Source: Candidatus Woesearchaeota archaeon (lineage in GTDB: Archaea > Nanobdellota > Nanobdellia > Woesearchaeales > WJKR01). From it: a stretch of 64,000 nucleotides of DNA. Both the position numbers and the translations under genes were made by a program. Location of the stretch: positions 1-64,000 of the forward strand of contig JAFGNA010000017.1 in assembly GCA_016927245.1 (NCBI GenBank), given 5' to 3'. Positions 1-64,000 of the stretch are shown here, one piece after another. The notes under the pieces were generated by a model, which saw only the letters and a list, made by a program, of their open reading frames with translations, was not told the origin of the DNA and searched no databases. Positions within the stretch are counted from its first letter, which is position 1, and each line of letters begins with the position of its first letter.

Positions 1-218
1 GATTCCTTGAGCCGCTGCCCGTCGGTCTTGCACTTGAGACCTGGGTCGATGACGCCTAGGCGGACGTCCATGAGGCCGCCGTCGACCGGGTATCCTTCCT
101 TGTCGTAGAGTTCAGGCGTGACGATCTTCGCCTTTGCGAAGTCCTTGATCATCTTCGGCGACATCAGCGCGAATTCTATGCGGTTGACGCGGCTGTACAC
201 GAGTTTCTCGTTGTCCAT
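1..218 (-). CDS. rpoA1: DNA-directed RNA polymerase subunit A' (N-terminal part, runs off window start)
   Basis: Minus-strand translation from ATG at 218: MDNEKLVYSRVNRIEFALMSPKMIKDFAKAKIVTPELYDKEGYPVDGGLMDVRLGVIDPGLKCKTDG; lies directly downstream of rpoB1 as in archaeal rpo operons. Confidence 0.9.
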   Translation of the reverse strand, partial: MDNEKLVYSRVNRIEFALMSPKMIKDFAKAKIVTPELYDKEGYPVDGGLMDVRLGVIDPGLKCKTDGQRLKE

Positions 219-239
219 TGTGATTCTTCACCTTGTTCC

Positions 240-2048
240 TCAGAACTTCCTGCTCACCACCATTTTCGGGTATACGCCGAGGCTCATGAACTCGTCGAGC
301 ATGAGCTTGAACGCGTAGCTGATCTCGACGTTCTGGAGCTCTTCCTCGTCGCCGAGCAGGGAGCTGGTGGCCTTGCCTCCTTTCTTGGCGTCGTAGTAGC
401 CTATCAGCCCTGACTTCTCGCCGATGGGCACGATGGTCTTGTCAGAGTCAAATCGCTCCTTGAGCAGCAGGGAGGCGCCGTGGGCGACGAACGTGTCCTT
501 CTCCATCTCCCCCAGGCGGAGGCCTCCTTCCTTCGCTCGACCTTCTGTGGGTTGCCGGGTGAGGAGCTGTATGGGGCCGCGCGCTCGGCTGTGTATCTTG
601 TTCGCGACCATGTGCTTGAGCTTGAGGTAGTACATGTTGCCGATGAATACTTGGACGTCGTAGCGCTCGCCGGTGATGCCGTTGTACAGCGTCTCCGCGC
701 CGTTGTCCTGGAATCCGAGCCTTTGCAGCTCTGCGCGGATGTCGACCTCTTTCTCCGCGTCGAACAGCGTGGCGTCGACGTTCCTCCCGGCGAGGGCTCC
801 TGTCTTGCCTGCGAGCAACTCGAGGAGGTGCGAGACGGTCATCCTGCTGGGTATGCCGTGAGTGCCGAAGATGATGTCTGGCTTCATACCCGTTGCGGAG
901 AAGGGCACGTCTGCTTCTGGGGCGACGTAGCTGATGACGCCTTTCTGGCCGTGCCTGCTGGTGAACTTGTCTCCTATCTCTGGTATGCGTTGTTCGCGGA
1001 GCCTGGCTTGGACGAGCTTGTTGCCTTCGGCGTTCTCTGTCAGGAAGATGAAGTCGACGATGCCTTTTTCGCCGTGCTTGAGGCTCATGCTGCTCTCTCG
1101 TCGTTGGTTGCTTGTGAGGTTGTACTCGTCGGCGCTGCTGAGGAACCGCGGCGGGCTTGTCTTGCCGATGATGACGTCGTCCTCTTTCACCACTGCTTCG
1201 GGGAATATGATGCCGTCGTCCTCGAGGAACCGGTAGTCATGCTCTGATCGGTATCCCTTGACCTCTTTGTCAGGGATGGTGATCTCGTCGATGAGCCCGC
1301 CGCTGTAGCGGAGCTCTTCGCTGATGACCGGTCGGAAGTAGGTGCTCCTCGCGAGTCCTCGCTGGATTGATCCTTGGTTGATGATGATGGCGTCCTCCAT
1401 GTTGTAGCCTTTGTAGGACATCACGGCGACGATGACGTTCTGTCCTGATGGGTGCTTTTCAAACTCGGAGACGTAGTGCATCGCGCTGCTCACGATGGGG
1501 AATTGCGGGTGGTGCAGGACTGAGACGTCCATGTCCGTGCGGACCATGTAGTTCGCGATGTACAGGCCGAGGGATTGCTTCTGGTTCTTGCTTCCTTGGT
1601 TCATGCGCACGCCGTGGTTGTAGTTGCCGAACGGTACGAGGCTGGTGCACAGCCCGACGAGGTCTATCGGGCTGATCTCGAGGTGTGTGTGCTCCTGCGT
1701 GAGGTCTTCTTCCTGGATGGCGACGAACGCTGATTCCTCCTCTGTTGCGTCGAGGTATTCGATGATGCCTTGTTTGATGAGGTCTGACCATCCTATCTCG
1801 TTCTTCTTGAGTTGCTCGACGTGCTTGTCCGTGAGGAGTGGTTTGCCGTCCTTGACGACGATGAGCGGCCTGATGCTTCTTCCTTTGGCTGTTTCGACTG
1901 TGACGCGCCCTCGTTCCTCGTCGTGGAGGATGTTGGCGCTCACCGGCAGCTTGCCGAGCCTTCGCTGGTCGATGAATTTCTTGGTGAAGTCAGCGGGTTC
2001 TTTGACCGTGCCGACGAATTTCCCATCCACGAAAACGTCCGTTGCCAT
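240..2048 (-). CDS. rpoB1: DNA-directed RNA polymerase subunit B' (C-terminal half of split B)
   Basis: 602 aa; motifs GYNMEDAIIINQGSIQRGLARSTYFR, RHGQKGV, DIIFGTHGIPSRMTVSHLLE. Confidence 0.97.
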   Translation of the reverse strand: MATDVFVDGKFVGTVKEPADFTKKFIDQRRLGKLPVSANILHDEERGRVTVETAKGRSIRPLIVVKDGKPLLTDKHVEQLKKNEIGWSDLIKQGIIEYLDATEEESAFVAIQEEDLTQEHTHLEISPIDLVGLCTSLVPFGNYNHGVRMNQGSKNQKQSLGLYIANYMVRTDMDVSVLHHPQFPIVSSAMHYVSEFEKHPSGQNVIVAVMSYKGYNMEDAIIINQGSIQRGLARSTYFRPVISEELRYSGGLIDEITIPDKEVKGYRSEHDYRFLEDDGIIFPEAVVKEDDVIIGKTSPPRFLSSADEYNLTSNQRRESSMSLKHGEKGIVDFIFLTENAEGNKLVQARLREQRIPEIGDKFTSRHGQKGVISYVAPEADVPFSATGMKPDIIFGTHGIPSRMTVSHLLELLAGKTGALAGRNVDATLFDAEKEVDIRAELQRLGFQDNGAETLYNGITGERYDVQVFIGNMYYLKLKHMVANKIHSRARGPIQLLTRQPTEGRAKEGGLRLGEMEKDTFVAHGASLLLKERFDSDKTIVPIGEKSGLIGYYDAKKGGKATSSLLGDEEELQNVEISYAFKLMLDEFMSLGVYPKMVVSRKF

Positions 2049-2049
2049 G

Positions 2050-3540
2050 TTACTTGTTCACCTCCAGGCCGAGGTGCTTCATCGTTTTCATGAAGTCTTC
2101 CTCATCGATGCGCGGGCTGATGTCTGCGAGCAGGGCGAGGTTCTTTCGTAGCCCGATGTTGCTGCCCTCAGGGGTCTCTGTCATGCATAGCCTTCCCATG
2201 TGGGTGCTGTGCAGCGCTCTGGCTTCGAAGTTCTCCTGCGACGCGGAGAGCGGGCTGATGACTCGTTGCAGGTGGCTCAGGGTTTGGAGGAAGTTGAGCC
2301 GTTCTATCCGTTGCGAGACTCCTTTTCGCCCGCCGACCCAGCTCCCGGTCGCCATGCTGCTGTAGATCCTTTGCGTCAATAGTTTCTCTCGTATGATGAC
2401 TTTTATCGAGGGGAACTTTCCTCGCTTGACGATGCGTTGGAAGTTGTAGAGGAGGTCTCCTATCAGGACTTTGAGGTTGACTTTGAAGAGGTCTCCCATG
2501 AGGTCTCCTGAGTACTTGATGCGCTTGTTCGCGTAGTGGTCCTTGTCGTCTACTGGGAACTTTCCCGCTGTGGTGAGGAGGTAGTCCTTGGCGTACTTGC
2601 ACAGGTTCACGGCCTTGAACTTCCTGACTTCTTCGTCGATGCCTAGGTGTGGGAGGAGGTACTTGTCGATGATGTCTGTGACCCGCTCTATCCTGATGTC
2701 CCTGCTCTGTGTGATGCCTATCTTCTTGGCGACGTAGTCAAGGGCGTCCTCCTCGTTCTTGAGGTCGATGAACTCGTACAGGTTGATGAACACCTCGCTG
2801 TTCTCTCCGAGGTCGATGGCTTTCATGATGTCTTCGTCCTTGGTCATGCCGAGCGCCTTGATGACTGCGATGAGCGGTATGCGCTTGACCCGTGTGAAGC
2901 TGAGGTAGATGATGCCGTCCTTGAGCTTCTCGAACTGGTGGGGTATCTTGTAGCTTCCTCGTTCTGAGAACACCTTGCCCACGTACGGGCTGATGCCTGT
3001 GCTGGCCTTCTCGACCATGAGCTTGTTGCTGGCCAGGTCCTCTATCTTGACGATGGCCTTCTCGGTGCCGTTGATGATGAAGTACCCTCCTGGGTCGTCT
3101 GGGTCCTCGCCGTGCTTGATGAGGTCTTCCTTGCCGAGCTTGTGGAGGTGGCAGTGCTTGCTCTTGACCATGATGGGGATGGTGCCTATTTGGGTCTTGA
3201 AGCTCTCTCGTTGCACGCCGTTGATGTGCGCTGAGACCTCTATGTAGATAGGGGCTGAGTATGATATCTTTCGGAGGCGTGCCTCGATGGGGTAGATGGG
3301 TCGCTTGCTGCCGTCGGCCTCGGTGATTTCCGGCTTGTGCACGCTTATCTTGTCGAAGCGTATCTTGAACTCCTCGACGTTCGGCGGGATGATGGTGGGC
3401 TCGATTTCCTTGTTCTCCTCGATGATGTCCTGAAGATCATGCTCGATGAAGTAGTTGAAGCTTTCCAGGTCTGCTTCGACGAATGATTTCTCGTCGAAGT
3501 ATTTCTGTATGAGCAGCTTGTGCTTATTCATTGATGACAC
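2050..3540 (-). CDS. rpoB2: DNA-directed RNA polymerase subunit B'' (N-terminal half of split B)
   Basis: 496 aa; GGYFIINGTEKAIVKIEDLASNK, ALHSTHMGRLCMTETPEGSNIGLRKNLALLADI. Confidence 0.97.
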   Translation of the reverse strand: MSSMNKHKLLIQKYFDEKSFVEADLESFNYFIEHDLQDIIEENKEIEPTIIPPNVEEFKIRFDKISVHKPEITEADGSKRPIYPIEARLRKISYSAPIYIEVSAHINGVQRESFKTQIGTIPIMVKSKHCHLHKLGKEDLIKHGEDPDDPGGYFIINGTEKAIVKIEDLASNKLMVEKASTGISPYVGKVFSERGSYKIPHQFEKLKDGIIYLSFTRVKRIPLIAVIKALGMTKDEDIMKAIDLGENSEVFINLYEFIDLKNEEDALDYVAKKIGITQSRDIRIERVTDIIDKYLLPHLGIDEEVRKFKAVNLCKYAKDYLLTTAGKFPVDDKDHYANKRIKYSGDLMGDLFKVNLKVLIGDLLYNFQRIVKRGKFPSIKVIIREKLLTQRIYSSMATGSWVGGRKGVSQRIERLNFLQTLSHLQRVISPLSASQENFEARALHSTHMGRLCMTETPEGSNIGLRKNLALLADISPRIDEEDFMKTMKHLGLEVNK

Positions 3541-3766
3541 CTCTGTAGAAGACGGACGCGCCTGCGGTGGTGCTCTTGCGCTCGATCTTGATGACGTCGT
3601 TCTCCTTGGCGTCGAGGTGCGCGATGGCCGGGTCGTTCTTGAAGATTTTCGGCAGCTCTCTGATGGTGATGTTATAGGTCTGGAAGAGCGCTTCTTTCTC
3701 CTTGTCGGAGATCTTCTCGTGCTGCGGGATGAGAACGTGGGTGAGCGGCTCGTGCTTGCTTGCCAT
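3524..3766 (-). CDS. rpoH: DNA-directed RNA polymerase subunit H
   Basis: MASKHEPLTHVLIPQHEKISDKEKEALFQTYNITIRELPKIFKNDPAIAHLDAKENDVIKIERKSTTAGASVFYRGVINE; overlaps rpoB2 start. Confidence 0.93.
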   Translation of the reverse strand: MASKHEPLTHVLIPQHEKISDKEKEALFQTYNITIRELPKIFKNDPAIAHLDAKENDVIKIERKSTTAGASVFYRGVINE

Positions 3767-3808
3767 CTGTGTTGTCCTCCTTCTGGGTCGGCGGGTGGTT
3801 GTGGGTCT

Positions 3809-3908
3809 GGGCCGGACGGGGTTCGAACCCGCGACCACCTGATTAAAAGTCAGGTGCTCTACTGCCCAGACGGCTGCGGGGCCGTCTTCCAAGCTGAGCT
3901 ACCGGCCC
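3809..3908 (-). tRNA. tRNA-Lys(UUU) with a hairpin insertion in the D-loop
   Basis: Acceptor GGGCCGG/CCGGCCC, anticodon arm CCTGA-CTTTTAA-TCAGG, T-arm GCGGG-TTCGAAC-CCCGT; D-stem GCTC/GAGC encloses an extra AGACGGC-CCCGCA-GCCGTCT hairpin; 100 nt total. Confidence 0.85.
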
Positions 3909-3918
3909 TCACTGGTAC

Positions 3919-3990
3919 GCCCTGGCCGGGATTTGAACCCGGGTCGAAGCCTCGACAGGGCTTCATGATAGGCCACTACACTACCAGGGC
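3919..3990 (-). tRNA. tRNA-Asp(GUC)
   Basis: GCCCTGG...CCAGGGC acceptor; anticodon loop CTGTCGA; T-arm CCGGG-TTCAAAT-CCCGG. Confidence 0.9.
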
Positions 3991-4271
3991 ACCTGACAGG
4001 GCATAGCGCTCTCTAACCTTTGATTTCGCGGGTTTGAGAACATTACGCTTCGACCATGGATGACGGCACCGATTGCTGCTCTTGACGATTGGTCTGCGTG
4101 AACAACAGTCTGTTTATAAAGGTTGTGGTCGGAGAACTAGCTAGGAAAAACTAGGTCGTGAGGGCGGCACGTTTGCGCCGCTCAAAGAGATTAGTATAAC
4201 TCTGGAAATACGTCTATATATAACTTTGTGTGTCTCGGTTTTGTATATTCAAGGAATAGAGAAAAATATTG

Positions 4272-4737
4272 CTACTCTCGACACAAACCGTGACAGAGAG
4301 ATTTGTTGGCGGTGAATCGTTTCATGTACTCTTGGCGTTCTTCTTGCGAGATTGGTTGGTTCGTCTTCCAGGCTTCTTCAACGAGGGCGACGAGATCTTT
4401 GTTTTCACCTGTTACCATGATGGTGATAGTTCCATCTGTTGACACATCTCTGAGGTAATGAGCTTCTAATCTTGCTTTGAGGATTACTTCCTGATTATCT
4501 TTGTTGTAGCGTGAGTATTTGTTCCCGGCCGTGTGCGAATCCTCCAATGCGCCCATCACACATTTCCATGTAGATATTCTTTCCTTCCTCGTCCTCAACA
4601 GAGAAAGCGTAGTCTTGGGCGTATTGATGCACAGTCTTAATGACTGCGTCATACTTGCCCAGCGCAACATCTTCATCAGGATTATCGTTCCCTCTCCCAT
4701 TCCCGAATCTAAGTCTTAGTTCACGTTTTTGATTCAC
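4272..4737 (-). pseudogene. Hypothetical protein, apparently frameshifted
   Basis: Two overlapping minus-strand ORFs (4495..4737 and 4272..4700) look like N- and C-terminal parts of one about 155 aa protein, joined by a 1-nt shift near 4515-4525 (...GFAHGRE / GNKYSRYNKDNQEVILKARLEAHYLRD...). Confidence 0.5.
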
Positions 4738-4795
4738 TATCCTTGAGGGGAATAACTTGGCGCATATAATAATTGCTTTAGAGATAGAAAAGAAT

Positions 4796-4919
4796 CCCCC
4801 CTCCCAGATTCGAACCGGGGACCTCTCGGTAACGGCTGGTCACCAATCATCCACTGGCACGCGCCGTTGTCTTGGTGAACGTCTACAGCCGAGCGCTCTA
4901 GCCGCTGAGCTAAGGGGGG
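4796..4919 (-). tRNA. tRNA-Tyr(GUA) with an intron of about 50 nt after the anticodon
   Basis: CCCCCCT/AGGGGGG acceptor (C1-G72 as expected for archaeal Tyr); CTCGG-CTGTAGA...ACCGAG split by insert at canonical 37/38 region. Confidence 0.88.
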
Positions 4920-4975
4920 TTTTCTGCGCTGATGAACAAAGAACTGTTTATAAAAGTTTGGTCTTCCTGAGAGGC

Positions 4976-6409
4976 TCACTGGACGATAACGCTCGGCCCG
5001 CTCATCGTCACTCGTTCATGGCCGCGGCTCTCAAACTTTACCTTGGTCTCCGGCAGGCTCATCCGCCCGATGATCTTCAGCTTGCTCTTGATCTTGTACG
5101 AGATGATGCGCTCCTCGTACGGCTCGAGGCCGTCAATCTCCCAGCGCGCGATGGTGCCCCTTTTCTCAGATTTCGTCACCTTGGTGGGTTGCAGGGTGCC
5201 GAGGTGGGCGTGGCTCAGCAGTTCGGCGATGTGCGGGACGCGGTCGATGACCTTGAGCTTGCTCACCGCGTGGCGGCTCCTGTTCTTGATGAAGATGCGC
5301 ACCTTCATCTCGCTCATCCCTTCCTTGTCGGACATCGTGACCTGCGCTTCCTTGAGCGCGATGATAGGGCTGCGGAACCGGTAGTACGCGATGATGATGA
5401 GGATGATGAGAATGATAAGGATGATGAGCGGCCAGTAGTTCTTGGTCAGCGTGATCTCCACTGCTTCCCCTGGCTGGACGGTGACGTCCCAGGTGATGCT
5501 CCTGCCGCGCTCGTCCTTGGTGACCGTTCCTTGCGGGTCTGCGCTCATGAAAGCGTCCTCGAGCAGCCCTACCGCATAGCTAGGGGTCGTGGTGAGCTGC
5601 TTGTTCCCGTTGTTGGCGAGGATGATGACCTCTACCTTCTTGATGCCGAGGAATCCTTTGTGGCGGATTTCCCGGTTCATGGAGAGGTCTGGGTAGCCGA
5701 TGACCTCGTAGGAGGAGTGGTCTTCTGCGATGACGCCGTGCTGCGCCGTGCTGACCGTGACGCCGAGGTCATGCCATCCAGGTGCCTCGTCATCGTCGAG
5801 GTCGTAGTAGAATGACTTCCTGAACGTGTATTGCGGGCCTCCTTTGAGTGAGGTGGTGAACTCCTCGCTGAACAGGTCGCTGGTGACGGTGATGGTGAGC
5901 TCGTCGTACACCCGCGGGTTGTTGTTCCTGAGGAAGACCGCCACTTCGTAGGGCTGGCGCGGGTCTGCTTGCTCGGTCGCGGTCACTTGGAGGTCGATGT
6001 TCGGGGCGTAGCCGCTCTTGATGAACAGGTCGAGCGAGACGGAGAGGAACACTTCCTCCTTGATGACCTCGCCACTCCTCATCCCGATGAACTCCAAGGG
6101 GATGATGTGGTTGTGGAGCCCGACGGTGGAGCGCGGCGTGATGGTGAGGTCGAACGCGGTCGTGGTGTTGCCTTTGAGGTTGACCGCTTGCGGCGTGAGA
6201 ATCCAGCTCGAGGCGTCCGCGCGGATGTTCACGACTTCTCCTTGGCCATCGCTCGTGATGGTGACCTCGTACGTGGCGCTCTCCAAGGGGAGGACGGTGT
6301 TGTTGATAGCCTTGATGTCCACCTCGAACGCGGTGGCCGTCGCCGAGAACGCTATGATGAACAGGATGCCAATGCCTATGATTAGTCGTTTGTGCATGCT
6401 CCACACCAC
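4976..6409 (-). CDS. Secreted/membrane-anchored protein with signal peptide, Ig-like/NEW3-type repeats and TM segment
   Basis: 477 aa; N-terminal hydrophobic signal, PLIILIILIILIIIAYY TM, beta-rich surface repeats. Confidence 0.6.
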   Translation of the reverse strand: MVWSMHKRLIIGIGILFIIAFSATATAFEVDIKAINNTVLPLESATYEVTITSDGQGEVVNIRADASSWILTPQAVNLKGNTTTAFDLTITPRSTVGLHNHIIPLEFIGMRSGEVIKEEVFLSVSLDLFIKSGYAPNIDLQVTATEQADPRQPYEVAVFLRNNNPRVYDELTITVTSDLFSEEFTTSLKGGPQYTFRKSFYYDLDDDEAPGWHDLGVTVSTAQHGVIAEDHSSYEVIGYPDLSMNREIRHKGFLGIKKVEVIILANNGNKQLTTTPSYAVGLLEDAFMSADPQGTVTKDERGRSITWDVTVQPGEAVEITLTKNYWPLIILIILIILIIIAYYRFRSPIIALKEAQVTMSDKEGMSEMKVRIFIKNRSRHAVSKLKVIDRVPHIAELLSHAHLGTLQPTKVTKSEKRGTIARWEIDGLEPYEERIISYKIKSKLKIIGRMSLPETKVKFESRGHERVTMSGPSVIVQ

Positions 6410-6462
6410 CTTAATGGTTCTTACTCGACGGTGATATTTAAATTTTGTGTATTCTGGCGTCT

Positions 6463-6582
6463 GGGGCTACGGGGATTTGAACCCCGGTTACCAGCTGTCC
6501 GCATCACAGAATGTCGCTAGTAGTGGCAGCGGCTTCTCTGCGAACCCCGAGCTGGAGTGATACCAAGCTACACTATAGCCCC
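6463..6582 (-). tRNA. tRNA-Pro (probably CGG) with an intron of about 45 nt
   Basis: GGGGCTA/TAGCCCC acceptor, T-arm CGGGG-TTCAAAT-CCCCG, CCAG...CTGG anticodon stem interrupted after CTCGGGG. Confidence 0.78.
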
Positions 6583-6669
6583 TTTGCTGCTCGGCGCAAC
6601 CAACACCGGTTTAAATACGTTGCTGTTCGTCCTGCCGGGCCGTCGTCGCGCCTGCTCGCCGCGGCGGGC

Positions 6670-8736
6670 TTATGAGATGGTGCTCGTTTGTTCTTGCTTG
6701 CTGATCCTGATGACGTGCTCGACGAACCCTTCCATCTTTGCTTCGTGGCTGACGAGGATGAGTTGCCGCAGCCGTAATTGGTCGAGGACGTCGCGCATCC
6801 GGTCGAGTTGGTGCGCTGAGAAGCCATCGGTGGGTTCGTCGAGGATGAGGAGGTCTTTGGTCTGGATGGTGGTGATGTACTCGTTGATGACTTGGTTGAG
6901 GGCGAGGCGGTACGCCAGCGCCACCGCGGTCTTCTCGCCGCCTGAGAGTGATTCTGCCTCTGTGTCGTAGCCGTTCAGGGTGATGACGGGCGTGAAGGAG
7001 CGGTCGAGCCCTACTTGCAGCGCTTCGTCCTCGATGATCGTGGCGAACCACGCGCTGAAGAGCTGGGCGAACTCGCCGTGCAAGGCGCTGAACACTGCTT
7101 GTTCTATCCTCGCCGTGGCGGGGATGAACCCTTCCTTGAGCCAGTGCAGCGTGCTGTGGAGTAGGGACGCGCGCGATTGGTGTTTCTCTAGTCGTGCGAC
7201 CTCTTTTTCGAGCCGTTCCTCGCGTTCCTGGGCCGCCTCGCTTTCGGCCGCGGCACGGGCCTGCGTCGCGGCAGCTTCGCGCGCCGCTAGTTGCGCCGCC
7301 GCTGTTCGCGCTTGTTGCTCCTCGTAGCGCTTGCGGGCCGGCGCGAGCCGTGCGAGCGACTCTTCCTGCGCGGCAAGCTCCTGCGCGGCGCGTTCCCGGC
7401 CTTTCATGACGGCCTCGAGTTCTTCCTGTGCATGCTTGGCTTGCTCGTCGAGGAGTCGTGCTTGCCGCTTGATCCCTGCTGCTCGCTCCAGCGCCTGGGC
7501 GCGTGCGAGCTGCTGGTCGCGGAGATCCTTGATGGCGCGTTCCAGCGTGGCGAGCTTGCTTTCCGCTTCCTTGATGAAAGCGGCGATGGTGGCGAGCTTC
7601 TCGGCTTGTTCTCCTTCCTTTGCTGCTTGCTCCTTGATGAGCCTTTCTTTGTGCTCGTGCGGGACTGCTTGCCGGCATAGCGGGCAGCTCGCGCTGAGCG
7701 CGGCGAGCTCTTCTTGGTTGCGCTGCGCCTCTTCCTTGATCGCTTCTGCCTTGGCGTATTGTTGTCGTGCTTGCCGGAGCCGCTCTTCCACCTTGGTGCG
7801 TGCCGCTTCCTTCTTCCTTGTTTGTTCCTTGGTGTCGGCCGGGGGCGCTGCCTGCTCTTGTCTGAGTGCTTGCTTGTTCTTGTTGGCTTGCTCGACGGTC
7901 TTTGCGAGGTGGTCCTTGCGCGCGTCGAGGTCTCGTATCGTTCTGCGCAGGCTTTTCGTGGCGTGCTCGGCCGCTTGCAGCCTTTCCTGCTCGTCGAGGA
8001 GCGCTTTGATCTGCGCTTCCGCGGCTGCTCGCGATTCTTCTGCGGCTTTTGCGTCTTTCGCTGCTTGCGTGGCCGCTTCCGCGAGCCGCTTGGCTTCTGC
8101 CGCGGCTTCTTTGTGTTCTTTCTTGAGGTGAGGGAGTTCTTCGAGTTGGAGCCGCAGCGCTCGTTCCTCGATTCTGAGTTCTTTGCTCGTCGTCGCTGCG
8201 TTGTCCCGTGCCCGTCGGTACTGGTCGATGCCGAATAATTTGCGCAGGGTTTCGAGCCTGGCGTCGGGGTCGTCGAAGAGGATGCGTTTCATCTCTTCCT
8301 GCGGGGTGTACACGGTGTACCTGAAGAGCAATGATTTCGCCTTGGTGAGGAGTTCGTGCGGGTAGCCGAGGAGGTCGAGGATGCGTGCCTTGAGCTCGAC
8401 GTGCGTTAGTGATTCTTCCTTGCCGTCGATGAGGAGCTTGCCCGCGCCTTGCTTGATGCCGTCCTTGTCTCGTTTGAGCGTCCTGGTGATGGTGACGTCC
8501 TTGTTGTTGATGGCTGCGTTGAGCGTGACGCTTCCTTGGCGCTCGCCGTGTCGGAGCAAGCTGCTGGCGGCGAGTTCTCCTCGTTGGATGCCGAACAGGG
8601 CGAACTCGATGGCGAGGAGGATGGTCGTCTTGCCGCTGCCCACGTCGCCTGAGAGGAGGGTGCTGCCTTCCGGGAACTCGATGGTGGCTTCGTGGTAGGA
8701 GCGGATGTTCTCGAGGCTGAGTGAGATGAGGAGCAT
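6670..8736 (-). CDS. rad50: Rad50/SMC-like ATPase
   Basis: Start MLLISLSLENIRSYHEATIEFPEGSTLLSGDVGSGKTTIL (Walker A), zinc-hook-like SCPLCRQAVP in the coiled coil, LSGGEKTAVALAYRLAL signature, LLILDEPTDGF Walker B. Confidence 0.85.
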   Translation of the reverse strand: MLLISLSLENIRSYHEATIEFPEGSTLLSGDVGSGKTTILLAIEFALFGIQRGELAASSLLRHGERQGSVTLNAAINNKDVTITRTLKRDKDGIKQGAGKLLIDGKEESLTHVELKARILDLLGYPHELLTKAKSLLFRYTVYTPQEEMKRILFDDPDARLETLRKLFGIDQYRRARDNAATTSKELRIEERALRLQLEELPHLKKEHKEAAAEAKRLAEAATQAAKDAKAAEESRAAAEAQIKALLDEQERLQAAEHATKSLRRTIRDLDARKDHLAKTVEQANKNKQALRQEQAAPPADTKEQTRKKEAARTKVEERLRQARQQYAKAEAIKEEAQRNQEELAALSASCPLCRQAVPHEHKERLIKEQAAKEGEQAEKLATIAAFIKEAESKLATLERAIKDLRDQQLARAQALERAAGIKRQARLLDEQAKHAQEELEAVMKGRERAAQELAAQEESLARLAPARKRYEEQQARTAAAQLAAREAAATQARAAAESEAAQEREERLEKEVARLEKHQSRASLLHSTLHWLKEGFIPATARIEQAVFSALHGEFAQLFSAWFATIIEDEALQVGLDRSFTPVITLNGYDTEAESLSGGEKTAVALAYRLALNQVINEYITTIQTKDLLILDEPTDGFSAHQLDRMRDVLDQLRLRQLILVSHEAKMEGFVEHVIRISKQEQTSTIS

Positions 8737-8759
8737 GGGTGTGAGGAGTGAGGGGTTGT

Positions 8760-9674
8760 TTAAGAAGGTTGCTTGTCTTGCCGCGCGCGGAAGCTGTTCG
8801 TCACGTTTTCGACGAGTGATTCCAGGCCTGCGTACCACGCGCTCGTGCCTTCTTGCTTCCCCCGCCGCGCGTACATGTCGAGCAGTGAGGAGCTGTTCTG
8901 GTGCACGAGCTCCTTGAAGTTCATCCAGAGCGCGGTGTAGCCGATGTTCGGGAGCGCCTTGCCGTGCTGCTTCGCCTGGTGGTAGCGGTAGGCGTTGTAC
9001 CCTGCGAAGATGCCGGCGTACGCGAGGGGGATGGCTGCTAGTTCTCCGTGGCCGAGCGCCGCTTTTTCAGTGCTGAACACGGCTGCGACCGCGCCGAGGT
9101 GCTCGGTCGCCATGGCGATGGGCGTCCACCACAGCGCGTTCTTCTCCGCCGCCCACGCTGCTGACTTGCCTGTCAGGTTCTCCAGGTTCTTGCTGCCTTC
9201 TTCGTACAGCGCTCCTTGGTAGCCCGCGGCGACGATGACGTCGTTCCAGAACCGGTGTTGCCGCTCCGCTCGTTTCCCGTTGTTCGCGGCGTGCCACTCC
9301 GTGGCGGCGTGGCCTCGGTAGAGGGAGCGGTCGACCATGCTCTGCGGCTCGTAGCGCTGGAAGAGTTCGATGATGCGGTCCTCCCACGGCGGTTGCTTGC
9401 GGGTGATGAGGCGTTCGATTCTCGTGGAAGGGACGTGGCTGAGCGGGGGGTCTTCTTTGGCGGAGTAGCGCATCGCGTATTCTCGGAACTGCCAGGCCCG
9501 CTTTGCTCGTCGCCTCGTCGCCAAGCGCTCCCTCGTCGTGGTTGGTCGGTGCTGTGCGAACAGGTCGGCGATGTCCTGCTCCCAAGGCGGGTCTTGTTTT
9601 GCGAGGTAGAACTCGACGAGGTTCCTCGGCGCGTACGGCGGCGGGTCGCTCGGCGCGGCAAACACGGCGTCCAT
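8760..9674 (-). CDS. Hypothetical protein
   Basis: ORF of about 305 aa from MDAVFAAPSDPPPY; consistent with local coding composition; directly upstream of rad50-like gene. Confidence 0.6.
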   Translation of the reverse strand: MDAVFAAPSDPPPYAPRNLVEFYLAKQDPPWEQDIADLFAQHRPTTTRERLATRRRAKRAWQFREYAMRYSAKEDPPLSHVPSTRIERLITRKQPPWEDRIIELFQRYEPQSMVDRSLYRGHAATEWHAANNGKRAERQHRFWNDVIVAAGYQGALYEEGSKNLENLTGKSAAWAAEKNALWWTPIAMATEHLGAVAAVFSTEKAALGHGELAAIPLAYAGIFAGYNAYRYHQAKQHGKALPNIGYTALWMNFKELVHQNSSSLLDMYARRGKQEGTSAWYAGLESLVENVTNSFRARQDKQPS

Positions 9675-9764
9675 GATGTTGGTATGTGGTTCCGGGCTCT
9701 TAAAGCTTGTCCTCGCACGAGAAACCTTTAAAAACAAGGTTGTTTTTCACGAAGCCAAACCACA

Positions 9765-9835
9765 GCCCCGTGGTGTAGCGGCCAATCATCCCAGCCTTTG
9801 GAGCTGGGGACCTCGGTTCGAATCCGGGCGGGGCT
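9765..9835 (+). tRNA. tRNA-Gln(UUG)
   Basis: GCCCCGT...GCGGGGC acceptor, CCAGC-CTTTGGA-GCTGG anticodon arm, CTCGG-TTCGAAT-CCGGG T-arm. Confidence 0.93.
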
Positions 9836-9837
9836 AT
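9825..9837 (+). repeat. att-like repeat copy 1 (CGGGCGGGGCTAT), within the 3' end of tRNA-Gln
   Basis: Identical 13-mer recurs at 10546 and 11347; 10-mer GCGGGGCTAT recurs at 12824. Confidence 0.85.
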
Positions 9838-9923
9838 TAACCTTTTGGAATACTTGAGGGGAAACGGCCTTGATTACCTATTTTTAAAGAAATTTTATAT
9901 ATTCGTTCATTTAACCACTAATT

Positions 9924-10505
9924 ATGGCTGAAGGTCGTTATACTATAATTATTCTCCCAGATAAGAATTTTTCAGATTTGGTTTTTGATATTAGAAGTGA
10001 GCTCGTTGATTCTATCGTAGTCCCGAAAGTTCCTCCTCATGTTACTTTGAGAGAAGATTTTTTTTCTGATAACATTGATGGGTTCATAGATGAATTCAGT
10101 GGTTTGATTGATCTTTTTTCTTCTTTCAATATCTCATTTTCACATGTTGACGTTTTTCAAAGAGGTCACGTTGTATATCTCGTCAACAACCACGAGCAAC
10201 TACAGGCGCTTCACGAATTAACTGTTAAGACTTCCCAAAAGTATGTTTCTACACCAAAAGAAATTGATTTTGATTGCGAACTCAACGAACGACAAAAAGA
10301 ACTTGTTGCCTTGTATCAATTACCTTTCTATTTTGAATATTATAATCCTCATATGACTCTTGTACGTTTAAATGATAATTCTAACAGAGAGTTAATTCTT
10401 AAGCATATTCAATCTAAACAATTACCAAAGATGTTCAAAGCGACTGCTGTTTGTATTTATGATAAGGTTAAAAAAGACATTTATAAGTTAATACCTTTGG
10501 ATTAG
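9924..10505 (+). CDS. 2H phosphoesterase / 2'-5' RNA ligase superfamily protein
   Basis: 193 aa; two H-x-T motifs: PPHVTLRED and NPHMTLVRL. Confidence 0.7.
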   Translation: MAEGRYTIIILPDKNFSDLVFDIRSELVDSIVVPKVPPHVTLREDFFSDNIDGFIDEFSGLIDLFSSFNISFSHVDVFQRGHVVYLVNNHEQLQALHELTVKTSQKYVSTPKEIDFDCELNERQKELVALYQLPFYFEYYNPHMTLVRLNDNSNRELILKHIQSKQLPKMFKATAVCIYDKVKKDIYKLIPLD

Positions 10506-10545
10506 AAAAACATAACTTCTATAAGCATCTTTATATAAATTATCA

Positions 10546-10559
10546 CGGGCGGGGCTATC
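10546..10559 (+). repeat. att-like repeat copy 2 (CGGGCGGGGCTATC)
   Basis: 13/13 match to tRNA-Gln 3' end; 14/14 to copy 3. Confidence 0.85.
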
Positions 10560-10707
10560 GAGGGAAAAGCGATTCCTGAGGACCTCAAAATTCAACGGGC
10601 GCTTTTCCTCTTTCAGAACCCTTTGCAACACGCATTGTTCATGAATTGAACTTGATTTTTACAAAGGACTTTTTTTGCTTTTTTTAGAAAATGAGTTTAT
10701 TGGGAGG

Positions 10708-11226
10708 TCATAATTTTTTAACAAAAGAAACAAGTTCTTTAATGTTCTTTTTATCGGTAAAGTCGACAGGTTTATTCCATGCTTGAATCATTCCTTCCTC
10801 ATCTTCTGATTTGTTCTTTTTTCTACGTAGGATGCTGATGAACATGCGCATTATGATTCTATTCTTGAAATCCAGCTTATTTTTGTCAAAACCACCTCTC
10901 AAATAGAATAGTTTTGTTTTATCATCTTGTATATTGTGTTTTGTAATATCGTCTATAACTTTTTTGTTGTATGGTGAAGCTCCTGTCGCATACACAACTA
11001 GTTTTTTTTCAGGAATTGCTTTCATGAGGTTATAAACTTTTTTTAGGCCTATTATTCCTATTGCGTGCAGACTTCCGCCATAAACTATGATATCGTATTT
11101 CTGTAGCATATTTTTATTCGCTTCTTTTTGTTCTATAATGTCTGCTTTCAAATCGTTTGCTATCCACTCAGCATATTTCTTTGTAAAGCCAGAAACTGTT
11201 TTGTAAATCACAATTGCTTTCTTCAT
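10708..11226 (-). CDS. Flavodoxin domain protein
   Basis: MKKAIVIYKTVSGFTKKYAEWIANDLKADIIE...YDIIVYGGSLHAIGIIGLKK...LVVYATGASP. Confidence 0.8.
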   Translation of the reverse strand: MKKAIVIYKTVSGFTKKYAEWIANDLKADIIEQKEANKNMLQKYDIIVYGGSLHAIGIIGLKKVYNLMKAIPEKKLVVYATGASPYNKKVIDDITKHNIQDDKTKLFYLRGGFDKNKLDFKNRIIMRMFISILRRKKNKSEDEEGMIQAWNKPVDFTDKKNIKELVSFVKKL

Positions 11227-11346
11227 ACTCGTATTTATCTTTACAACGTATATTTATATTTTTTTCTCATTATCTTGGTTCCCCCCGACCTGCTCAGTAT
11301 AGTATTGCTTTTTCCGAGGTTTCTTTAAATAGAAAGACGGAGGAGT

Positions 11347-11360
11347 CGGGCGGGGCTATC
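11347..11360 (+). repeat. att-like repeat copy 3 (CGGGCGGGGCTATC)
   Basis: 14/14 match to copy 2. Confidence 0.85.
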
Positions 11361-11406
11361 TAACATATCTGTTACTTTTTAGGGCTAATTGTTCCCTTTT
11401 GTTGTG

Positions 11407-11865
11407 CTATCTCCTCATATTCTTCAATTCTTTGTATCTTTCCTTTCTGAAATAATTGATTTCTGCAACGCCCTTTAGCAAATATCCTAAAAGAAAAGCG
11501 TATGTGTAAACCCCTTTCATCAAGAAATCTTTATTTCTTTTTTTTATCTCTGAAATTTCCTGGGAAGAATAGTTTTGTAGTTCGTTGCTTAGTGAATCTG
11601 CTTTTTCTTCTAATGATTCTTTTATTGTTCTTGCATAATCAACATTTTCTAAACTAAATAGTCTATTTTTCTTAAGGTCTTTTCTAACAGATTTTTGTTC
11701 TGACAATAAGTGAGAAATATTTCGATAGTTTTCGTGTTTATTTTTGTAATTTATCTCGTTTTGAATACCTATGGTGCTGCCTATTATGAATGCTCCTGCT
11801 GCGACTATTGCTTTCGCTTGTTTGTATCGTAAATAATTTTTACTCATTTTCTTCACTTGATACAT
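11407..11865 (-). CDS. Hypothetical membrane-associated protein
   Basis: 152 aa; two hydrophobic segments (AIVAAGAFIIGSTIG; GVYTYAFLLGYLLKGVA). Confidence 0.55.
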   Translation of the reverse strand: MYQVKKMSKNYLRYKQAKAIVAAGAFIIGSTIGIQNEINYKNKHENYRNISHLLSEQKSVRKDLKKNRLFSLENVDYARTIKESLEEKADSLSNELQNYSSQEISEIKKRNKDFLMKGVYTYAFLLGYLLKGVAEINYFRKERYKELKNMRR

Positions 11866-11968
11866 GATATGTAATCATTAAAAAGTAATAATTTCACTGT
11901 AAATATTAAATTATGTTGTTAAAAAAATAACAACATTTATATTGTGCTATTGATTATTCTTTAAGGAA

Positions 11969-12676
11969 ATGGATTTACTTGATGGACTAAAGAACGCTGA
12001 TTTAACTCCGAACGAATCAAAAGCATATCTGAAACTATTGCAAGTAAAAGAATTGAATGCAAATGAATTGGCTAAAAAAATATCTATGGATAGAAGTTTA
12101 ACTTATAGTATTTTGAATAAATTACTGGAAAAAGGCTTAGTTAGCTACAAAATAAAAAACTCAAAAAAATATTTTATTGCTTCAAAACCAATAAACTTGC
12201 TTAACAAATTGAAAGAAAAAGAATCGGTGCTAAAAGATATTGTTCCTGAACTTGAAAAGATTCAACAAACAGAAGATTTGGGCTACTCAATTGAAGTTTA
12301 TGAGGGAAAATCAGGACTCCGGTCATGGATTAATCTTATCTTAAAAGTAAAAGAATACTTTGCTTTTGGAATGACAGGTAAGGCTTATTACGAATTATAT
12401 GAAATGCCAAGGCTTGTAAAGGAATTCAAAGAGAAAAACATTAAAGGAAAATTAATTGGTTATGAACAAGATGATAAAAAAAAAACATACCATCAATTAG
12501 GTTTTGAGTATAAATATTTGCCTTTCAAAATGAGTGCTTCAACATCAATATTTGGAGATTACATTTCAATACATCACATCGGCGAAAAACCCTTAATTAT
12601 TGTAATAAAGAATAAAGAAATTGCAAATAGTTATAGAAATTTGTTTAATTATTTATGGAAAACAGCCAAAAAGTAG
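11969..12676 (+). CDS. TrmB-family transcriptional regulator
   Basis: 235 aa; N-terminal wHTH (LTPNESKAYLKLLQVKELNANELAKKISMDRSLTYSILNKLLEKGLVSY) plus C-terminal domain. Confidence 0.75.
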   Translation: MDLLDGLKNADLTPNESKAYLKLLQVKELNANELAKKISMDRSLTYSILNKLLEKGLVSYKIKNSKKYFIASKPINLLNKLKEKESVLKDIVPELEKIQQTEDLGYSIEVYEGKSGLRSWINLILKVKEYFAFGMTGKAYYELYEMPRLVKEFKEKNIKGKLIGYEQDDKKKTYHQLGFEYKYLPFKMSASTSIFGDYISIHHIGEKPLIIVIKNKEIANSYRNLFNYLWKTAKK

Positions 12677-12823
12677 GCCACGTATCTTTTTAATCAAGAC
12701 GACAGACATTATAAACCCGAAGATATTCCTTCTCGGAATACCCTTTATTGTGGTATGGGGGCTGAAAACCATGAAAAACAACGAGTCAGCCCCTAAAACT
12801 AATGGATATATGCAGATGCCCTT

Positions 12824-12833
12824 GCGGGGCTAT
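12824..12833 (+). repeat. att-like repeat copy 4 (partial, GCGGGGCTAT)
   Basis: 10/10 match to core of the other copies, at the AT-rich to GC-rich transition. Confidence 0.6.
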
Positions 12834-12930
12834 AGCTCTCTATCGGAGCATTCTGGGGCTTTTGACATGATTCCGTAGACGAACTGGTTTAATGAGAAAG
12901 ATTAAATAGGAGTTTGCATTGGACCGGCAC

Positions 12931-13236
12931 ATGGACAAGCGACTGCTCATCATCACTCTTCTTGCAGCTTTACTTCTGCTCGCAGGATGCGCGAAGACCG
13001 TAGCGGAGCTGACCAGCGACGATAGTTACGTCAACGAAAAGGTTAAGGTCAAAGGAGAAGCGAGGGCGCCGCTCAAGATAGGAACAATCTCAGGGTACGC
13101 CTTGGTGGATAAGAACGACGACGCCATCATCGTCGCCAGCGAACGACTACCAATAGAAGGAGAACGAGTCATCGCCAAAGGAACGCTCAAGCAAGGGCCG
13201 CTAGGCATAGGATATTACATCGAGGCTGAAGAATAA
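12931..13236 (+). CDS. Small lipoprotein with predicted OB-like domain
   Basis: MDKRLLIITLLAALLLLAGCAKTVAELT... lipobox LAGC. Confidence 0.65.
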   Translation: MDKRLLIITLLAALLLLAGCAKTVAELTSDDSYVNEKVKVKGEARAPLKIGTISGYALVDKNDDAIIVASERLPIEGERVIAKGTLKQGPLGIGYYIEAEE

Positions 13237-13324
13237 CACGACTTCTCTTTCATCCAGGGCTCGCTTCCACAAAAAGCCTTAAATACTACCTTTTTGTGAG
13301 CACGGAAAATCAGGGGGTGCTCAA

Positions 13325-14338
13325 GTGAAGAAACTCATCGTCATAGCATTGCTCGTCTGCTCATTATTAGTGCTTAGCGGCTGCCACATCCATTGGGGCG
13401 GGCAGACCAAGCAGGAATCAGCGACGGAGAAGAACAAGCCGTCCATCTGCTTGCGCGCCAGCTATCCTGACGTCTGCTTGCGAGGCGTCGCGTTGGAGAA
13501 CAACAATCCGCAGGCGTGCGAGCTCATGGAGGACGAGTATGCCAAGCAGTCGTGCTTGTCCATGATAGACTACGACGAGTTAGACGGTGATGATGGCGAT
13601 CAAGGCGGTTGCAAGTACGACAGCGAGTGCCCGGCCATCTGCAAGGGGGACGTGAAGTGGGAGCAGGGGTGCAACCCGCGCAAGGGCGAGTGCGTCGACA
13701 CGTTCGACACCGACTGCTCGGCTATCACCGACACTATTGCCGGCTTCGACTTCCCCCAGACGTGTATTGATGGTGAGTGCGTGCGCAACGAGGCCGAGAT
13801 AGCCGCGCAGCGAGCAGAACTCGTATCCTTGCAACAAGAGATCAGTGACAACGTCAAGCAGCTCAACGCGTACCGACAAGAGGTCAACGCGCAGAAGCTC
13901 GACGCGAACAAGAAATGCCTCAACGCGCTCGCGGACGTGACGAACATGTTCATCATCGACTCGGCGCTGAGGATGGGGGGTATTATCAACAGTGGCATCA
14001 ACTACATCGCCAAAGGGAGCAGCCTGGTCTCCTCGACGACGACGCTCACCTTCCAGAACGATGAGCTTATTGGCGTGACGAAGACGAGCACGAACTATAA
14101 TTTCGGCAATGACATCGCAGGCGCCATGGGTGACTACGCAGGACAAGTGACGGAGAAGATGTACGCGATTACCGCGGCGGAAGAGGCCAATCAGAAGCCT
14201 CCTGTCGAGGACTACATCGCGTTCTACTGCGACTATAATGAGTACCTCGGAGAGGTGTTGGAGGTCACCGCGGCGCAGCTCGACCAACAAGTGGCGATGG
14301 CAAGCGTCCTTGAAGGACAGATCAACGCGCTCTCATGA
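13325..14338 (+). CDS. Cys-rich lipoprotein, hypothetical
   Basis: GTG start; MKKLIVIALLVCSLLVLSGCHIHWGG lipobox; Cys-rich N-terminal half. Confidence 0.65.
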   Translation: MKKLIVIALLVCSLLVLSGCHIHWGGQTKQESATEKNKPSICLRASYPDVCLRGVALENNNPQACELMEDEYAKQSCLSMIDYDELDGDDGDQGGCKYDSECPAICKGDVKWEQGCNPRKGECVDTFDTDCSAITDTIAGFDFPQTCIDGECVRNEAEIAAQRAELVSLQQEISDNVKQLNAYRQEVNAQKLDANKKCLNALADVTNMFIIDSALRMGGIINSGINYIAKGSSLVSSTTTLTFQNDELIGVTKTSTNYNFGNDIAGAMGDYAGQVTEKMYAITAAEEANQKPPVEDYIAFYCDYNEYLGEVLEVTAAQLDQQVAMASVLEGQINALS

Positions 14339-14394
14339 CCTTGTGGTCTCCTCCATGATGCTGGGACGGTCATGGTTTATTTTCCTTGCAAGGG

Positions 14395-14652
14395 TTATTC
14401 TTTGCGTTTTCCTTTCATGCAGGACACGAATGAGGCTGCTTTTTTTAGTAGGGAGTTGGCTGTTGGTGACCCTGCGGGCGGGTAGCCGAGCTTGCTGAGC
14501 AGTTTTTTCGCTTTGCGCTCGTCCCCTTCGAAGGAGACGGTGCTTGTGGCTATGTCGACGTGCGCGTTGGTGAGGCCGTGCTTGCGCAGGTGCTTGGTGA
14601 TGGTGTTGGCGCACCCGCCGCATTTGAGGTTGACGATGGTTATGACACCCAT
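14395..14652 (-). CDS. Heavy-metal-associated (HMA) domain protein
   Basis: MGVITIVNLKCGGCANTITKHLRKHGLTNAHVDIATSTVSFEG; CxxC metal motif. Confidence 0.75.
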   Translation of the reverse strand: MGVITIVNLKCGGCANTITKHLRKHGLTNAHVDIATSTVSFEGDERKAKKLLSKLGYPPAGSPTANSLLKKAASFVSCMKGKRKE

Positions 14653-14705
14653 AAAAATATGAATGTGCTTTCATATATAAATCTTTCTCTTGCGGCACCA
14701 GGACC

Positions 14706-15200
14706 CTACCGCCGCGACACCGCGTCGCTGTCAGCGTCGTAGAACCGCCACTCCAAGAGGGCGTCCTCCTTGATACCGATGCGCGTCGCCCTCGCGATTG
14801 CTGGCTTGTGACCGTCATCGAGCACCTTGACTCGTCCCCCCAACGGCAGGCCGCTCTCCTGGGTGGTGATGCCCAGGCACCGGCAAAGCCTGCCAGGACC
14901 GTTGCACCCGTCACCATCAGTGGCCCGTATCAACACGGCACCTGGCCCTTCGTCCGTGGTGATGTTCAGGCAGTGGTACATGCCATAGATGAGGTACACG
15001 TAGAGGTGGCCGTACGTGTCGAACATGGGCGCGCTCCTCCTCGTCCTCGTCCGGGCGTGGCTCGCCCCGTCATCCTTGTACGCCTCGGTCTCCGTGATTC
15101 GCGACTCTCTGCCGTCCACGACGAGCAATTTACCTACGAGTTCCCGGGCCACGACGACCGTGTCGCGCCTGAAAAAATCCGCGGGCAATTCCTTTCTCAC
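14706..15200 (-). CDS. 3-methyladenine DNA glycosylase (AAG/MPG type)
   Basis: LPADFFRRDTVVVARELVGKLLVV...ITETEAYKDDGASHA...GHLYVYLIYGMYHCLNITT. Confidence 0.88.
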   Translation of the reverse strand: MRKELPADFFRRDTVVVARELVGKLLVVDGRESRITETEAYKDDGASHARTRTRRSAPMFDTYGHLYVYLIYGMYHCLNITTDEGPGAVLIRATDGDGCNGPGRLCRCLGITTQESGLPLGGRVKVLDDGHKPAIARATRIGIKEDALLEWRFYDADSDAVSRR

Positions 15201-15204
15201 CTGC

Positions 15205-15804
15205 TCAGCCTCCCTTGAGGGGGACGAATGAGAACCCGTAGTGCTTCTCCCGCGTCACCTCGCCGTCCCGCTTCTCGTACACCCACACGCTATCCCTGAT
15301 AGGGATGACCATCCTTCCCTGGTCGGCGAGCTGGTCGAGCAGCAGCCCTGGCAATTCCTCGGCGGCCGCAGAGACGAGGATGCGGTCATAAGGGCCTTCC
15401 TCTGCTAGCCCCATCCCTGTAGCTTGCCGTATCTCCGCCCAGGGATAATCATATTGCTGGAGGTTCCCCTGGCCGAACCTGACGAGCTCGGGCACGACCT
15501 CCGTGCCCTTCACCCAGCCCTCTGGGCCGGTGATGCTCGCCAGCAATGCCGTGGTCCATCCGCTCCCGCTCCCCACGTCGAGCACGCGCTGCCCCTTCGA
15601 GGGGGCGAGCCATTCGAGCATCAGGGCCACGGTGTACGGTTGGCTGTTCGTCTGGCCGTGGCCGATAGGGAGGGGTTCGTCGCGCCCTGCTTGTCCGCGC
15701 AAGGAAGGGGGCAGGAAGTCCTCTCGTCGCACCTCTCGGAACGCGCGGATGATGTGCGGGGTGCGCAGCGCGCCGTCTGTGATGAGGTCGTCGATGAGCG
15801 CCAT
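15205..15804 (-). CDS. pcm: Protein-L-isoaspartate O-methyltransferase
   Basis: MALIDDLITDGALRTPHIIRAFREVRREDFLP...QTNSQPYTVALMLEWL...VLDVGSGSGWTTALLA. Confidence 0.88.
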   Translation of the reverse strand: MALIDDLITDGALRTPHIIRAFREVRREDFLPPSLRGQAGRDEPLPIGHGQTNSQPYTVALMLEWLAPSKGQRVLDVGSGSGWTTALLASITGPEGWVKGTEVVPELVRFGQGNLQQYDYPWAEIRQATGMGLAEEGPYDRILVSAAAEELPGLLLDQLADQGRMVIPIRDSVWVYEKRDGEVTREKHYGFSFVPLKGG

Positions 15805-16107
15805 GGAGGTGGGAGGAAGGGGGCGTGCTTTATCTGTCTTTCCGCCTATCTCCTCCCGTACCTGCCTTCGAGGACGTGGAAGACTTTCATGAGGAGGTAG
15901 GCCTCTATGGGTGCTTGGGGGAACGGCGCGTTGGCGCATACTGTGTCTGCTCGTTTGAGCATCAGGGTCTCTGTGCGAGGGGGAGGGCGATGGCGGCCGC
16001 GAGCACGAACCGCTTTTTCATAACTATTTTTGATAGGGGAGAATTTCTTTTAAATGTCGTCTTTTAGCACACGAAAGTATATAAGCGAGCGTTGCGGATG
16101 GGAGTGC

Positions 16108-16962
16108 ATGGCCGACGCGTTCTTGATGCTCTCCATTGCTCCTCTCGTCATCATTGTGGGTGTCGTCGCCGTGTTTGTGGGTCTCGTCGTGTTATTGGTG
16201 CGCGTGGTCAGCCGGGCTGTGGGCGATCCTGACCGGGTCAGGGGGGTATTTAATCCTGGTTTCGCGGCGGTGAATGAGAAGTTCAAGAACGGTACCATTC
16301 AGCAAGAAGTGCGTGAGCGTCTGGAGCGCCGTTTAGGTGATGGTTGCCGGGTGGAGCAGGACTTTTTTCGGTTGAACATGTTCTACGCGGCGCCTCCCCG
16401 GTCAAGGGCCGCTATACACGCAAACCCCGGTCCTTCCCATGATTTGTACGCGATGCCCGATGGAGCGCATCCGTGCGCGGTGACGGAGTTGATGTTCTTG
16501 CTCAGCTTCGGTGGGTTCGGTAAGGAGTCGTTGCGTCGCCTCAAGGCGTGCGCGGTGACGAGGACGTTGCGTGACGAGGTGGCTATGCTGTGCCAAGAGG
16601 GGTTGTTTTCCGTGCGGTTGAACAAAAAAGTGGTGGGGGTTATTGACCTCGTTCATCAGCGCGTGCTCAGCCCTGCTCACGAGACGGTCGCAACAATCGA
16701 GGCGCCTCCTGCCTTGTATGTGAAGCGTGTCCGTGCAGGCGCCACGAGCGTGACGCCGGAAGTGGCGTGGAAGCTGCGTTTTGCTCCTTCTAGGCTCGCG
16801 ACCGTCTATGAGCAGCGTAGTAGCGTCAGGGAGTTTTTATTAGGTTCGCCGCCTGATCGTTTGGTGGCCGAGTTCTCTTCCTCGTTGTCGAGGCGTGAGC
16901 GAGCGCTTGCACTGGGCCTCCTGTATTTCGTGAAGATCAAGGATTATTTGCATCCTAGGTAG
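16108..16962 (+). CDS. Hypothetical membrane protein
   Basis: N-terminal TM (IAPLVIIVGVVAVFVGLVVLLVRVV) and soluble C-terminal region. Confidence 0.55.
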   Translation: MADAFLMLSIAPLVIIVGVVAVFVGLVVLLVRVVSRAVGDPDRVRGVFNPGFAAVNEKFKNGTIQQEVRERLERRLGDGCRVEQDFFRLNMFYAAPPRSRAAIHANPGPSHDLYAMPDGAHPCAVTELMFLLSFGGFGKESLRRLKACAVTRTLRDEVAMLCQEGLFSVRLNKKVVGVIDLVHQRVLSPAHETVATIEAPPALYVKRVRAGATSVTPEVAWKLRFAPSRLATVYEQRSSVREFLLGSPPDRLVAEFSSSLSRRERALALGLLYFVKIKDYLHPR

Positions 16963-17008
16963 AAGCACTTTTAAACAATGGTGTGTTCGCGGTTGGTGGG
17001 TGATAGGG

Positions 17009-17467
17009 ATGGACTGCATTTTCTGCAAGATCGTCAAGGGAGAGCTTCCTTGCCATAAGATCTGGGAGGACGAGAAGCACCTGGCGATGCTCTCTATCTT
17101 CCCCAATATCAAGGGCTTCAGCGTTGTGCTGACCAAAGAGCACCTGCCCAGCGATGTCTGCTCGCTCGAGCGAGATGATTATGTCTCACTGCTCCTCGCG
17201 GCCAAAGAGGTGGCTGGCGTCCTCAATAAGGGGTTGGGCGTCGCGAGGACCGGCATCATCGCCGAGGGCATGGGCGTCGACCACGCGCACGTCAAGCTGT
17301 TCCCTCTGATCGGGACGAAACCTGGAGAGGAGTGGGAACCGAATCTCTCCAAGATAACGACCTATTTCGACAAGTACGAAGGTTATATCTCGAGCCATGA
17401 CAGCGGGCGCGCCGATGACAAGGAACTCGCGGCGCTCGCCAAGCAGATATGGGAGGCGAACGACTAA
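17009..17467 (+). CDS. HIT family protein
   Basis: MDCIFCKIVKGELPCHKIWEDEKHLAMLSIFPNIKGFSVVLTKEH ... GMGVDHAHVKLFP. Confidence 0.88.
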   Translation: MDCIFCKIVKGELPCHKIWEDEKHLAMLSIFPNIKGFSVVLTKEHLPSDVCSLERDDYVSLLLAAKEVAGVLNKGLGVARTGIIAEGMGVDHAHVKLFPLIGTKPGEEWEPNLSKITTYFDKYEGYISSHDSGRADDKELAALAKQIWEAND

Positions 17468-17685
17468 TGGATGAAGGACAAGAATTCGACCCGGCGCGGT
17501 TTCAGGCGTTGGAGGAGGTCGTGTATCACACGAGCCATGTGTTGGAGATGGTGATGCAGTTGTTGGTGGACAAGGGCTACTTCACGGAGGAGGAGTTGGT
17601 GAAGAAGATGGAGGAGTTCGTCGAGCATGAGGACACGGAAGAGGTGGGGTATGATGCTGATGCGCCTCGCGACCGTGACGAATGA
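17467..17685 (+). CDS. Small hypothetical protein
   Basis: MDEGQEFDPARFQALEEVVYHTSHVLEMVMQLLVDKGYFTEEELVKKMEEF; abuts HIT gene stop. Confidence 0.6.
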   Translation: MDEGQEFDPARFQALEEVVYHTSHVLEMVMQLLVDKGYFTEEELVKKMEEFVEHEDTEEVGYDADAPRDRDE

Positions 17686-17761
17686 CGTCCGTTGTTCCCG
17701 GAGATACCAATGGACAGGCGGGGGCGGCAGGTTTTAATCGCTTCTCCGCTTCCTGTTGGTG

Positions 17762-17968
17762 ATGGTTATTTATTGTGTCGACGGCCGTTTCTTGGACGGC
17801 GCCAAGCAGGACGCCGCGCGCGAGGAGGTCTTTCGTGCCGTGTGCGATGAGCTTGATGGCGTCCTCTCGCGGTATGGGTGTGTCCGTACTAGTCTTGGTT
17901 CGTGGGTGCATGTCGGTGCGGATGCCGTGTTCTGCTGCTCTGCTTTGCCGCGTAGCCCTAGGGCCTGA
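17762..17968 (+). CDS. Small hypothetical protein
   Basis: MVIYCVDGRFLDGAKQDAAREEVFRAVCDELDGVLSRYGCVRT...; convergent with acyP. Confidence 0.35.
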   Translation: MVIYCVDGRFLDGAKQDAAREEVFRAVCDELDGVLSRYGCVRTSLGSWVHVGADAVFCCSALPRSPRA

Positions 17969-18227
17969 TGGCGAATTCCTTGAAGAGGAAGTTGGGGATC
18001 TCGTCCTCTACGGTGACGTTGCTCACCGTCGCCTCTGTCGGTCCTTCGTGGCAGAGCTCGATGAAGAGCTCGATGGCGCCGTCTTCTCCTTCAGCGACGA
18101 CTTCGACGCCGCCTTCGATGTTGCGTACGTACCCGTTGATGCCGAGCCGGTCCGCGTGCCGTTTGAGGAATGTGCGGAAGCCTACTGCGAGGACGGTGCC
18201 GTCAATGTAGATGTGGACTTTGCGCAT
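17958..18227 (-). CDS. acyP: Acylphosphatase
   Basis: MRKVHIYIDGTVLAVGFRTFLKRHADRLGINGYVRNIEGGVEVVAEGE. Confidence 0.88.
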   Translation of the reverse strand: MRKVHIYIDGTVLAVGFRTFLKRHADRLGINGYVRNIEGGVEVVAEGEDGAIELFIELCHEGPTEATVSNVTVEDEIPNFLFKEFAIRP

Positions 18228-18287
18228 GTTGGTTTTTTCTGGTGCGGGCCGTTATTTATAGTTTTCGTCTTGGGAAACAGTTAAATA

Positions 18288-18818
18288 ATGGTTGTTTTTT
18301 CCTTGCCTTTGATGGATGGTTCTCGGTTGCGTGTGGTGGAGCGTGGCATCCGCAAGGGCTTCGCGAAGATTAAGGGTGAGCTTGACGATCACCTTGACGG
18401 CATCAATCGTAACGCGACTGAGATGCAGTCCTTGTTCGATTACCTTGTTGAGTTAGAGGGGAAGCTGGACAAGTTGCATGAGCGCTTGGACTCGGTGGAG
18501 CTGGCTGTCCGCGAGCCGGCTGGTCGTGGCGTGGTCGCGCCGTTGTCGTATCGTGAGCAGGAGGTCTTCTTGGTGTTGTATACGTCGGAGTTGCCGGTCT
18601 CTGCTTCTGCGGTCGCTGCCCGTCTCGGGTTGTCTGAGGAGGTGGTTCGTCACGTGGTCGCTTGCTTGGTGTCGAAGGGCGTTCCTCTTTTGCGGCAGGT
18701 GCGTGGTGGTGAGGTTATGTTCTCTTTGGAGTTGCGGTTCAAGGATGCGCAGGCGAGGGGCAATCTTGTGCGGATTGATGAGCGTGTTTCTGCGTTGTGG
18801 GCGCAGAACAGTTCATGA
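18288..18818 (+). CDS. Coiled-coil/winged-HTH putative regulator
   Basis: LSYREQEVFLVLYTSELPVSASAVAARLGLSEEVVRHVVACLVSKGVPLLRQ. Confidence 0.6.
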   Translation: MVVFSLPLMDGSRLRVVERGIRKGFAKIKGELDDHLDGINRNATEMQSLFDYLVELEGKLDKLHERLDSVELAVREPAGRGVVAPLSYREQEVFLVLYTSELPVSASAVAARLGLSEEVVRHVVACLVSKGVPLLRQVRGGEVMFSLELRFKDAQARGNLVRIDERVSALWAQNSS

Positions 18819-18975
18819 AGCATATTTTTTCGTTTTTGCTTATTATTTCTAGAATTATGTTTGTATAAAATTTTTTAGCAGAAACTAAAGTTTTTATACT
18901 TATTATTTTTTATTGCTTGACCAATATATTGTTTAACCAATAAATAAGTCATTTTGCTTTTTCTAAAATTTTTGA

Positions 18976-19012
18976 GCAAAAAGAAAAAGTACTCGCTTAC
19001 TTTTTTTCTTGC
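18976..19012. repeat. Inverted repeat/hairpin in AT-rich intergenic region
   Basis: GCAAAAAGAAAAAGTA-CTCGCT-TACTTTTTTTCTTGC; inner 8 bp AAAAAGTA/TACTTTTT perfect. Confidence 0.6.
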
Positions 19013-19054
19013 GCATTCTAGAAAGATTTTTAAAAACCAACCACTAAGGAACAA

Positions 19055-19537
19055 ATGACTGTGCTCGACGACGGCGACAAGCAAGAAGCCACCAACATCC
19101 AAGAAGAGGAAGCCATGAGCGCCAAGATGTACGGCGAACTCACGCGCCTATCAGGAGAAGGAAAAGCGCTCAGGAAAGAGTTCAAGCAACTCCTCAAGAT
19201 CGGGAAGAAGCTCAGGAACATCATCGCCGCGAAAGAGAAGGAGAACAAGGGCCGGCTCGAGCAGATAAAGCGGTTGCAGCAGCAACTCACCAAGGAATCC
19301 GTCAAGGACATCCAGGCAATGACCAGGCGCCTCCAAGAAGAGAAGCGGCAAGAGAGCGGCCTCTCCAAGGAAGAGGCGCTTGTCCTCAAAAGCATGCTCG
19401 ACGAGCTCAAACACACCTACCAGCACGGCAATGACATCATCGCCGCGGACAAGAAACTGTACGAGCTGATTAGGGATTTGTACGCCAAGGACCTGGAAGA
19501 CTTCCAACTAGAGGTTGCTGAGATTGAGAAAGGGTGA
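19055..19537 (+). CDS. Coiled-coil hypothetical protein
   Basis: 160 aa, charged heptad-like composition. Confidence 0.6.
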   Translation: MTVLDDGDKQEATNIQEEEAMSAKMYGELTRLSGEGKALRKEFKQLLKIGKKLRNIIAAKEKENKGRLEQIKRLQQQLTKESVKDIQAMTRRLQEEKRQESGLSKEEALVLKSMLDELKHTYQHGNDIIAADKKLYELIRDLYAKDLEDFQLEVAEIEKG

Positions 19538-19875
19538 ACGCCTTGCATCCACTGCTCATTGTCATCCTCATCATCGCCCACGCCTGTTATTGCTACATCA
19601 CAGGCATCAAGGGCCTGGTGCGCAAAATCATCCATTTCAGGCCCATGATCGTGTTTCCCTTCATCGGCGCAGCGGCGGGCGGAACGTACACCTACACAGG
19701 CAAGCAGGCGTTCGGGCCGAGCATCATCAGCCTCTTCGCCGGCAGCATCATCCCCCTCCTCATCGGGCTCGCGATGATGAACCGGGACGCCGCGGCATAT
19801 TTTGTCCTCCCCATCATCGCGTTGCTCGCCGCGAGCACAATCATCTATCATTTCCATGCGCGCAAGAAGGCATGA
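19534..19875 (+). CDS. Hypothetical integral membrane protein
   Basis: 113 aa; several hydrophobic segments; 4-nt overlap with upstream gene. Confidence 0.6.
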   Translation: MNALHPLLIVILIIAHACYCYITGIKGLVRKIIHFRPMIVFPFIGAAAGGTYTYTGKQAFGPSIISLFAGSIIPLLIGLAMMNRDAAAYFVLPIIALLAASTIIYHFHARKKA

Positions 19876-19938
19876 TTTATCCTCGCAACCCTAGTTTTTC
19901 CGCCAGAATAAGGCAACCACTAATTCTTTTTTAAATAA

Positions 19939-19966
19939 GCAACGCATAATGTATATTACGCGCAAT
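19939..19966. promoter_or_regulatory. dif: dif-like XerA recombination site
   Basis: GCAACGCATAA-TGTATA-TTACGCGCAAT: two 11-bp imperfect inverted arms around a 6-bp spacer; CGCATAATGTATATTA matches the core of E. coli dif; lies just upstream of xerA. Confidence 0.75.
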
Positions 19967-20008
19967 AAAGGTAAAGTATATAAGGAAAAGGCCTAAAAAG
20001 AAGCAGTC

Positions 20009-20812
20009 ATGGACCGATTGCGCACCGAACTGGAGCTCCGCGGATATTCTGACGCGACCAAGAAGAAATATCTCAAGTACAATGCAGACCTCCTAAAACT
20101 CATCGGCAAGCAAGCGGACGACATCAACAAGGACGACATCAAGAAATACTTGGCCTATTTGGTTGGAACAAAAAAGACGGCAGCTCGATCAGTGAATCTT
20201 GCCCGCGCAGCCCTGCTTTTCTTTCACAATCAAGTATTAGAAAAGAGCATCTCGGGCGTGAATGTGCCGAAAGTCCAGAAATCGCTGCCATCCGTGCTGA
20301 CGAAAGAAGAAGTCATCTCATTGATAACGGCCGCGAAGACCAGGAAAAGCAGTTTCATCATCCAACTATTATATGGTACGGGGGTTCGCGTCTCAGAATT
20401 ATGTGCTTTGAAGCGTTCTGATCTCGAACTACAGCAAGGCACGGGGTGGGTGCGCTCAGGCAAAGGAGGGAAGGACCGCATGATTCTCCTACCGCAAGAA
20501 CTCTATAAGGAATTGGAGCGGAAAACCCCTCAGAGTTTTGTTTTGGAAGGGAAGAATGGTCCCTTGTCACCTCGGACCGTGCAGGAAGTGGTGAAGAATG
20601 CTGCGAAACGGGCTAAAATAGCTAAGAAAGTCACGCCGCACACGCTCAGGCACAGTTTCGCGACGCACCTGCTCGAAGCAGGGAACGACATCAGGATAAT
20701 CCAAGAGCTGTTGGGACACGCCAATCTGCAGACCACGCAGATCTACACGCATGTCAGCAACGAGCGGAAGTTGCGCGTGCAGAACCCGTTGGACGCCCTC
20801 AACGACCGATAA
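20009..20812 (+). CDS. xerA: Tyrosine recombinase XerA/XerC-D family
   Basis: TGVRVSELCAL...GKGGKDRMI...HTLRHSFATHLLEAGNDIRIIQELLGHANLQTTQIYTHV (R, K, HxxR, H, Y residues). Confidence 0.93.
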   Translation: MDRLRTELELRGYSDATKKKYLKYNADLLKLIGKQADDINKDDIKKYLAYLVGTKKTAARSVNLARAALLFFHNQVLEKSISGVNVPKVQKSLPSVLTKEEVISLITAAKTRKSSFIIQLLYGTGVRVSELCALKRSDLELQQGTGWVRSGKGGKDRMILLPQELYKELERKTPQSFVLEGKNGPLSPRTVQEVVKNAAKRAKIAKKVTPHTLRHSFATHLLEAGNDIRIIQELLGHANLQTTQIYTHVSNERKLRVQNPLDALNDR

Positions 20813-20879
20813 GATTTAATAAGATTTATATACTATTTTCGTGTCCCTTGCCAGTTATCAAGTACGGGGGTGTGTATTC

Positions 20880-21254
20880 GTGGCAAAGAAGAGCAATCTG
20901 TGGGCGAAGATCGGCGTCTGGTCCTACGTGGTAGGGCTCGTGGTCGCTATCATCGTGGGCATCCTGGCGCAGTTCGGTGGCGCTTCCTCGATGACTGGGG
21001 GAACGGTCGCCTTGCTGGCCATACTCGGCACTGTCGTCGGCCTCTTGAACATCGGCGATGAGGAAGTGAACACGTTCCTCCTCGCGGCCGTCGCGTTCGT
21101 CGTGGCGAGCTCGGCTATGGCCTCGATATTCTCGGTCATGGGCGACTTGTTCAAGGGATTGGCGTTGTTCATGAGCGCTATCGTCGTCTTCACGGCTCCT
21201 GGGGCGCTCATCGTGGCGTTCAAGGCGTTGTACAACGTCGCGAAGAACGGGTAG
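20880..21254 (+). CDS. Hypothetical integral membrane protein
   Basis: GTG start MAKKSNLWAKIGVWSYVVGLVVAIIVGILAQFGG; 4 hydrophobic segments. Confidence 0.65.
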   Translation: MAKKSNLWAKIGVWSYVVGLVVAIIVGILAQFGGASSMTGGTVALLAILGTVVGLLNIGDEEVNTFLLAAVAFVVASSAMASIFSVMGDLFKGLALFMSAIVVFTAPGALIVAFKALYNVAKNG

Positions 21255-21313
21255 CTGACCAGATTATTTTTTATTTTTTTCTAATGCTTGCTGTTCGTCA
21301 GGAGGAGGCGTTG

Positions 21314-21664
21314 CTAGTGATTTCTGGCGCTTCTTCTCTTGAGTTGTCGCTGTTGCGAGTGCCTGATGCGGCTACGCAGGCCTGCGAAGTATTTGGAGAA
21401 GTCTGCGTAGAGCGTCTTGAGCTCTGCTGTCCCTCTCAGCGTGAGGGAGTACATTTTCTTCCTGCCGAATTGCTCGAAGCTGACAAGCCCGTGCTTGCGG
21501 AGTTCCTTGAGGGCGGGGTAGATGGTGCCTGGTGTCAACGGTCCTGTTCCTTTGCGTTTTCCTATCTTCTTAGCCAGGTCCTCGCCGCACAGGCTCTTCC
21601 TCTTGAGCTCGTGCAGGATGAGGAAGCTGAGGAATCCTTTGAGGTCGAGGAATTTCGATACCAT
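21314..21664 (-). CDS. PadR family transcriptional regulator
   Basis: MVSKFLDLKGFLSFLILHELKRKSLCGEDLAKKIGKRKGTGPLTPGTIYPALKELRKHGLVSFEQFGRKKMYSLTLRG. Confidence 0.82.
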   Translation of the reverse strand: MVSKFLDLKGFLSFLILHELKRKSLCGEDLAKKIGKRKGTGPLTPGTIYPALKELRKHGLVSFEQFGRKKMYSLTLRGTAELKTLYADFSKYFAGLRSRIRHSQQRQLKRRSARNH

Positions 21665-21993
21665 CGCTTGCTCGTACCGCCTGAATTATTTAAATCTTTC
21701 GTTATTTATTGGTTCTCCTATTTATTGGTGATACAATAGAAAAGACCGAAACAACAGCAATAAAATGATTAAGCTATGCTAAAAAACTCTAGAAAGAATG
21801 GTGTTGGAAAACACCAAGCAAAAAACCAAAAGAAGAAAACCAAATGAACAAAGCAAGAACCAACAAGAAGACAAGAAGAACAGAAAGACACCAACAAAAA
21901 CCCTACGATCCCCGACGAGAACACCTATAGAAAACTTTATAAACTTCTGCGTCGAGTGCAAACACCACCATTAGTGGCACGCGAGGCACAGCG

Positions 21994-23229
21994 ATGGAAA
22001 AAGGCCTAAAAAGACAACTACTCATTACCCTATCCCTCACCCTCACAGGACTGCCCCTCGCCACAGCGGCCAGAACCGGCATCCAACCACTCAACGGCGT
22101 CCTCGAACTCATCAGCAGCGTGTTCTACCCCTCAGCAATCCTCAACAACACAACCCTCAGGATAGGCTTCTTCAAAGCACTCTACTTCTTCCTCATCTTC
22201 GCCGTCGTCAACATCATCCTCAAAAAAGCGAAAGTGTTCCAAGGGGACGACAACTCGAAAAGAGGAGCCACGGTCGCGGCCGCCGTCTTCGCACTCATCG
22301 CCGCGTTCTTCATGCCAGCGCAAGCGTCCGAAGGGCTCGCAGGGTTCATCGTCACCATCTTCACCCTCATCGCACCCGTAGGGCTCGCAGGATTCCTCGC
22401 CTACTACTCCATGGCCAAGCTCAAGAAAGACTGGATCCAACACCTCTTCGGCCTCATCCTCCTCTTCGTCAGCTCCTTCATCATCAGCTGGACCATGGGC
22501 GCCATCCCCACGATGCGCGTCGCGCAAGACCTCACAGACACCATACTCTCCTACGCATTGCTCGCCATCAACATCCTCATCATCATCAAGCTCATACAGC
22601 TCATCAGCGCAGCGTTCAAAGGCGTCAAGCTCCCCAGCATCCGCCCAGGTGGCGGAGGTGACGGCGGCGGGGGCGGCGGAGAAAGGCCAGAACGGCCACC
22701 GAAAGAACCAGCAACCATCATGGTCCGCGTGCTCAGCGCCGACAACCAACCTTTGCCCGAGACCATTGTCGAATGGGTGCGGCGGCGACGCGTCAAGGCA
22801 CGCGACATCACCAACGCGCAAGGAAATGCCCCTACCTCAGGCCAGCCATTTAGCCTTCACCCCGTGAAGCACACGCTGCGCTGCACTTACCGCCTTGGTG
22901 ACCATCAAGAATTCGTCCCGACCCAGAACAATACGCTCGAAGACGGTCACACCGTCATCCTCAAGCAGAACTTCAGCCTCCGACGAGGGGACAACGGCAC
23001 CATCACCATAATCCTTGGTGTCAGGCAGCGAGGAGAAGGAGGAGAAGACGGCGGAGACGAGGACTTCTGCCCCCGCATCACCAACCTCAGGCTCATCCAA
23101 CCAGAAGTGCTCCGCGCAGAAGCAGTCATAGACGCCCAGGAAGCACAGCTCGACGTGCAAGGAGCGGAGCAAGACGTGCGACAAGCGACCGTGGAAGGAC
23201 CACCAGCACAAGGGGGTGAGCGACCATAG
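21994..23229 (+). CDS. Polytopic membrane protein with Gly-rich linker and C-terminal soluble domain
   Basis: 411 aa; about 5 TM segments, PGGGGDGGGGGGERPERPPKEP linker. Confidence 0.65.
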   Translation: MEKGLKRQLLITLSLTLTGLPLATAARTGIQPLNGVLELISSVFYPSAILNNTTLRIGFFKALYFFLIFAVVNIILKKAKVFQGDDNSKRGATVAAAVFALIAAFFMPAQASEGLAGFIVTIFTLIAPVGLAGFLAYYSMAKLKKDWIQHLFGLILLFVSSFIISWTMGAIPTMRVAQDLTDTILSYALLAINILIIIKLIQLISAAFKGVKLPSIRPGGGGDGGGGGGERPERPPKEPATIMVRVLSADNQPLPETIVEWVRRRRVKARDITNAQGNAPTSGQPFSLHPVKHTLRCTYRLGDHQEFVPTQNNTLEDGHTVILKQNFSLRRGDNGTITIILGVRQRGEGGEDGGDEDFCPRITNLRLIQPEVLRAEAVIDAQEAQLDVQGAEQDVRQATVEGPPAQGGERP

Positions 23230-24689
23230 CGAAAGAGCAGCCCCAAAGACGAGAAACGAAGCAGGAGAAGGTACCTGCCTGGTTCTTCACCACGTGGTGG
23301 GCGCTCAAGGACGCCGCCACGGCGCGCAAGCTCCAGCACGACAAGACCTATCCGACCCAAGAAGCATCACCCATGCAAGCAAGGGCCACGCCCAAAGAAC
23401 CGACTGGCGACTTCTTCAAGCCGGCGAGCGGCACGCCCATAGGGATACGCCTCGGACAGGACGGCATCGCGCACGCGCACGAACCCCTCGCCAGGGACAT
23501 CGCCTATCCCCAGGCGCTCCAAGCATCCCACCCGTTCATCGCGTTCGGCATCGCGCACGTCGCGCAGCAAGAGCTAGAGAAGCTCAAGGACATCAAGCAC
23601 ATCAACGACATCCAAGGACTCGACCCGACCAACCTGGAATGGCACTGGGCCTACGAGCGCATAGACCAAGGAGAAAACGAGGAGCACGGCCGCATCGCCG
23701 GGCGCGTCATCAACCAGACGATGGTAGCGGAGAAAGGCCTTGACCTTACCAAGCCCGCGGACATAAAACGGGCGATCGACGACCCCGCCCTTGGCGTCAA
23801 GCACCGCGAGGTACGTCTCTTCCTCCATAGCGAGAAGCACGCCTTCGACCACCAGCAATCCGACAAGCAAGGCATGTTCGTCTTCCTCCGCCTCCCTGTG
23901 AACAAGCAGCTCCAGCTCAGGACGGAGTACAACAAGAAGACGTACACGCAAGTCATCCCCGCACGGCAAGAAGGCGTCGCGGAAGGCTACTTCACCATCG
24001 CCCCTGACAAGGTCAAGGTGTGCGTCATCGCCGTCCCCGGCCCGAAGGGCAAGCGGCCAAAGCAGCCTATCGACGAGCCGCAACTCGCCATAGGCGTAGG
24101 CACGCAGGAAGAACGCATCGACGCGCTCACCAAGCGCGTCGTCATGAGCGGGCTCAAGGGGTGCAAGGAGCACATCTACACGGAAGGGTCCGTCAAGCTC
24201 GACAAGGAACTCCTCGACATCATTGCCAAGGACGCCGGTCTGATAAGGAACATCTACTTCCTCGACCGGCAACACCCCTCGCTCGGCATCGCGAACATCG
24301 CGAACAACTTCTACGCGCAGAAATTCGCCATCGCCGGCGTCGCGTGCTTCCGCGCCGAGCACGAAGGGAACGTCCTGAAATCCGGCGACATCAAGGAGTT
24401 CGCGGAGCGCCAAAAAGCGTACGTCACCCTCGCGGAGAAGACGACCATGCTCGCCCAGCTTCAAAAGGAGAAATCGTTCAACACTTCGATGCGGTTCTTC
24501 CCCCCGCCCGCACAAACGCACATCAAGGAGCGGCTCGAAAAAAAGTACCTGGGCGTGAACGTCGCCAGGGCCATGGAGACAGGCCTACGCAAGGAAGCCG
24601 AGGAGCTGGGAGCGTTGCTCAAGCAGCAGCTCGCGAAGACCAAGCATGACGAAACACCACCTGAAAAACCCGTAGGAGGTGATGCCTAG
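23226..24689 (+). CDS. Hypothetical soluble protein, apparent AUA start (or 23373 ATG if only the ORF-track start is used)
   Basis: Frame is open and codon-biased from ATA at 23226 (IAKEQPQRRETKQEKVPAWFFTTWWALKDAATARKLQHDKTYPTQEASPMQ...); preceded by GGGGGTGAG; no ATG/GTG/TTG before 23373. Confidence 0.6.
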   Translation: MAKEQPQRRETKQEKVPAWFFTTWWALKDAATARKLQHDKTYPTQEASPMQARATPKEPTGDFFKPASGTPIGIRLGQDGIAHAHEPLARDIAYPQALQASHPFIAFGIAHVAQQELEKLKDIKHINDIQGLDPTNLEWHWAYERIDQGENEEHGRIAGRVINQTMVAEKGLDLTKPADIKRAIDDPALGVKHREVRLFLHSEKHAFDHQQSDKQGMFVFLRLPVNKQLQLRTEYNKKTYTQVIPARQEGVAEGYFTIAPDKVKVCVIAVPGPKGKRPKQPIDEPQLAIGVGTQEERIDALTKRVVMSGLKGCKEHIYTEGSVKLDKELLDIIAKDAGLIRNIYFLDRQHPSLGIANIANNFYAQKFAIAGVACFRAEHEGNVLKSGDIKEFAERQKAYVTLAEKTTMLAQLQKEKSFNTSMRFFPPPAQTHIKERLEKKYLGVNVARAMETGLRKEAEELGALLKQQLAKTKHDETPPEKPVGGDA

Positions 24690-25660
24690 TGGTGTTCGCC
24701 ACGGCCAAGCTCAAGCTCGCCCACCTCTTCGTGAGCAGCAAGCGCCTCTCAAAGCATATGCTCAAGAACGAACGAGCAGCCACAATCATCCTCGAGCAAC
24801 TCGAGAAAGACTACTACTCCTCGCTCAGGGAAGCGCTCCAGTACGGCAGCAACCCGCAAGCGCTCTGGCTCGCAGAACAGTTCTGCAAGCAGGCCTTGGA
24901 GTTCTCCTCTAAAGCGGTGTTCAGCGAGGAGCAGGAGAGCCTGCTCTACATCATGCGCAAGTACGGCACGTTCGAAGACCTCGCCAAAGACTTCAACAAG
25001 GATACCAAGAACTACCTCCAGAAGAGCGAAGTGAGCGAGCAGACCCAGCAGAAGATGCAGGCAGTGCTCAAGAACCTCGCTGGGGAGGAACAGAAGATAC
25101 ACGGCATCATCAGGACTATCTTCAAGGAGATACGGCACGAGAAGCGGGACAAGGAGCGGTTCAAGGAGAAGATCTTCAACCTGCGCCAAGAGGCAAACCT
25201 CAGGAAAGACCTCAAGGAGATGCGCCAGAAGAGCACCGCAGAACACCAATTCTCAGAGAAAGGAGAACACCTCCTCGACGACCTGGAAAAAGAGCTCAAG
25301 CACCTCAAAGGGGACGAGAAGGCCGCGGACATCGAGGCCAAGATAGGGAAGACTCTGGACGAGTTCGAACGCGTCGTCGTCAAGGATGAGGAGCTGCTCA
25401 ACGAAGTCATCAATGACGCCGCGTACGTCATCAAGTACGCCCTGCACGAGTTCTTCCACTGCGAAGAACTTGTGGAGACGTATGAGCATTACTACTGGCA
25501 ACTCTACACGCAAGGATTCCTCGCTGAGGAGACTGCGGCAAGGGCGAAACAACTGTTCAAGGAGCTCCATAACCGACTCGACCAAAAGACCAAGGAGACG
25601 TACCGCATCATCAGGAAGTATCGCAAGAGGGCGGGCAAAGAAGAGGTGGACGCACCATAA
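24689..25660 (+). CDS. Coiled-coil hypothetical protein
   Basis: 323 aa; GTG start after GGAGGTGATG; same operon. Confidence 0.65.
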   Translation: MVFATAKLKLAHLFVSSKRLSKHMLKNERAATIILEQLEKDYYSSLREALQYGSNPQALWLAEQFCKQALEFSSKAVFSEEQESLLYIMRKYGTFEDLAKDFNKDTKNYLQKSEVSEQTQQKMQAVLKNLAGEEQKIHGIIRTIFKEIRHEKRDKERFKEKIFNLRQEANLRKDLKEMRQKSTAEHQFSEKGEHLLDDLEKELKHLKGDEKAADIEAKIGKTLDEFERVVVKDEELLNEVINDAAYVIKYALHEFFHCEELVETYEHYYWQLYTQGFLAEETAARAKQLFKELHNRLDQKTKETYRIIRKYRKRAGKEEVDAP

Positions 25661-25677
25661 CGAGGTGACTAGAGAAA

Positions 25678-26070
25678 ATGGCGCAATTCGACGAACCGAA
25701 AGGAAAGATAAGCATCATCGTAGGACTGATCGTACTGGCACTGGCCGCTATCCCCTTGCTCAACGGGTGGGGCGTGATCGGTTTCAACCTGCCGGACTTC
25801 ATCGTCAGCCTCATCCCAGCGGTCGCGATCTGGGCGTTGCCCGCGCTGGCGTTGTTCCTGTTCATCGACGCGGTGGACGAGGACGACGCCATCAAGACGC
25901 TGACCATCATCCTGGGTATCGTGTTCCTCATCGCCGGCGTCATCCAGATCCTGAACAGCTTCGGCGTCCTCGGGTTCGGCATCCCTTTCCTGGGCAGGCC
26001 GGTCGTCGCCGAGATACTATTAGGTATTGAGGGGTTGTTCCTCATCATCGCCACGTTCGCGATGAACTGA
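25678..26070 (+). CDS. Hypothetical integral membrane protein
   Basis: 130 aa; 4 hydrophobic segments; same operon. Confidence 0.65.
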   Translation: MAQFDEPKGKISIIVGLIVLALAAIPLLNGWGVIGFNLPDFIVSLIPAVAIWALPALALFLFIDAVDEDDAIKTLTIILGIVFLIAGVIQILNSFGVLGFGIPFLGRPVVAEILLGIEGLFLIIATFAMN

Positions 26071-26106
26071 AACACCCACCCTGATTTTTTTTTTCTTTGC
26101 CCGGTA

Positions 26107-26238
26107 TTAGATTCCCTGTTGCACGGAACACACCCATTGCGTGACGAGGTACACGCCGAGCGCGAGCAGTATTGCCCCGAGTATCACGACCACGAGCGCG
26201 TTGGCCGACAGTTCCAAAGATCCTCGTCTCAGCAACAT
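26107..26238 (-). CDS. 43-aa single-TM protein (pilin-like N-terminus)
   Basis: MLLRRGSLELSANALVVVILGAILLALGVYLVTQWVCSVQQGI; ATGA overlap with the upstream gene; below the 60 aa ORF-track cutoff. Confidence 0.55.
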   Translation of the reverse strand: MLLRRGSLELSANALVVVILGAILLALGVYLVTQWVCSVQQGI

Positions 26239-26618
26239 CACGACCCCCACTCGCGCTTCCAGTCATCCTCACGCCTCGGCGCGCGAGCGAGGGTGATGAC
26301 GAGGTGCGCGAGGACTAATAAGAAGGCGAGCCCTGAGAGGACGAAGAGGACGACCCCCGCCATTACTTCCCCTTGGGGAGCGGCTCCCCAGTGCAGCGCG
26401 GCGTACGCGACGATGGCGATGAGCGCGACGACATCAGCAACCATCGTATACGCGCGTCGTTCGCCGCGTATGCACGCGCGCACGAGGAGAAGCACTGAGA
26501 GGAGCCCGAGCAAGGACCAAGAAGCGGTGCTGGCAGCCCTTGCTGGCGTGATGCCGACCTTGATCCACGCGAGCAGCGCTAATGAGAGGAGGTAGGTGAG
26601 CGTGAAGTGCGCGTTCAT
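26238..26618 (-). CDS. Hypothetical integral membrane protein
   Basis: 126 aa, 4 hydrophobic segments. Confidence 0.6.
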   Translation of the reverse strand: MNAHFTLTYLLSLALLAWIKVGITPARAASTASWSLLGLLSVLLLVRACIRGERRAYTMVADVVALIAIVAYAALHWGAAPQGEVMAGVVLFVLSGLAFLLVLAHLVITLARAPRREDDWKREWGS

Positions 26619-26675
26619 GGGCGGTCACATGGGAAGAGCGCGTATTTAAGCGTTCTCTTTTGGGGCTGCGCGCGT

Positions 26676-26930
26676 CTATGAGAACGAGACTTTCTGGCCT
26701 AGTGCCTGCCCTGGCACGCCCTTGTCGAACAAGACCCTGACAGCGCCTGAGTTGCCGTGCGCGCTCGCAACGTTCCCGACCAGGTCTCGCTTGCCCGTGT
26801 GCCACTTCACCGTCTTGCCGACTAGCTGCTCGGCTTGCTCACGAGAATCGCAGCCCTCTGGCCTGACGATGACGTGGTTGCCGTCGGTGGTGTGCCGGTT
26901 CTGGCGGTAGTGCACGATGACGCCTTCCAT
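26676..26930 (-). CDS. Ribosomal protein L35Ae
   Basis: MEGVIVHYRQNRHTTDGNHVIVRPEGCDSREQAEQLVGKTVKWHTGKRDLVGNVASAHGNSGAVRVLFDKGVPGQALGQKV. Confidence 0.85.
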   Translation of the reverse strand: MEGVIVHYRQNRHTTDGNHVIVRPEGCDSREQAEQLVGKTVKWHTGKRDLVGNVASAHGNSGAVRVLFDKGVPGQALGQKVSFS

Positions 26931-26974
26931 ACGTGCCGAGAACAACCATCCATTTATAAAAGTTGCTGTGCGTT

Positions 26975-28870
26975 TCAGCTCTTCTTCGGCGAGAGCTTGC
27001 GCAAGATGTGCTGCTTGCCGCGCCACACGAGGGCTTCCTTGAGGACCTCGCTGATGTGGTCGACGGGGACCAAGGAGATGCTCCTTAGCTTGGCGGCGTC
27101 GATGACGATGTCCTGGACGTTGGAGCGAGGAACGATGACTGTCTTGATGCCCGCGTCAATCGCGGCTTCGACCTTGCTCGACACCCCACCAACAGGGAGG
27201 ACCTCTCCGCGCACGGAGAGCGAGCCGGTCATCGCCACGGTCTGCTTGACAGGGATGTCTTTCAGGGCTGAGATGATGGCCGTCGCCACGGCGACGGAGG
27301 CCGAGTCGCCTTCTACGCCTTCGTACGTCTGGAGGAACTGGAGGTAGATGTCGTGCTTCTTGCGGATGTCCGTGCCGAAGTACTTCATGATGATAGCGGA
27401 GACGTTCGTCACCGCCTCCTTGGCGATGTCTCCTAGCTTCCCCGTGGCGATAATCTGCTTGCGCTCGCCGCCAGGCGTGACCTCGGCTTCGATGGGGAGG
27501 ATGATGCCTGATAACTGGTTCTCCGCGCCCATCACGGCGAGGCCGTTCACCCGGCCGACCGCTTCCCCGGTCACGGTGATGACCTCGTACTCCTTCTTCC
27601 TTTCCAGGTACTTGTCCGCTATCTGCTTCTCCAAGGTGCGCGCGTAGACAGCGGCTTCCTTGATGTGCTTTGGCTCGACGAGCTTCGCCCCGACGCCTTT
27701 GGCCACGTCGCCCGCGGCCCTGACGAGTCCTCCGAGCTCGCGCAATCGCAGGGTGAGGTGGCCTTTCCTGTTCGCCCGCCTCCTCGCTTCTTCCACCATT
27801 TGTTCGGCCGCCTTGCGCGAGAAGTGTGGTATCTTGCCGTCCTTCACGACCTCTTGGGCTACGAACACCGCTATCTTCTCGCGGTTCTCCTTGGTGTCAG
27901 GCATGGTGTCCGCCATGAACACCTCGTAGCCGTAGCCCCTGATGCGGCTGCGCAGCGCTGGGTGCATGTGCTTGATCGTCTCGAGGTTGCCAGCGGCGAC
28001 CATGACGAAATTACAAGGGACTGGCTCGGTGCGGACCATGGCGCCCGCTGACCGCTCTGACTGTCCGGTGATGGAGAACTTTCCTTCTTGGATGGCGGTC
28101 AGTAGTTCTTGTTGCGTGCTCGGCGCGAGCGTGGCGATCTCATCGACGAACAGGACGCCCATGTGCGCCTTGTGGATCATGCCAGCGACGACGCGCTCAT
28201 TCGCCGGCGTCCCTAGTCCTCCGCTCTGGAACGGGTCGTGCAGGACGTCTCCTAGCAAGGCGCCTGCGTGGCTGCCCGTGGCGTCGAAGAACGGCGCTTG
28301 GCCGCGGCCGAAGTTGTCCACGATCACCTTTGGGGGTGGGGTGGCGTTCTTGCCGTTCATCTTCTTGCCGAGGTTGAGGAACATGACGAACCCTATCATG
28401 ATGGCGAGGCCGCCGAGGAAGAACGCGGCGAACATGATGTCTGATTGGTATTTCGAGCGCACCCACCACGGCGCGATCATGGCGAGGATGGCGATGATGA
28501 GGATGAGGAATGATTGGTTCTTGAACAGCTTCGCGTTCTCCATCCTGTTCGTCGCGACGATGTCCCGTCCTTTGCCGGCGGCGACGGTGCGGATGAGCGG
28601 TTGGTTCTCGTCGTTGGGGTTGGGGAAGCTGAGCACGTCGACGAGCTTCTCCTTGGGCAACAACTCGGCGAGGGCGAGGCCGAGCATGCTCTTCCCCGTG
28701 CCTGGCTCGCCGATGAGGAGGACGTGCCTCCGTTGCAGGGAAGCCTTCCTGATGATCTCTGCCGCTGCTTCCTGGCCGACGACCTGGTCGATGATGCGCT
28801 TGCTCGTCTTGATGTCGGCCGTGCTCTTGAACGTGAAGCCTTCGCCCATGGGAGTGGAAAAAGGAAGCAT
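26975..28870 (-). CDS. lonB: Archaeal membrane-anchored Lon protease
   Basis: [19 protein letters not shown], two TM segments in the AAA domain, ...[62 protein letters not shown] (Ser-Lys dyad region). Confidence 0.95.
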
Positions 28871-28957
28871 TATTTATAAATATAATGGAAATCTGGTCCG
28901 GAGGGGGTTCGGTGGCGGAGGCGTAACGCGCTTAAAAGAACATCCTTCTGTGGGTGT

Positions 28958-29299
28958 ATGCGCATCCCTGACCGCGCCTTGCTCGCCATCAGCCTGGGCG
29001 TCAGCGCCCTCGGGATAGGCGGCCTCGCCGTACTCTTTGCCTGCGCCGAGGTGCCTGAGGCGAGTATCCTCGAAGCGAATGGGCTGGAGGACGGCGCAGG
29101 CGTCACGATCACCGGAGAAATAGTTTCTGTCCGTCAAGGAGCGGCGACGACGCACTTCACCATCGCGCAGACGTGCACGATCGATGCAGTGGCGTTCGAG
29201 AACGTCAGCCTCGCTCCCGGGATGACCGTCACGGTAACCGGGGAGATGGACACCTACAAGGGGGAGCGTGAATTGGTGGTGAGCGGCATCCGCTCATGA
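28958..29299 (+). CDS. Membrane-anchored OB-fold-like small protein
   Basis: N-terminal hydrophobic segment then GAGVTITGEIVSVRQGAATTHFTIAQ...VTVTGEMDTYKGERELVVSGIRS. Confidence 0.6.
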   Translation: MRIPDRALLAISLGVSALGIGGLAVLFACAEVPEASILEANGLEDGAGVTITGEIVSVRQGAATTHFTIAQTCTIDAVAFENVSLAPGMTVTVTGEMDTYKGERELVVSGIRS

Positions 29300-29701
29300 C
29301 TGGTCCTGCCTGGTCCGCGCGTAATCCGTTTCGGGGTCATTCCCGAGCGTGTGGTCGTACGCCGTCGCGGAGTTACCGTTGAACAGGTTGTTAAGGTGTT
29401 TCTGGTTCACGACCGGGCCGCGCAGCTCCTCATGGTAATTCGACCATTGGTTCATCTCCTCCTGTATCTCAGCGGAGATGCCCGCGTACAAAGGACTCGG
29501 TTGCTTCGCTTCCTCGGCGTCATGCCGATAGTGCTTGGCCTCGCCGTTGCTGGGCGAGTGGTACACTGCCATGATGACGCCGGGCGTGGGGATGAGCAGC
29601 GGGTTAATCTTGGTGAACTTGTTCCGCGCGTACGCGCCTTTTACGTTGTTCTCAGCCTCAATCCTCATCACGAGGCCGTCTTCCTGTCCTTGCAAGCGCA
29701 T
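29294..29701 (-). CDS. Hypothetical protein
   Basis: MRLQGQEDGLVMRIEAENNVKGAYARNKFTK...; about 135 aa. Confidence 0.5.
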   Translation of the reverse strand: MRLQGQEDGLVMRIEAENNVKGAYARNKFTKINPLLIPTPGVIMAVYHSPSNGEAKHYRHDAEEAKQPSPLYAGISAEIQEEMNQWSNYHEELRGPVVNQKHLNNLFNGNSATAYDHTLGNDPETDYARTRQDQS

Positions 29702-29779
29702 GGTTGAACCTCCAGGTTTCCGAATGATTGCCGCTCCTGAGAAGAGGAACCTTATAAAAGTTTCCTTGCTGCCGAGCAC

Positions 29780-30973
29780 ATGCTCGTCATCGCCATCATC
29801 GCAGGGATAATCTGCGGCGTCGTCACAGGCCTCACCCCAGGCATCCACGTGAACCTGATATCAGCGACATTAGTCTCAGTATCACCAATCATCATCCCCA
29901 TCGCAGGCGTCCTCCCGGCGTGCTGTTTCATCATCGCCATGGCAACAACCCACAGCTTCTTAGACGCCCTTCCAAGCGTCTTCTTAGGAGCGCCAGAAGC
30001 GGCGACAGCCCTAGGCGTTCTCCCCGGCCACAGATACTTATTGAAGGGCCAGGGACTCATGGCCGTGAAGCTCACCATCATCGGCAGCCTAGGCAGTCTC
30101 ATCCTCTCAGGGCTCCTGTTCCCCTTCCTGCTCCCTCTCGTCGCGTGGGGCTATCCCTACCTGCAATCCGTCATCGGCTACCTCTTGGCGGCCATAGCGC
30201 TGTTCATGATCCTCAGGGATAGAAAAATGCTGTGGGCAGGGTTCATCTTCCTGCTCTCAGGGCTCTTAGGCTACCTCGTCCTCAACCTGCCCGGGTTAGA
30301 GAATCCGTTGTTCCCGTTATTATCAGGATTGTTCGGCGTCGCCACCCTCCTCATCAGCCTGAACGAATCATCGAGCCTGCCACCACAGCAGGACCTGCCC
30401 TACACGGACGTGGATGGCAAGAGGACGTTGCAGGCGTTCGGCAGCGGCACGTTCTCCGGTTTCATAACGGCTGTGCTGCCCGGCATCGGCGCAGCCACCG
30501 CCGCGGTGCTGAGCATGCAGATCACCCGCAAATTAGGAGACCACGGCTTCATGGTATTAATGGGTGGTATCGGCACGGCGAACTTCGTCCTTTCTCTCGT
30601 CACGTTGCAGGCGTTGGGCAAGGCGAGGAACGGCGCGTTGGTCGCGGTGAAGACGCTCTTCGAAGGAGTCCAATTGTCACATATCCTCGTCTTCCTCTGC
30701 ACCGCCATGGTCGCGGGGGGAGTCGCGGCCGTGCTCGCGCTGCGGTTAGGCAGGAGCTTCGCGAAGCTCATGAGCAGGCTTCCTTACAAGACCGTCTTGC
30801 TTTGCGTCATCGGGCTCATCATCCTCTTGACGCCCGTCCTCTCCGGCGTCGTCGGCGTGCTCATCCTCGTCACGAGCACCGCGGTTGGGCTGTTGCCGGC
30901 TATCAAGAAGGTGAGCAGGACGCAGGCGATGGGGTGCTTGTTGGTGCCGGTGATGGTGTACTTCCTGCTGTGA
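29780..30973 (+). CDS. TctA/DUF112-like integral membrane protein
   Basis: 397 aa polytopic; IIAGIICGVVTGLTPGIHVNLISATL ... ATTHSFLDALPSVFLGAPEAATALGVLPGH. Confidence 0.75.
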   Translation: MLVIAIIAGIICGVVTGLTPGIHVNLISATLVSVSPIIIPIAGVLPACCFIIAMATTHSFLDALPSVFLGAPEAATALGVLPGHRYLLKGQGLMAVKLTIIGSLGSLILSGLLFPFLLPLVAWGYPYLQSVIGYLLAAIALFMILRDRKMLWAGFIFLLSGLLGYLVLNLPGLENPLFPLLSGLFGVATLLISLNESSSLPPQQDLPYTDVDGKRTLQAFGSGTFSGFITAVLPGIGAATAAVLSMQITRKLGDHGFMVLMGGIGTANFVLSLVTLQALGKARNGALVAVKTLFEGVQLSHILVFLCTAMVAGGVAAVLALRLGRSFAKLMSRLPYKTVLLCVIGLIILLTPVLSGVVGVLILVTSTAVGLLPAIKKVSRTQAMGCLLVPVMVYFLL

Positions 30974-31008
30974 AAAGTTTTATAAATGCGTGGTGCGTTG
31001 CGGTGGGG

Positions 31009-31521
31009 ATGCGCGCCTCGTCATCTTTTCTTGCCGTTCTTTCATTGCTCTTGCTCTCTGGTTGCGTCACGCTCGAGGAGCGCTTCCTCCCTGCTGAGGA
31101 GGACGGGCGGGTCTTGGATAATGACCAGCTCGCGCGTCCTGCGAGCAGCCATGAGCGGTTCACTATTGATGATCCCGTCACGTTGCGGCGCGGGGGGAGC
31201 GTCACGGTCAATGCTGGCTTCTTCAATGTCGGCGGGCAGGCGGTGGTCATGGTGGCAGGCCCTGATGCCCTTGTCGGCTTCGGTGAGGCTGAGCGGGAGA
31301 ACACTCTTGTCTGCGTCGGGGAGAACTCGTACGAGTACACCATGCAGCTCCGCACGCCGTTTGCGAACGTGAGCGGCTTTGAGGGCGTGGGGTTGGTGTT
31401 GGAGTTCGTCGATGATCACGGCATCGCTACTGACAAGGTTACGTGTCCCGTCGCGGTCATCAATGTCGGGACGACTGAGCGGCTCTTGTTCAAGGATGTG
31501 ACCGTCGACATCATTGATTGA
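31009..31521 (+). CDS. Lipoprotein, hypothetical
   Basis: MRASSSFLAVLSLLLLSGCVTLEERF lipobox. Confidence 0.65.
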   Translation: MRASSSFLAVLSLLLLSGCVTLEERFLPAEEDGRVLDNDQLARPASSHERFTIDDPVTLRRGGSVTVNAGFFNVGGQAVVMVAGPDALVGFGEAERENTLVCVGENSYEYTMQLRTPFANVSGFEGVGLVLEFVDDHGIATDKVTCPVAVINVGTTERLLFKDVTVDIID

Positions 31522-32785
31522 GCCGTTCGAGGGTCGTTGTCGAGATGAGTTCCTGCACCGTCCCTTTCTTCTCCTCGCCTGTCTGGAGGTCTCGGAGCGT
31601 GTACTTGCCTGCTTTGCGCTCGTCTTCGCCGACGAAGAGGGCGTAGGGGATGCCGTACGCGTCGGCGTATCGGAGGTTCTTGCTCGGCCCTCTTCCCATG
31701 AGGTCGACGTCCGTGTTCACGCCTGCTGCGCGGAGTTCTCGCACGACGGTCGTGGCGTCGGCGTCGCCGATGGGGATGACGTAGATTTGCGTCAACGATT
31801 TCTTCGCGGTGATCTTCCCTTGCTTCTTGAGCACGTCGAGGATGGGTTCGAAGCCGAACGCGAGGCCCGTGGCGGGGATTGCTTGCTTGCTCCCTAGGTA
31901 GTTGCCGATCATGTCGTCGTAGCGCCCCCCGCCGGCTAGGGAGATAGGGAGGTCCTTGCTGTACACTTCGAAGACAGGACCGGTGTAGTACGCGAGGCCT
32001 CGCGCCAGTGAGGGGAAGAACACCACTCTTTCGTCCTTTGGGAGGAGGGAGAAGAGTTCTTTGAGCTCCTTGGCTCCTTCGTTCCTTGGCAGGAGCTGCT
32101 CGTAGTCGTCCAGGGTTTTCTCTTTGAGGCTCTTGATGACGGCTTCCGCTTCTTCCTTGTCGAATCCTTTGTCCTTGAGTTCTGCGATGACTCCTTCCTC
32201 GCCTGCCTTGTCGAGCTTGTCAAGCGTGATGATGACGGTCTCTGCCAGTTCTGGCGAGATGCCTGCTTGTTCGATCAGTGCTGAGAGCAGTTTGCGGTTG
32301 TTGACGCGTACTTCGACGTCGAGGCCGAGGGCGCTGAAGACGTCCAGCACGACCCTGATGATCTCCGCGTCCGCTTGCATGGCTTTGCAGCCGACGATGT
32401 CGACGTCGTATTGCCAGAACTCGCGGTAGCGTCCTTGCTTGATGGGGCCGTCTCTGTAGACCTTGCCGATCTGGTAGCGCTTGAACGGCAGCTTGAGCTC
32501 GGGGTTCATCCCGACGTACCTCGCGAGGGGGACGGTGAGGTCGAACCTGAGCCCGAGTTCTCGTCCTCCTTGGTCTTGGAAGCGGAAGACCTCTTTCATG
32601 ACGTCGGCTGTTTCGCCTCCTGCGTACTTGGCTGCGAGGACGTCCATGCGTTCTATGACGGGCGTCTCGAGGGGTGCGAAGCCGTAGCGTTCGAAGATGT
32701 TCGTGAGGGTCTTGGTGAGTTCTTGCCGTGCGATCTTGTCTTCTGGGGGGAAGTCCCTGGTGCCTCGTGCGAGTTGGAGCTTCAT
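31511..32785 (-). CDS. hisS: Histidyl-tRNA synthetase
   Basis: LARGTRDFPPEDKIARQELTKTLTNIFERYGFAPLETPVIE ... GLRFDLTVPLARYV ... ARGLAYYTGPVFEVY. Confidence 0.96.
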   Translation of the reverse strand: MKLQLARGTRDFPPEDKIARQELTKTLTNIFERYGFAPLETPVIERMDVLAAKYAGGETADVMKEVFRFQDQGGRELGLRFDLTVPLARYVGMNPELKLPFKRYQIGKVYRDGPIKQGRYREFWQYDVDIVGCKAMQADAEIIRVVLDVFSALGLDVEVRVNNRKLLSALIEQAGISPELAETVIITLDKLDKAGEEGVIAELKDKGFDKEEAEAVIKSLKEKTLDDYEQLLPRNEGAKELKELFSLLPKDERVVFFPSLARGLAYYTGPVFEVYSKDLPISLAGGGRYDDMIGNYLGSKQAIPATGLAFGFEPILDVLKKQGKITAKKSLTQIYVIPIGDADATTVVRELRAAGVNTDVDLMGRGPSKNLRYADAYGIPYALFVGEDERKAGKYTLRDLQTGEEKKGTVQELISTTTLERLNQ

Positions 32786-32831
32786 GGGGTACCACCTGGT
32801 CGTCGTGGTATATATAGGTTTGTGAACATGG

Positions 32832-32904
32832 GGAGGTAGGCGGGAGTCGAACCCGCGTCTGGAGCTCCACAGGCTCCCATGCTAGCCGTTACACTACTAC
32901 CTCC
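32832..32904 (-). tRNA. tRNA-His(GUG)
   Basis: GGAGGTA...TACCTCC acceptor, GGAGC-CTGTGGA-GCTCC anticodon arm; G-1 not encoded (T at -1). Confidence 0.92.
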
Positions 32905-33015
32905 ATGGATGAACATAACCGCCTGGAGAAGGAGAGCTGGCGCTGGCGGTGTCATCGCCGGTGATGAACTGGACCAACTCTTTGGATCATGGTGGGGTGG
33001 CTACTCAGAGTCATT

Positions 33016-33807
33016 TTATAAAGATTGTGTTTTGTTGTCGAAATATTTCCTGAATCGGTCTCTGCGCGCGAGGACGGTGTCGGCGTAGGCTTGGCCTGCG
33101 GCGTTGGCGTATCGTGGTCCTTGGTTGTACTTGGCGAGGACGTCGCGTTCCTGCCTCGTGGTGGTGTAGAGCTGGTCGAGGTGCTGGGCCATGCGGTCGA
33201 GTGCTTGGCGGCTGTCGAAGGGGTTGATGGCTTTCCAGATGGTGGTGTCCTCGTTGTTGTAGGGGTGGTCGAGGTAGATGTATTTGGTCAGTTGCGCCGG
33301 TCCGAGCGCGCCTGTCGCTGACACCGCCCATTCGTGGCCTCCTGCTTCCACGCTGAAGATGGCGGCGAGGGTTTCTGGCTTGACGCGCGGGTAGCGGTTG
33401 TTAGCTTCGAGGATGTCGTGCTTGTGGGTTTGCAGGAATCGTTCGAGTGTCTGCTCGTCTCCGCCTGTTCCGGAGGTTGTTCCGAGCAGCCATGCCAGCC
33501 CTTTCTCGCCGTAGCGCTGGCGGTCGCGGTAGATTTCCTGTCCTGTCTTGCGCCTCGCGTGGAAGCGGTTGTACTCGATGTCCGGCTTGCCGTCGGCTGC
33601 TCGCAGGTAGCCTCCTTTGAGGGTGTCGAGGCGGGGGATGGCGTAGATGAGGAGGTCTTTGATGTGGCTTCGTTGCTCTGCGAGCTGTTCTTGGGTGATG
33701 AGGGCTGCTCGTTCCTCTCTTGTGGTGTGCTGTGGGGGTTCTGTGCTCGGGGTGTTGAGGGTTCCGAGCAGGCCTATGCTGAGCAGTGCTCTTTTCCAGG
33801 ACGACAT
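33016..33807 (-). CDS. Lytic-transglycosylase (SLT)-like secreted protein
   Basis: AIFSVEAGGHEWAVSATGALGPAQLTKYIYLDHPYNNEDTTIWKAINPFDSRQALDRMAQHLDQLYTTTRQERDVLAKYNQGPR; signal-like N-terminus. Confidence 0.65.
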   Translation of the reverse strand: MSSWKRALLSIGLLGTLNTPSTEPPQHTTREERAALITQEQLAEQRSHIKDLLIYAIPRLDTLKGGYLRAADGKPDIEYNRFHARRKTGQEIYRDRQRYGEKGLAWLLGTTSGTGGDEQTLERFLQTHKHDILEANNRYPRVKPETLAAIFSVEAGGHEWAVSATGALGPAQLTKYIYLDHPYNNEDTTIWKAINPFDSRQALDRMAQHLDQLYTTTRQERDVLAKYNQGPRYANAAGQAYADTVLARRDRFRKYFDNKTQSL

Positions 33808-34011
33808 AATAATACCTCTTTTTACTACTAAATAATAACTATATTTACTTATTTATATGTTTTTTGTTTTTGCGCGCGAGCAGAGACTCAGCGGCAAGCC
33901 CGGCAAGAAGCCACAGCCAGGCAGCACCGCAGGACAGCACAGGAATTTATAAATCTGCCGTCCCGCAAGCACAGAAACGCATATAAAAGCAAAGGTGTGC
34001 CTACGCGCGCC

Positions 34012-34084
34012 GGGCCCATGGTCTAGTGGCTATGACGTCTCCCTTACACGGAGAAGGCCGCCGGTTCGAGTCCGGCTGGGCCCA
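34012..34084 (+). tRNA. tRNA-Val(UAC)
   Basis: GGGCCCA...TGGGCCC acceptor, TCTCC-CTTACAC-GGAGA anticodon arm. Confidence 0.93.
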
Positions 34085-34121
34085 GAACAAGAAGCAAAGA
34101 CTTATATACCAGTATAGGGTT

Positions 34122-34919
34122 ATGTACACCATGGATGTCGCGATGCTCAGCAACCTCAACAGCCACCCCCAAGGAAGCCACGAAGACCGCATCTTCAGCA
34201 TCCTCTTCCAAGAGGACGAGCTCACCTGGCAGACCATCATCCACGACCTCGTCAAGACCGAGCAGATGGACCCCTGGGACATCAACATCGGCACCATCGC
34301 GGACAAGTTCATCACCATGCTCAGGAAGATGCAAGAGATGGACTTCCGAATAGGAGGAAAGATGATACTCGCCGCGGCCATCCTCCTCAAGCTCAAGAGC
34401 GACAAGCTCATGAAAGAGGACATCGTCGCCCTCGACGCCCTCATCAACAGCACAGAAGACGACTACGTCAGCCTCCTCGACGACCTCCAAGGGTTCTCCG
34501 GCGTGTTCGCCAAGCACGAAGAGAAGCCAAAGCTCATCCCGAGGACGCCGCAGCCGCGGCAACGAAAAGTCAGCGTGTACGACCTCGTCGAAGCGCTGGA
34601 AAAAGCCCTGGAGACCGAGACGAGGAAGCAGTTCCGCTCCGTCAACAACGCCCCAGAAGTCAAGGTGCCCGAGAAGAGCACGGACATGACCGCGCTCATC
34701 AACACCCTCCTCGGCACCATCAAGAAACGGCTGAGCATCACGAGGACCATCACGTTCGACCAGCTCATCCCCAGCCCGAGCAAAGAAGACAAGGTGTACA
34801 CGTTCATCCCCTTACTGCACCTAGACACCCAGCGAAAGATAGAACTGCTGCAGAAGCAGCACTTCGGCACCATCAACATAAAATTAAATAAAGCCCGGCT
34901 TAATTCTACTGATCGATAG
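34122..34919 (+). CDS. scpA: Segregation and condensation protein A
   Basis: DELTWQTIIHDLVKTEQMDPWDINIGTIADKFITMLRKMQEMDFRIGGKMILAAAILLKLKSDKL. Confidence 0.85.
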   Translation: MYTMDVAMLSNLNSHPQGSHEDRIFSILFQEDELTWQTIIHDLVKTEQMDPWDINIGTIADKFITMLRKMQEMDFRIGGKMILAAAILLKLKSDKLMKEDIVALDALINSTEDDYVSLLDDLQGFSGVFAKHEEKPKLIPRTPQPRQRKVSVYDLVEALEKALETETRKQFRSVNNAPEVKVPEKSTDMTALINTLLGTIKKRLSITRTITFDQLIPSPSKEDKVYTFIPLLHLDTQRKIELLQKQHFGTINIKLNKARLNSTDR

Positions 34920-35127
34920 TATCAACACCTCAAATAATAGTAAATCAACTATGAAAACTATTATTTAGATATGTTCGCTCGAACCCTCCACGATAACTAA
35001 GGAACTGCTCGCGGGCAACATCACAGAGAATAAAGAACTCCTCACGCTTCACAACACCCCGCCGACGACACCCAGAAGCGCAAGTGAAGGCACAACCTTT
35101 TTAAAAAAGAACGCTTTCTGGCAGAGG

Positions 35128-35796
35128 ATGCACGTCTACCTGACCAACTTCAACGGCACGCCCAACGTAGGACTGTTCGGCATCACCACTGACGACTACG
35201 TCCTCCTCGGCAAGGACGTGCCGGAAGCCCACGACCAGGACATCGAGAAAGCCTTGCAACACCCCATAAAACGCATCACGATAGCAGGCACCTCATTGAT
35301 AGGCGTGTTCTGCCAATGGGCGAACGGCAAGCTCCTCATACCGCAGATCACGTTCGACCAGGAACGACAAGCATTAGAGCAAGCAGGCATCCCCTACACC
35401 ATCATCAAGACCAAGCTGACCTGCCTGGGCAACAACATCATCCACTCCTCCAAGGCAGGCCTGCTCAACCCAGACTTCAAGGACGAAGAAGTGGAAGCCA
35501 TCCAAGAAGCCCTAGGCGTGCCGTGCGAACGGAGCAGGATCATGGAGATAGAAGCGCTCGGCGCCGTCGGCGTCATCCGCGACGGCAAAGGACTCTTCCA
35601 CCGAGACATCCCCCCAGTCACGGTCAAGGAGCTAGAGGAGAAGCTCGGCATCGCCATCACGCTCGGCACCGTGAACATGGGAAACCCGTACATCAAGAGC
35701 GGCCTCCTCCTCGGCGAGCAAGGCTTCATCATAGGCGACGCCTCCGGCGGCCCTGAGATCACCAACGCCGACGAAGCATTAGGGTTCCTGGAGTGA
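35128..35796 (+). CDS. eif6: Translation initiation factor aIF6
   Basis: MHVYLTNFNGTPNVGLFGITTDDYVLLG...IAGTSLIGVFCQWANGKLLIP...NNIIHSSKAGLLNPDFKDEEVEAIQEALGV. Confidence 0.93.
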   Translation: MHVYLTNFNGTPNVGLFGITTDDYVLLGKDVPEAHDQDIEKALQHPIKRITIAGTSLIGVFCQWANGKLLIPQITFDQERQALEQAGIPYTIIKTKLTCLGNNIIHSSKAGLLNPDFKDEEVEAIQEALGVPCERSRIMEIEALGAVGVIRDGKGLFHRDIPPVTVKELEEKLGIAITLGTVNMGNPYIKSGLLLGEQGFIIGDASGGPEITNADEALGFLE

Positions 35797-35802
35797 CGCA
35801 TA

Positions 35803-36189
35803 ATGGACGAACAACACCTGACGGAAACACAGCAGCTCACCCAGCAATTGCAGCAGCTGCAAGGTTACCTGCAGTTGCTCGAGGAACAGGCGCAAGAAGT
35901 CGCCAGGGCTATAGTGAGCATCGACGAATTGCAGGGCGTGCGGAAAGACACGGAGATGTACGTGCCCCTCACCAACGGCATCATGGTCAAGGCGAGGATG
36001 GAAGACGCGAGCAGGCTCCTCATCAATGTCGGCAACGACGTCATCACCGAGCACACCCCTGAACAAGCCAAGGAAATCCTCCAGGAACAGCAATCAGGGC
36101 TCGGCGAGACCCAGCAATCACTGATCAAGCAGTTCTCCGAGCTCTACCAGCGCTACATCCAGCTCCAGCTCGGACGAGAGAGAGGATGA
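35803..36189 (+). CDS. pfdA: Prefoldin alpha subunit
   Basis: 128 aa; coiled coils around ELQGVRKDTEMYVPLTNGIMVKARMEDASRLLINVGNDVITE. Confidence 0.87.
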   Translation: MDEQHLTETQQLTQQLQQLQGYLQLLEEQAQEVARAIVSIDELQGVRKDTEMYVPLTNGIMVKARMEDASRLLINVGNDVITEHTPEQAKEILQEQQSGLGETQQSLIKQFSELYQRYIQLQLGRERG

Positions 36190-36190
36190 G

Positions 36191-37498
36191 ATGATGTTCA
36201 ATGGCCTCAGGGACAAGCTCAAGGGCGTGCTGAAGAAGTTCTCCAAGCAGGTCGAGGACGAGGCCGTCGAGGAAGTCCAGGAAGAGGTGCCCGCAGAGTC
36301 ACCAAGGAGAACCAAGCCTGCACGAGCGCCCGCGAAGGCGGAAGAGCAGGAAGCCGAGCGGCCCGCCGAGGAGCCAGCCCTCAAGGAAGAGCAGGAACCG
36401 CCCGCTAAAGAGCTTGCCGCTGAAGAAAAGGACGAGGTCGCCGCCGAGGAGCCACCAGAGGCGCCGGAGGAGAAGCAACGATCGTTCATCAGCAAGCTGT
36501 TCAAGAAGAAAGAGGCCGCAGAGGCGCCCGGGCCTGAAGTGATAAGACGAGCGGAGGAACCCTCCGCGAGGGAATCGGCGGGACCAGCAGAGACAGCCCC
36601 CAAGGCAGAGAAGGATATCGAGGGAGGCGCGAGGAAGGAAGGGTTCTTCAAGAAGCTCACCAAGATTACGTTATCAGAGGAGCGGTTCGAGAGCCTGTTC
36701 TGGGACATCGAAGTCACCTTGTTAGAGAACAACGTCGCCGTCGAGGTCATCGAACGCATCAAGGAAGACCTCAAGTCGGCATTGACCGGGGAGAAGATGA
36801 GCCGGAAGTCCGTCGAAGACACCATCAAAGACACCTTGCGGGGCTCGATCAAGGACATCCTCTCCGTCGAACCGGTCGACCTGCTCAAGGAAGCAGAGAG
36901 GAAGAAGCCGCTCGTCATCGCCATGATAGGCGTGAACGGCTCTGGCAAGACCACCACCCTGGCCAAGCTGGCCAAGTACTTCCAGGACCACGGCAAATCA
37001 GTCGTGGTAGCCGCTGCTGACACGTTCCGAGCAGCGGCCATCCAGCAACTGGAAGAGCACACCACCAAGCTCGGGGTCAAGCTCATCAAGCACGACTACG
37101 GCGGCGACCCCGCAGCGGTCGCGTACGACGCGGTCAAGCACGCCGACGCCAAGGGCATCGACATCGTCCTCATCGACTCCGCGGGGAGGCTGCACAGCAA
37201 CGACAACCTGATGAATGAGCTCAAGAAGCTCGTCAGGATCAACAAGCCAGACCTCAACCTCTTCGTCGGCGAAGCCATCACGGGGAACGACTGCGTCGAG
37301 CAAGCAAAACTGTTCGACGAGGCAGTAGGGATAGACGGCATCATCCTCGCCAAGGCTGACGTGGACGAGAAGGGAGGAGCGGCCATCAGCGCATCGTACG
37401 TGACGAAGAAGCCAGTCCTCTTCCTCGGCACCGGGCAGGGTTACGACGACCTGGCACCGTTCAGGCCGGAAGCCGTGCTCGAGTCATTAGGGCTCTGA
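36191..37498 (+). CDS. ftsY: Signal recognition particle receptor FtsY
   Basis: Acidic N-domain; GVNGSGKTTTLAKLAKYF, AADTFRAAAIQQLEEH, IDSAGRLHSNDNLMNELKKL, TGQGYDDLAPF. Confidence 0.96.
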   Translation: MMFNGLRDKLKGVLKKFSKQVEDEAVEEVQEEVPAESPRRTKPARAPAKAEEQEAERPAEEPALKEEQEPPAKELAAEEKDEVAAEEPPEAPEEKQRSFISKLFKKKEAAEAPGPEVIRRAEEPSARESAGPAETAPKAEKDIEGGARKEGFFKKLTKITLSEERFESLFWDIEVTLLENNVAVEVIERIKEDLKSALTGEKMSRKSVEDTIKDTLRGSIKDILSVEPVDLLKEAERKKPLVIAMIGVNGSGKTTTLAKLAKYFQDHGKSVVVAAADTFRAAAIQQLEEHTTKLGVKLIKHDYGGDPAAVAYDAVKHADAKGIDIVLIDSAGRLHSNDNLMNELKKLVRINKPDLNLFVGEAITGNDCVEQAKLFDEAVGIDGIILAKADVDEKGGAAISASYVTKKPVLFLGTGQGYDDLAPFRPEAVLESLGL

Positions 37499-37505
37499 GC
37501 GCAGC

Positions 37506-37781
37506 TCATGAAATAGTTCTCCGTTGTTCCCTCCCGCTATCATGGAGTGCGTGCAGGACGAGCCAAGAACCCACTAAGTGATGAGGGAGTTGGTACTGCT
37601 CGAAGAACGCATCAAGCAGAAAGATAACGTGGAGTTCGGCGACCCTGACATCACCTCGCACAACCATCTCTCCCAGAAGCAGCTCTACTCGCTCGACGAG
37701 GTCAGAGAGAATGCTTGAAGAGACGGTCTCGCCCTGAGCGTTCACTATAATCGAGCAGCTCTTCGAGCAATGCCTCGGCAA
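37506..37781 (-). CDS. Small hypothetical protein
   Basis: 91 aa ORF between ftsY and XTPase gene; weak coding support. Confidence 0.35.
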   Translation of the reverse strand: MPRHCSKSCSIIVNAQGETVSSSILSDLVERVELLLGEMVVRGDVRVAELHVIFLLDAFFEQYQLPHHLVGSWLVLHALHDSGREQRRTIS

Positions 37782-37799
37782 CTACGACAAATAAGGAGG

Positions 37800-38351
37800 T
37801 CAATCCGGCACTTCTTGCAACCGCAAGTATTCCTTGAGCTCCGCCACGGCCTGCTGGCGCATGCTAAAGCTGTTCTTCACCTCAGGCGCCATCTCGCCGA
37901 ACGTCTCATCGAACCCTTCAGGGACGAAGACTTTGTCCCAGCCGAAGCCTCGCTCGCCCCTAGGAAAGACGACCTCTCCTTTCAGGACGCCCTCGAAGAA
38001 CACGGGCTCATCACCTTCCGCGAGGTAGCCGATGCACACCATGGCCTCCGCGGAGGGGTCTTGGGACGCGACGGCTATCTCGGCGAACCGCTCCAGGCTC
38101 ATAGCCTCGAGGAACCACTTGATGAACGGTCCGGGCAAGCCGCCCAGGCCAGCAACGGAGAGCGAGGTGTCCTCGACGATGAATGAGCCCTCATGCTGCT
38201 CATGAGCGGCGAACAGCTTTGCCCTGATGACCGCTCGCGGATCCAGCGACTGCACCTCAGGGAGGTCGAGGTCAAGCCGTTCCACCTCTGGCAACAAGGC
38301 TTTCACTTCCGCGTACTTGTCGTCGTTGCCCGTGATGAAGTACAAGGTCAT
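37800..38351 (-). CDS. rdgB: XTP/dITP pyrophosphatase (RdgB/HAM1 family)
   Basis: LYFITGNDDKYAEVKALLPE...FIVEDTSLSVAGLGGLPGPFIKWFLE...GFGWDKVFVPEGFDETFGEM. Confidence 0.93.
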   Translation of the reverse strand: MTLYFITGNDDKYAEVKALLPEVERLDLDLPEVQSLDPRAVIRAKLFAAHEQHEGSFIVEDTSLSVAGLGGLPGPFIKWFLEAMSLERFAEIAVASQDPSAEAMVCIGYLAEGDEPVFFEGVLKGEVVFPRGERGFGWDKVFVPEGFDETFGEMAPEVKNSFSMRQQAVAELKEYLRLQEVPD

Positions 38352-38397
38352 GGCGAATCCTCTGCGAGGAAGAAAAGCAATAAAAAAAAATAAGGGG

Positions 38398-38577
38398 TCA
38401 TCTCTTCTGCGTGAAGTAGTAGATGATCGCGGTCAGGATGTTGAACAAGATAGCGGCGATGACCCATAGCGCCTTGTACAACGGCCTCATCTTCCCCTGG
38501 TTCGCGATGACGTCGTAGATGACCCAGACAGCGCAGACTATCGCGACAATCCCCAGTACTGTAGTCCCTATGCCCAT
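38398..38577 (-). CDS. 59-aa two-TM protein
   Basis: MGIGTTVLGIVAIVCAVWVIYDVIANQGKMRPLYKALWVIAAILFNILTAIIYYFTQKR (PLDc_N-like); below ORF-track cutoff. Confidence 0.6.
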   Translation of the reverse strand: MGIGTTVLGIVAIVCAVWVIYDVIANQGKMRPLYKALWVIAAILFNILTAIIYYFTQKR

Positions 38578-38620
38578 TGTGTACCAACCTCCCTCCTTGT
38601 AATAATAGTTGTGCTCGTCA

Positions 38621-39205
38621 CTAATCCATCCCTACGCGGCGCCAGCGGAGGTGCTGTAGCTCCCTGACCTTCAATAACTCCTCGTCATGGAAATGGGTGG
38701 TGCGGATGACCGTGTTCAAGCCGTGGAACTCGATGACGCGATCGCGGAGGATGACGCCGGCGATGACGAGGACTGAGCCTATGATGAGGAGCCCGCTGAT
38801 GCCCAGCCCGTCCACGAAAGTGGACATGATGACCTCTCCCAACCATCCCAACCCAGGGATGGAGCCGAGCACAATACTGATAGGCCCGAGGAGCATGGCG
38901 AACAACCCCCAGAACAGCAGCGCGGCGTTGATCACGTTCTTCGCCTTGATGGATTCCAGGAACCGGTAGTCCATGTCCTCGTACGTGCTGTAGAAGAAGT
39001 GGAACGTCCTGGCGAACCAGTCATGACGGTGCTTGATGATGCGACGGTCGGTGAAGAACATCTCGGCCGCCTGGTAGATGACGTGCTCTCCTGGCAAGAG
39101 ATACCCCTTGACCTCTTCCTCCATGCCCTTCATGGGCTTCATGAGGAAGTGCTTGGCCTCCGACGGCCGGGGCTTCTCGCCCGCCACCTCCTTTTTATCC
39201 CCCAT
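38621..39205 (-). CDS. PH-domain-like membrane protein
   Basis: LLPGEHVIYQAAEMFFTDRRIIKHRHDWFARTFHFFYSTYEDMDYRFLESIKAKN + two TM segments. Confidence 0.6.
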   Translation of the reverse strand: MGDKKEVAGEKPRPSEAKHFLMKPMKGMEEEVKGYLLPGEHVIYQAAEMFFTDRRIIKHRHDWFARTFHFFYSTYEDMDYRFLESIKAKNVINAALLFWGLFAMLLGPISIVLGSIPGLGWLGEVIMSTFVDGLGISGLLIIGSVLVIAGVILRDRVIEFHGLNTVIRTTHFHDEELLKVRELQHLRWRRVGMD

Positions 39206-39278
39206 GCCTGCTATGCAAGAAGAAGTACTATTTAAAGGTTTTCACTGGCCACCACCACCGCGCATTTAAAAACACAGC

Positions 39279-42200
39279 ATGATTCTCCCTTCATATATGA
39301 TTCGTCGGCAGCACAACCCGTACGCCAAGGAAGACATCACGGCCAACCTCCACCCGCTCGTCAAAGAGTGGTTCTTCAGCCAATTCCAGGACTACAGCCC
39401 GCCGCAGCGCTACAGCATCCTGAACATCCACCGGCGGAAGAACACGCTCATCAGCAGCCCGACAGGCTCGGGCAAGACCTTGTCAGCCTTCCTCGCCATC
39501 ATTAACGAGCTCGTCACCCGCGCAGAAGCGGGCACGCTCGAAGACCGCGTCTACGCCGTGTACATCTCCCCGCTGAAAGCATTGGGCAACGACATCCAGC
39601 GCAACCTCCTCACCCCGCTGAAAGAATTGAAAGAGCTGGCGAAGAAAAACAACACAAAGCTGAACATCCGCGTCGGCGTACGGACAGGAGACACCACCCC
39701 CTCGCAGAAAGCGTCCATGCTCAAGCGCCCGCCGCACATCCTCATCACCACGCCCGAATCATTAGGCATCATGATCACCACGACCAAGTTCCGCGACCAC
39801 CTCCGACTCATCGACTGGTGCGTCGTGGACGAGATCCACGCCTTAGCGGAGAACAAGCGAGGCGTCCACCTCAGCCTCACCCTGGAACGGTTGGAGCACG
39901 TCACGCCAGGGTACTGCCGCGTCGCCCTCTCCGCCACAGTAAGCCCGCTGGAAGAAGTGGCCAAGTTCCTCGTCGGCCACGACGGTGATAACTGGCGCGA
40001 CTGCAGCGTGGTGGACGTGAACGAGCTCAAGAAGCTCGACCTGCAAGTCATCAGCCCAGTAAGGAACATCATCAGGGAAGAGTACGAGGCAGTGATGGAC
40101 AGCACGTACAAAATCATCGACGGCCTCGTCCAGCAGCACAAGACCACGCTCATCTTCACCAACACGCGATCAGCAACAGAAAGAGTGGTGCACCACCTCA
40201 AGGAGCGGTTCCCCAAGCACTACGCCGAGATAGACGAGAAGACGAGCATGCCCGCATCCCTGATAGCCGCGCACCACGGATCGCTCTCCAAATCGCACAG
40301 GCTCATGGTCGAGGAGCGGCTCAAGGCAGGCGAGCTCAAAGTCGTCGTGTCCTCCACCTCGCTCGAGCTCGGCATCGACATCGGTAGCATCGACCTCGTC
40401 ATCCTCCTCGGCAGCCCGAAGAGCGTCGCCCGGGCGCTGCAAAGGATCGGGAGGAGCGGTCACCAGTTGCACGAGGAGTCCAAGGGCCGCATCATCGTCC
40501 AGGACCGAGACGACCTCGTTGAGTGCGCGGTCTTGTTGAAAGCGGCGTTAGAAGGCAAGATTGACAAGATAGCCATTCCTCGAGGAGCCCTGGACGTGCT
40601 CGCGCAACAATTGCTCGGCATCGCCATCGAAGAGAAAAGGGCGGTCAAGGAGGTCTGGGACCTTGTGCGGAAGAGCTACTGCTACACCGACCTGGAACGC
40701 AAGGACTTCGACGCCCTGCTCGACTATCTCTCCGGCGAGTACGTCTCCCTCGAGCACAGGAACGTGTACGCCAAGATATGGCAGGATAAGGAGACCGGCA
40801 TGATGGGCAAGAAGGGCAAGCTGACGCGGCTGATATACATGACGAACATCGGCACCATCCCTGACGAGACGAACATCAAGGTCAAGATGGGAGACGCGCT
40901 CATCGGCATGATATCCGAGCCGTTCCTGGAACGGCTGCACAAGGGCGACATCTTCGTCCTCGGCGGTGAAACCTACGAGTTCAGGCACGCACAAGGGCTC
41001 ACCGCGTTCGTCAGGTCGGCGTCAGGGAAGAAGCCAACTGTTCCTTCTTGGTATTCGGAAATGCTCCCGCTCAGCTTTGACCTCTCAGAGGAGATCAACA
41101 GGTTCAGGACGTACATGCACCACCACCTCGCCGCCAAGAAGAGCAAGAAGGACATCATGGCGTTCATCAACAGCTACCTCTACGTGGACTCATGGGGAGC
41201 GACGAGCATCTACGAGTACTTCCTCGAGCAATACCGGTACGCGGAGCTCCCCACGAGCAAGAAGCTCCTCATCGAGCACTACGACGACGGCAGGAACAAG
41301 TACGTCCTCTTCCACGCCTTGTACGGCAGGCGCACCAATGACGTCCTAGCACGCGCGGTGGCGTACGCCATCAGCAAGCTCCATCGCAGAGACGTCGAGT
41401 TCATGATCAACGACAACGGCTTCGCCATCCGCACCACCACGACGGTGCAGGCCGGCAGGGCGCTCCGGCTGTTGCGGAGCGACGAGCTGCGCGCAGTTGC
41501 GGAGCGCTCATTGGACAAGACAGAGGTGCTCGCGAGGCGATTCCGCCACTGCGCCGCCCGGTCGCTGATGATCCTGCGCACGTACAAGGGGCGGAAGAAG
41601 AGCGTGGGCAAGCAGCAGCTCAGCAGCAGGCTGCTCCTCAGCAGCGTGAAGCGGCTCGACCCTGATTTCGTCATCCTCAAGGAGGCCAGGAGGGAGGTGC
41701 TCGAGGACCTCATGGACGTCCATCACGCCGAGGAAGTCGTTCGTAGGATAGAGTCACGAGAGGTCATGCTCAAGGAGATAATGACGGACGTGCCGTCACC
41801 GTTCGCGTTCAACCTCATCCTTACCGGGTACTCGGACATCCTGAAGATGCAGGATCGGCAAGCTTTTTTAAGGAAGATGCACGAATTAGTGCTGGCCAAG
41901 ATCAGCCTCGGCACCGACGCGCCTAAGGACTTGCTCGCGCAGGCAGGGCAGAACCCTTCGTTCGCGTACGAGGAGTATTGGCGTGAGAAGGAGCGGCATG
42001 CCACCTTGACCGATGAGGAGAAGACCGACCAATTACTGAAGGATCTCAAGACCGCCTCGATAAAGACCCGGCTGGACAGCCAGGTCTACTATGACCTGCA
42101 GCAGCTCATCGCGCGCAGGAACGAGCGAGGGCTTCCGAACGAGCAGCTCCATGCTTATCGCGAGGAAACCGTCACGTTCTTGGAGGAGTTGCTGCGGGGT

Positions 42201-42287
42201 TCCGTGCCGAAGGTGTGGACTGACGGCCTCGTCAAGGCGTTCCGGGAGGCCTTGCCTGGGTTGCGATGGAAGGGGCGCGACCGGTAA
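39279..42287 (+). CDS. lhr: Lhr-type ATP-dependent helicase
   Basis: 1002 aa; SSPTGSGKTLSAFLAIIN, VDEIHAL, ALSATVSP, QRIGRSGHQ; Lhr-like C-terminal extension. Confidence 0.93.
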   Translation: MILPSYMIRRQHNPYAKEDITANLHPLVKEWFFSQFQDYSPPQRYSILNIHRRKNTLISSPTGSGKTLSAFLAIINELVTRAEAGTLEDRVYAVYISPLKALGNDIQRNLLTPLKELKELAKKNNTKLNIRVGVRTGDTTPSQKASMLKRPPHILITTPESLGIMITTTKFRDHLRLIDWCVVDEIHALAENKRGVHLSLTLERLEHVTPGYCRVALSATVSPLEEVAKFLVGHDGDNWRDCSVVDVNELKKLDLQVISPVRNIIREEYEAVMDSTYKIIDGLVQQHKTTLIFTNTRSATERVVHHLKERFPKHYAEIDEKTSMPASLIAAHHGSLSKSHRLMVEERLKAGELKVVVSSTSLELGIDIGSIDLVILLGSPKSVARALQRIGRSGHQLHEESKGRIIVQDRDDLVECAVLLKAALEGKIDKIAIPRGALDVLAQQLLGIAIEEKRAVKEVWDLVRKSYCYTDLERKDFDALLDYLSGEYVSLEHRNVYAKIWQDKETGMMGKKGKLTRLIYMTNIGTIPDETNIKVKMGDALIGMISEPFLERLHKGDIFVLGGETYEFRHAQGLTAFVRSASGKKPTVPSWYSEMLPLSFDLSEEINRFRTYMHHHLAAKKSKKDIMAFINSYLYVDSWGATSIYEYFLEQYRYAELPTSKKLLIEHYDDGRNKYVLFHALYGRRTNDVLARAVAYAISKLHRRDVEFMINDNGFAIRTTTTVQAGRALRLLRSDELRAVAERSLDKTEVLARRFRHCAARSLMILRTYKGRKKSVGKQQLSSRLLLSSVKRLDPDFVILKEARREVLEDLMDVHHAEEVVRRIESREVMLKEIMTDVPSPFAFNLILTGYSDILKMQDRQAFLRKMHELVLAKISLGTDAPKDLLAQAGQNPSFAYEEYWREKERHATLTDEEKTDQLLKDLKTASIKTRLDSQVYYDLQQLIARRNERGLPNEQLHAYREETVTFLEELLRGSVPKVWTDGLVKAFREALPGLRWKGRDR

Positions 42288-42321
42288 GTATAAAAACGCT
42301 CCCTCGCTCAAGTGAGCCGTC

Positions 42322-42849
42322 ATGACGGAAGAGCCGCAGATGGAGGTCCTTACGGGCGAGCCGTGCCCGTTCTGCCATGAGAACAAGTTGACGCTGCGCC
42401 AGGCGGAGCGGGATATCCCTTACTTCGGCAACGTGATACTGTTCTCTATGGACTGCGAGGGTTGCAAGTACCACAAGGCAGACCTCGAGCTGGCTGACGG
42501 CGAGGGTAAGCCGGTCAGGTACGCGTTTGAGGTTTCTTCTGAGGAGGACCTCAAGGTGCGTGTCGTGAAGTCAGCGAGCGCCACCGTCTCTGTCGAGCGC
42601 ATCGGCTCCATAGAGCCTGGTGAGACCGCGAACGGCTACGTCACGAACGTCGAGGGAGTCCTCAATCGGATCAAGTACCAGGTCGAGAGCTTTCGCGAGA
42701 ACTCTGATGACGAGGCGGAGAAGAAGAAGGCTAAGAACATCCTTAAGAGGCTGCAGCGCATCCTTTGGGGCCAGGAGAGGACGAAAATCATCCTCGATGA
42801 CCCTACAGGCAATTCTGCTATCATCTCTGACAAGGCGGAGAAGAAATAA
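42322..42849 (+). CDS. ZPR1-type zinc finger protein
   Basis: EPCPFCHENKLTLRQAERDIPYFGNVILFSMDCEGCKYHKADLEL...VSVERIGSIEPGETANGYVTNVEGVLNRI. Confidence 0.8.
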   Translation: MTEEPQMEVLTGEPCPFCHENKLTLRQAERDIPYFGNVILFSMDCEGCKYHKADLELADGEGKPVRYAFEVSSEEDLKVRVVKSASATVSVERIGSIEPGETANGYVTNVEGVLNRIKYQVESFRENSDDEAEKKKAKNILKRLQRILWGQERTKIILDDPTGNSAIISDKAEKK

Positions 42850-42870
42850 AAGAAAATAGTTCTTTTGTGC

Positions 42871-43224
42871 TCAGAAGGTGAGCTTCTCGGCGAGCCCGCC
42901 GATGATGGGTAACGGTTTCTGCTCGTTGTTGAGCGCGTGCACGATGCCGATGATTACTAGGACGACACCGATGAGATTGATAATCCATAAGAGGAAGAAC
43001 CAGATAAAAGGCAGGATCAATCCGCAGATGAACCACAAGAGGAAGAGCACGATGGCTTGTTTGACATGGAATTTTGTCGTCTTGTTCTGCGCTTTCTCGT
43101 CTGCGAAGTACCAGACGATGCCGACAAGGATGTAGGCTAGGACGGCGACGAGGTTGGAGTCGTTGCCTTGCTTTGCTGATGTCTTCTTCTTTGCCATGAG
43201 TATCACCTCAAGGGTTGCGGACAA
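42871..43224 (-). CDS. DUF4870-like integral membrane protein
   Basis: LVAVLAYILVGIVWYFADEKAQNKTTKFHVKQAIVLFLLWFICGLILPFIWFFLLWIINLIGVVLVIIGIVHAL. Confidence 0.7.
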   Translation of the reverse strand: MSATLEVILMAKKKTSAKQGNDSNLVAVLAYILVGIVWYFADEKAQNKTTKFHVKQAIVLFLLWFICGLILPFIWFFLLWIINLIGVVLVIIGIVHALNNEQKPLPIIGGLAEKLTF

Positions 43225-43231
43225 GGAAGGG

Positions 43232-43948
43232 TTATTTAAGCTTTGCGTCGAGGCTGTCGAGCGGTCCGAAGGGGAGGAGGTTGTCGCCGTCCATGATGTA
43301 CGCTTCGAGCTTTGTGGCTTCCTTGAGGAGGGGTCCGAGTGGTTCTTCTCGGAGGAGGTCGGTCCCTTCCACTAATGGATAGGCGCTTGGCAGGACGATG
43401 AGGTCTTTTCCTTTGTACGTGCCGTGGAGGAAGCATTTGTATCGTTCCTTGCGTACGCCGTCGTCGAGCAGCAGCGTCGGGTGCTCGTGGCCGATGATGA
43501 CGCCGCGCGCCTTCATCAGCTCCTCCTCGCTTGGTGCCTTGTCGCCGTGCGTGATGAGCCATCCTTCTGCGTGGACGCACCGCTCCGCTGGGAGGTTTCT
43601 TTTCTTGAGGATGGGCTCGAGCAGCTGGTCGTGGTTGCCGAGGATGATGGTGACGGGTGCTTGTTCGAGGAGGAGGTCTAGTAGTGCGAGGACGTCCCGC
43701 CATTCCTCTTCTCCTATGCGTCCGAAGTCGTGCTTGAGGTCGCCGTTGATGATGATGCGGCTCGGCGTCGCTTCTTGCATCAGTCCTTTGATGAGCGTGA
43801 ACGTGGCGTCTCGTTGGGCTCTGGGGAGTAGGGCGCCGGCGTCTATCATGCTCCGCTCGGCGCCGAGGTGGAGGTCTGCGATGATGAGGGTGGTGCTTTG
43901 CTCGAGGAGGAGTGCTGGGCCGACGGGTCGTAGTCCTGGTGGGAGCAT
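43232..43948 (-). CDS. Calcineurin-like metallophosphoesterase (COG1407-like)
   Basis: LIIADLHLGAE...IIINGDLKHDFG...ILGNHDQLL...IIGHEHP. Confidence 0.85.
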   Translation of the reverse strand: MLPPGLRPVGPALLLEQSTTLIIADLHLGAERSMIDAGALLPRAQRDATFTLIKGLMQEATPSRIIINGDLKHDFGRIGEEEWRDVLALLDLLLEQAPVTIILGNHDQLLEPILKKRNLPAERCVHAEGWLITHGDKAPSEEELMKARGVIIGHEHPTLLLDDGVRKERYKCFLHGTYKGKDLIVLPSAYPLVEGTDLLREEPLGPLLKEATKLEAYIMDGDNLLPFGPLDSLDAKLK

Positions 43949-43958
43949 GGGCGTGCAC

Positions 43959-44465
43959 CTATGGCTTGGCGTCTTCTGCTGTGAGTTCCTCGATGCGTTG
44001 CTTGAGGAACTCGATGGTGCGCGTGTTGTCTTGCTGGTTCATGATCTCGCCGCACTCAGGGCATTTGAAGTTGAACTCGATGGCTTTTTCGAAGTCCATC
44101 CTGGCGCACGCGTTCCTGCACAGGTAGAACTGTCCTTTTTCCTCTCTGGCGAGTCGTTCTCGCAGCTTTGCGAGCTTCTCGTTCTTTATCTTCTCCGTGA
44201 GGTAGGGGATGATGGGCTCGTTGAAGTCCCAGTAGCAGATGTACCATCCTTTTATCTTGTCCTTTTTGCGCATGAAGCTGACGATGTTGTGCTCGAGGAG
44301 TCGGTAGAGGATGTTCCTGGTGCGGTGTATCTCGAGGTCGAGCTCTTCTGCGATGATGAACTCGCTGATCTTGGTCTTGCCTCGGAGGTAGAAGATGATG
44401 TCGAGCGCTTCTTCTCCGACGAGCTCTTTGACGACGTCCTCGATGAGCTTCTTGGTGGTTCTCAT
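43959..44465 (-). CDS. tfe: Transcription factor E (TFE alpha)
   Basis: 168 aa; N-terminal wHTH; CRNACARMDFEKAIEFNFKCPECGEIMNQQDN zinc ribbon. Confidence 0.9.
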   Translation of the reverse strand: MRTTKKLIEDVVKELVGEEALDIIFYLRGKTKISEFIIAEELDLEIHRTRNILYRLLEHNIVSFMRKKDKIKGWYICYWDFNEPIIPYLTEKIKNEKLAKLRERLAREEKGQFYLCRNACARMDFEKAIEFNFKCPECGEIMNQQDNTRTIEFLKQRIEELTAEDAKP

Positions 44466-44734
44466 GGTGGCTTGCTGGATGTATCTAGGTCACTCTTTTT
44501 CATGACGGCGCGCCTGCGCCATGCATGCACCCTTTGCGGACCCCCCAGACCCGGGTGCAGAACTAGTCTGCCCCTTTTTTTCCTGGGGGTCTTTCCTGGA
44601 AAAAGAGGTTTATAAACATGTCGTTTTTAGTATATTCTTTTCTTGCTTTTTTAGGCCTTGGTTTGGCGGAATTCGTTCGTTTCAGTATAGAAATATATCC
44701 TGGATACCTCCGAGAAGTAGTAATAGGATGGCGC

Positions 44735-45943
44735 TCATGAGAACGTGCCGAGCGTGGTCTGCGACCGGCGCTCCGCCAGCAACCGGCTCTCCCGCAAGAC
44801 CGGGAGCACGGAGACGCCGTACGTGCGCCGCACCAAGGACTCAGCGTGCCGCTGCAAGAGCTCCCAGGAGCCGAACGACAAAGGCTTGGACGCCATCGCC
44901 GCCCTGGCAGCCTCGCGCACCACCCAGACGCCTAGCGGGGCCCAGTACGCCTCCGTGATGAACCGCAACGCGATGATCCCTGCCTTGCGCTTCTGCTGCG
45001 TGAGGTGCTCCAACACGGCGAGCCGTGCCGCGTAGTAACCGCCAGCGGTCCGCTCAGCATATGTCTTCCGGCCGCGCACGCCCTCGTAATCCGTGTAGTC
45101 GGCACGCAACGGCCGGCCGCCAGAAGCGTGGTTCTCGAAGAGCTCAAAGCTCCACGGCTGCGGCAAGGTCAGGATGAGGAAGTAATTCCCCAGATAGCCG
45201 CCGAAGTACGCCCGGAAGTCCATCTCTGAGAAATCATCGAGCTGCCGGTGCAACTGCTTGCCCACCGTGTCATCAACCGCGGTGATGCCCCAACGAGTAG
45301 GGACGAGGCGCCGCTCCAGCCGCTGCCCCAGCGCGCCGGCTGAGAGCAGCTTGGAGAGCTGGTGCTCGGCGAAGCCGCGACGCCACAGCCTGCCCAGGCC
45401 CGCGGACGCCTTGAGACCGTCATCAGAGACCACCTTGTCGACCAATGAAGGAATCTTCGGGTTGGCCGTGAGCCGCGCTGATCGCAGCGACGCCAAGGGG
45501 CCGTGAGGCATCGTGTCATCCTCGAGGCGCAGCCGGAAGGCTGGCTTGCGGTCCAGCCCGACGTCCACGTCAACCGGCCTGACCGCCATCGCAGCCTCCT
45601 GCGCCAACTCCTTCACCCGCTCAGCCATCCTCTCAGAAGGAAGCTTGACGTGCGCGTGCTGCCCCGCGTTGATGAGCTCCGAGCGGAGCCTGATGATATC
45701 CTGCAAGGAGGTGCCTTGCCGCACCCAGGACAACGGGTCGTCGTGCTGCGCGTACTGCTCGGTCGCGAGGAGCCCGACGCGCACGCGAGGATAGCCGAAC
45801 CGGCCGACGAACAACCCCGGCACCTGCCCGGCGAACTCCTGCTTGCTCACCAGGTTGACTTGTTGCTTGACCTGCAAGCGGAACAGTCGCGGGTCGAAGA
45901 GCGTCTCGTGCAACGTCCGTCCTTGAGGAGCAGGAACCCTCAT
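44735..45943 (-). CDS. Nre-family archaeal DNA repair-associated protein with C-terminal PIP-like motif
   Basis: PGLFVGRFGYPRVRVG...LVPTRWGITAVDDTVGKQL...; C-terminal QTTLGTFS resembles a PCNA-interacting peptide. Confidence 0.72.
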   Translation of the reverse strand: MRVPAPQGRTLHETLFDPRLFRLQVKQQVNLVSKQEFAGQVPGLFVGRFGYPRVRVGLLATEQYAQHDDPLSWVRQGTSLQDIIRLRSELINAGQHAHVKLPSERMAERVKELAQEAAMAVRPVDVDVGLDRKPAFRLRLEDDTMPHGPLASLRSARLTANPKIPSLVDKVVSDDGLKASAGLGRLWRRGFAEHQLSKLLSAGALGQRLERRLVPTRWGITAVDDTVGKQLHRQLDDFSEMDFRAYFGGYLGNYFLILTLPQPWSFELFENHASGGRPLRADYTDYEGVRGRKTYAERTAGGYYAARLAVLEHLTQQKRKAGIIALRFITEAYWAPLGVWVVREAARAAMASKPLSFGSWELLQRHAESLVRRTYGVSVLPVLRESRLLAERRSQTTLGTFS

Positions 45944-46039
45944 GCTCAGAGAGAGAAGGAGGATTATATATGCCTTGCGCACGAACACAACCTTTTTATA
46001 CTACACAACCCCATGGGCACAGGGAAAAAAGGTGAGCAC

Positions 46040-46681
46040 GTGAGGAATACCAAGGCGCAGTCATCAGTGGAATACCTCGGCACCTATGCCTGGGCGTTCC
46101 TCGGCCTCATCGTCACCATAGGCGCCCTGAACTACTTCGGCATCCTCGACCCCTCCTCGTACACGCCCGAACGGTGCGACTCCGGCTCGCAGATCTCATG
46201 CGCAGACACCTACATCGGCGTTGACAGGGACGCCGGAGAGGCCACCTTGCTCCTCATGCTCACCAACAATTACCCACGGGACATCGTCATCGAGAAGGTC
46301 ACCCTGAAACGCTTCGTCGGAGGAGAAGCGGCCATGCAGCCGCTAGACCTCATTGTCAATCCTGGTAGGAGCTTCACCGCCAAGCATACCTTCCCCGGCC
46401 TCGAGATGACCAGGAGCCAGAAGGAGCCGTTCACCTTCGTCGTCACCTACCACCGCCATAACGGCGGGATAAGCCATAACATCACCGGCAGCGGCACCTC
46501 CCTCGTCCAGGATATCACCCCTGTCGCCAAGAGCAACTACTGCGGCGACGGCATCATCAACGCCACCATCGGTGAGGAGTGCGACCCGCCGACGCACGTC
46601 GAGGGTGAGAGCCCTGACTGGGTTAGTGGTTGCAGCGGCAGCACGTACTGCAGGTCTGATTGCACCTGCGCCAACGGATAA
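46040..46681 (+). CDS. Class III signal-peptide (type IV pilin-like) protein
   Basis: GTG start after GGTGA; VRNTKAQSSVEYLGTYAWAFLGLIVTIGALNYFG. Confidence 0.72.
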   Translation: MRNTKAQSSVEYLGTYAWAFLGLIVTIGALNYFGILDPSSYTPERCDSGSQISCADTYIGVDRDAGEATLLLMLTNNYPRDIVIEKVTLKRFVGGEAAMQPLDLIVNPGRSFTAKHTFPGLEMTRSQKEPFTFVVTYHRHNGGISHNITGSGTSLVQDITPVAKSNYCGDGIINATIGEECDPPTHVEGESPDWVSGCSGSTYCRSDCTCANG

Positions 46682-46697
46682 GTTGAGAGGAAGCACT

Positions 46698-48914
46698 ATG
46701 CACGGGAAGAAGAAAGCTCAGATAGCGACGGAGTACTTCACCACCTATGTGTACGCGGGCGTAGCGATCGTCGCGGTCGTCGGCGCGCTCGCGTACTTCG
46801 GCGCATTCGACAAGGGAGCGTACACCAAGGAGTCCTGCGAGTCAGGCAACCAGATAGACTGCCGCGGAGCGCTCATCACCACCGAAGGTCGCCTCAGCGT
46901 CATGATCGAGAACAAGCTCGGTCGCCCCGTCACCATCACCGAGGCCGTCGCGCAGCACGACGGGCAGCAGTACCGCCACGCAGGCGACGACATCACCCTG
47001 TTGCCGAACGAGAACGCTGACATCACGTTCACCACGAACCGCCTGTTCAAGGAGAACAGCAAGGAATCCTTCACCTACAACATCACTTTCAAGCCGTATG
47101 GGAGCCCGAATGACTACACCGTGCACGGCAGCGCCGTCACCAAGGTTGAGCTGGCGAGCCTCGTCACGTCAGAGTGCGGCAACAGCGTCGCCGAGGCTTA
47201 CGAGGCTTGCGACGGCACTGACTTCAAGAGCAAGACTTGTAGTGACATGAGAGTGGTGCAAGGCAACAATATCATCTATCCCTATGTCGGCGCCGGCCTC
47301 AGGTGCGTCAACGAGTGCACTAAGATAGACGCCTCTGAGTGCGACCTCAACACGGACGTGTGCGCGCAGGAGAACTGGCGGGTGGACGGCTGGGCGCAGG
47401 GCGTGTATTGCTGCCAGGAGGAGTACGGCTGGCACGTCGTCGACCTCGCGTACGCGGACAGCGTCTCCTCGTATTTCAGCGGCACCAGCTCCGGGCCTGT
47501 GTGCTGCGCGCTCAATCATAACTGCGCGTACAACGGCGCTTGCTACGATGACGGTGAGGGTCTCGACATCGACAATGACGGCACGAACGATGCGTGGTGC
47601 TGGGAGGGGACCGTCACGGATGAGTATGAGTGGGTGGCGTGCGGCACCGACCAGCATTGCAGCGCGGCAGGGGCTGGGTTTGTCTGCGCGGGTGACGCGG
47701 CGACGGGCAAGACGTGCCAGCAGGGAGAGCAACCAGGCTGCGCCGAGGATGATGACTGCGACGGCTACCCGTTCGAGACGTGCGAGTTGGGCGGCTGCGA
47801 GCCGGTGTGCGATGATCATCACTATGCTACGCTCCTCTCCATCGGCCCGAGCATAGAAGGTTTGCACGGCGAGGACTTCGACGCTCCTGAGTACGTCGCT
47901 TGCTGCTACGAAGAAGGCCGCTGCGCCGTCATCCATGACCCAGGCTATCCGAGCTATGAATGCGCGCCTTCAGGCACCGCGTACGTTCTCCCGCAAACGG
48001 GCGAGCCAGAGTATTGCCTGGACGGCACCTGGGTGGATTGCGGTGACGATTCTCACTGCCCGAGCGGTCAGGGCTGCGACCCCGACACGCATAACTGCGT
48101 GGGTTGCCTCACCGTGGACGACTTCTCCGAGTACGAGTGCGGCACGTGGCCCGATGGGTGCGGCGGGTACGTGATCAAGGAGTGCTACGCCGGCGAGTGC
48201 GACGCTAACGAGTGCTTCATCCCGCCCGAGGACTTCCAGGGAGCGTACTCGTTCGATATACCAGGTGATGATACTGGCAACATCGAGGAGTTCGAGATAA
48301 CGAGCGGCAGCGTCGATGACGGCGCCGGCATCGACGGCGGCTCCGCGCTGGTGCTGGACGGCGTTGACAGCCACGTCGACCTCGGGAACTGGAGCATCGA
48401 GGGCGATGAAATCACCCTCGCGGCTTGGGTTAAGCTTGACTATTACCCTTTCAACGAGGTTGGTGAGCCGGAAGACCCGCGTGTCATCAGCAAAGGGCCG
48501 CATCGCAACTACCAGAACTGGGCGTTGCTCGTGCAACGAAACAAATACCCTGAGTTCCGCATCGGCGGCCCTTCCGGGAGCTATCCGCCACAGGACATCA
48601 ACCAGGTCAACCCCTCTAACATGTATGATTGGAGGAATTCAAGCATTGACTGGGAGATCGACACCGGTAGATGGTACCACCTCGCCGGCACGTATGACGG
48701 CGCCACGATGAAGCTGTACCTCAACGGGAGCCTGCTCGCGAGGAACGCCTACAGCGGCACGCTCCGGGTGGATGAACTGCACCCCGTGTGGATCGGCGGG
48801 CAGCCCGTTGATGCGACGGAGCGAGAATGGCCTGGCGTCATCGACGAGCTGTACATCCTGAACCGCGCCTTGACCGCTGACGAGATAAGGCTGCTGTATG
48901 AGAGCATGGTCTGA
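46698..48914 (+). CDS. Large class III signal-peptide pilin-like protein, Cys-rich, with C-terminal LamG-like domain
   Basis: MHGKKKAQIATEYFTTYVYAGVAIVAVVGALAYFG; GALVLDGVDSHVDLGNWSIEGDEITLAAWVKLDYY...WYHLAGTYDGATMKLYLNGSLL LamG signature. Confidence 0.75.
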   Translation: MHGKKKAQIATEYFTTYVYAGVAIVAVVGALAYFGAFDKGAYTKESCESGNQIDCRGALITTEGRLSVMIENKLGRPVTITEAVAQHDGQQYRHAGDDITLLPNENADITFTTNRLFKENSKESFTYNITFKPYGSPNDYTVHGSAVTKVELASLVTSECGNSVAEAYEACDGTDFKSKTCSDMRVVQGNNIIYPYVGAGLRCVNECTKIDASECDLNTDVCAQENWRVDGWAQGVYCCQEEYGWHVVDLAYADSVSSYFSGTSSGPVCCALNHNCAYNGACYDDGEGLDIDNDGTNDAWCWEGTVTDEYEWVACGTDQHCSAAGAGFVCAGDAATGKTCQQGEQPGCAEDDDCDGYPFETCELGGCEPVCDDHHYATLLSIGPSIEGLHGEDFDAPEYVACCYEEGRCAVIHDPGYPSYECAPSGTAYVLPQTGEPEYCLDGTWVDCGDDSHCPSGQGCDPDTHNCVGCLTVDDFSEYECGTWPDGCGGYVIKECYAGECDANECFIPPEDFQGAYSFDIPGDDTGNIEEFEITSGSVDDGAGIDGGSALVLDGVDSHVDLGNWSIEGDEITLAAWVKLDYYPFNEVGEPEDPRVISKGPHRNYQNWALLVQRNKYPEFRIGGPSGSYPPQDINQVNPSNMYDWRNSSIDWEIDTGRWYHLAGTYDGATMKLYLNGSLLARNAYSGTLRVDELHPVWIGGQPVDATEREWPGVIDELYILNRALTADEIRLLYESMV

Positions 48915-49904
48915 TCAGCGTTCCGCGTCGACATCATCGGTGCGCTCGTACGGCCTGATGTCTGCCTCTTCGGGCGTGAGGGTCATGCCTTGTTCGTGGA
49001 GGAGGAGCCCGTTCCAGGCGATCATGGCCGCGTTGTCCACGAGGTACTCGTTCGGGGGGGCGTAGCTCTTCCCTCCTCGCTCTTCTGCCATGACGCGGCA
49101 CATCTCTTGCAGTCGCTGGTTGCACGCCACGCCGCCGCCGAGCACTAACTCTTGTTTGCCGCAGTGCGCCATGGCTCGCTCCGCGACCTCGACGAGCATG
49201 GCGAACACGGTCTCTTGGACGGAGAAGCAGAGCTGCTCGGGCGGATGCTTCTCTGAGCGTATCATGGCTTTGAGCTTGGTGAGGAGGCCGCCGAACGAGA
49301 CGTCCATGCCTTTGACCGAGTAGGGGAGCCTGAGCAGTTCGGCGCCTTGTTCTGCTCCTTTCTTCGCGAGCCTCTCTATCGCCGGCCCGGCGGGGAATCC
49401 GAGGCTGAGGGCGCGGCCGAAGCCGTCGAGGAAGTTGCCGACCCCTATGTCTAGTGTTTCGCCGAACACCCGGTATCTTCCTGCTTCGTACGCGATGACT
49501 TGGGTGTTCGCGCCTGACGCGTACAGCAAGACCGGGTCTTTCGCCGGTGTCAACAATCTTCCTATCTCGAGGTGGGCGACGCAGTGGTTCACTCCTGCTA
49601 GGGGTTTCTTGAGCAACAATGCCAGGCTCTTCGCCATGGCCGCCCCGACGCGCAGGGTGTGTCCTAGGCCTGGTCCGCGGGCGTAGGCGATGAGGTCTAT
49701 TTGTGCGGGGGTGATGCCTGCTTTGTTCAGCGCCGCTCTGAGGACGTGGTCGCAGTGCTCGACGTGGTGGTCTGCTACCTTGGCAGGGACCATGCCGCCA
49801 GTGGGGGTGGTGAACGATCGTTTCTCGTTCGCCAGGACTTCTTGGTCTTTGAGGATGGCGACGCCGTAGGTGTGCGCGGTGCTCTCGATGCCGAGGATGA
49901 TCAT
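48915..49904 (-). CDS. kae1: tRNA N6-adenosine threonylcarbamoyltransferase Kae1
   Basis: MIILGIESTAHTYGVAI...VNHCVAHLEIGRL...LVLGGGVACNQRLQEM; no Bud32 kinase domain fused. Confidence 0.95.
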   Translation of the reverse strand: MIILGIESTAHTYGVAILKDQEVLANEKRSFTTPTGGMVPAKVADHHVEHCDHVLRAALNKAGITPAQIDLIAYARGPGLGHTLRVGAAMAKSLALLLKKPLAGVNHCVAHLEIGRLLTPAKDPVLLYASGANTQVIAYEAGRYRVFGETLDIGVGNFLDGFGRALSLGFPAGPAIERLAKKGAEQGAELLRLPYSVKGMDVSFGGLLTKLKAMIRSEKHPPEQLCFSVQETVFAMLVEVAERAMAHCGKQELVLGGGVACNQRLQEMCRVMAEERGGKSYAPPNEYLVDNAAMIAWNGLLLHEQGMTLTPEEADIRPYERTDDVDAER

Positions 49905-49938
49905 CTCGTCGCGGGAGGCGAGCGGCGCTTATAAATGT

Positions 49939-50424
49939 TTAGCGGGTGCGCGGCATCTCTTGCAGGATGACTTCCTCGAAGCCTGGGCGGTGGCTGAGGA
50001 ATGCTTCTCTGAGCACGTCCTTGAGGACGAAGTATTCCTGTCGCTCCTCCACTTGCCGCTTGCCTGCCTCTTCGAAGAACTGGTCGAGGTCTCCTAGCCC
50101 GGTGAATACTGCCTCGACGAGGTAGTCGTAGCCGTTGTTGATCCTGAAGACAGAGTTCACGCGCGGGTGGTTGAGGAGGAATCGTTGGAATTCCTCTCGG
50201 CCGTCCTTGGCGACCTTGAAGAGGATGTGCGTCTTGAGGTCGAACCCGAGCTTTCGGAAGTCGAGGAGTGAGGTGTGCTTCTCGATGTAGTCCCCTTCGT
50301 ACTGTCGCAGCTTGTCGAAGATCGTGGAGACGGGTATGTTCGTCTTCCGGCTAATCCTGGTCAGCGATTCCCGGGCGTTGCGCCGGAAATGGCTGAGCAG
50401 CAGCAGTTCCTTCTCGCGGTCCAT
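49939..50424 (-). CDS. Lrp/AsnC-like transcriptional regulator
   Basis: LLLLSHFRRNARESLTRISRKTNIPVSTIFDKLRQYEGDYIEKHTSLLDFRKLGFDLKTHILFKV. Confidence 0.75.
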   Translation of the reverse strand: MDREKELLLLSHFRRNARESLTRISRKTNIPVSTIFDKLRQYEGDYIEKHTSLLDFRKLGFDLKTHILFKVAKDGREEFQRFLLNHPRVNSVFRINNGYDYLVEAVFTGLGDLDQFFEEAGKRQVEERQEYFVLKDVLREAFLSHRPGFEEVILQEMPRTR

Positions 50425-50699
50425 GGTATCCCTCCGCCCATGATTGGACTGTGGGGTGTGGTGGTCGTCCGCTAAAAATGTTGGTTGTGCTGTTCTGTTG
50501 AACGGTTCAGTGGTTTCCCTGAACCAGCGCTTTGTGGGGTTGGTGGTTGCCGGGAGAATTGCTCTGCTGCGGGCCGGCTGTTCAGCGACCCTGAAACAAC
50601 ACCAAAAAACACATTCTTATACCACTATTAAGTGACTAATTGATGGGTTGTGTGATGCGGAGCGCAAAATCTTAAATACTCACGTTCCTACGAACCCGC

Positions 50700-52055
50700 A
50701 TGAAATGGTCGCTAGGCATCGCCGGCATCATCCTAGCAGGCATCTTGCTCTCGCTAGCGATCGCAGACCCACCAACCGCCCCTCAGGCACCAGGCACACC
50801 CCCATTCGCGAGCTGCACGCCATCAGACGAGGTGTGCGACGGCAAGGACAATGATTGTGACGGCCTCATCGACGCCGAGGACCCTGACTACACAGCGTTG
50901 CTCGCTGACAAGCAGGATGGCGTGTGCGAAGGGGCGGTGAAGTACTGCATCGCCGGCACCGCGATCGAGCCTGACTACGCCGCGTACAACAACAGCTACG
51001 AGGAGAAAGAAGAGTCGTGCAGTGACGGCAAGGATAACGATTGCGACGGCTACGTCGACGATGACGACTATAACTGCAGGAGCTCCGGCGGGGGCGGAGG
51101 CGGCGGAACCTATACGCCACCGAACCAAGAGGATGAAGAAGACGGGGGAGAGGAAGAGCAGGCGGCGCAAGTCACGGATGCTGCGTTGAACTGGACGTAC
51201 ACGTACACCATTGCGAGCACGTCCATCAATGAGTCAGGATTCTCCATCAAGCAATTGTTCGGCTCCCTGCCGCAGAACGAAGTCCCAGAGAACTCCTCAC
51301 TCCACAAGGATGGCTCACTCACTGGCGCCCCTGAGGGGTACGACGTGTACCAGTCATTCTCCTTCAGCGACGCTGCCCGGAGCACGGTGTTCGAGGAGCT
51401 CTTCGTCGTCTTCGGCGTTCCTGAGGCGTGGCTCGCCGAGCACGGCGCCGAGCAGGGGAACGTGACCGTGCTGTACCGTTCCCATGATGAGTGGGTTGCG
51501 GGCACGACGAGCTACCTGGAGGACGAGGGCCTGTACCAAGCAGTCCTGGTGAACGCGCCGCTCGACCAGCTCTTGGTCGCCGCTGCCCGGCCCGCCGCCA
51601 ACGGATCACTCGAGAAGGAGCAGGAACCAGCAGGCAACACTACAGGTATCGAAGAGGAAGGGCCTTCCCCTAACGTTCGGATTCCGCCTGCGCTCATCGC
51701 CCTCATCATCGTCGTCGTGCTCGGCGGGAGCGTCGGGGGGTTCTTCGTCGCGAGGAATAGGAAGCACGGCACGGCACGGCTCGGTGAGGGAGTGGTCCCT
51801 CTCGAGACCGGCCCTTCAGCGCTTGGTGGCGGCCACCCCTCGCCGGTCGTCACGGGGCAGTCATCCTCGCTTGCCAAGCCTGTTATCCCTGCGACGGCGG
51901 CTGATAACCCTCGTCTGCGCGAATTCATCAAGAGGAAGCGCGCAGAGGGAGTTCCTGACAAGGCTATCAGGGAGAGGCTACTCGCCGTCGGGTGGCAGCC
52001 CTCAGTGGTGGACCAGCACTTGAGCAAGGACTCATCATTGGTTCAGCAGCCCTGA
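50700..52055 (+). CDS. Secreted protein with two MopE-like DNDCDG repeats, PGF-pre-PGF-like domain and C-terminal TM
   Basis: EVCDGKDNDCDGLIDAEDPDY, ESCSDGKDNDCDGYVDDDDYNC; signal peptide; TM ALIALIIVVVLGGSVGGFFVARNRK. Confidence 0.7.
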   Translation: MKWSLGIAGIILAGILLSLAIADPPTAPQAPGTPPFASCTPSDEVCDGKDNDCDGLIDAEDPDYTALLADKQDGVCEGAVKYCIAGTAIEPDYAAYNNSYEEKEESCSDGKDNDCDGYVDDDDYNCRSSGGGGGGGTYTPPNQEDEEDGGEEEQAAQVTDAALNWTYTYTIASTSINESGFSIKQLFGSLPQNEVPENSSLHKDGSLTGAPEGYDVYQSFSFSDAARSTVFEELFVVFGVPEAWLAEHGAEQGNVTVLYRSHDEWVAGTTSYLEDEGLYQAVLVNAPLDQLLVAAARPAANGSLEKEQEPAGNTTGIEEEGPSPNVRIPPALIALIIVVVLGGSVGGFFVARNRKHGTARLGEGVVPLETGPSALGGGHPSPVVTGQSSSLAKPVIPATAADNPRLREFIKRKRAEGVPDKAIRERLLAVGWQPSVVDQHLSKDSSLVQQP

Positions 52056-52088
52056 AACAAAACATATTTATAAGTGCGTCACTTCTCA

Positions 52089-53687
52089 GTGGCAAAGATG
52101 GCGGATGTCGGTGAGCAGTTACGGGAATTCTTCCACCAACACCCCTACGCGGAGCACGCCACGTCAGAGATCATCAAAGCAGTCTACCCCGATGAGTACG
52201 GGCGGATCAAGGCGGCGCTGCACGACCCCTTGACGGACCGGGAGTCACGGCTCGTCGCGAAGCGGCACAAAGGACAGCTCCACCGCAGAATCCTCTACCA
52301 TCTCAACCGGCTCGAGGCCGAAGGCGTCATCGCGGTCAGCCAGACGAAGGGGAAAGGCGAGAAGTGCTACGTGCTCAACCAACAGCAGGGACGCAAGCCT
52401 CAGCACCAGCGCATCCCGCACGCGCCCATGGGGCAGCCGCTCCTCAGGCTCGAGCACTACGTGCAGCGACGCGTCATCACCAGCTACGACCCTCGAGGGT
52501 GGCATAGCCGGCTGAACGCCGTGCTCCTCGACACCGTCGAGGAGGACACGGTAGAGAGCCTCCACGCGAGGATTGCCTCTGTCAGCAAGCACGTCAACGA
52601 CGTCATCGGCATCTACGCCGCCGAACAGCTCTTGGTCAAGGAAGACCTCGACCGGCTGAGCAAGCTGCTCAGGCAACTGGACATCGACACCCGCGATAAT
52701 GAGCGGTCAGTATGCCTTCTCATCGACCTCACCAAAGTATCGGAACTGAAGTACACCGAGGACTTCTTCGACGCTTTCGCCTTGCTCAACCCGGCGAACG
52801 TCAAGGTCGTGCTGTGCATCACCAAGAAGTTCCTCGACCGGCACCAGCGCTTGATGAAGCACATCATCAGGCGCTGCAGCGAGGCGAGCATCAAGCTCAA
52901 CCTGCATGACCTCGACGTGCACGAAGCGCCAATCATCGTCGGCAACGCAGGCGTGTACACCTTGCAGAAAGAGGAGTGGCGGACCTACTTGGACGAGGTC
53001 AGGGGGAAGACCATCGGGATCTGCGTGGGGCAGGTCAGCGTCGGCGTCGACGTGCATCGATTCTTCCAAGAGCGAAGGACTGACAAGGAGTTCAGGCAGT
53101 TCATCCTCAAGCTCGGCCAAGCATTAGTGGAGAGCAGCACCGAGCAGCGCAAGCGAGCGGACGCGGTGTTCGCGGACATCAACCGGTTGAACAAGAAGCC
53201 GCACGAGTTCTTCCGGTTCAGCACGAGCTATATCAGGTTGTGGAACTATGACTGGCAGGAGCGGGAGCGACCGCACTTCATCGACCTCCTCTCGACAGCC
53301 GCGGAGGAGCTCGCCGAGTTCTGCCGCGCGGAAGAGACTATTTTCAAGAGCTGCGGCATCCCCATCAGGTTCAAGGCGACCCTGGCGAGCATGTTCTCCA
53401 AGTTCGACCCTTCCTTCTGCTCTGAGCGCAGGTACAGCAAGGTCACCGTGCTGCACTCCCGGACGTTGCAAGATGAGGAGATGCGCAGCTTCATCAAGGC
53501 GCGGGAGCGCATCTTCAAGCTGTTCGACAGCAACGACCGCATCAGGATATTCAGGGCGACGCCGTGCGAGCCGGATGACGTCTTGGAGGAGATCAAAGAG
53601 ATACTCAAGCAGCACGACATCCCTAACCTCACCTATGACTTCGCGGAGCGGAAGGCGGACATGACCCTCAGCCAGTTCATGACGTGA
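52089..53687 (+). CDS. Hypothetical protein with N-terminal winged-HTH-like region
   Basis: about 532 aa; HRRILYHLNRLEAEGVIAVSQTKGKGEKCYVLN. Confidence 0.6.
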   Translation: MAKMADVGEQLREFFHQHPYAEHATSEIIKAVYPDEYGRIKAALHDPLTDRESRLVAKRHKGQLHRRILYHLNRLEAEGVIAVSQTKGKGEKCYVLNQQQGRKPQHQRIPHAPMGQPLLRLEHYVQRRVITSYDPRGWHSRLNAVLLDTVEEDTVESLHARIASVSKHVNDVIGIYAAEQLLVKEDLDRLSKLLRQLDIDTRDNERSVCLLIDLTKVSELKYTEDFFDAFALLNPANVKVVLCITKKFLDRHQRLMKHIIRRCSEASIKLNLHDLDVHEAPIIVGNAGVYTLQKEEWRTYLDEVRGKTIGICVGQVSVGVDVHRFFQERRTDKEFRQFILKLGQALVESSTEQRKRADAVFADINRLNKKPHEFFRFSTSYIRLWNYDWQERERPHFIDLLSTAAEELAEFCRAEETIFKSCGIPIRFKATLASMFSKFDPSFCSERRYSKVTVLHSRTLQDEEMRSFIKARERIFKLFDSNDRIRIFRATPCEPDDVLEEIKEILKQHDIPNLTYDFAERKADMTLSQFMT

Positions 53688-54343
53688 TAACCATGGAGCT
53701 CTCCTTACCGACAGCGATGGACGCGTGGAAGGCCGCGTTGAGCCACATCCTCGACTACGGAGAGAACTTCACCGATGATGATGGCAGGACGTGCCGCGAG
53801 GTGCTGAACCTCTCCGTGACTATCAAGCACCCTGACGTCGGGCTAGACGACCCCATCGACCGCATTAGGAAGAACGAGCGGTGGGTGTACCCGCCGAAGG
53901 ATGAGCTGATCGGGATCATCTTCAACCAGTGGGACTTGCCCTTGTATGATTACACGTACGGCAGCAGAATCTTCGGCTACCAGGAAGTGTTCGACCAGAT
54001 CAACGAGTACGTCATCCCGTTGCTGCGCAAGAATTCCACGTCGCGGCGGGCGTTCGCGCTCACCGTTGACCCGCTGAAGGACTTGCACCTCACGAACAGG
54101 AACGTGCCCGGCCTGATCAGCCTGCACTTCAAGGTCAAGGAAGGGAAGCTCTTGCTGACATCAGTGATACGGAGCAACGACTTCTTCATCGGTTGGCCTG
54201 CGAACGCGTACCAGCTCGGCTCCTTGCAGAAGTACATCGCTGACGAGCTCGAGCTCGGCGTAGGGGCGCTCGCCACGTATTCCATCTCCGCGCACGTGTT
54301 TGAGGAGCAACTAGAGGACATCCACGAGGTCTTGCAACGATGA
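53684..54343 (+). CDS. Thymidylate synthase-fold family protein lacking the usual catalytic Cys
   Basis: RSNDFFIGWPANAYQLGSLQKYIADEL resembles the TS nucleotide-binding region; NVPGLISLHF at the expected P-C-x position has Gly. Confidence 0.6.
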   Translation: MITMELSLPTAMDAWKAALSHILDYGENFTDDDGRTCREVLNLSVTIKHPDVGLDDPIDRIRKNERWVYPPKDELIGIIFNQWDLPLYDYTYGSRIFGYQEVFDQINEYVIPLLRKNSTSRRAFALTVDPLKDLHLTNRNVPGLISLHFKVKEGKLLLTSVIRSNDFFIGWPANAYQLGSLQKYIADELELGVGALATYSISAHVFEEQLEDIHEVLQR

Positions 54344-54510
54344 ATGATGAGGAGTTGGTGAGGGCGTACGAGGAGGAGCTCAAAAGGAAGGATGAGGTCA
54401 TCGAGCGGCTGCGCGAGGAGAACGAGGTGCTGTTGCGCGCCTCGGTGAAGGCGGCGAAGGAGCGCTTGGAGCTCAAGGAGCTGTTGCGCGAGCTAGAAGG
54501 CAGAAGCTAA
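54340..54510 (+). CDS. 56-aa coiled-coil protein
   Basis: MNDEELVRAYEEELKRKDEVIERLREENEVLLRASVKAAKERLELKELLRELEGRS; ATGA overlap with upstream gene. Confidence 0.6.
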   Translation: MNDEELVRAYEEELKRKDEVIERLREENEVLLRASVKAAKERLELKELLRELEGRS

Positions 54511-54653
54511 GAGAATTCTTTCGAGGCGACGATGACGGCTGCGGAGGCGGCGAGGAGCAAGGATGAGTGGAGGACGCTGGCGAACAGGCCCCAGAGCACG
54601 GCGAGGCCTGAGCCCGCGTACAGGACGAACCGGAAGAGCTTGCCAGCCACCAT
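54507..54653 (-). CDS. 48-aa membrane protein
   Basis: MVAGKLFRFVLYAGSGLAVLWGLFASVLHSSLLLAASAAVIVASKEFS. Confidence 0.45.
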   Translation of the reverse strand: MVAGKLFRFVLYAGSGLAVLWGLFASVLHSSLLLAASAAVIVASKEFS

Positions 54654-54832
54654 AGGCAGTCAGGAGGAGAGGATGTTCTTATAGGTTGTGGAATGAGGGA
54701 GGATTTTTCGTGCAACACCCCCATTTCCTGGTTTGTGTAAAATAAGTGATTTGTGTAATAGCAGTCTATTCTGTGTATCAATGCTTTGTTCAATAACGAC
54801 TTAGGTTGATTCTCCATGAGGACTTTTTTTCG

Positions 54833-55129
54833 TTAGAATCCGTATTTCTTATGCGCAGCCTCTATGGAGAGTATTTCTAGTACTCGTACGAGTTTTTCTT
54901 TTTCGTCGATGATGTAGAAAGCAGTGTAGGTTCTTCCGATGTGGATCCTATAGACTTCTTCTCCCGTCACAACCAGCTTTTCTTTGTCACCAATACCCCT
55001 TCCCGGATATGGTTGTGAGAGTTTCTGCAAGTTCTTTTTGCATATAGAGATGCTTTTTTCGTCTAATGATTGCATGAAATCAACAGCCTCATCAGACAGC
55101 AATACGTCATAAGACAATTTTTTACACAT
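54833..55129 (-). CDS. RelE/ParE-type toxin
   Basis: YDVLLSDEAVDFMQSLDEKSISICKKNLQKLSQPYPGRGIGDKEKL...EEVYRIHIGRTYTAFYIIDEKEKLVRVLEILSIEAAHKKYG. Confidence 0.82.
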   Translation of the reverse strand: MCKKLSYDVLLSDEAVDFMQSLDEKSISICKKNLQKLSQPYPGRGIGDKEKLVVTGEEVYRIHIGRTYTAFYIIDEKEKLVRVLEILSIEAAHKKYGF

Positions 55130-55319
55130 CCTCTAATTTGCGCCAATTGCCTTTCCCAGCACGAGCGGCCTGAGCAAAACTAGCCAGTTCTCGCCTGTTA
55201 TGCGCCTGAACGAGTTCGCCAAGGAGCTCATCATAGGTCTGACCAGCTTCTTTTATCCGTCCGAGCTGTTTCCATCTGTCTTCCGAGACGGGGATCCGTT
55301 TCGTCATCATCTGTGCCAT
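55122..55319 (-). CDS. Antitoxin partner of RelE-like toxin
   Basis: 65 aa, MTKRIPVSEDRWKQLGRIKEAGQTYDELLGELVQAHNRRELA; overlaps toxin start by 8 nt. Confidence 0.7.
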   Translation of the reverse strand: MAQMMTKRIPVSEDRWKQLGRIKEAGQTYDELLGELVQAHNRRELASFAQAARAGKGNWRKLEDV

Positions 55320-55420
55320 ATTTACAATCAGTACAATATGTGCATTTATATATTTTGTGATTCCAACGACTGCGTCAATTTGTGTAATAATGAAGAATCC
55401 TGTGTAAAATTACCTTAAAT

Positions 55421-55458
55421 TTTTACACAAAGCCCCTCATTTCCGGCTTTGTGTAAAA
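55421..55458. repeat. Perfect 14-bp inverted repeat formed by two abutting transposon ends
   Basis: TTTTACACAAAGCC-CCTCATTTCC-GGCTTTGTGTAAAA. Confidence 0.9.
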
Positions 55459-55571
55459 TATGAGTTTTGTGTAAAAATGACAGATTCTGTGTAAGAATAC
55501 CACTGGACATGTATCGTAGTAATATTTATAATCTCTTAAACCCTTGAATTCTACGATTAGGAGGCTTTACA

Positions 55572-55820
55572 ATGGAAGAGAAGGTAAAACAAGAATTAGC
55601 ACGCAACGAAGGCTATGTGTTTTTTCTGTCCGATTACGAAGTGAGACTTGGCTGGAAAGCAGGTAGTGTTATTACCGCAGCATTTTTTAAGAGGCCCAGG
55701 GATGACTTTGATAACCACCAACCATTCACGGAAGATGAAGTCCAACAACTGATAGAAGACCTTAAAGACTTAAGTGACTGGCGACATTATCGCAGGCTTA
55801 AGAACAAGCTGAATCAGTAA
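55572..55820 (+). CDS. Small hypothetical protein
   Basis: 82 aa, MEEKVKQELARNEGYVFFLSDYEVRLGWKAGS... Confidence 0.55.
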   Translation: MEEKVKQELARNEGYVFFLSDYEVRLGWKAGSVITAAFFKRPRDDFDNHQPFTEDEVQQLIEDLKDLSDWRHYRRLKNKLNQ

Positions 55821-55851
55821 TTTAAAAATAGCAGAATCTGTGCAAAAATGG

Positions 55852-56376
55852 TTACAAGTCTATTTTCGCGCCACATAACTCACAAAACACCTTGCTCAGG
55901 GTGCAATCTCTCCCGCAACCGTTCCAATCAGAACATAGATGGCACTCTTCTTTGTTATGCTCAAGTTTTGCTGGCTGGTTGCATTTGTTGCATTTCCAGA
56001 CACCCGATACGGCGTGACTTTTGTAATCGAAGACTTCGTAGCGAAAGCCCCCACGTATAGAATAACGACCTCCTTTAAATCGGATCATATCGCCGTCATT
56101 GCCATAAACTACTCCTTTCTTCAAATCATCAGCATATTTTTCTTCTAATGCCATTCGTTCACGATGTCCGTTAATAGCTTTAGAGACCATATCATCATCA
56201 ACATACCACTCACGACCTTTTTTGTAAGCAGGCACTTCAGTGGATGCTAGTGCCACATACCCTCTTGCGTTAGCAGACTTCCTGTACCATTCGTATGCAT
56301 TTGAAAAGGCACCCGGTTCTGCTTTATATAAATCGACAGCATCTTTTAGCTTCATTCCTATTGTGGAAGTCGTCAC
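55852..56376 (-). CDS. Zinc-ribbon hypothetical protein
   Basis: C-terminal VWKCNKCNQPAKLEHNKEECHLCSDWNGCGRDCTLSKVFCELCGAKIDL. Confidence 0.6.
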   Translation of the reverse strand: MTTSTIGMKLKDAVDLYKAEPGAFSNAYEWYRKSANARGYVALASTEVPAYKKGREWYVDDDMVSKAINGHRERMALEEKYADDLKKGVVYGNDGDMIRFKGGRYSIRGGFRYEVFDYKSHAVSGVWKCNKCNQPAKLEHNKEECHLCSDWNGCGRDCTLSKVFCELCGAKIDL

Positions 56377-56461
56377 AGATAAAAAATTTTTCGTTCAAAA
56401 ACCGCGTAATAAATACATTCTCAGGGCAAAGACATTTATATAAGAATATATACCTTATAGG

Positions 56462-56702
56462 TATGGGAAGGGGACGAGGCATATTTGGTATGTCAATAGC
56501 ATCTCAAAGAGCATGGCAGAACACCATTTCTTTTATCTTCATTATCGTTGGAATATATTTGGTACTGGCATGGTTAGAAATAACCCCATTCACAGCAAGA
56601 TTTGAGTTCCTCAACAATAAAGCCAACCTGATATTGACAGCAATTATTTTAATCGTGATAGGTGTTCTGCTCAGTGAAAAAATCAAATCCCTCTTTTCGT
56701 GA
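56462..56702 (+). CDS. Small two-TM protein
   Basis: MGRGRGIFGMSIASQRAWQNTISFIFIIVGIYLVLAWLEITPFTARFEFLNNKANLILTAIILIVIGVLLSEKIKSLFS. Confidence 0.55.
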
Positions 56703-57198
56703 TGACTTAAAAGAACTCACAAGTCCGTCAAATTTTATTGTCGGACTTGTCACACCAGTTGTTATAGGTGTTATTCTAAATCAAGAAAAGAAGATTATTA
56801 CTGCACTCACAGTCACCAGTACAATGTTAGGACTCATCATTTTATACTTCTTTTTTAGATGGATCATATATTACAGAAGTGAGAGTGAGGAGAAAAAGAA
56901 ATCACAAAAAAATGGAAATAAACCACGGGTAATAAACACAAAAACTACAATACAAGAGGATGCACTCTTTATTCTTGATACAATCTACTCTTTGTATGCA
57001 AATGATCAATCAATACAAGCAACAACACTAATAAATCATTTTAAAGATTGGGAAGGGAAAAGAATCAACAAAGCATTGAGATTCTTGAACGATGAAGGGT
57101 ATATAGATTTGAAATTCATGTTAGGAAACACAAAAGGAGTCCAGAACTTCCTCTTTAAAAAGATTACAAACGAAGGAATAAAACTAATAGAAAAATGA
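56674..57198 (+). CDS. Membrane protein with C-terminal winged-helix-like domain
   Basis: Two TM segments then LINHFKDWEGKRINKALRFLNDEGYIDLKFMLGNTKGVQNFLFKKITNEGIKLIEK. Confidence 0.55.
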   Translation: MKKSNPSFRDDLKELTSPSNFIVGLVTPVVIGVILNQEKKIITALTVTSTMLGLIILYFFFRWIIYYRSESEEKKKSQKNGNKPRVINTKTTIQEDALFILDTIYSLYANDQSIQATTLINHFKDWEGKRINKALRFLNDEGYIDLKFMLGNTKGVQNFLFKKITNEGIKLIEK

Positions 57199-57443
57199 AA
57201 TGGTTCGAAAATCTATGTAGATACCATTACCGACATGAGCGCGAAATACCTGAATTGAAGAGAAAATTTGGGATTGTTAATGTTGTCGGCTCTATACTTC
57301 TCTCAGTGGCCATTATTGAATTAGTAAATCTTATTTTCATTGATAAAATCATTAAAATTATCATCCTTGCCTTCGCAGGTAGCATACTAATAATGATTAG
57401 TCAGAGTATTCATTTTATTGAGAAAAAAAGAGATGATTTCTAA
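57195..57443 (+). CDS. Small membrane protein
   Basis: 82 aa; two TM segments; ATGA overlap with upstream gene. Confidence 0.55.
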   Translation: MKWFENLCRYHYRHEREIPELKRKFGIVNVVGSILLSVAIIELVNLIFIDKIIKIIILAFAGSILIMISQSIHFIEKKRDDF

Positions 57444-58234
57444 TTAAATATTTCAACTGATTCTTCCCTCTCAGACCAAAGAAGCGTTTTTACAGAATAA
57501 GTTTCAAACTTTTTCAGGTCGTCTGGTGAAACTTTTCTCTCCTGGTCATTAATGATAACGAATTGATCAGCTGAAGCGTGAACCGTCGCACCCCCCCTTA
57601 TATCTGATAGTGTGAATAAGACCGCCCTATATCCAGTATTAGACGGGGAGTTAATAACCTTGACAATTTTTTCGTTTTCCTCTTTTTTCCTTGATGGAAT
57701 AACAAAGTCAATCTTATTGCTGAAGCCCTTTCCTTCAATCGTCACATCTCGTGTTGCAGGTATAGAATGCTCTGCAAAGAAATTGGCAACATCTTCAAAG
57801 AACAACGCTTTAACATAAGGTTTTGAAAGTATAAACATATCACCAATATTTATCATTGCTTGAATTAGTTTATGTTTGCTCTTTGCCAAATCCGACTCTT
57901 TACATTCAATGAATATTTCAGAAGTGTCGTTATCAAACCGGACCCCAAGACCATTGATGAACTGCGAGAGGATGTCTTTTCTATTTTCTGTGAGTTCAAG
58001 ATTGTTCGTTTTGAGATCATAATAAGTCATACCATCATCGGTTAATTTATAAGAATCTGATTTCTCATTGTAAACAACATAAATTCTCAAGTAGTCATTA
58101 TGTGTATCAAGGAATGGACTGTCAATGGAGGCAATTTTTACTCCTTCTTCGTTCGAGGGAATATCTTTAAAACTAATTCTTTCTCTTAGCCAATTCAAGT
58201 AATCCTCAATTAGTTTGTCCGGTTGAAGAGTCAT
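57440..58234 (-). CDS. DUF1828/DUF1829-like protein
   Basis: MTLQPDKLIEDYLNWLRERISFKDIPSNEEGVKIASIDSPFLDTHNDYLRIYVVYNEKSDSYKLTDDGMTYYDLKTNNLELTENRKDILSQFINGLGVRFDNDTSEIFIECKESDLAKSKHKLIQAMINIGDMFIL. Confidence 0.6.
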   Translation of the reverse strand: MTLQPDKLIEDYLNWLRERISFKDIPSNEEGVKIASIDSPFLDTHNDYLRIYVVYNEKSDSYKLTDDGMTYYDLKTNNLELTENRKDILSQFINGLGVRFDNDTSEIFIECKESDLAKSKHKLIQAMINIGDMFILSKPYVKALFFEDVANFFAEHSIPATRDVTIEGKGFSNKIDFVIPSRKKEENEKIVKVINSPSNTGYRAVLFTLSDIRGGATVHASADQFVIINDQERKVSPDDLKKFETYSVKTLLWSEREESVEIFN

Positions 58235-58683
58235 TTTTTCCAGTTTCCTGCGCCAGCAGATTTTTGAATTTTGATGCTCGTCTTTGCAATATTGCATAAT
58301 TCCATGAATTTCTCAATCACAGATCCAAAGTCACTAAGGTCTTTGAAACCATATTGATTTGCTGGAAATGCAAACCTGTCATTGTATCCTTCCCTATATA
58401 CATGAACATGAGGACCTGTCACTTTTACTCCACCCGGATTGATGTGCACGCGATCATCAACATCAAGCCTCAGCAATGTGAAAACACTGTGGACTCTGTG
58501 ACCACATCTCATCATTTTCAGCTCGATTTTTCCTTGTTTAATGTCAAGCGCAAATATATCGCCGTGAGCATCCGACACAACAGGTTCGCTGAGGTCAAAT
58601 GATTCGGTCAACTTGACCTCCGTCACATTTTTTAATCGTTTTGGAACTTTCAGGTATTCAGTTGCTTGATCCTGTTTTAACAT
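58231..58683 (-). CDS. DUF6978-like protein
   Basis: MLKQDQATEYLKVPKRLKNVTEVKLTESFDLSEPVVSDAHGDIFALDIKQGKIELKMMRCGHRVHSVFTLLRLDVDDRVHINPGGVKVTGPHVHVYREGYNDRFAFPANQYGFKDLSDFGSVIEKFMELCNI; ATGA overlap with next gene. Confidence 0.55.
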   Translation of the reverse strand: MLKQDQATEYLKVPKRLKNVTEVKLTESFDLSEPVVSDAHGDIFALDIKQGKIELKMMRCGHRVHSVFTLLRLDVDDRVHINPGGVKVTGPHVHVYREGYNDRFAFPANQYGFKDLSDFGSVIEKFMELCNIAKTSIKIQKSAGAGNWKK

Positions 58684-58819
58684 CCTTTTTCCTCGGCCTA
58701 TTCCAGTACGGACTCTTACACTTCGGGCACACTCTTGGCTCGCCATCTGTGTTCTCTCGCGGAACCCATATATGACTACACCTTTCGCATTGGAACGCAT
58801 CGATAGTTATCTTTGCCAT
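58658..58819 (-). CDS. 53-aa zinc-ribbon protein
   Basis: MAKITIDAFQCERCSHIWVPRENTDGEPRVCPKCKSPYWNRPRKKDVKTGSSN; two CxxC pairs; overlaps start of DUF6978-like gene in another frame. Confidence 0.72.
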   Translation of the reverse strand: MAKITIDAFQCERCSHIWVPRENTDGEPRVCPKCKSPYWNRPRKKDVKTGSSN

Positions 58820-58972
58820 TTTAATGTACCGTCCGTACTTGACCAGTGATTTAAATATACTTATATAATCCTATTATAGTATTAGTATATTACTATAAAT
58901 ATTTTACTAAAGCGAAAACTATATATACTTCTACTATATACCTAATAGTAATATATTAATAAGTGAATAAAT

Positions 58973-60106
58973 GTGACGACCGATAGCATTATATTTGTTA
59001 CACCGACACCCGGACAAGTCACCGAGGTGGAGAGTGAGGAACAAACAAAATTCACGGACGACGAAAGGATCATTGAGATCCCTCCGGAGGATAAACAATC
59101 TCCAAGGAAGAGCAAACCCACTTATCCTCAAAACTGGCAAGCATATAATGCAGCAAAGACTAATGAAGACACCTACTTTAAACGCCTTCTAAGAGAACTT
59201 CTGTTCGTCAGCATAGATGAGAAGCCCTCAAAAAAACCCGGTAGGAAGGGCTACAGCGACCAGGATAAGATATTCGCTATGTGCATCAAAATATACTACA
59301 AGGGCGATCTACGCAAGGCCGAAGGCATCCTAAAAGAGCTCAAGAACCTCAAATTCATAGAGAAGGTGCCTTGCTTTAAAAGCATCGACAATTTCTTCAA
59401 CGACGAAACACTCACCAAAATACTGGATAATCTCATTCTCATCAGCGCATTACCGCTTGCACAGATAGAAGAGACAGGAGCTATAGACAGCACAGGCTTC
59501 AGTACGAGCCAGTTTGAGAGCTGGAACACATTCAAATGGGGGAAGCACGAAGGGAAAGAACGCGTCTGGAGAAAAGCCCATGCATGCACCTGCTGCAAGA
59601 CCAACGCATTCCTCAGTATTAAAGTTACTGAGAAGAACGTCGGTGACGCGGCGATGTTTAACGACGTTGTTGGCAACTACACCAAATACTTCAATATGCC
59701 TGATTTCGTCGCAGACAAGGCGTATCTGAGCAGAGACATTCTTAAAACTATCAAGAAACTCGGCATGAACCCCTACATCCCGTTCAAGAAGAACAGTATC
59801 CAAGCAGCAAAAGGTGCTATGATCTGGAGTCAAATGTACGCAGAATTCATGACGAACCGAGAGGAGTTCATGCAGAAATACCACCGCAGAAGCAATATTG
59901 AGACGAGTTTCCACATGCTCAAGATGCGCTTTGGCAACCATTGCATGACGAGAACCTTCCATGCACAGACCAACGAGATCAAAATCAAAACACTCTGCTT
60001 GAACCTCTGTATTCTCATTCAGGAGATGTTTGAGCGCCAGATAGTGATTGATTTCAACGACTGTGTTAATCTGTGTAATAATGAAGAATCCTGTGTAAAA
60101 TTGTGA
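58973..60106 (+). CDS. DDE transposase (IS4/IS5-like superfamily)
   Basis: GAIDSTGFSTSQF, KVTEKNVGDAAMFNDVV...FVADKAYLSRDILKTIKKLGMNPYIPFKKN, KYHRRSNIETSFHMLKMRFGNHCMTRTFHAQTNEI. Confidence 0.83.
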   Translation: MTTDSIIFVTPTPGQVTEVESEEQTKFTDDERIIEIPPEDKQSPRKSKPTYPQNWQAYNAAKTNEDTYFKRLLRELLFVSIDEKPSKKPGRKGYSDQDKIFAMCIKIYYKGDLRKAEGILKELKNLKFIEKVPCFKSIDNFFNDETLTKILDNLILISALPLAQIEETGAIDSTGFSTSQFESWNTFKWGKHEGKERVWRKAHACTCCKTNAFLSIKVTEKNVGDAAMFNDVVGNYTKYFNMPDFVADKAYLSRDILKTIKKLGMNPYIPFKKNSIQAAKGAMIWSQMYAEFMTNREEFMQKYHRRSNIETSFHMLKMRFGNHCMTRTFHAQTNEIKIKTLCLNLCILIQEMFERQIVIDFNDCVNLCNNEESCVKL

Positions 60107-60209
60107 TTATTTTTTACACAAAGCCCTCATTTCCGTAAATTATTTAAATGAGCTCATTCTACACCAACCTTGTCGACTTTAAATCAACAAAAACTAGGTG
60201 TTTTCGCGC

Positions 60210-60686
60210 ATGGCAGACAAGAAGAAAAGCAAGACCGCGGAGCTCAAGGAACAAGTCCAAGAGCTCACTAACTCCCTGCAACGGGCACGGGCAGAACTCG
60301 AGAACTATCAGAAACGCGTGGAGCGCGACCGGGAACAGCAGCAGAGATACGCCTCTGAAGGCGTCCTGAAACGGTTCCTTCCCATCCTAGACAACCTCGA
60401 GCTCGCCCTCAAGCACTGCACCCAGCAGGACGATTTCTACCGTGGCGTGGAGATGATCTACGCGAACATCAGGAGCATGCTCGAGGAGGAAGGCGTCAAG
60501 CCTATCCAAGCACTAGGACTCCCCTTCGACCCGTACCGGCACGAGGCCCTGCTCACTAAGGAGTCAGACCAACCGGAGAACGCGATCGTCGACGTCATGC
60601 AGCAAGGCTACACCTACCACGACAAAGTCTTGCGACCCGCAAAGGTCGCCATCAGCAAGAACAAGACAGGAGGGAAAGAAAAATGA
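60210..60686 (+). CDS. grpE: Nucleotide exchange factor GrpE
   Basis: [58 protein letters not shown]. Confidence 0.92.
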
Positions 60687-62551
60687 GCAAAATCATAGGG
60701 ATAGACCTAGGAACGACGTTCTCCGCAGTGGCGGTGATGGAAGGCGGCAAGGCCACCATCATCCCGAACGCGGAGGGCAGCAGAACCACGCCGTCAGTAG
60801 TGAGCATCACCGATGACGGCGAGCGATTGGTGGGCCAGATAGCGAAGAACCAAGCCATCACCAACCCTGACAACACGGTGCGGAGCATCAAGCGCCACAT
60901 GGGAGAAGACCACAAGACCAAGATGCAGGGCAAGGAGTACACGCCGCAGGAGATCAGCGCGATGATCCTGCAGAAGCTCAAGACGGACGCAGAGGCCTAC
61001 CTCGGGGAGAAGGTCGAAAAAGCAGTCATCACCGTCCCAGCCTATTTCGAGGACGCGCAGCGGCAGGCTACGAAGGACGCTGGCAGGATCGCCGGGTTGC
61101 AAGTGGAGCGCATCATCAACGAGCCCACCGCGGCCTCGCTCGCGTACGGCCTAGACAAGGGGCAGGACCACACCATCCTCGTCTTCGACTTCGGCGGCGG
61201 CACGTTCGACGTGAGCATCCTTGAACTGGGCGATAGCGTGTTCGAGGTCAAGGCCACGAACGGCGACAACCACCTCGGCGGCGATGACATCGACGACCTC
61301 ATCATCGACTGGCTCGCCGACAAGTTCAAGAAGGCGCAAGGCATCGACCTGAAAAAGGACCGGACCAGCCTGCAACGGCTGAAGGAAGCGGCGGAGAAGG
61401 CGAAGATCGAGCTCAGCAATAAGAGCAAGACGAGCATCAACATCCCCTTCATCACCGCTGATGACAAGGGGCCGAAGCACCTCAACGAGGAGCTCACCAG
61501 GGCGGAGTTCGAGCGCCTCATCAGTGACATCATCGAACGGCTCAAAGTCCCGACCATGCAAGCCCTGAACGACGCCAAGCTCAAGCCGGCGGACATCGAC
61601 AAGGTCATCTTCGTCGGCGGCAGCACCAGGATTCCCAAGGTGCAGGAACTCGTGAAGAGCATCACGGGCAAGGACGGCGACAAGTCCGTGAACCCTGACG
61701 AGGCAGTCGCCCTCGGCGCAGCCATCCAGGCAGGCATCCTCGCAGGTGACGTCAAGGACGTCCTGTTGCTGGACGTCACGCCGCTCAGCCTCGGCATCGA
61801 GACGCTGGGAGGGGTGATGACCAAGCTCATCGATAAGAACACGACCATCCCGACGAAGAAGAGCCAGGTCTTCAGCACCGCGGCGGACAACCAGAACGCG
61901 GTGAGCGTCCACGTCCTGCAAGGGGAACGACCGATGGCCGCCGATAACAAGACGCTCGGCAGGTTCGACCTCATAGGTATCCCGCCCGCGCCGCGGGGCG
62001 TGCCGCAGATCGAGGTGACGTTCGACATCGACGCCAACGGCATCGTGCACGTCAAGGCCAAGGACCTCGGCACGGGGAAGGAGCAGAGCATCAAGATCAC
62101 CGCGACGACTAACCTGTCAGAAGAGGAGATCGATAAGATGCGGCGGGAGGCAGAGACCCACGCTGAGGAGGACAAGCGGAAGAAGGAGGAGGTCGACGTT
62201 GTCAACGAGGCTGACTCGCTCGTGTATTCCTCGGAGAAATTGTTCAAGGACTTCGAGGGCAAGGTGGACGGTGAGAAGCTCAAGGACGTCAAGGCAAGGA
62301 TTGACGAGCTCAAGAAACTGCTCGAGCCGGAGCAGAAGGACGTCAAGGCCATCAAGGGCAAGCTCGAGGCCATCAACAAGGATCTCCAATTACTGTCGTC
62401 GGAGCTGTACCAGAAGGCTGCTGAGGAGCAGGCGAAGCAGCAGGCCGCGGGCGGTGACGCGAAGGGCGGCAAGAAGGATTCCAAGAAGGACGGGAAGGTC
62501 GTCGATGCTGACTTCGAGGAGGTCAAGGACGACAAGAAGGGCAAGAAATAA
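60683..62551 (+). CDS. dnaK: Chaperone DnaK (Hsp70)
   Basis: [20 protein letters not shown]...[14 protein letters not shown]...[16 protein letters not shown]. Confidence 0.98.
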
Positions 62552-62596
62552 AAACACCTCCTTTTTTTCTTTTTTAAATATTGTTGGGTCGGGACC

Positions 62597-63718
62597 ATGG
62601 CAGAGAAGGACTACTACGACATCCTCGGCGTGGGCAGGGATGCCTCCAAGGAGGATGTCAAGAAGGCGTACAAGCGGCTCGCCAAGAAATACCACCCTGA
62701 CCTGAACAAGGACGACCCTGACGCCGAGCGCAAGTTCAAGGAGGTCAACGAGGCCGCCTCAGTCCTCGGCGATGAGCAGAAGCGGGAGCAGTACGACCGG
62801 TTAGGCGCTGACGCGTTCAAGAACGGAACGGGCGGCTTCAGCGGGTTTGACTTCTCGGGTTTCGGCCGCGCGCAGGGCTTCGACTTCGAGGACATCTTCG
62901 ACACGTTCTTCGGCGGCAGGGGGTTCGGTTCTCGTCGCAGGGGAGCCGACCAGCCAGGCGCTGATCTCCGCTATGACCTCAGCGTCACGTTGGAGGAGGC
63001 GGCTGAGGGCGTGCAGAAGGAGTTCAAGGTGAGGAAGCGCGTGCCGTGCGAGCGGTGCGGCGGGCTTGGCGGCACGGGTATGGAGACGTGCAGGACGTGT
63101 CATGGCCAGGGCGTGGTGCGCCAAGCGAGAAGGACTGCGTTCGGGGTGTTCCAGACGACGATTGCGTGTCCTGAGTGCGACGGCTCGGGGAGGCGGTTCG
63201 AGGAGACTTGCGATGCGTGCGGCGGCAGTGGCGTGGAGACCAAGGCTGTGCGCATCAAGGTGGAGGTGCCTGCTGGCGTGGAGGATGGCGTGCGGCTCCG
63301 CGTGCAGGGCGAGGGAGACGCAGGGCTGCGCGGCGGGGAGCCTGGTGACTTGTACGTGTTCGTCACGGTGGAGGAGCATGAGCACTTCGTCCGTGAGGGC
63401 GTTGACTTGCGCCTCGTCATCCCGGTCAGTTTCGTCCAGGCGACGCTCGGCGCGGAGATTGAGGTCCCGACGTTGTTCGGCCGCGCCAAGCTCAAGATTC
63501 CTGCGGGCACGCAGACTGGTACGACGTTCCGTCTCGGGGGGAAGGGCTTGCCTTCGTTGCGTGGCTCGCGCAGGGGTGATCAGCTCGTCACCGTGGAGGT
63601 GGACGTGCCGCGGCGGCTGAATGGTAGGCAGCAGCGTTCGTTGGAGGCGTTCGCCGAGACGTTGGGTGAGGGTGTTAGGCCGCAGCAGTCCTTGTTCGAG
63701 AAGATATTCAAACGATAA
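62597..63718 (+). CDS. dnaJ: Chaperone DnaJ (Hsp40)
   Basis: [34 protein letters not shown]; four CxxCxGxG-type repeats. Confidence 0.97.
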
Positions 63719-63794
63719 CCACTACGAAGTGACAAAAACCGAAAAGTTTATAAATGGTCTGTGAGACCACCACGAACAGAGGTGAACCACCCCG

Positions 63795-64000
63795 ATGGCA
63801 GCCAACCAAGAACAACCAGCAAGCAAGGAAGAACAAATAGGATTCCACAAAGGAGCCCTCAGCACCCTCGCGAAAGAACGGCAAGAACTCGCCCGCATCC
63901 TCCAGATAGTGGAGCAGCTCATGCAGATGCACATCGGCGAGCTCAAAGAGATGGGCGTCGACCTCCAAGCACAAGCAACCAGCGAGGAAGACAAGCCCAA
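63795..64000 (+). CDS. Small helical hypothetical protein (runs off window end)
   Basis: MAANQEQPASKEEQIGFHKGALSTLAKERQELARILQIVEQLMQMHIGELKEMGVDLQAQATSEEDK. Confidence 0.6.
   Translation, partial: MAANQEQPASKEEQIGFHKGALSTLAKERQELARILQIVEQLMQMHIGELKEMGVDLQAQATSEEDKP

What the first reader, a model, noticed from the sequence alone, without database searches (positions are those of the whole stretch)
9825..12833. Integrase-free cassette array: tRNA-Gln 3' end repeated three more times, one small cargo between each pair
The last bases of tRNA-Gln(UUG) plus 2-3 nt downstream (CGGGCGGGGCTAT) recur exactly at 10546 and 11347, and as a 10-mer at 12824, all in the same orientation. They cut an AT-rich stretch into units of about 0.72, 0.80 and 1.48 kb. 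The cargos are a 2H phosphoesterase, a flavodoxin, and a hypothetical membrane protein plus TrmB-like regulator. GC-rich chromosome resumes on both sides. Repeats and composition are seen directly. The reading as serial site-specific integration (comparable in logic to tycheposons, pdif modules or archaeal tRNA-anchored elements) is inference. No recombinase lies inside, so the cassettes would have to be mobilised in trans. This is a leading candidate for an undescribed modular acquisition system.
Basis: partly seen in the sequence, partly recalled or inferred. Interest (0 to 1): 0.85.

Follow-up and report, generated by a model that had tools for sequence, protein, structure and literature searches.

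The report
Archaeal gene cassettes stacked behind tRNA-Gln
Behind a tRNA-Gln gene of a small-genome archaeon, one- or two-gene DNA cassettes have been inserted one after another, each marked by a copy of the tRNA's end; similar stacks with different or reshuffled cassettes occur in many related archaea, so it looks like a simple archaeal counterpart of bacterial cassette islands.

Summary
The repeats are real. CGGGCGGGGCTAT occurs five times in the 1.11 Mb genome: three times here, twice in a second array behind the other tRNA-Gln gene, 102 kb away. That array starts with a 3.9 kb element encoding an intact tyrosine integrase, so "no recombinase" holds for this array but not for the genome. 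In the only same-genus genome held, tRNA-Gln(UUG) is followed directly by the flanking PCMT-like gene, without repeats or cargo. Among 295 genomes of the order, about 20 genomes in 11 families have such tRNA-Gln units: 53 units, median 1.1 kb, nearly all without integrase; cores lie 83 on the array strand, 1 on the other, 2.4 expected by chance. A fifth of the cores are followed by a second motif at a fixed distance. Two Fic cassettes stand in opposite order in genomes of two families, homology confined between cores. Best reading: serial site-specific integration of cargo-only cassettes by tRNA-Gln-specific integrases acting in trans. The kind is known in bacteria (additive flexible islands, Dehalococcoides ssrA islands); an archaeal, near single-gene version was not found in the library searched. 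Recombination itself was not observed.

The parts
9764..9836 (+). tRNA-Gln(UUG), intact; its 3' end is the attachment site
9825..9837 (+). core copy 1 (tRNA 3' end plus T), left end of unit 1
9854..9864 (+). possible second att motif of unit 1 (TTGAGGGGAAA; 2 mismatches to TTGAGRGGRCT, usual distance)
9924..10505 (+). cargo of unit 1: LigT / 2H phosphoesterase, 193 aa
   Evidence: Pfam; absent from same-genus genome
10546..10558 (+). core copy 2, exact
10708..11226 (-). cargo of unit 2: flavodoxin, 172 aa
   Evidence: Pfam; absent from same-genus genome
11347..11359 (+). core copy 3, exact
11382..11387 (+). second att motif GGGCTA of unit 3, 23 nt after the core
11407..11865 (-). cargo of unit 3: 152-aa protein of unknown family
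11969..12676 (+). cargo of unit 3: TrmB-type regulator, 235 aa; TrmB proteins also occur as cassette cargo in L061 (three) and L066
12821..12833 (+). core copy 4, degraded (2 mismatches), outer end of the array
15205..15939 (-). PCMT-like gene (my reading) that directly follows tRNA-Gln in the same-genus genome G001: right flank of the unoccupied site

Best explanation
The region is a tRNA-anchored tandem array of cargo-only integrative cassettes. A tyrosine integrase that recognises the 3' end of tRNA-Gln recombines it with the matching core of a circular cassette. Each insertion regenerates the tRNA and leaves a core copy on the outer side of the new cassette, so repeated use of the site stacks cassettes outward from the tRNA. 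Most cassettes carry one or two accessory genes and no integrase, so they must be moved in trans by integrases of autonomous elements using the same site; in this genome the candidate is the integrase of the 3.9 kb element behind tRNA-Gln(CUG), whose 14-nt 3' end is identical. Shown by sequence comparison: repeats, common orientation, spaced second motif, unoccupied site in the same genus, integrase elements bounded by the same core, permuted cassettes. Inferred: the circular form, insertion next to the tRNA, trans action of this integrase, and the route between cells.
For: Five exact cores genome-wide, only at the two tRNA-Gln genes. Unoccupied site in G001 with syntenic flanks and no match to LigT or flavodoxin cargo there. 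Integrase element with the same core in the sister array; catalytic residues conserved. 27 of 67 integrase relatives lie just 3' of a tRNA; four integrase-bearing elements (L052, L109, L110, L131) end with a 12-15 nt copy of their tRNA's end. 83 cores on the array strand against 1. Motif GGGCTA/GGACT at +21 to +25 in 19 of 89 sites. Fic cassettes A-B in G099 and B-A in G147 with homology confined between cores. Outermost cores most diverged, p = 0.03.
Against: No circular junction or excision was observed (assemblies only). The own integrase element lacks the +23 motif that its neighbour cassettes have, and the window units 1 and 2 match the motif only loosely. Only one same-genus genome was available. 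The unoccupied-site difference is 5.4 kb, not just the 3.0 kb array. No other copy of the window's own cassettes was found in another array.
Confidence: 0.78

Rival explanations
1. Decayed elements: each unit is the remnant of an ordinary integrase-bearing plasmid or provirus that inserted at tRNA-Gln and later lost its integrase by deletion. The units are debris, not mobile cassettes.
For: An integrase remnant (114 aa) lies in one unit of L065; outer cores are degraded; integrase-bearing elements do use the site.
Against: The Fic units A and B have no integrase in either of two families, share their boundaries and differ in order; nearly all of 53 units of median 1.1 kb lack an integrase; cargo ORFs are intact.
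Confidence: 0.15
2. A true integron: an IntI-type integrase with attC sites.
For: Mostly one-gene cassettes in one direction from a fixed end, and integrons have been reported from archaea including Nanoarchaeota (PMC9668308).
Against: Sites are tRNA ends, not folded attC: nine sites fold no better than shuffles, z 0.1 to -1.9. The integrase scores 22 bits against the integron-integrase cut-off of 265.
Confidence: 0.02
3. Chance or homologous duplication of the tRNA end, without site-specific recombination.
For: The repeat is short (13 nt) and GC-rich.
Against: Genome-wide count 5 against 0 in the control, 83:1 strand bias, unoccupied site in the same genus, extended motif, homology blocks contained between cores.
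Confidence: 0.02

Closest known systems
Additive flexible genomic islands at tRNA genes (Ca. Actinomarinales PMC7771536; Ca. Methylopumilus PMC10872708; Alteromonas PMC4119200)
   Same: Gene cassettes added at a tRNA, marked by direct repeats of the tRNA end; variable between close relatives; transfer between genera reported at about 75% identity; sizes from 330 bp (Methylopumilus).
   Different: Those are bacteria. Here an archaeal order; a candidate integrase with the same core is identified, a second spaced motif and permuted cassettes are seen, and units are consistently near single-gene size.
Dehalococcoides ssrA-specific genomic islands, including members without integration module (PMC3146451)
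   Same: Tandem units behind an RNA gene, short repeat of its 3' end, integrase at attL in some members, others presumed mobilised with them; extra conserved sequence next to the repeat.
   Different: Serine recombinase and ssrA there; tyrosine integrase and tRNA-Gln here; units much smaller here.
Integrons, including archaeal integrons (PMC9668308)
   Same: Tandem, mostly one-gene cassettes stacked from a fixed site; presumed site-specific exchange.
   Different: No attC fold, no IntI; the recombination site is a tRNA end.
Tycheposons (as described in PMC10872708)
   Same: tRNA-anchored cargo carriers linked to a tyrosine recombinase.
   Different: Tycheposons are 4-200 kb; these units are about 1 kb and mostly carry no recombinase.
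Archaeal tRNA-integrated elements (Thaumarchaeota, PMC6563490)
   Same: Tyrosine integrase, tRNA 3' end as target, short att repeats; tandem re-use of a site is mentioned.
   Different: Those carry their own integrase and are mostly several to tens of kb (smallest 2.6 kb).

Membership tests
Additive tRNA-anchored flexible island | tRNA at one end and direct repeats of its 3' end between units | tested here: met
Additive tRNA-anchored flexible island | content differs between close relatives at the same locus | tested here: met
   G000 against G001; G099 against G139
ssrA-island / cis-mobilizable type | units without integrase beside an autonomous unit sharing the same att site | tested here: met
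   L006 array and L062 array
ssrA-island / cis-mobilizable type | serine recombinase DsiB and ssrA target (Dehalococcoides islands proper) | tested here: not met
   tyrosine integrase, tRNA-Gln
Integron | IntI integrase | tested here: not met
   TIGR02249 22 bits against cut-off 265
Integron | attC sites that fold as single strands | tested here: not met
   nine sites, z 0.1 to -1.9
Tycheposon | 4-200 kb cargo element carrying its own tyrosine recombinase | tested here: not met
   units 0.72, 0.80 and 1.48 kb without recombinase
SSV-type integrated element | integrase gene split by integration | tested here: not met
   catalytic domain intact on one side of the core
pdif module | XerCD dif-like sites flanking modules | not tested
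   sites are tRNA ends, so this was not pursued
Active mobile cassette system | excision and circular cassettes | not testable with these tools
   no reads available

The most novel reading that the evidence does not exclude
Archaea of this order have a dedicated cassette-exchange system with the logic of an integron but none of its parts: the 3' end of tRNA-Gln is the fixed docking site, cargo-only cassettes of about 1 kb carry their own second att motif (GGGCTA or GGACTC type), and at least two integrase families shuffle them in trans, also between families.
Probability: 0.45. Interest if true: 0.8.

Novelty: new variant of a known kind. Interest (0 to 1): 0.62.

Why it matters
DPANN archaea have small genomes and how they gain genes is poorly known. 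A recognisable docking site gives a direct way to list their mobile cargo (here an RNA 2H phosphoesterase, flavodoxin, TrmB regulators, Fic proteins), to follow exchange between lineages and to test trans mobilisation. It would extend tRNA-anchored cassette islands, known from bacteria, to archaea in a reduced, near single-gene form.

Tried and rejected
Integron membership: tested and rejected. G057's 32 core hits: rejected, a separate palindromic repeat mostly at contig ends. G002, G088 and G243 core pairs: rejected as arrays because both end cores are tRNA genes. A TATA-like motif upstream of cores: not enriched. Homologues of the window's cargo elsewhere (L177-L179, L181) have no core beside them, so the window's own cassettes were not caught in another array. 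The 15-row integrase alignment was too diverse for a collection scan, two viral-contig scans gave no answer, a 4-row alignment scan of genome contigs worked. Literature searches for such arrays in Woesearchaeota or Nanoarchaeota found none, but the library holds open-licence papers only.

Full report
OBSERVATION. The 13-mer CGGGCGGGGCTAT lies at 9825, 10546 and 11347, and a copy with two mismatches at 12821, all on the + strand. The first copy is the end of tRNA-Gln(UUG), 9764-9836, plus one base. A search of the whole 1,109,711-base genome found only five exact copies, all on one strand, and none of the reversed control. GC falls from about 0.6 to 0.26-0.35 inside the units. Pfam confirms a 2H phosphoesterase, a flavodoxin and a TrmB regulator; the 152-aa protein matches nothing.

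THE OTHER TWO COPIES. They are at C5:115867 and 117571, behind the second tRNA-Gln gene (L006 1900-1994). ARAGORN calls it Leu, but by my reading it has a CUG anticodon and an intron, and its last 14 nt equal those of tRNA-Gln(UUG). The order there is tRNA, 3.9 kb element, core, 1.7 kb cassette (515-aa protein with a laminin-G-like domain), core, 0.58 kb cassette (142 aa), degraded core CGGGCGGGGCGAT. The 3.9 kb element encodes a 368-aa tyrosine integrase (PF00589) in which R182, K209, H268, R271, W293 and Y303 are invariant or nearly invariant among 15 relatives. The two cassettes share 54 bp (87%) starting at the core. So this array holds no recombinase, but the genome has a fitting one 102 kb away.

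UNOCCUPIED SITE. The only other genome held from the genus, G001, has the 13-mer just twice, at its two tRNA-Gln genes. Upstream genes are syntenic, and directly behind its tRNA-Gln(UUG) lies the PCMT-like gene that in our genome is at 15205-15939. G001 has no match to the LigT or flavodoxin cargo. The extra DNA in our genome is 5.4 kb, of which 3.0 kb is the repeat-delimited array; 12834-15204 is also extra, and its 337-aa protein is absent from G001. Behind tRNA-Gln(CUG) in G001 there are no repeats either, but the downstream genes are not syntenic there.

THE ORDER. Contigs named that coincide with fetched ones are labelled Candidatus Woesearchaeota archaeon (G162) or only archaeon (G056, G258, G282), so the order is probably Woesearchaeales; the name of our own genome is not shown. 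The pattern KGGCGGGGCTA in 295 genomes led to 24 array loci. Counting repeat-delimited units of at least 0.4 kb gives about 20 genomes in 11 families; about 12 genomes in 9 families have two or more units in a row (my count). In 256 kb of these loci there are 83 cores (at most one edit) on the array strand and 1 on the other, against 2.4 expected per strand; exact cores 56 against 0.15. The loci were chosen because they hold cores, so the strand bias, not the count, is the independent sign. The 53 units of at least 200 bp have a median of 1.1 kb and typically one or two ORFs. An automated scan marked two units with an integrase or its remnant; it missed the L006 element, whose ORF runs into the tRNA, and the element of L062, whose far core lies outside the locus, so the true number is about four.

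MOTIF AND INTEGRASES. GGGCTA or GGACT occurs within 35 nt after 19 of 89 cores, always 21-25 nt from the core, against 1-5 per 35-nt window farther out. The integrase-bearing elements L040 and L047 (same family as the own integrase, INT1) have GGGCTA, as do cassettes in our genome; the own integrase element does not. The tRNA-Gln element L146, with an integrase of a second family (INT2), has GGACTC. The pairing of motif and integrase family is a suggestion from few cases. INT1 relatives sit 3' of many tRNAs (27 of 67 non-redundant), and four integrase-bearing elements (L052 in this order; L109, L110 and L131 in other archaeal genomes) end with a 12-15 nt copy of their tRNA's end. The nearest matches in the phage collection are integrases of Geoglobus and Archaeoglobus pleomorphic viruses at about 30% identity.

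SHUFFLING. Two Fic cassettes, A and B, lie as A-B in G099 (L061 9334-10455-11415) and as B-A in G147 (L067 minus strand 2178-3115-4187). The genomes belong to different families; DNA identity is 77-80%, orientation to the tRNA is the same, and homology stays between the cores and for B starts at the core. B-A is the cyclic permutation expected if a two-cassette circle reinserts at its other core; separate moves would also do. A further two-gene block is shared by L060 and L061 (76% over 1.3 kb). G099 and G139, of one genus, share the gene upstream of tRNA-Gln but no cassette. The core farthest from the tRNA is the most diverged (0.8 more edits, permutation p = 0.03, 9 arrays), as expected if new units enter next to the tRNA.

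MECHANISM. Most likely each cassette is a circle with one core; a tRNA-Gln-specific tyrosine integrase recombines it with the tRNA end, which is regenerated while the old end moves outward. Shown by sequence comparison: anchoring, orientation, boundaries, unoccupied site, integrase elements with the same core, permuted cassettes. Inferred: circles, trans action, tRNA-proximal insertion, transfer between cells.

COMPARISON. It works like an integron but is not one: no attC-like fold, no IntI. In kind it matches additive tRNA islands of streamlined bacteria (PMC7771536, PMC10872708) and the tandem ssrA islands of Dehalococcoides, some of which lack the integration module (PMC3146451). Archaeal tRNA-integrated elements with their own integrase are well known, and tandem re-use of a site is mentioned (PMC6563490). 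Long arrays of integrase-free, near single-gene units in DPANN archaea were not found in the library searched. I rate this a new variant of a known kind.

Noticed in passing
G000:C23 about 20183-25831 (L170, minus strand): Third tRNA-anchored island of this genome: 5.6 kb of about 33% GC behind a probable tRNA-Arg with intron, ended by an exact copy of CTCCCGGGCTCATA; about nine ORFs that look like radical-SAM, kinase, phosphatase and TPR proteins (my reading), no integrase.
   Followed up: partly
window 12834-15204: Four further genes (small lipoprotein-like, 337 aa, HMA-like, DNA-glycosylase-like; my reading) missing at the same locus of G001; GC 0.5-0.6 and no recognisable core at their far end. 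Older cassettes or ordinary gene gain or loss.
   Followed up: partly
L087 4736-4861 (G114): Two tandem 58-bp units made only of core, spacer, GGGCTA motif and end: apparently empty cassettes.
   Followed up: no
L146, L062, L186, L065: Second integrase family (INT2) without NCBIfam match; next to tRNA-Gln it lies about 200-240 bp behind the core in inverse orientation; 15 of 295 genomes hold relatives, some next to other tRNAs.
   Followed up: partly
G000:C10:71369-71827 region (L059 9578-10834): Second tyrosine recombinase of this genome (418 aa), related to tRNA-linked integrases of other archaea, with no tRNA found next to it.
   Followed up: no
G057, about 30 contigs, e.g. L075, L076, L077: Palindromic repeat AAAGTTCTCGCCCTAAAGGGCGGGGCTATACCCACGAACTTT, many copies near contig ends; probably a transposon end, unrelated to the arrays.
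   Followed up: no
window 54800-60200: Second AT-rich stretch of the window, with a transposase-like ORF at 58973-60106 and several small unknown ORFs; no tRNA-Gln core.
   Followed up: no

What the first reader, a model, noticed from the sequence alone, without database searches (positions are those of the whole stretch)
19939..19966. dif-like site with an E. coli dif-identical core directly upstream of archaeal xerA
GCAACGCATAA-TGTATA-TTACGCGCAAT has the 11-6-11 architecture of a Xer site. Sixteen consecutive bases (CGCATAATGTATATTA) match the E. coli dif sequence GGTGCGCATAATGTATATTATGTTAAAT as I recall it. It sits about 42 bp before the XerA-like ORF. Pyrococcus dif is much less bacterial-like, so both the near identity and the linkage to the recombinase gene are notable. 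It may mark the replication terminus.
Basis: partly seen in the sequence, partly recalled or inferred. Interest (0 to 1): 0.72.

Follow-up and report, generated by a model that had tools for sequence, protein, structure and literature searches.

The report
dif site inside the xerA promoter
A 28-base DNA site at which the archaeon's XerA enzyme most likely untangles joined chromosomes sits right in front of the gene for that enzyme, and the same arrangement recurs across a whole order of tiny archaea, probably letting the enzyme control its own gene.

Summary
In detail: 19939-19966 is an 11-6-11 Xer-type site, 42 bp before xerA, sharing 16 consecutive bases and 21/28 in all with E. coli dif. 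It is the only such site in the 1.11-Mb Woesearchaeota genome. A congener keeps it (20/28). In the order, 49 of 58 genomes with both a site and XerA have the site within 3 kb upstream of xerA (median 129 bp), usually in one copy, with consensus AGTTCGYATAA-TGTATA-TTATRCGAACT and covarying arms. So it is the chromosomal dif of a single-recombinase XerA system, linked to its recombinase gene.

Not supported: the terminus claim. In a one-contig relative, dif lies ~92 degrees from the origin; the window's contig shows no skew switch at 20 kb. E. coli-likeness is ordinary within the order.

New: dif abuts the TATA box of xerA (26/33 proximal sites; control 4.4% per 15-bp window). Where dif is not in the promoter, a single 11-bp arm often is (19/51; 1.2 expected), and it resembles that genome's own dif (p about 0.001). 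This suggests XerA autoregulation through a promoter-embedded dif or half-dif: inferred, not shown. Archaeal XerA/dif, including linked modules, was already known.

The parts
19939..19966 (+). dif site: 11-bp arm GCAACGCATAA, 6-bp spacer TGTATA, 11-bp arm TTACGCGCAAT
   Evidence: congener L015 ACCTCGTATAATGTATATTACCCGACGT; order-wide sites
19950..19955 (+). central 6-bp spacer TGTATA; strand exchange expected at its ends
   Evidence: same as E. coli dif; TGTATA or its reverse complement TATACA in 17 of 50 distinct order sites; cleavage position from PMC8371274
20009..20812 (+). xerA, tyrosine recombinase of 267 aa, presumed enzyme of the site
   Evidence: NF040815 recomb_XerA_Arch above cutoff; Phage_integrase and SAM-like N domain; aligns over most of its length to P. 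abyssi XerA 4a8e including catalytic motifs
19930..19937 (+). TATA-like element TTTAAATA just upstream of dif
   Evidence: read; aligned TATAAATA in L015; a TATA box next to dif in 26 of 33 proximal sites
19977..19983 (+). TATATAA box, likely main xerA promoter, between dif and the start codon
   Evidence: read; TATATAAGG conserved in L015; about 32 nt before ATG

Best explanation
The 28-bp element is the single chromosomal dif site of this Woesearchaeota genome. Two XerA monomers bind its two 11-bp arms; when homologous recombination has joined sister chromosomes into a dimer, the two dif copies synapse and XerA exchanges strands across the TGTATA spacer, restoring monomers. XerA acts alone on both arms (inferred from arm symmetry and covariation). 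The site is built into the xerA promoter region next to a TATA box, so XerA bound to dif, or to one arm-like half-site in relatives whose dif has moved away, probably also regulates its own transcription, most simply by repression. Shown here by sequence: site, single copy, linkage, conservation, arm covariation, TATA adjacency, half-sites. Inferred: binding, recombination and regulation. My confidence is about 0.93 that it is the dif site and about 0.7 in autoregulation.
For: One site in own genome. Conserved in congener, 71% against 46% far upstream. Order-wide: 28/79 xerA loci with a full site within 250 bp upstream, 0/78 downstream, 1/79 shuffled; genome-wide model finds sites in 61 of 193 genomes, nearly always one place; of 58 with XerA located, 49 lie within 3 kb upstream, 26 within 150 bp, median 129 bp. 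Mostly out-of-sample check in other orders of the class: 26 of 51 within about 3 kb. Arms covary as a palindrome: 43 double-change cells against 19.6 shuffled, 0/500. XerA identity. Half-sites: 19/51 promoters against 1.2 expected, similar to own dif, p=0.0011. TATA box within 15 bp of dif in 26/33 proximal sites; a control 15-bp window has one in 4.4%.
Against: No experiment. The window's own outer arm positions are degenerate (6/11 symmetric), so its score is low within the order (27.7 bits). 132 of 193 order genomes gave no model hit at E<=0.05, partly from strict filters, missing or different XerA, or diverged sites. In the window the stronger TATA box lies downstream of dif, so repression by covering the start point is less direct here than in relatives. 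The position model was seeded from xerA upstream regions, which favours that location. The genome is in 24 contigs, so circularity was not shown.
Confidence: 0.83

Rival explanations
1. It is only an operator: XerA, or another regulator, binds the palindrome to control xerA, and the true dif lies elsewhere.
For: It sits in the promoter region, and half-sites alone persist in promoters of relatives.
Against: No second credible site in the own genome. Fixed 11-6-11 geometry with a variable spacer across the order. Relatives with only a half-site in the promoter carry a full 28-bp site elsewhere, for example G149, G084, G118, G165.
Confidence: 0.07
2. It is the attachment site of a mobile element and XerA is that element's integrase.
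For: Other XerA-like integrases exist in the genome, and a few relatives carry two dif-like copies flanking cargo.
Against: One copy here, no direct-repeat partner, XerA of the chromosomal equivalog family, linkage conserved across the order, and the XerA-like paralogues have no such site.
Confidence: 0.04
3. A chance palindrome or AT-rich promoter sequence that happens to resemble dif.
For: 21/28 to E. coli dif is reached twice in a 1.3-Mb AT-rich genome.
Against: Conservation in congener and order, covariation and positional enrichment.
Confidence: 0.01
4. It is dif and in addition marks the replication terminus, as in most bacteria (a sub-claim of the best explanation, not exclusive of it).
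For: The usual bacterial position; 122-142 degrees from the origin in Thermococcales (PMC2958812).
Against: G011: origin at ~761-764 kb, dif 431 kb, skew maximum ~168 kb. C5: no skew switch at 20 kb. Orc1-to-dif distances on shared contigs vary: ~354 kb of 1.4 Mb in G111, ~524 kb of 1.1 Mb in G040.
Confidence: 0.12

Closest known systems
Archaeal XerA/dif of Thermococcales (Pyrococcus abyssi)
   Same: Single XerA-type recombinase, 28-bp 11-6-11 site, one copy, no need of a second recombinase
   Different: There dif is not next to xerA and lies in the termination region; sites match the bacterial consensus at 14-18 of 28 (PMC2958812)
Sulfolobales xerA-linked dif
   Same: dif predicted close to xerA (PMC2958812)
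   Different: Different phylum; no half-sites in the xerA promoter are mentioned in the passages read
XerS/difSL of streptococci and lactococci
   Same: Single recombinase genetically linked to its site (PMC5357621)
   Different: 31-bp atypical site and a different recombinase subfamily; the window XerA is far below the XerS model's cutoff
E. coli dif with XerC/XerD
   Same: 16 consecutive bases and 21/28 identical, including the spacer
   Different: Two recombinases on unlike arms, activated by FtsK, dif at the terminus and unlinked from xerC and xerD

Membership tests
Archaeal XerA/dif system | 28-bp site with 11-bp inverted arms and a 6-bp spacer | tested here: met
   window arms 6/11 symmetric, order consensus fully symmetric
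Archaeal XerA/dif system | XerA-type tyrosine recombinase encoded in the genome | tested here: met
Archaeal XerA/dif system | Single copy per chromosome | tested here: met
   for own genome; for order
Archaeal XerA/dif system | Site located in the replication termination region (true of Thermococcales; Sulfolobales dif is described only as close to xerA, so not treated as defining) | tested here: inconclusive
   Relative G011: about 92 degrees from origin, not at the skew maximum. Own genome cannot be placed (24 contigs); no skew switch on C5.
Archaeal XerA/dif system | XerA binds and recombines the site | not testable with these tools
   needs biochemistry
Autoregulatory operator | Binding site conserved at the promoter independently of the recombination site | tested here: met
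   in relatives: half-sites 19/51 against 1.2 expected, resembling own dif
Autoregulatory operator | Recombinase changes transcription of its gene | not testable with these tools
   needs reporter or transcription assay
XerS/difSL-type module | XerS recombinase and 31-bp atypical site | tested here: not met
   XerS model 80.4 bits against cutoff 267; site is 28 bp

The most novel reading that the evidence does not exclude
In Woesearchaeales and related DPANN archaea, chromosome-dimer resolution and expression of the resolvase are coupled through one DNA element: dif is the xerA operator, and lineages whose dif has moved away retain a single XerA-binding arm between TATA box and start codon, so XerA senses its own dose or dif occupancy.
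Probability: 0.65. Interest if true: 0.65.

Novelty: new variant of a known kind. Interest (0 to 1): 0.52.

Why it matters
It gives DPANN archaea, which are almost uncultured, predicted dif sites across dozens of genomes; I found none described in the papers searched. It also gives a testable answer to an open question: archaea lack FtsK, so how is Xer recombination controlled? A dif embedded in the xerA promoter, with half-sites kept where dif has moved, points to control at the level of xerA transcription, which Cortez et al. (PMC2958812) raised as a possibility.

Tried and rejected
GC skew of the window and of C5 gave no terminus signal. Raw identity to E. coli dif as evidence was set aside after a 1.3-Mb relative gave equal scores twice. 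Duplicated dif-like sites in L189, L190, L191, L192 and L185 were examined as possible dif-integrated elements; in L189-L192 the two spacers differ, so a simple integrated element is not shown. Paper searches for DPANN dif and for Xer autoregulation found none, within this library only. Genus and family searches gave only one relative, hence the move to the order.

Full report
Observation. The 28 bases at 19939-19966 are as described: 11-6-11, 42 bp before the xerA ATG at 20009. The E. coli dif quoted from memory is correct. Identity is 21/28 with 16 consecutive bases; the window's next best 28-mer reaches 18/28. In a 1.3-Mb, 35% GC relative, 21/28 is reached twice, so identity alone is weak evidence genome-wide. 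Specificity rests on what follows.

Copy number. The 16-bp core occurs once in the 1.11-Mb genome. A model of the order's sites (R1) finds one credible place in the genome, this one, at 27.7 bits; the next other place has 17.5 bits with E 2.2. The two other full-length XerA-like integrases in the genome (C21, C22, 44-45% identical) have no such site.

The recombinase. The ORF 20009-20812 passes the NCBIfam XerA equivalog (246.8 bits, cutoff 220), has the integrase and SAM-like domains and is closest among solved structures to P. abyssi XerA 4a8e (E 2e-48), aligned through the catalytic motifs.

Relatives. The congener (Woesearchaeota Bin_423, L015/G001, XerA 80% identical) has the site at the same place: 20/28 identical, including TATAATGTATATTAC against CATAATGTATATTAC here, versus 46% in the far upstream stretch. 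Across the order, 28 of 79 xerA loci have a full site within 250 bp upstream, against 0/78 downstream and 1/79 shuffled; 53 have one within the fetched flanks. The genome-wide model search finds 61 of 193 genomes with a site, nearly always one place. Comparing positions with the best XerA hit: 58 genomes with both, 51 on one contig, 49 upstream and all of those within 3 kb, 26 within 150 bp, median 129 bp (distances typed by hand from the two tables). In other orders of the class, hardly used to build the model, 26 of 51 sites are within about 3 kb of xerA and the others are 4-21 kb away or on another contig. Consensus AGTTCGYATAA-TGTATA-TTATRCGAACT. The arms covary as a palindrome (43 double-change cells, 19.6 in shuffles, 0/500), as expected if one protein binds both arms.

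Promoter architecture. Of 33 proximal sites, 26 have a TATA-type hexamer within 15 bp of dif, 20 of them on the upstream side; control 15-bp windows have one in 4.4%. In many relatives the TATA box is followed at once by dif, so that dif would cover the start point of transcription (position of the start point inferred from the usual archaeal TATA spacing). Many sites lying 270-460 bp upstream also have a TATA box on their upstream side, and in several of those loci another reading frame runs up to the xerA start (read), as if dif were at the promoter of a small operon. In the window a TATA-like TTTAAATA (19930-19937) abuts dif and a second, stronger TATATAA (19977-19983) follows; both are conserved in the congener.

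Half-sites. Among 51 loci without a proximal full site, 19 have a single arm-like 11-mer scoring at least 10 within -110..+6 of xerA; 1.2 are expected from control tiles of the same loci. Many lie between a TATA-like box and the ATG (L045, L051, L058, L059, L070, L077). In genomes where the full dif is elsewhere the half-site resembles that genome's own dif more than the dif of others (mean 8.9 against 8.2 of 11, p=0.0011, 11 pairs); striking cases are L047 (CGTAAAA in both) and L092 (TGCGTTTAA in both). A decayed relic of a moved dif would not be expected to track the present dif, so I infer selection for XerA binding at its own promoter. This is inference; no regulation was measured, and relatedness among genomes was not corrected for.

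Terminus. In the one-contig genome G011 (1.30 Mb) the GC-skew minimum (760.9 kb) coincides with the main Orc1/Cdc6 gene (764.2 kb), and the skew maximum is near 168 kb. dif is at 430.9 kb, about 92 degrees from the origin. The G011 site is weak (25.2 bits) though only 1.2 kb from xerA. The own contig C5 shows no skew switch near 20 kb. The terminus claim is therefore not supported, and cannot be settled for the own fragmented genome.

Known context. Archaeal XerA/dif is known from Pyrococcus, Sulfolobales and others; Sulfolobales dif lies close to xerA, and xerA of S. acidocaldarius is induced in the cell cycle (PMC2958812). A review speaks of individual xerA/dif modules (PMC5357621). Hence the site is a member of a known kind. 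What I did not find described, in this library, is a DPANN dif or a promoter-embedded dif or half-dif as xerA operator.

Noticed in passing
L190 456 and 2462 (G388:C54); L189 2389 and 7408 (G211:C23); L191 2586 and 3790; L185 5836 and 6537; L192 201 and 831: Two dif-like sites flank 0.6-5 kb of other genes in a few relatives. Spacers mostly differ between the two copies; could be elements that use XerA to integrate at dif, or partly decayed duplicates.
   Followed up: partly
window 58973-60106: Transposase-like ORF in an AT-rich island (about 54-60 kb, 36-47% GC against about 58%) directly before a grpE-like gene at 60198.
   Followed up: no
window 10000-13000: Second AT-rich island (32% GC) with flavodoxin-like and TrmB-like regulator ORFs, judged by eye; probably acquired DNA.
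   Followed up: no
L093 (G155) upstream of xerA: Palindrome GTTCGTAATAAT...ATTATGCGAATA with a much longer spacer than 6 bp in the xerA promoter, while a full dif lies on another contig; looks like an operator that has lost the recombination geometry.
   Followed up: no
G000:C21:72187-72981 and G000:C22:4164-4949: Two further XerA-like integrases (44-45% identical) in the same genome without a dif-like site near them.
   Followed up: partly
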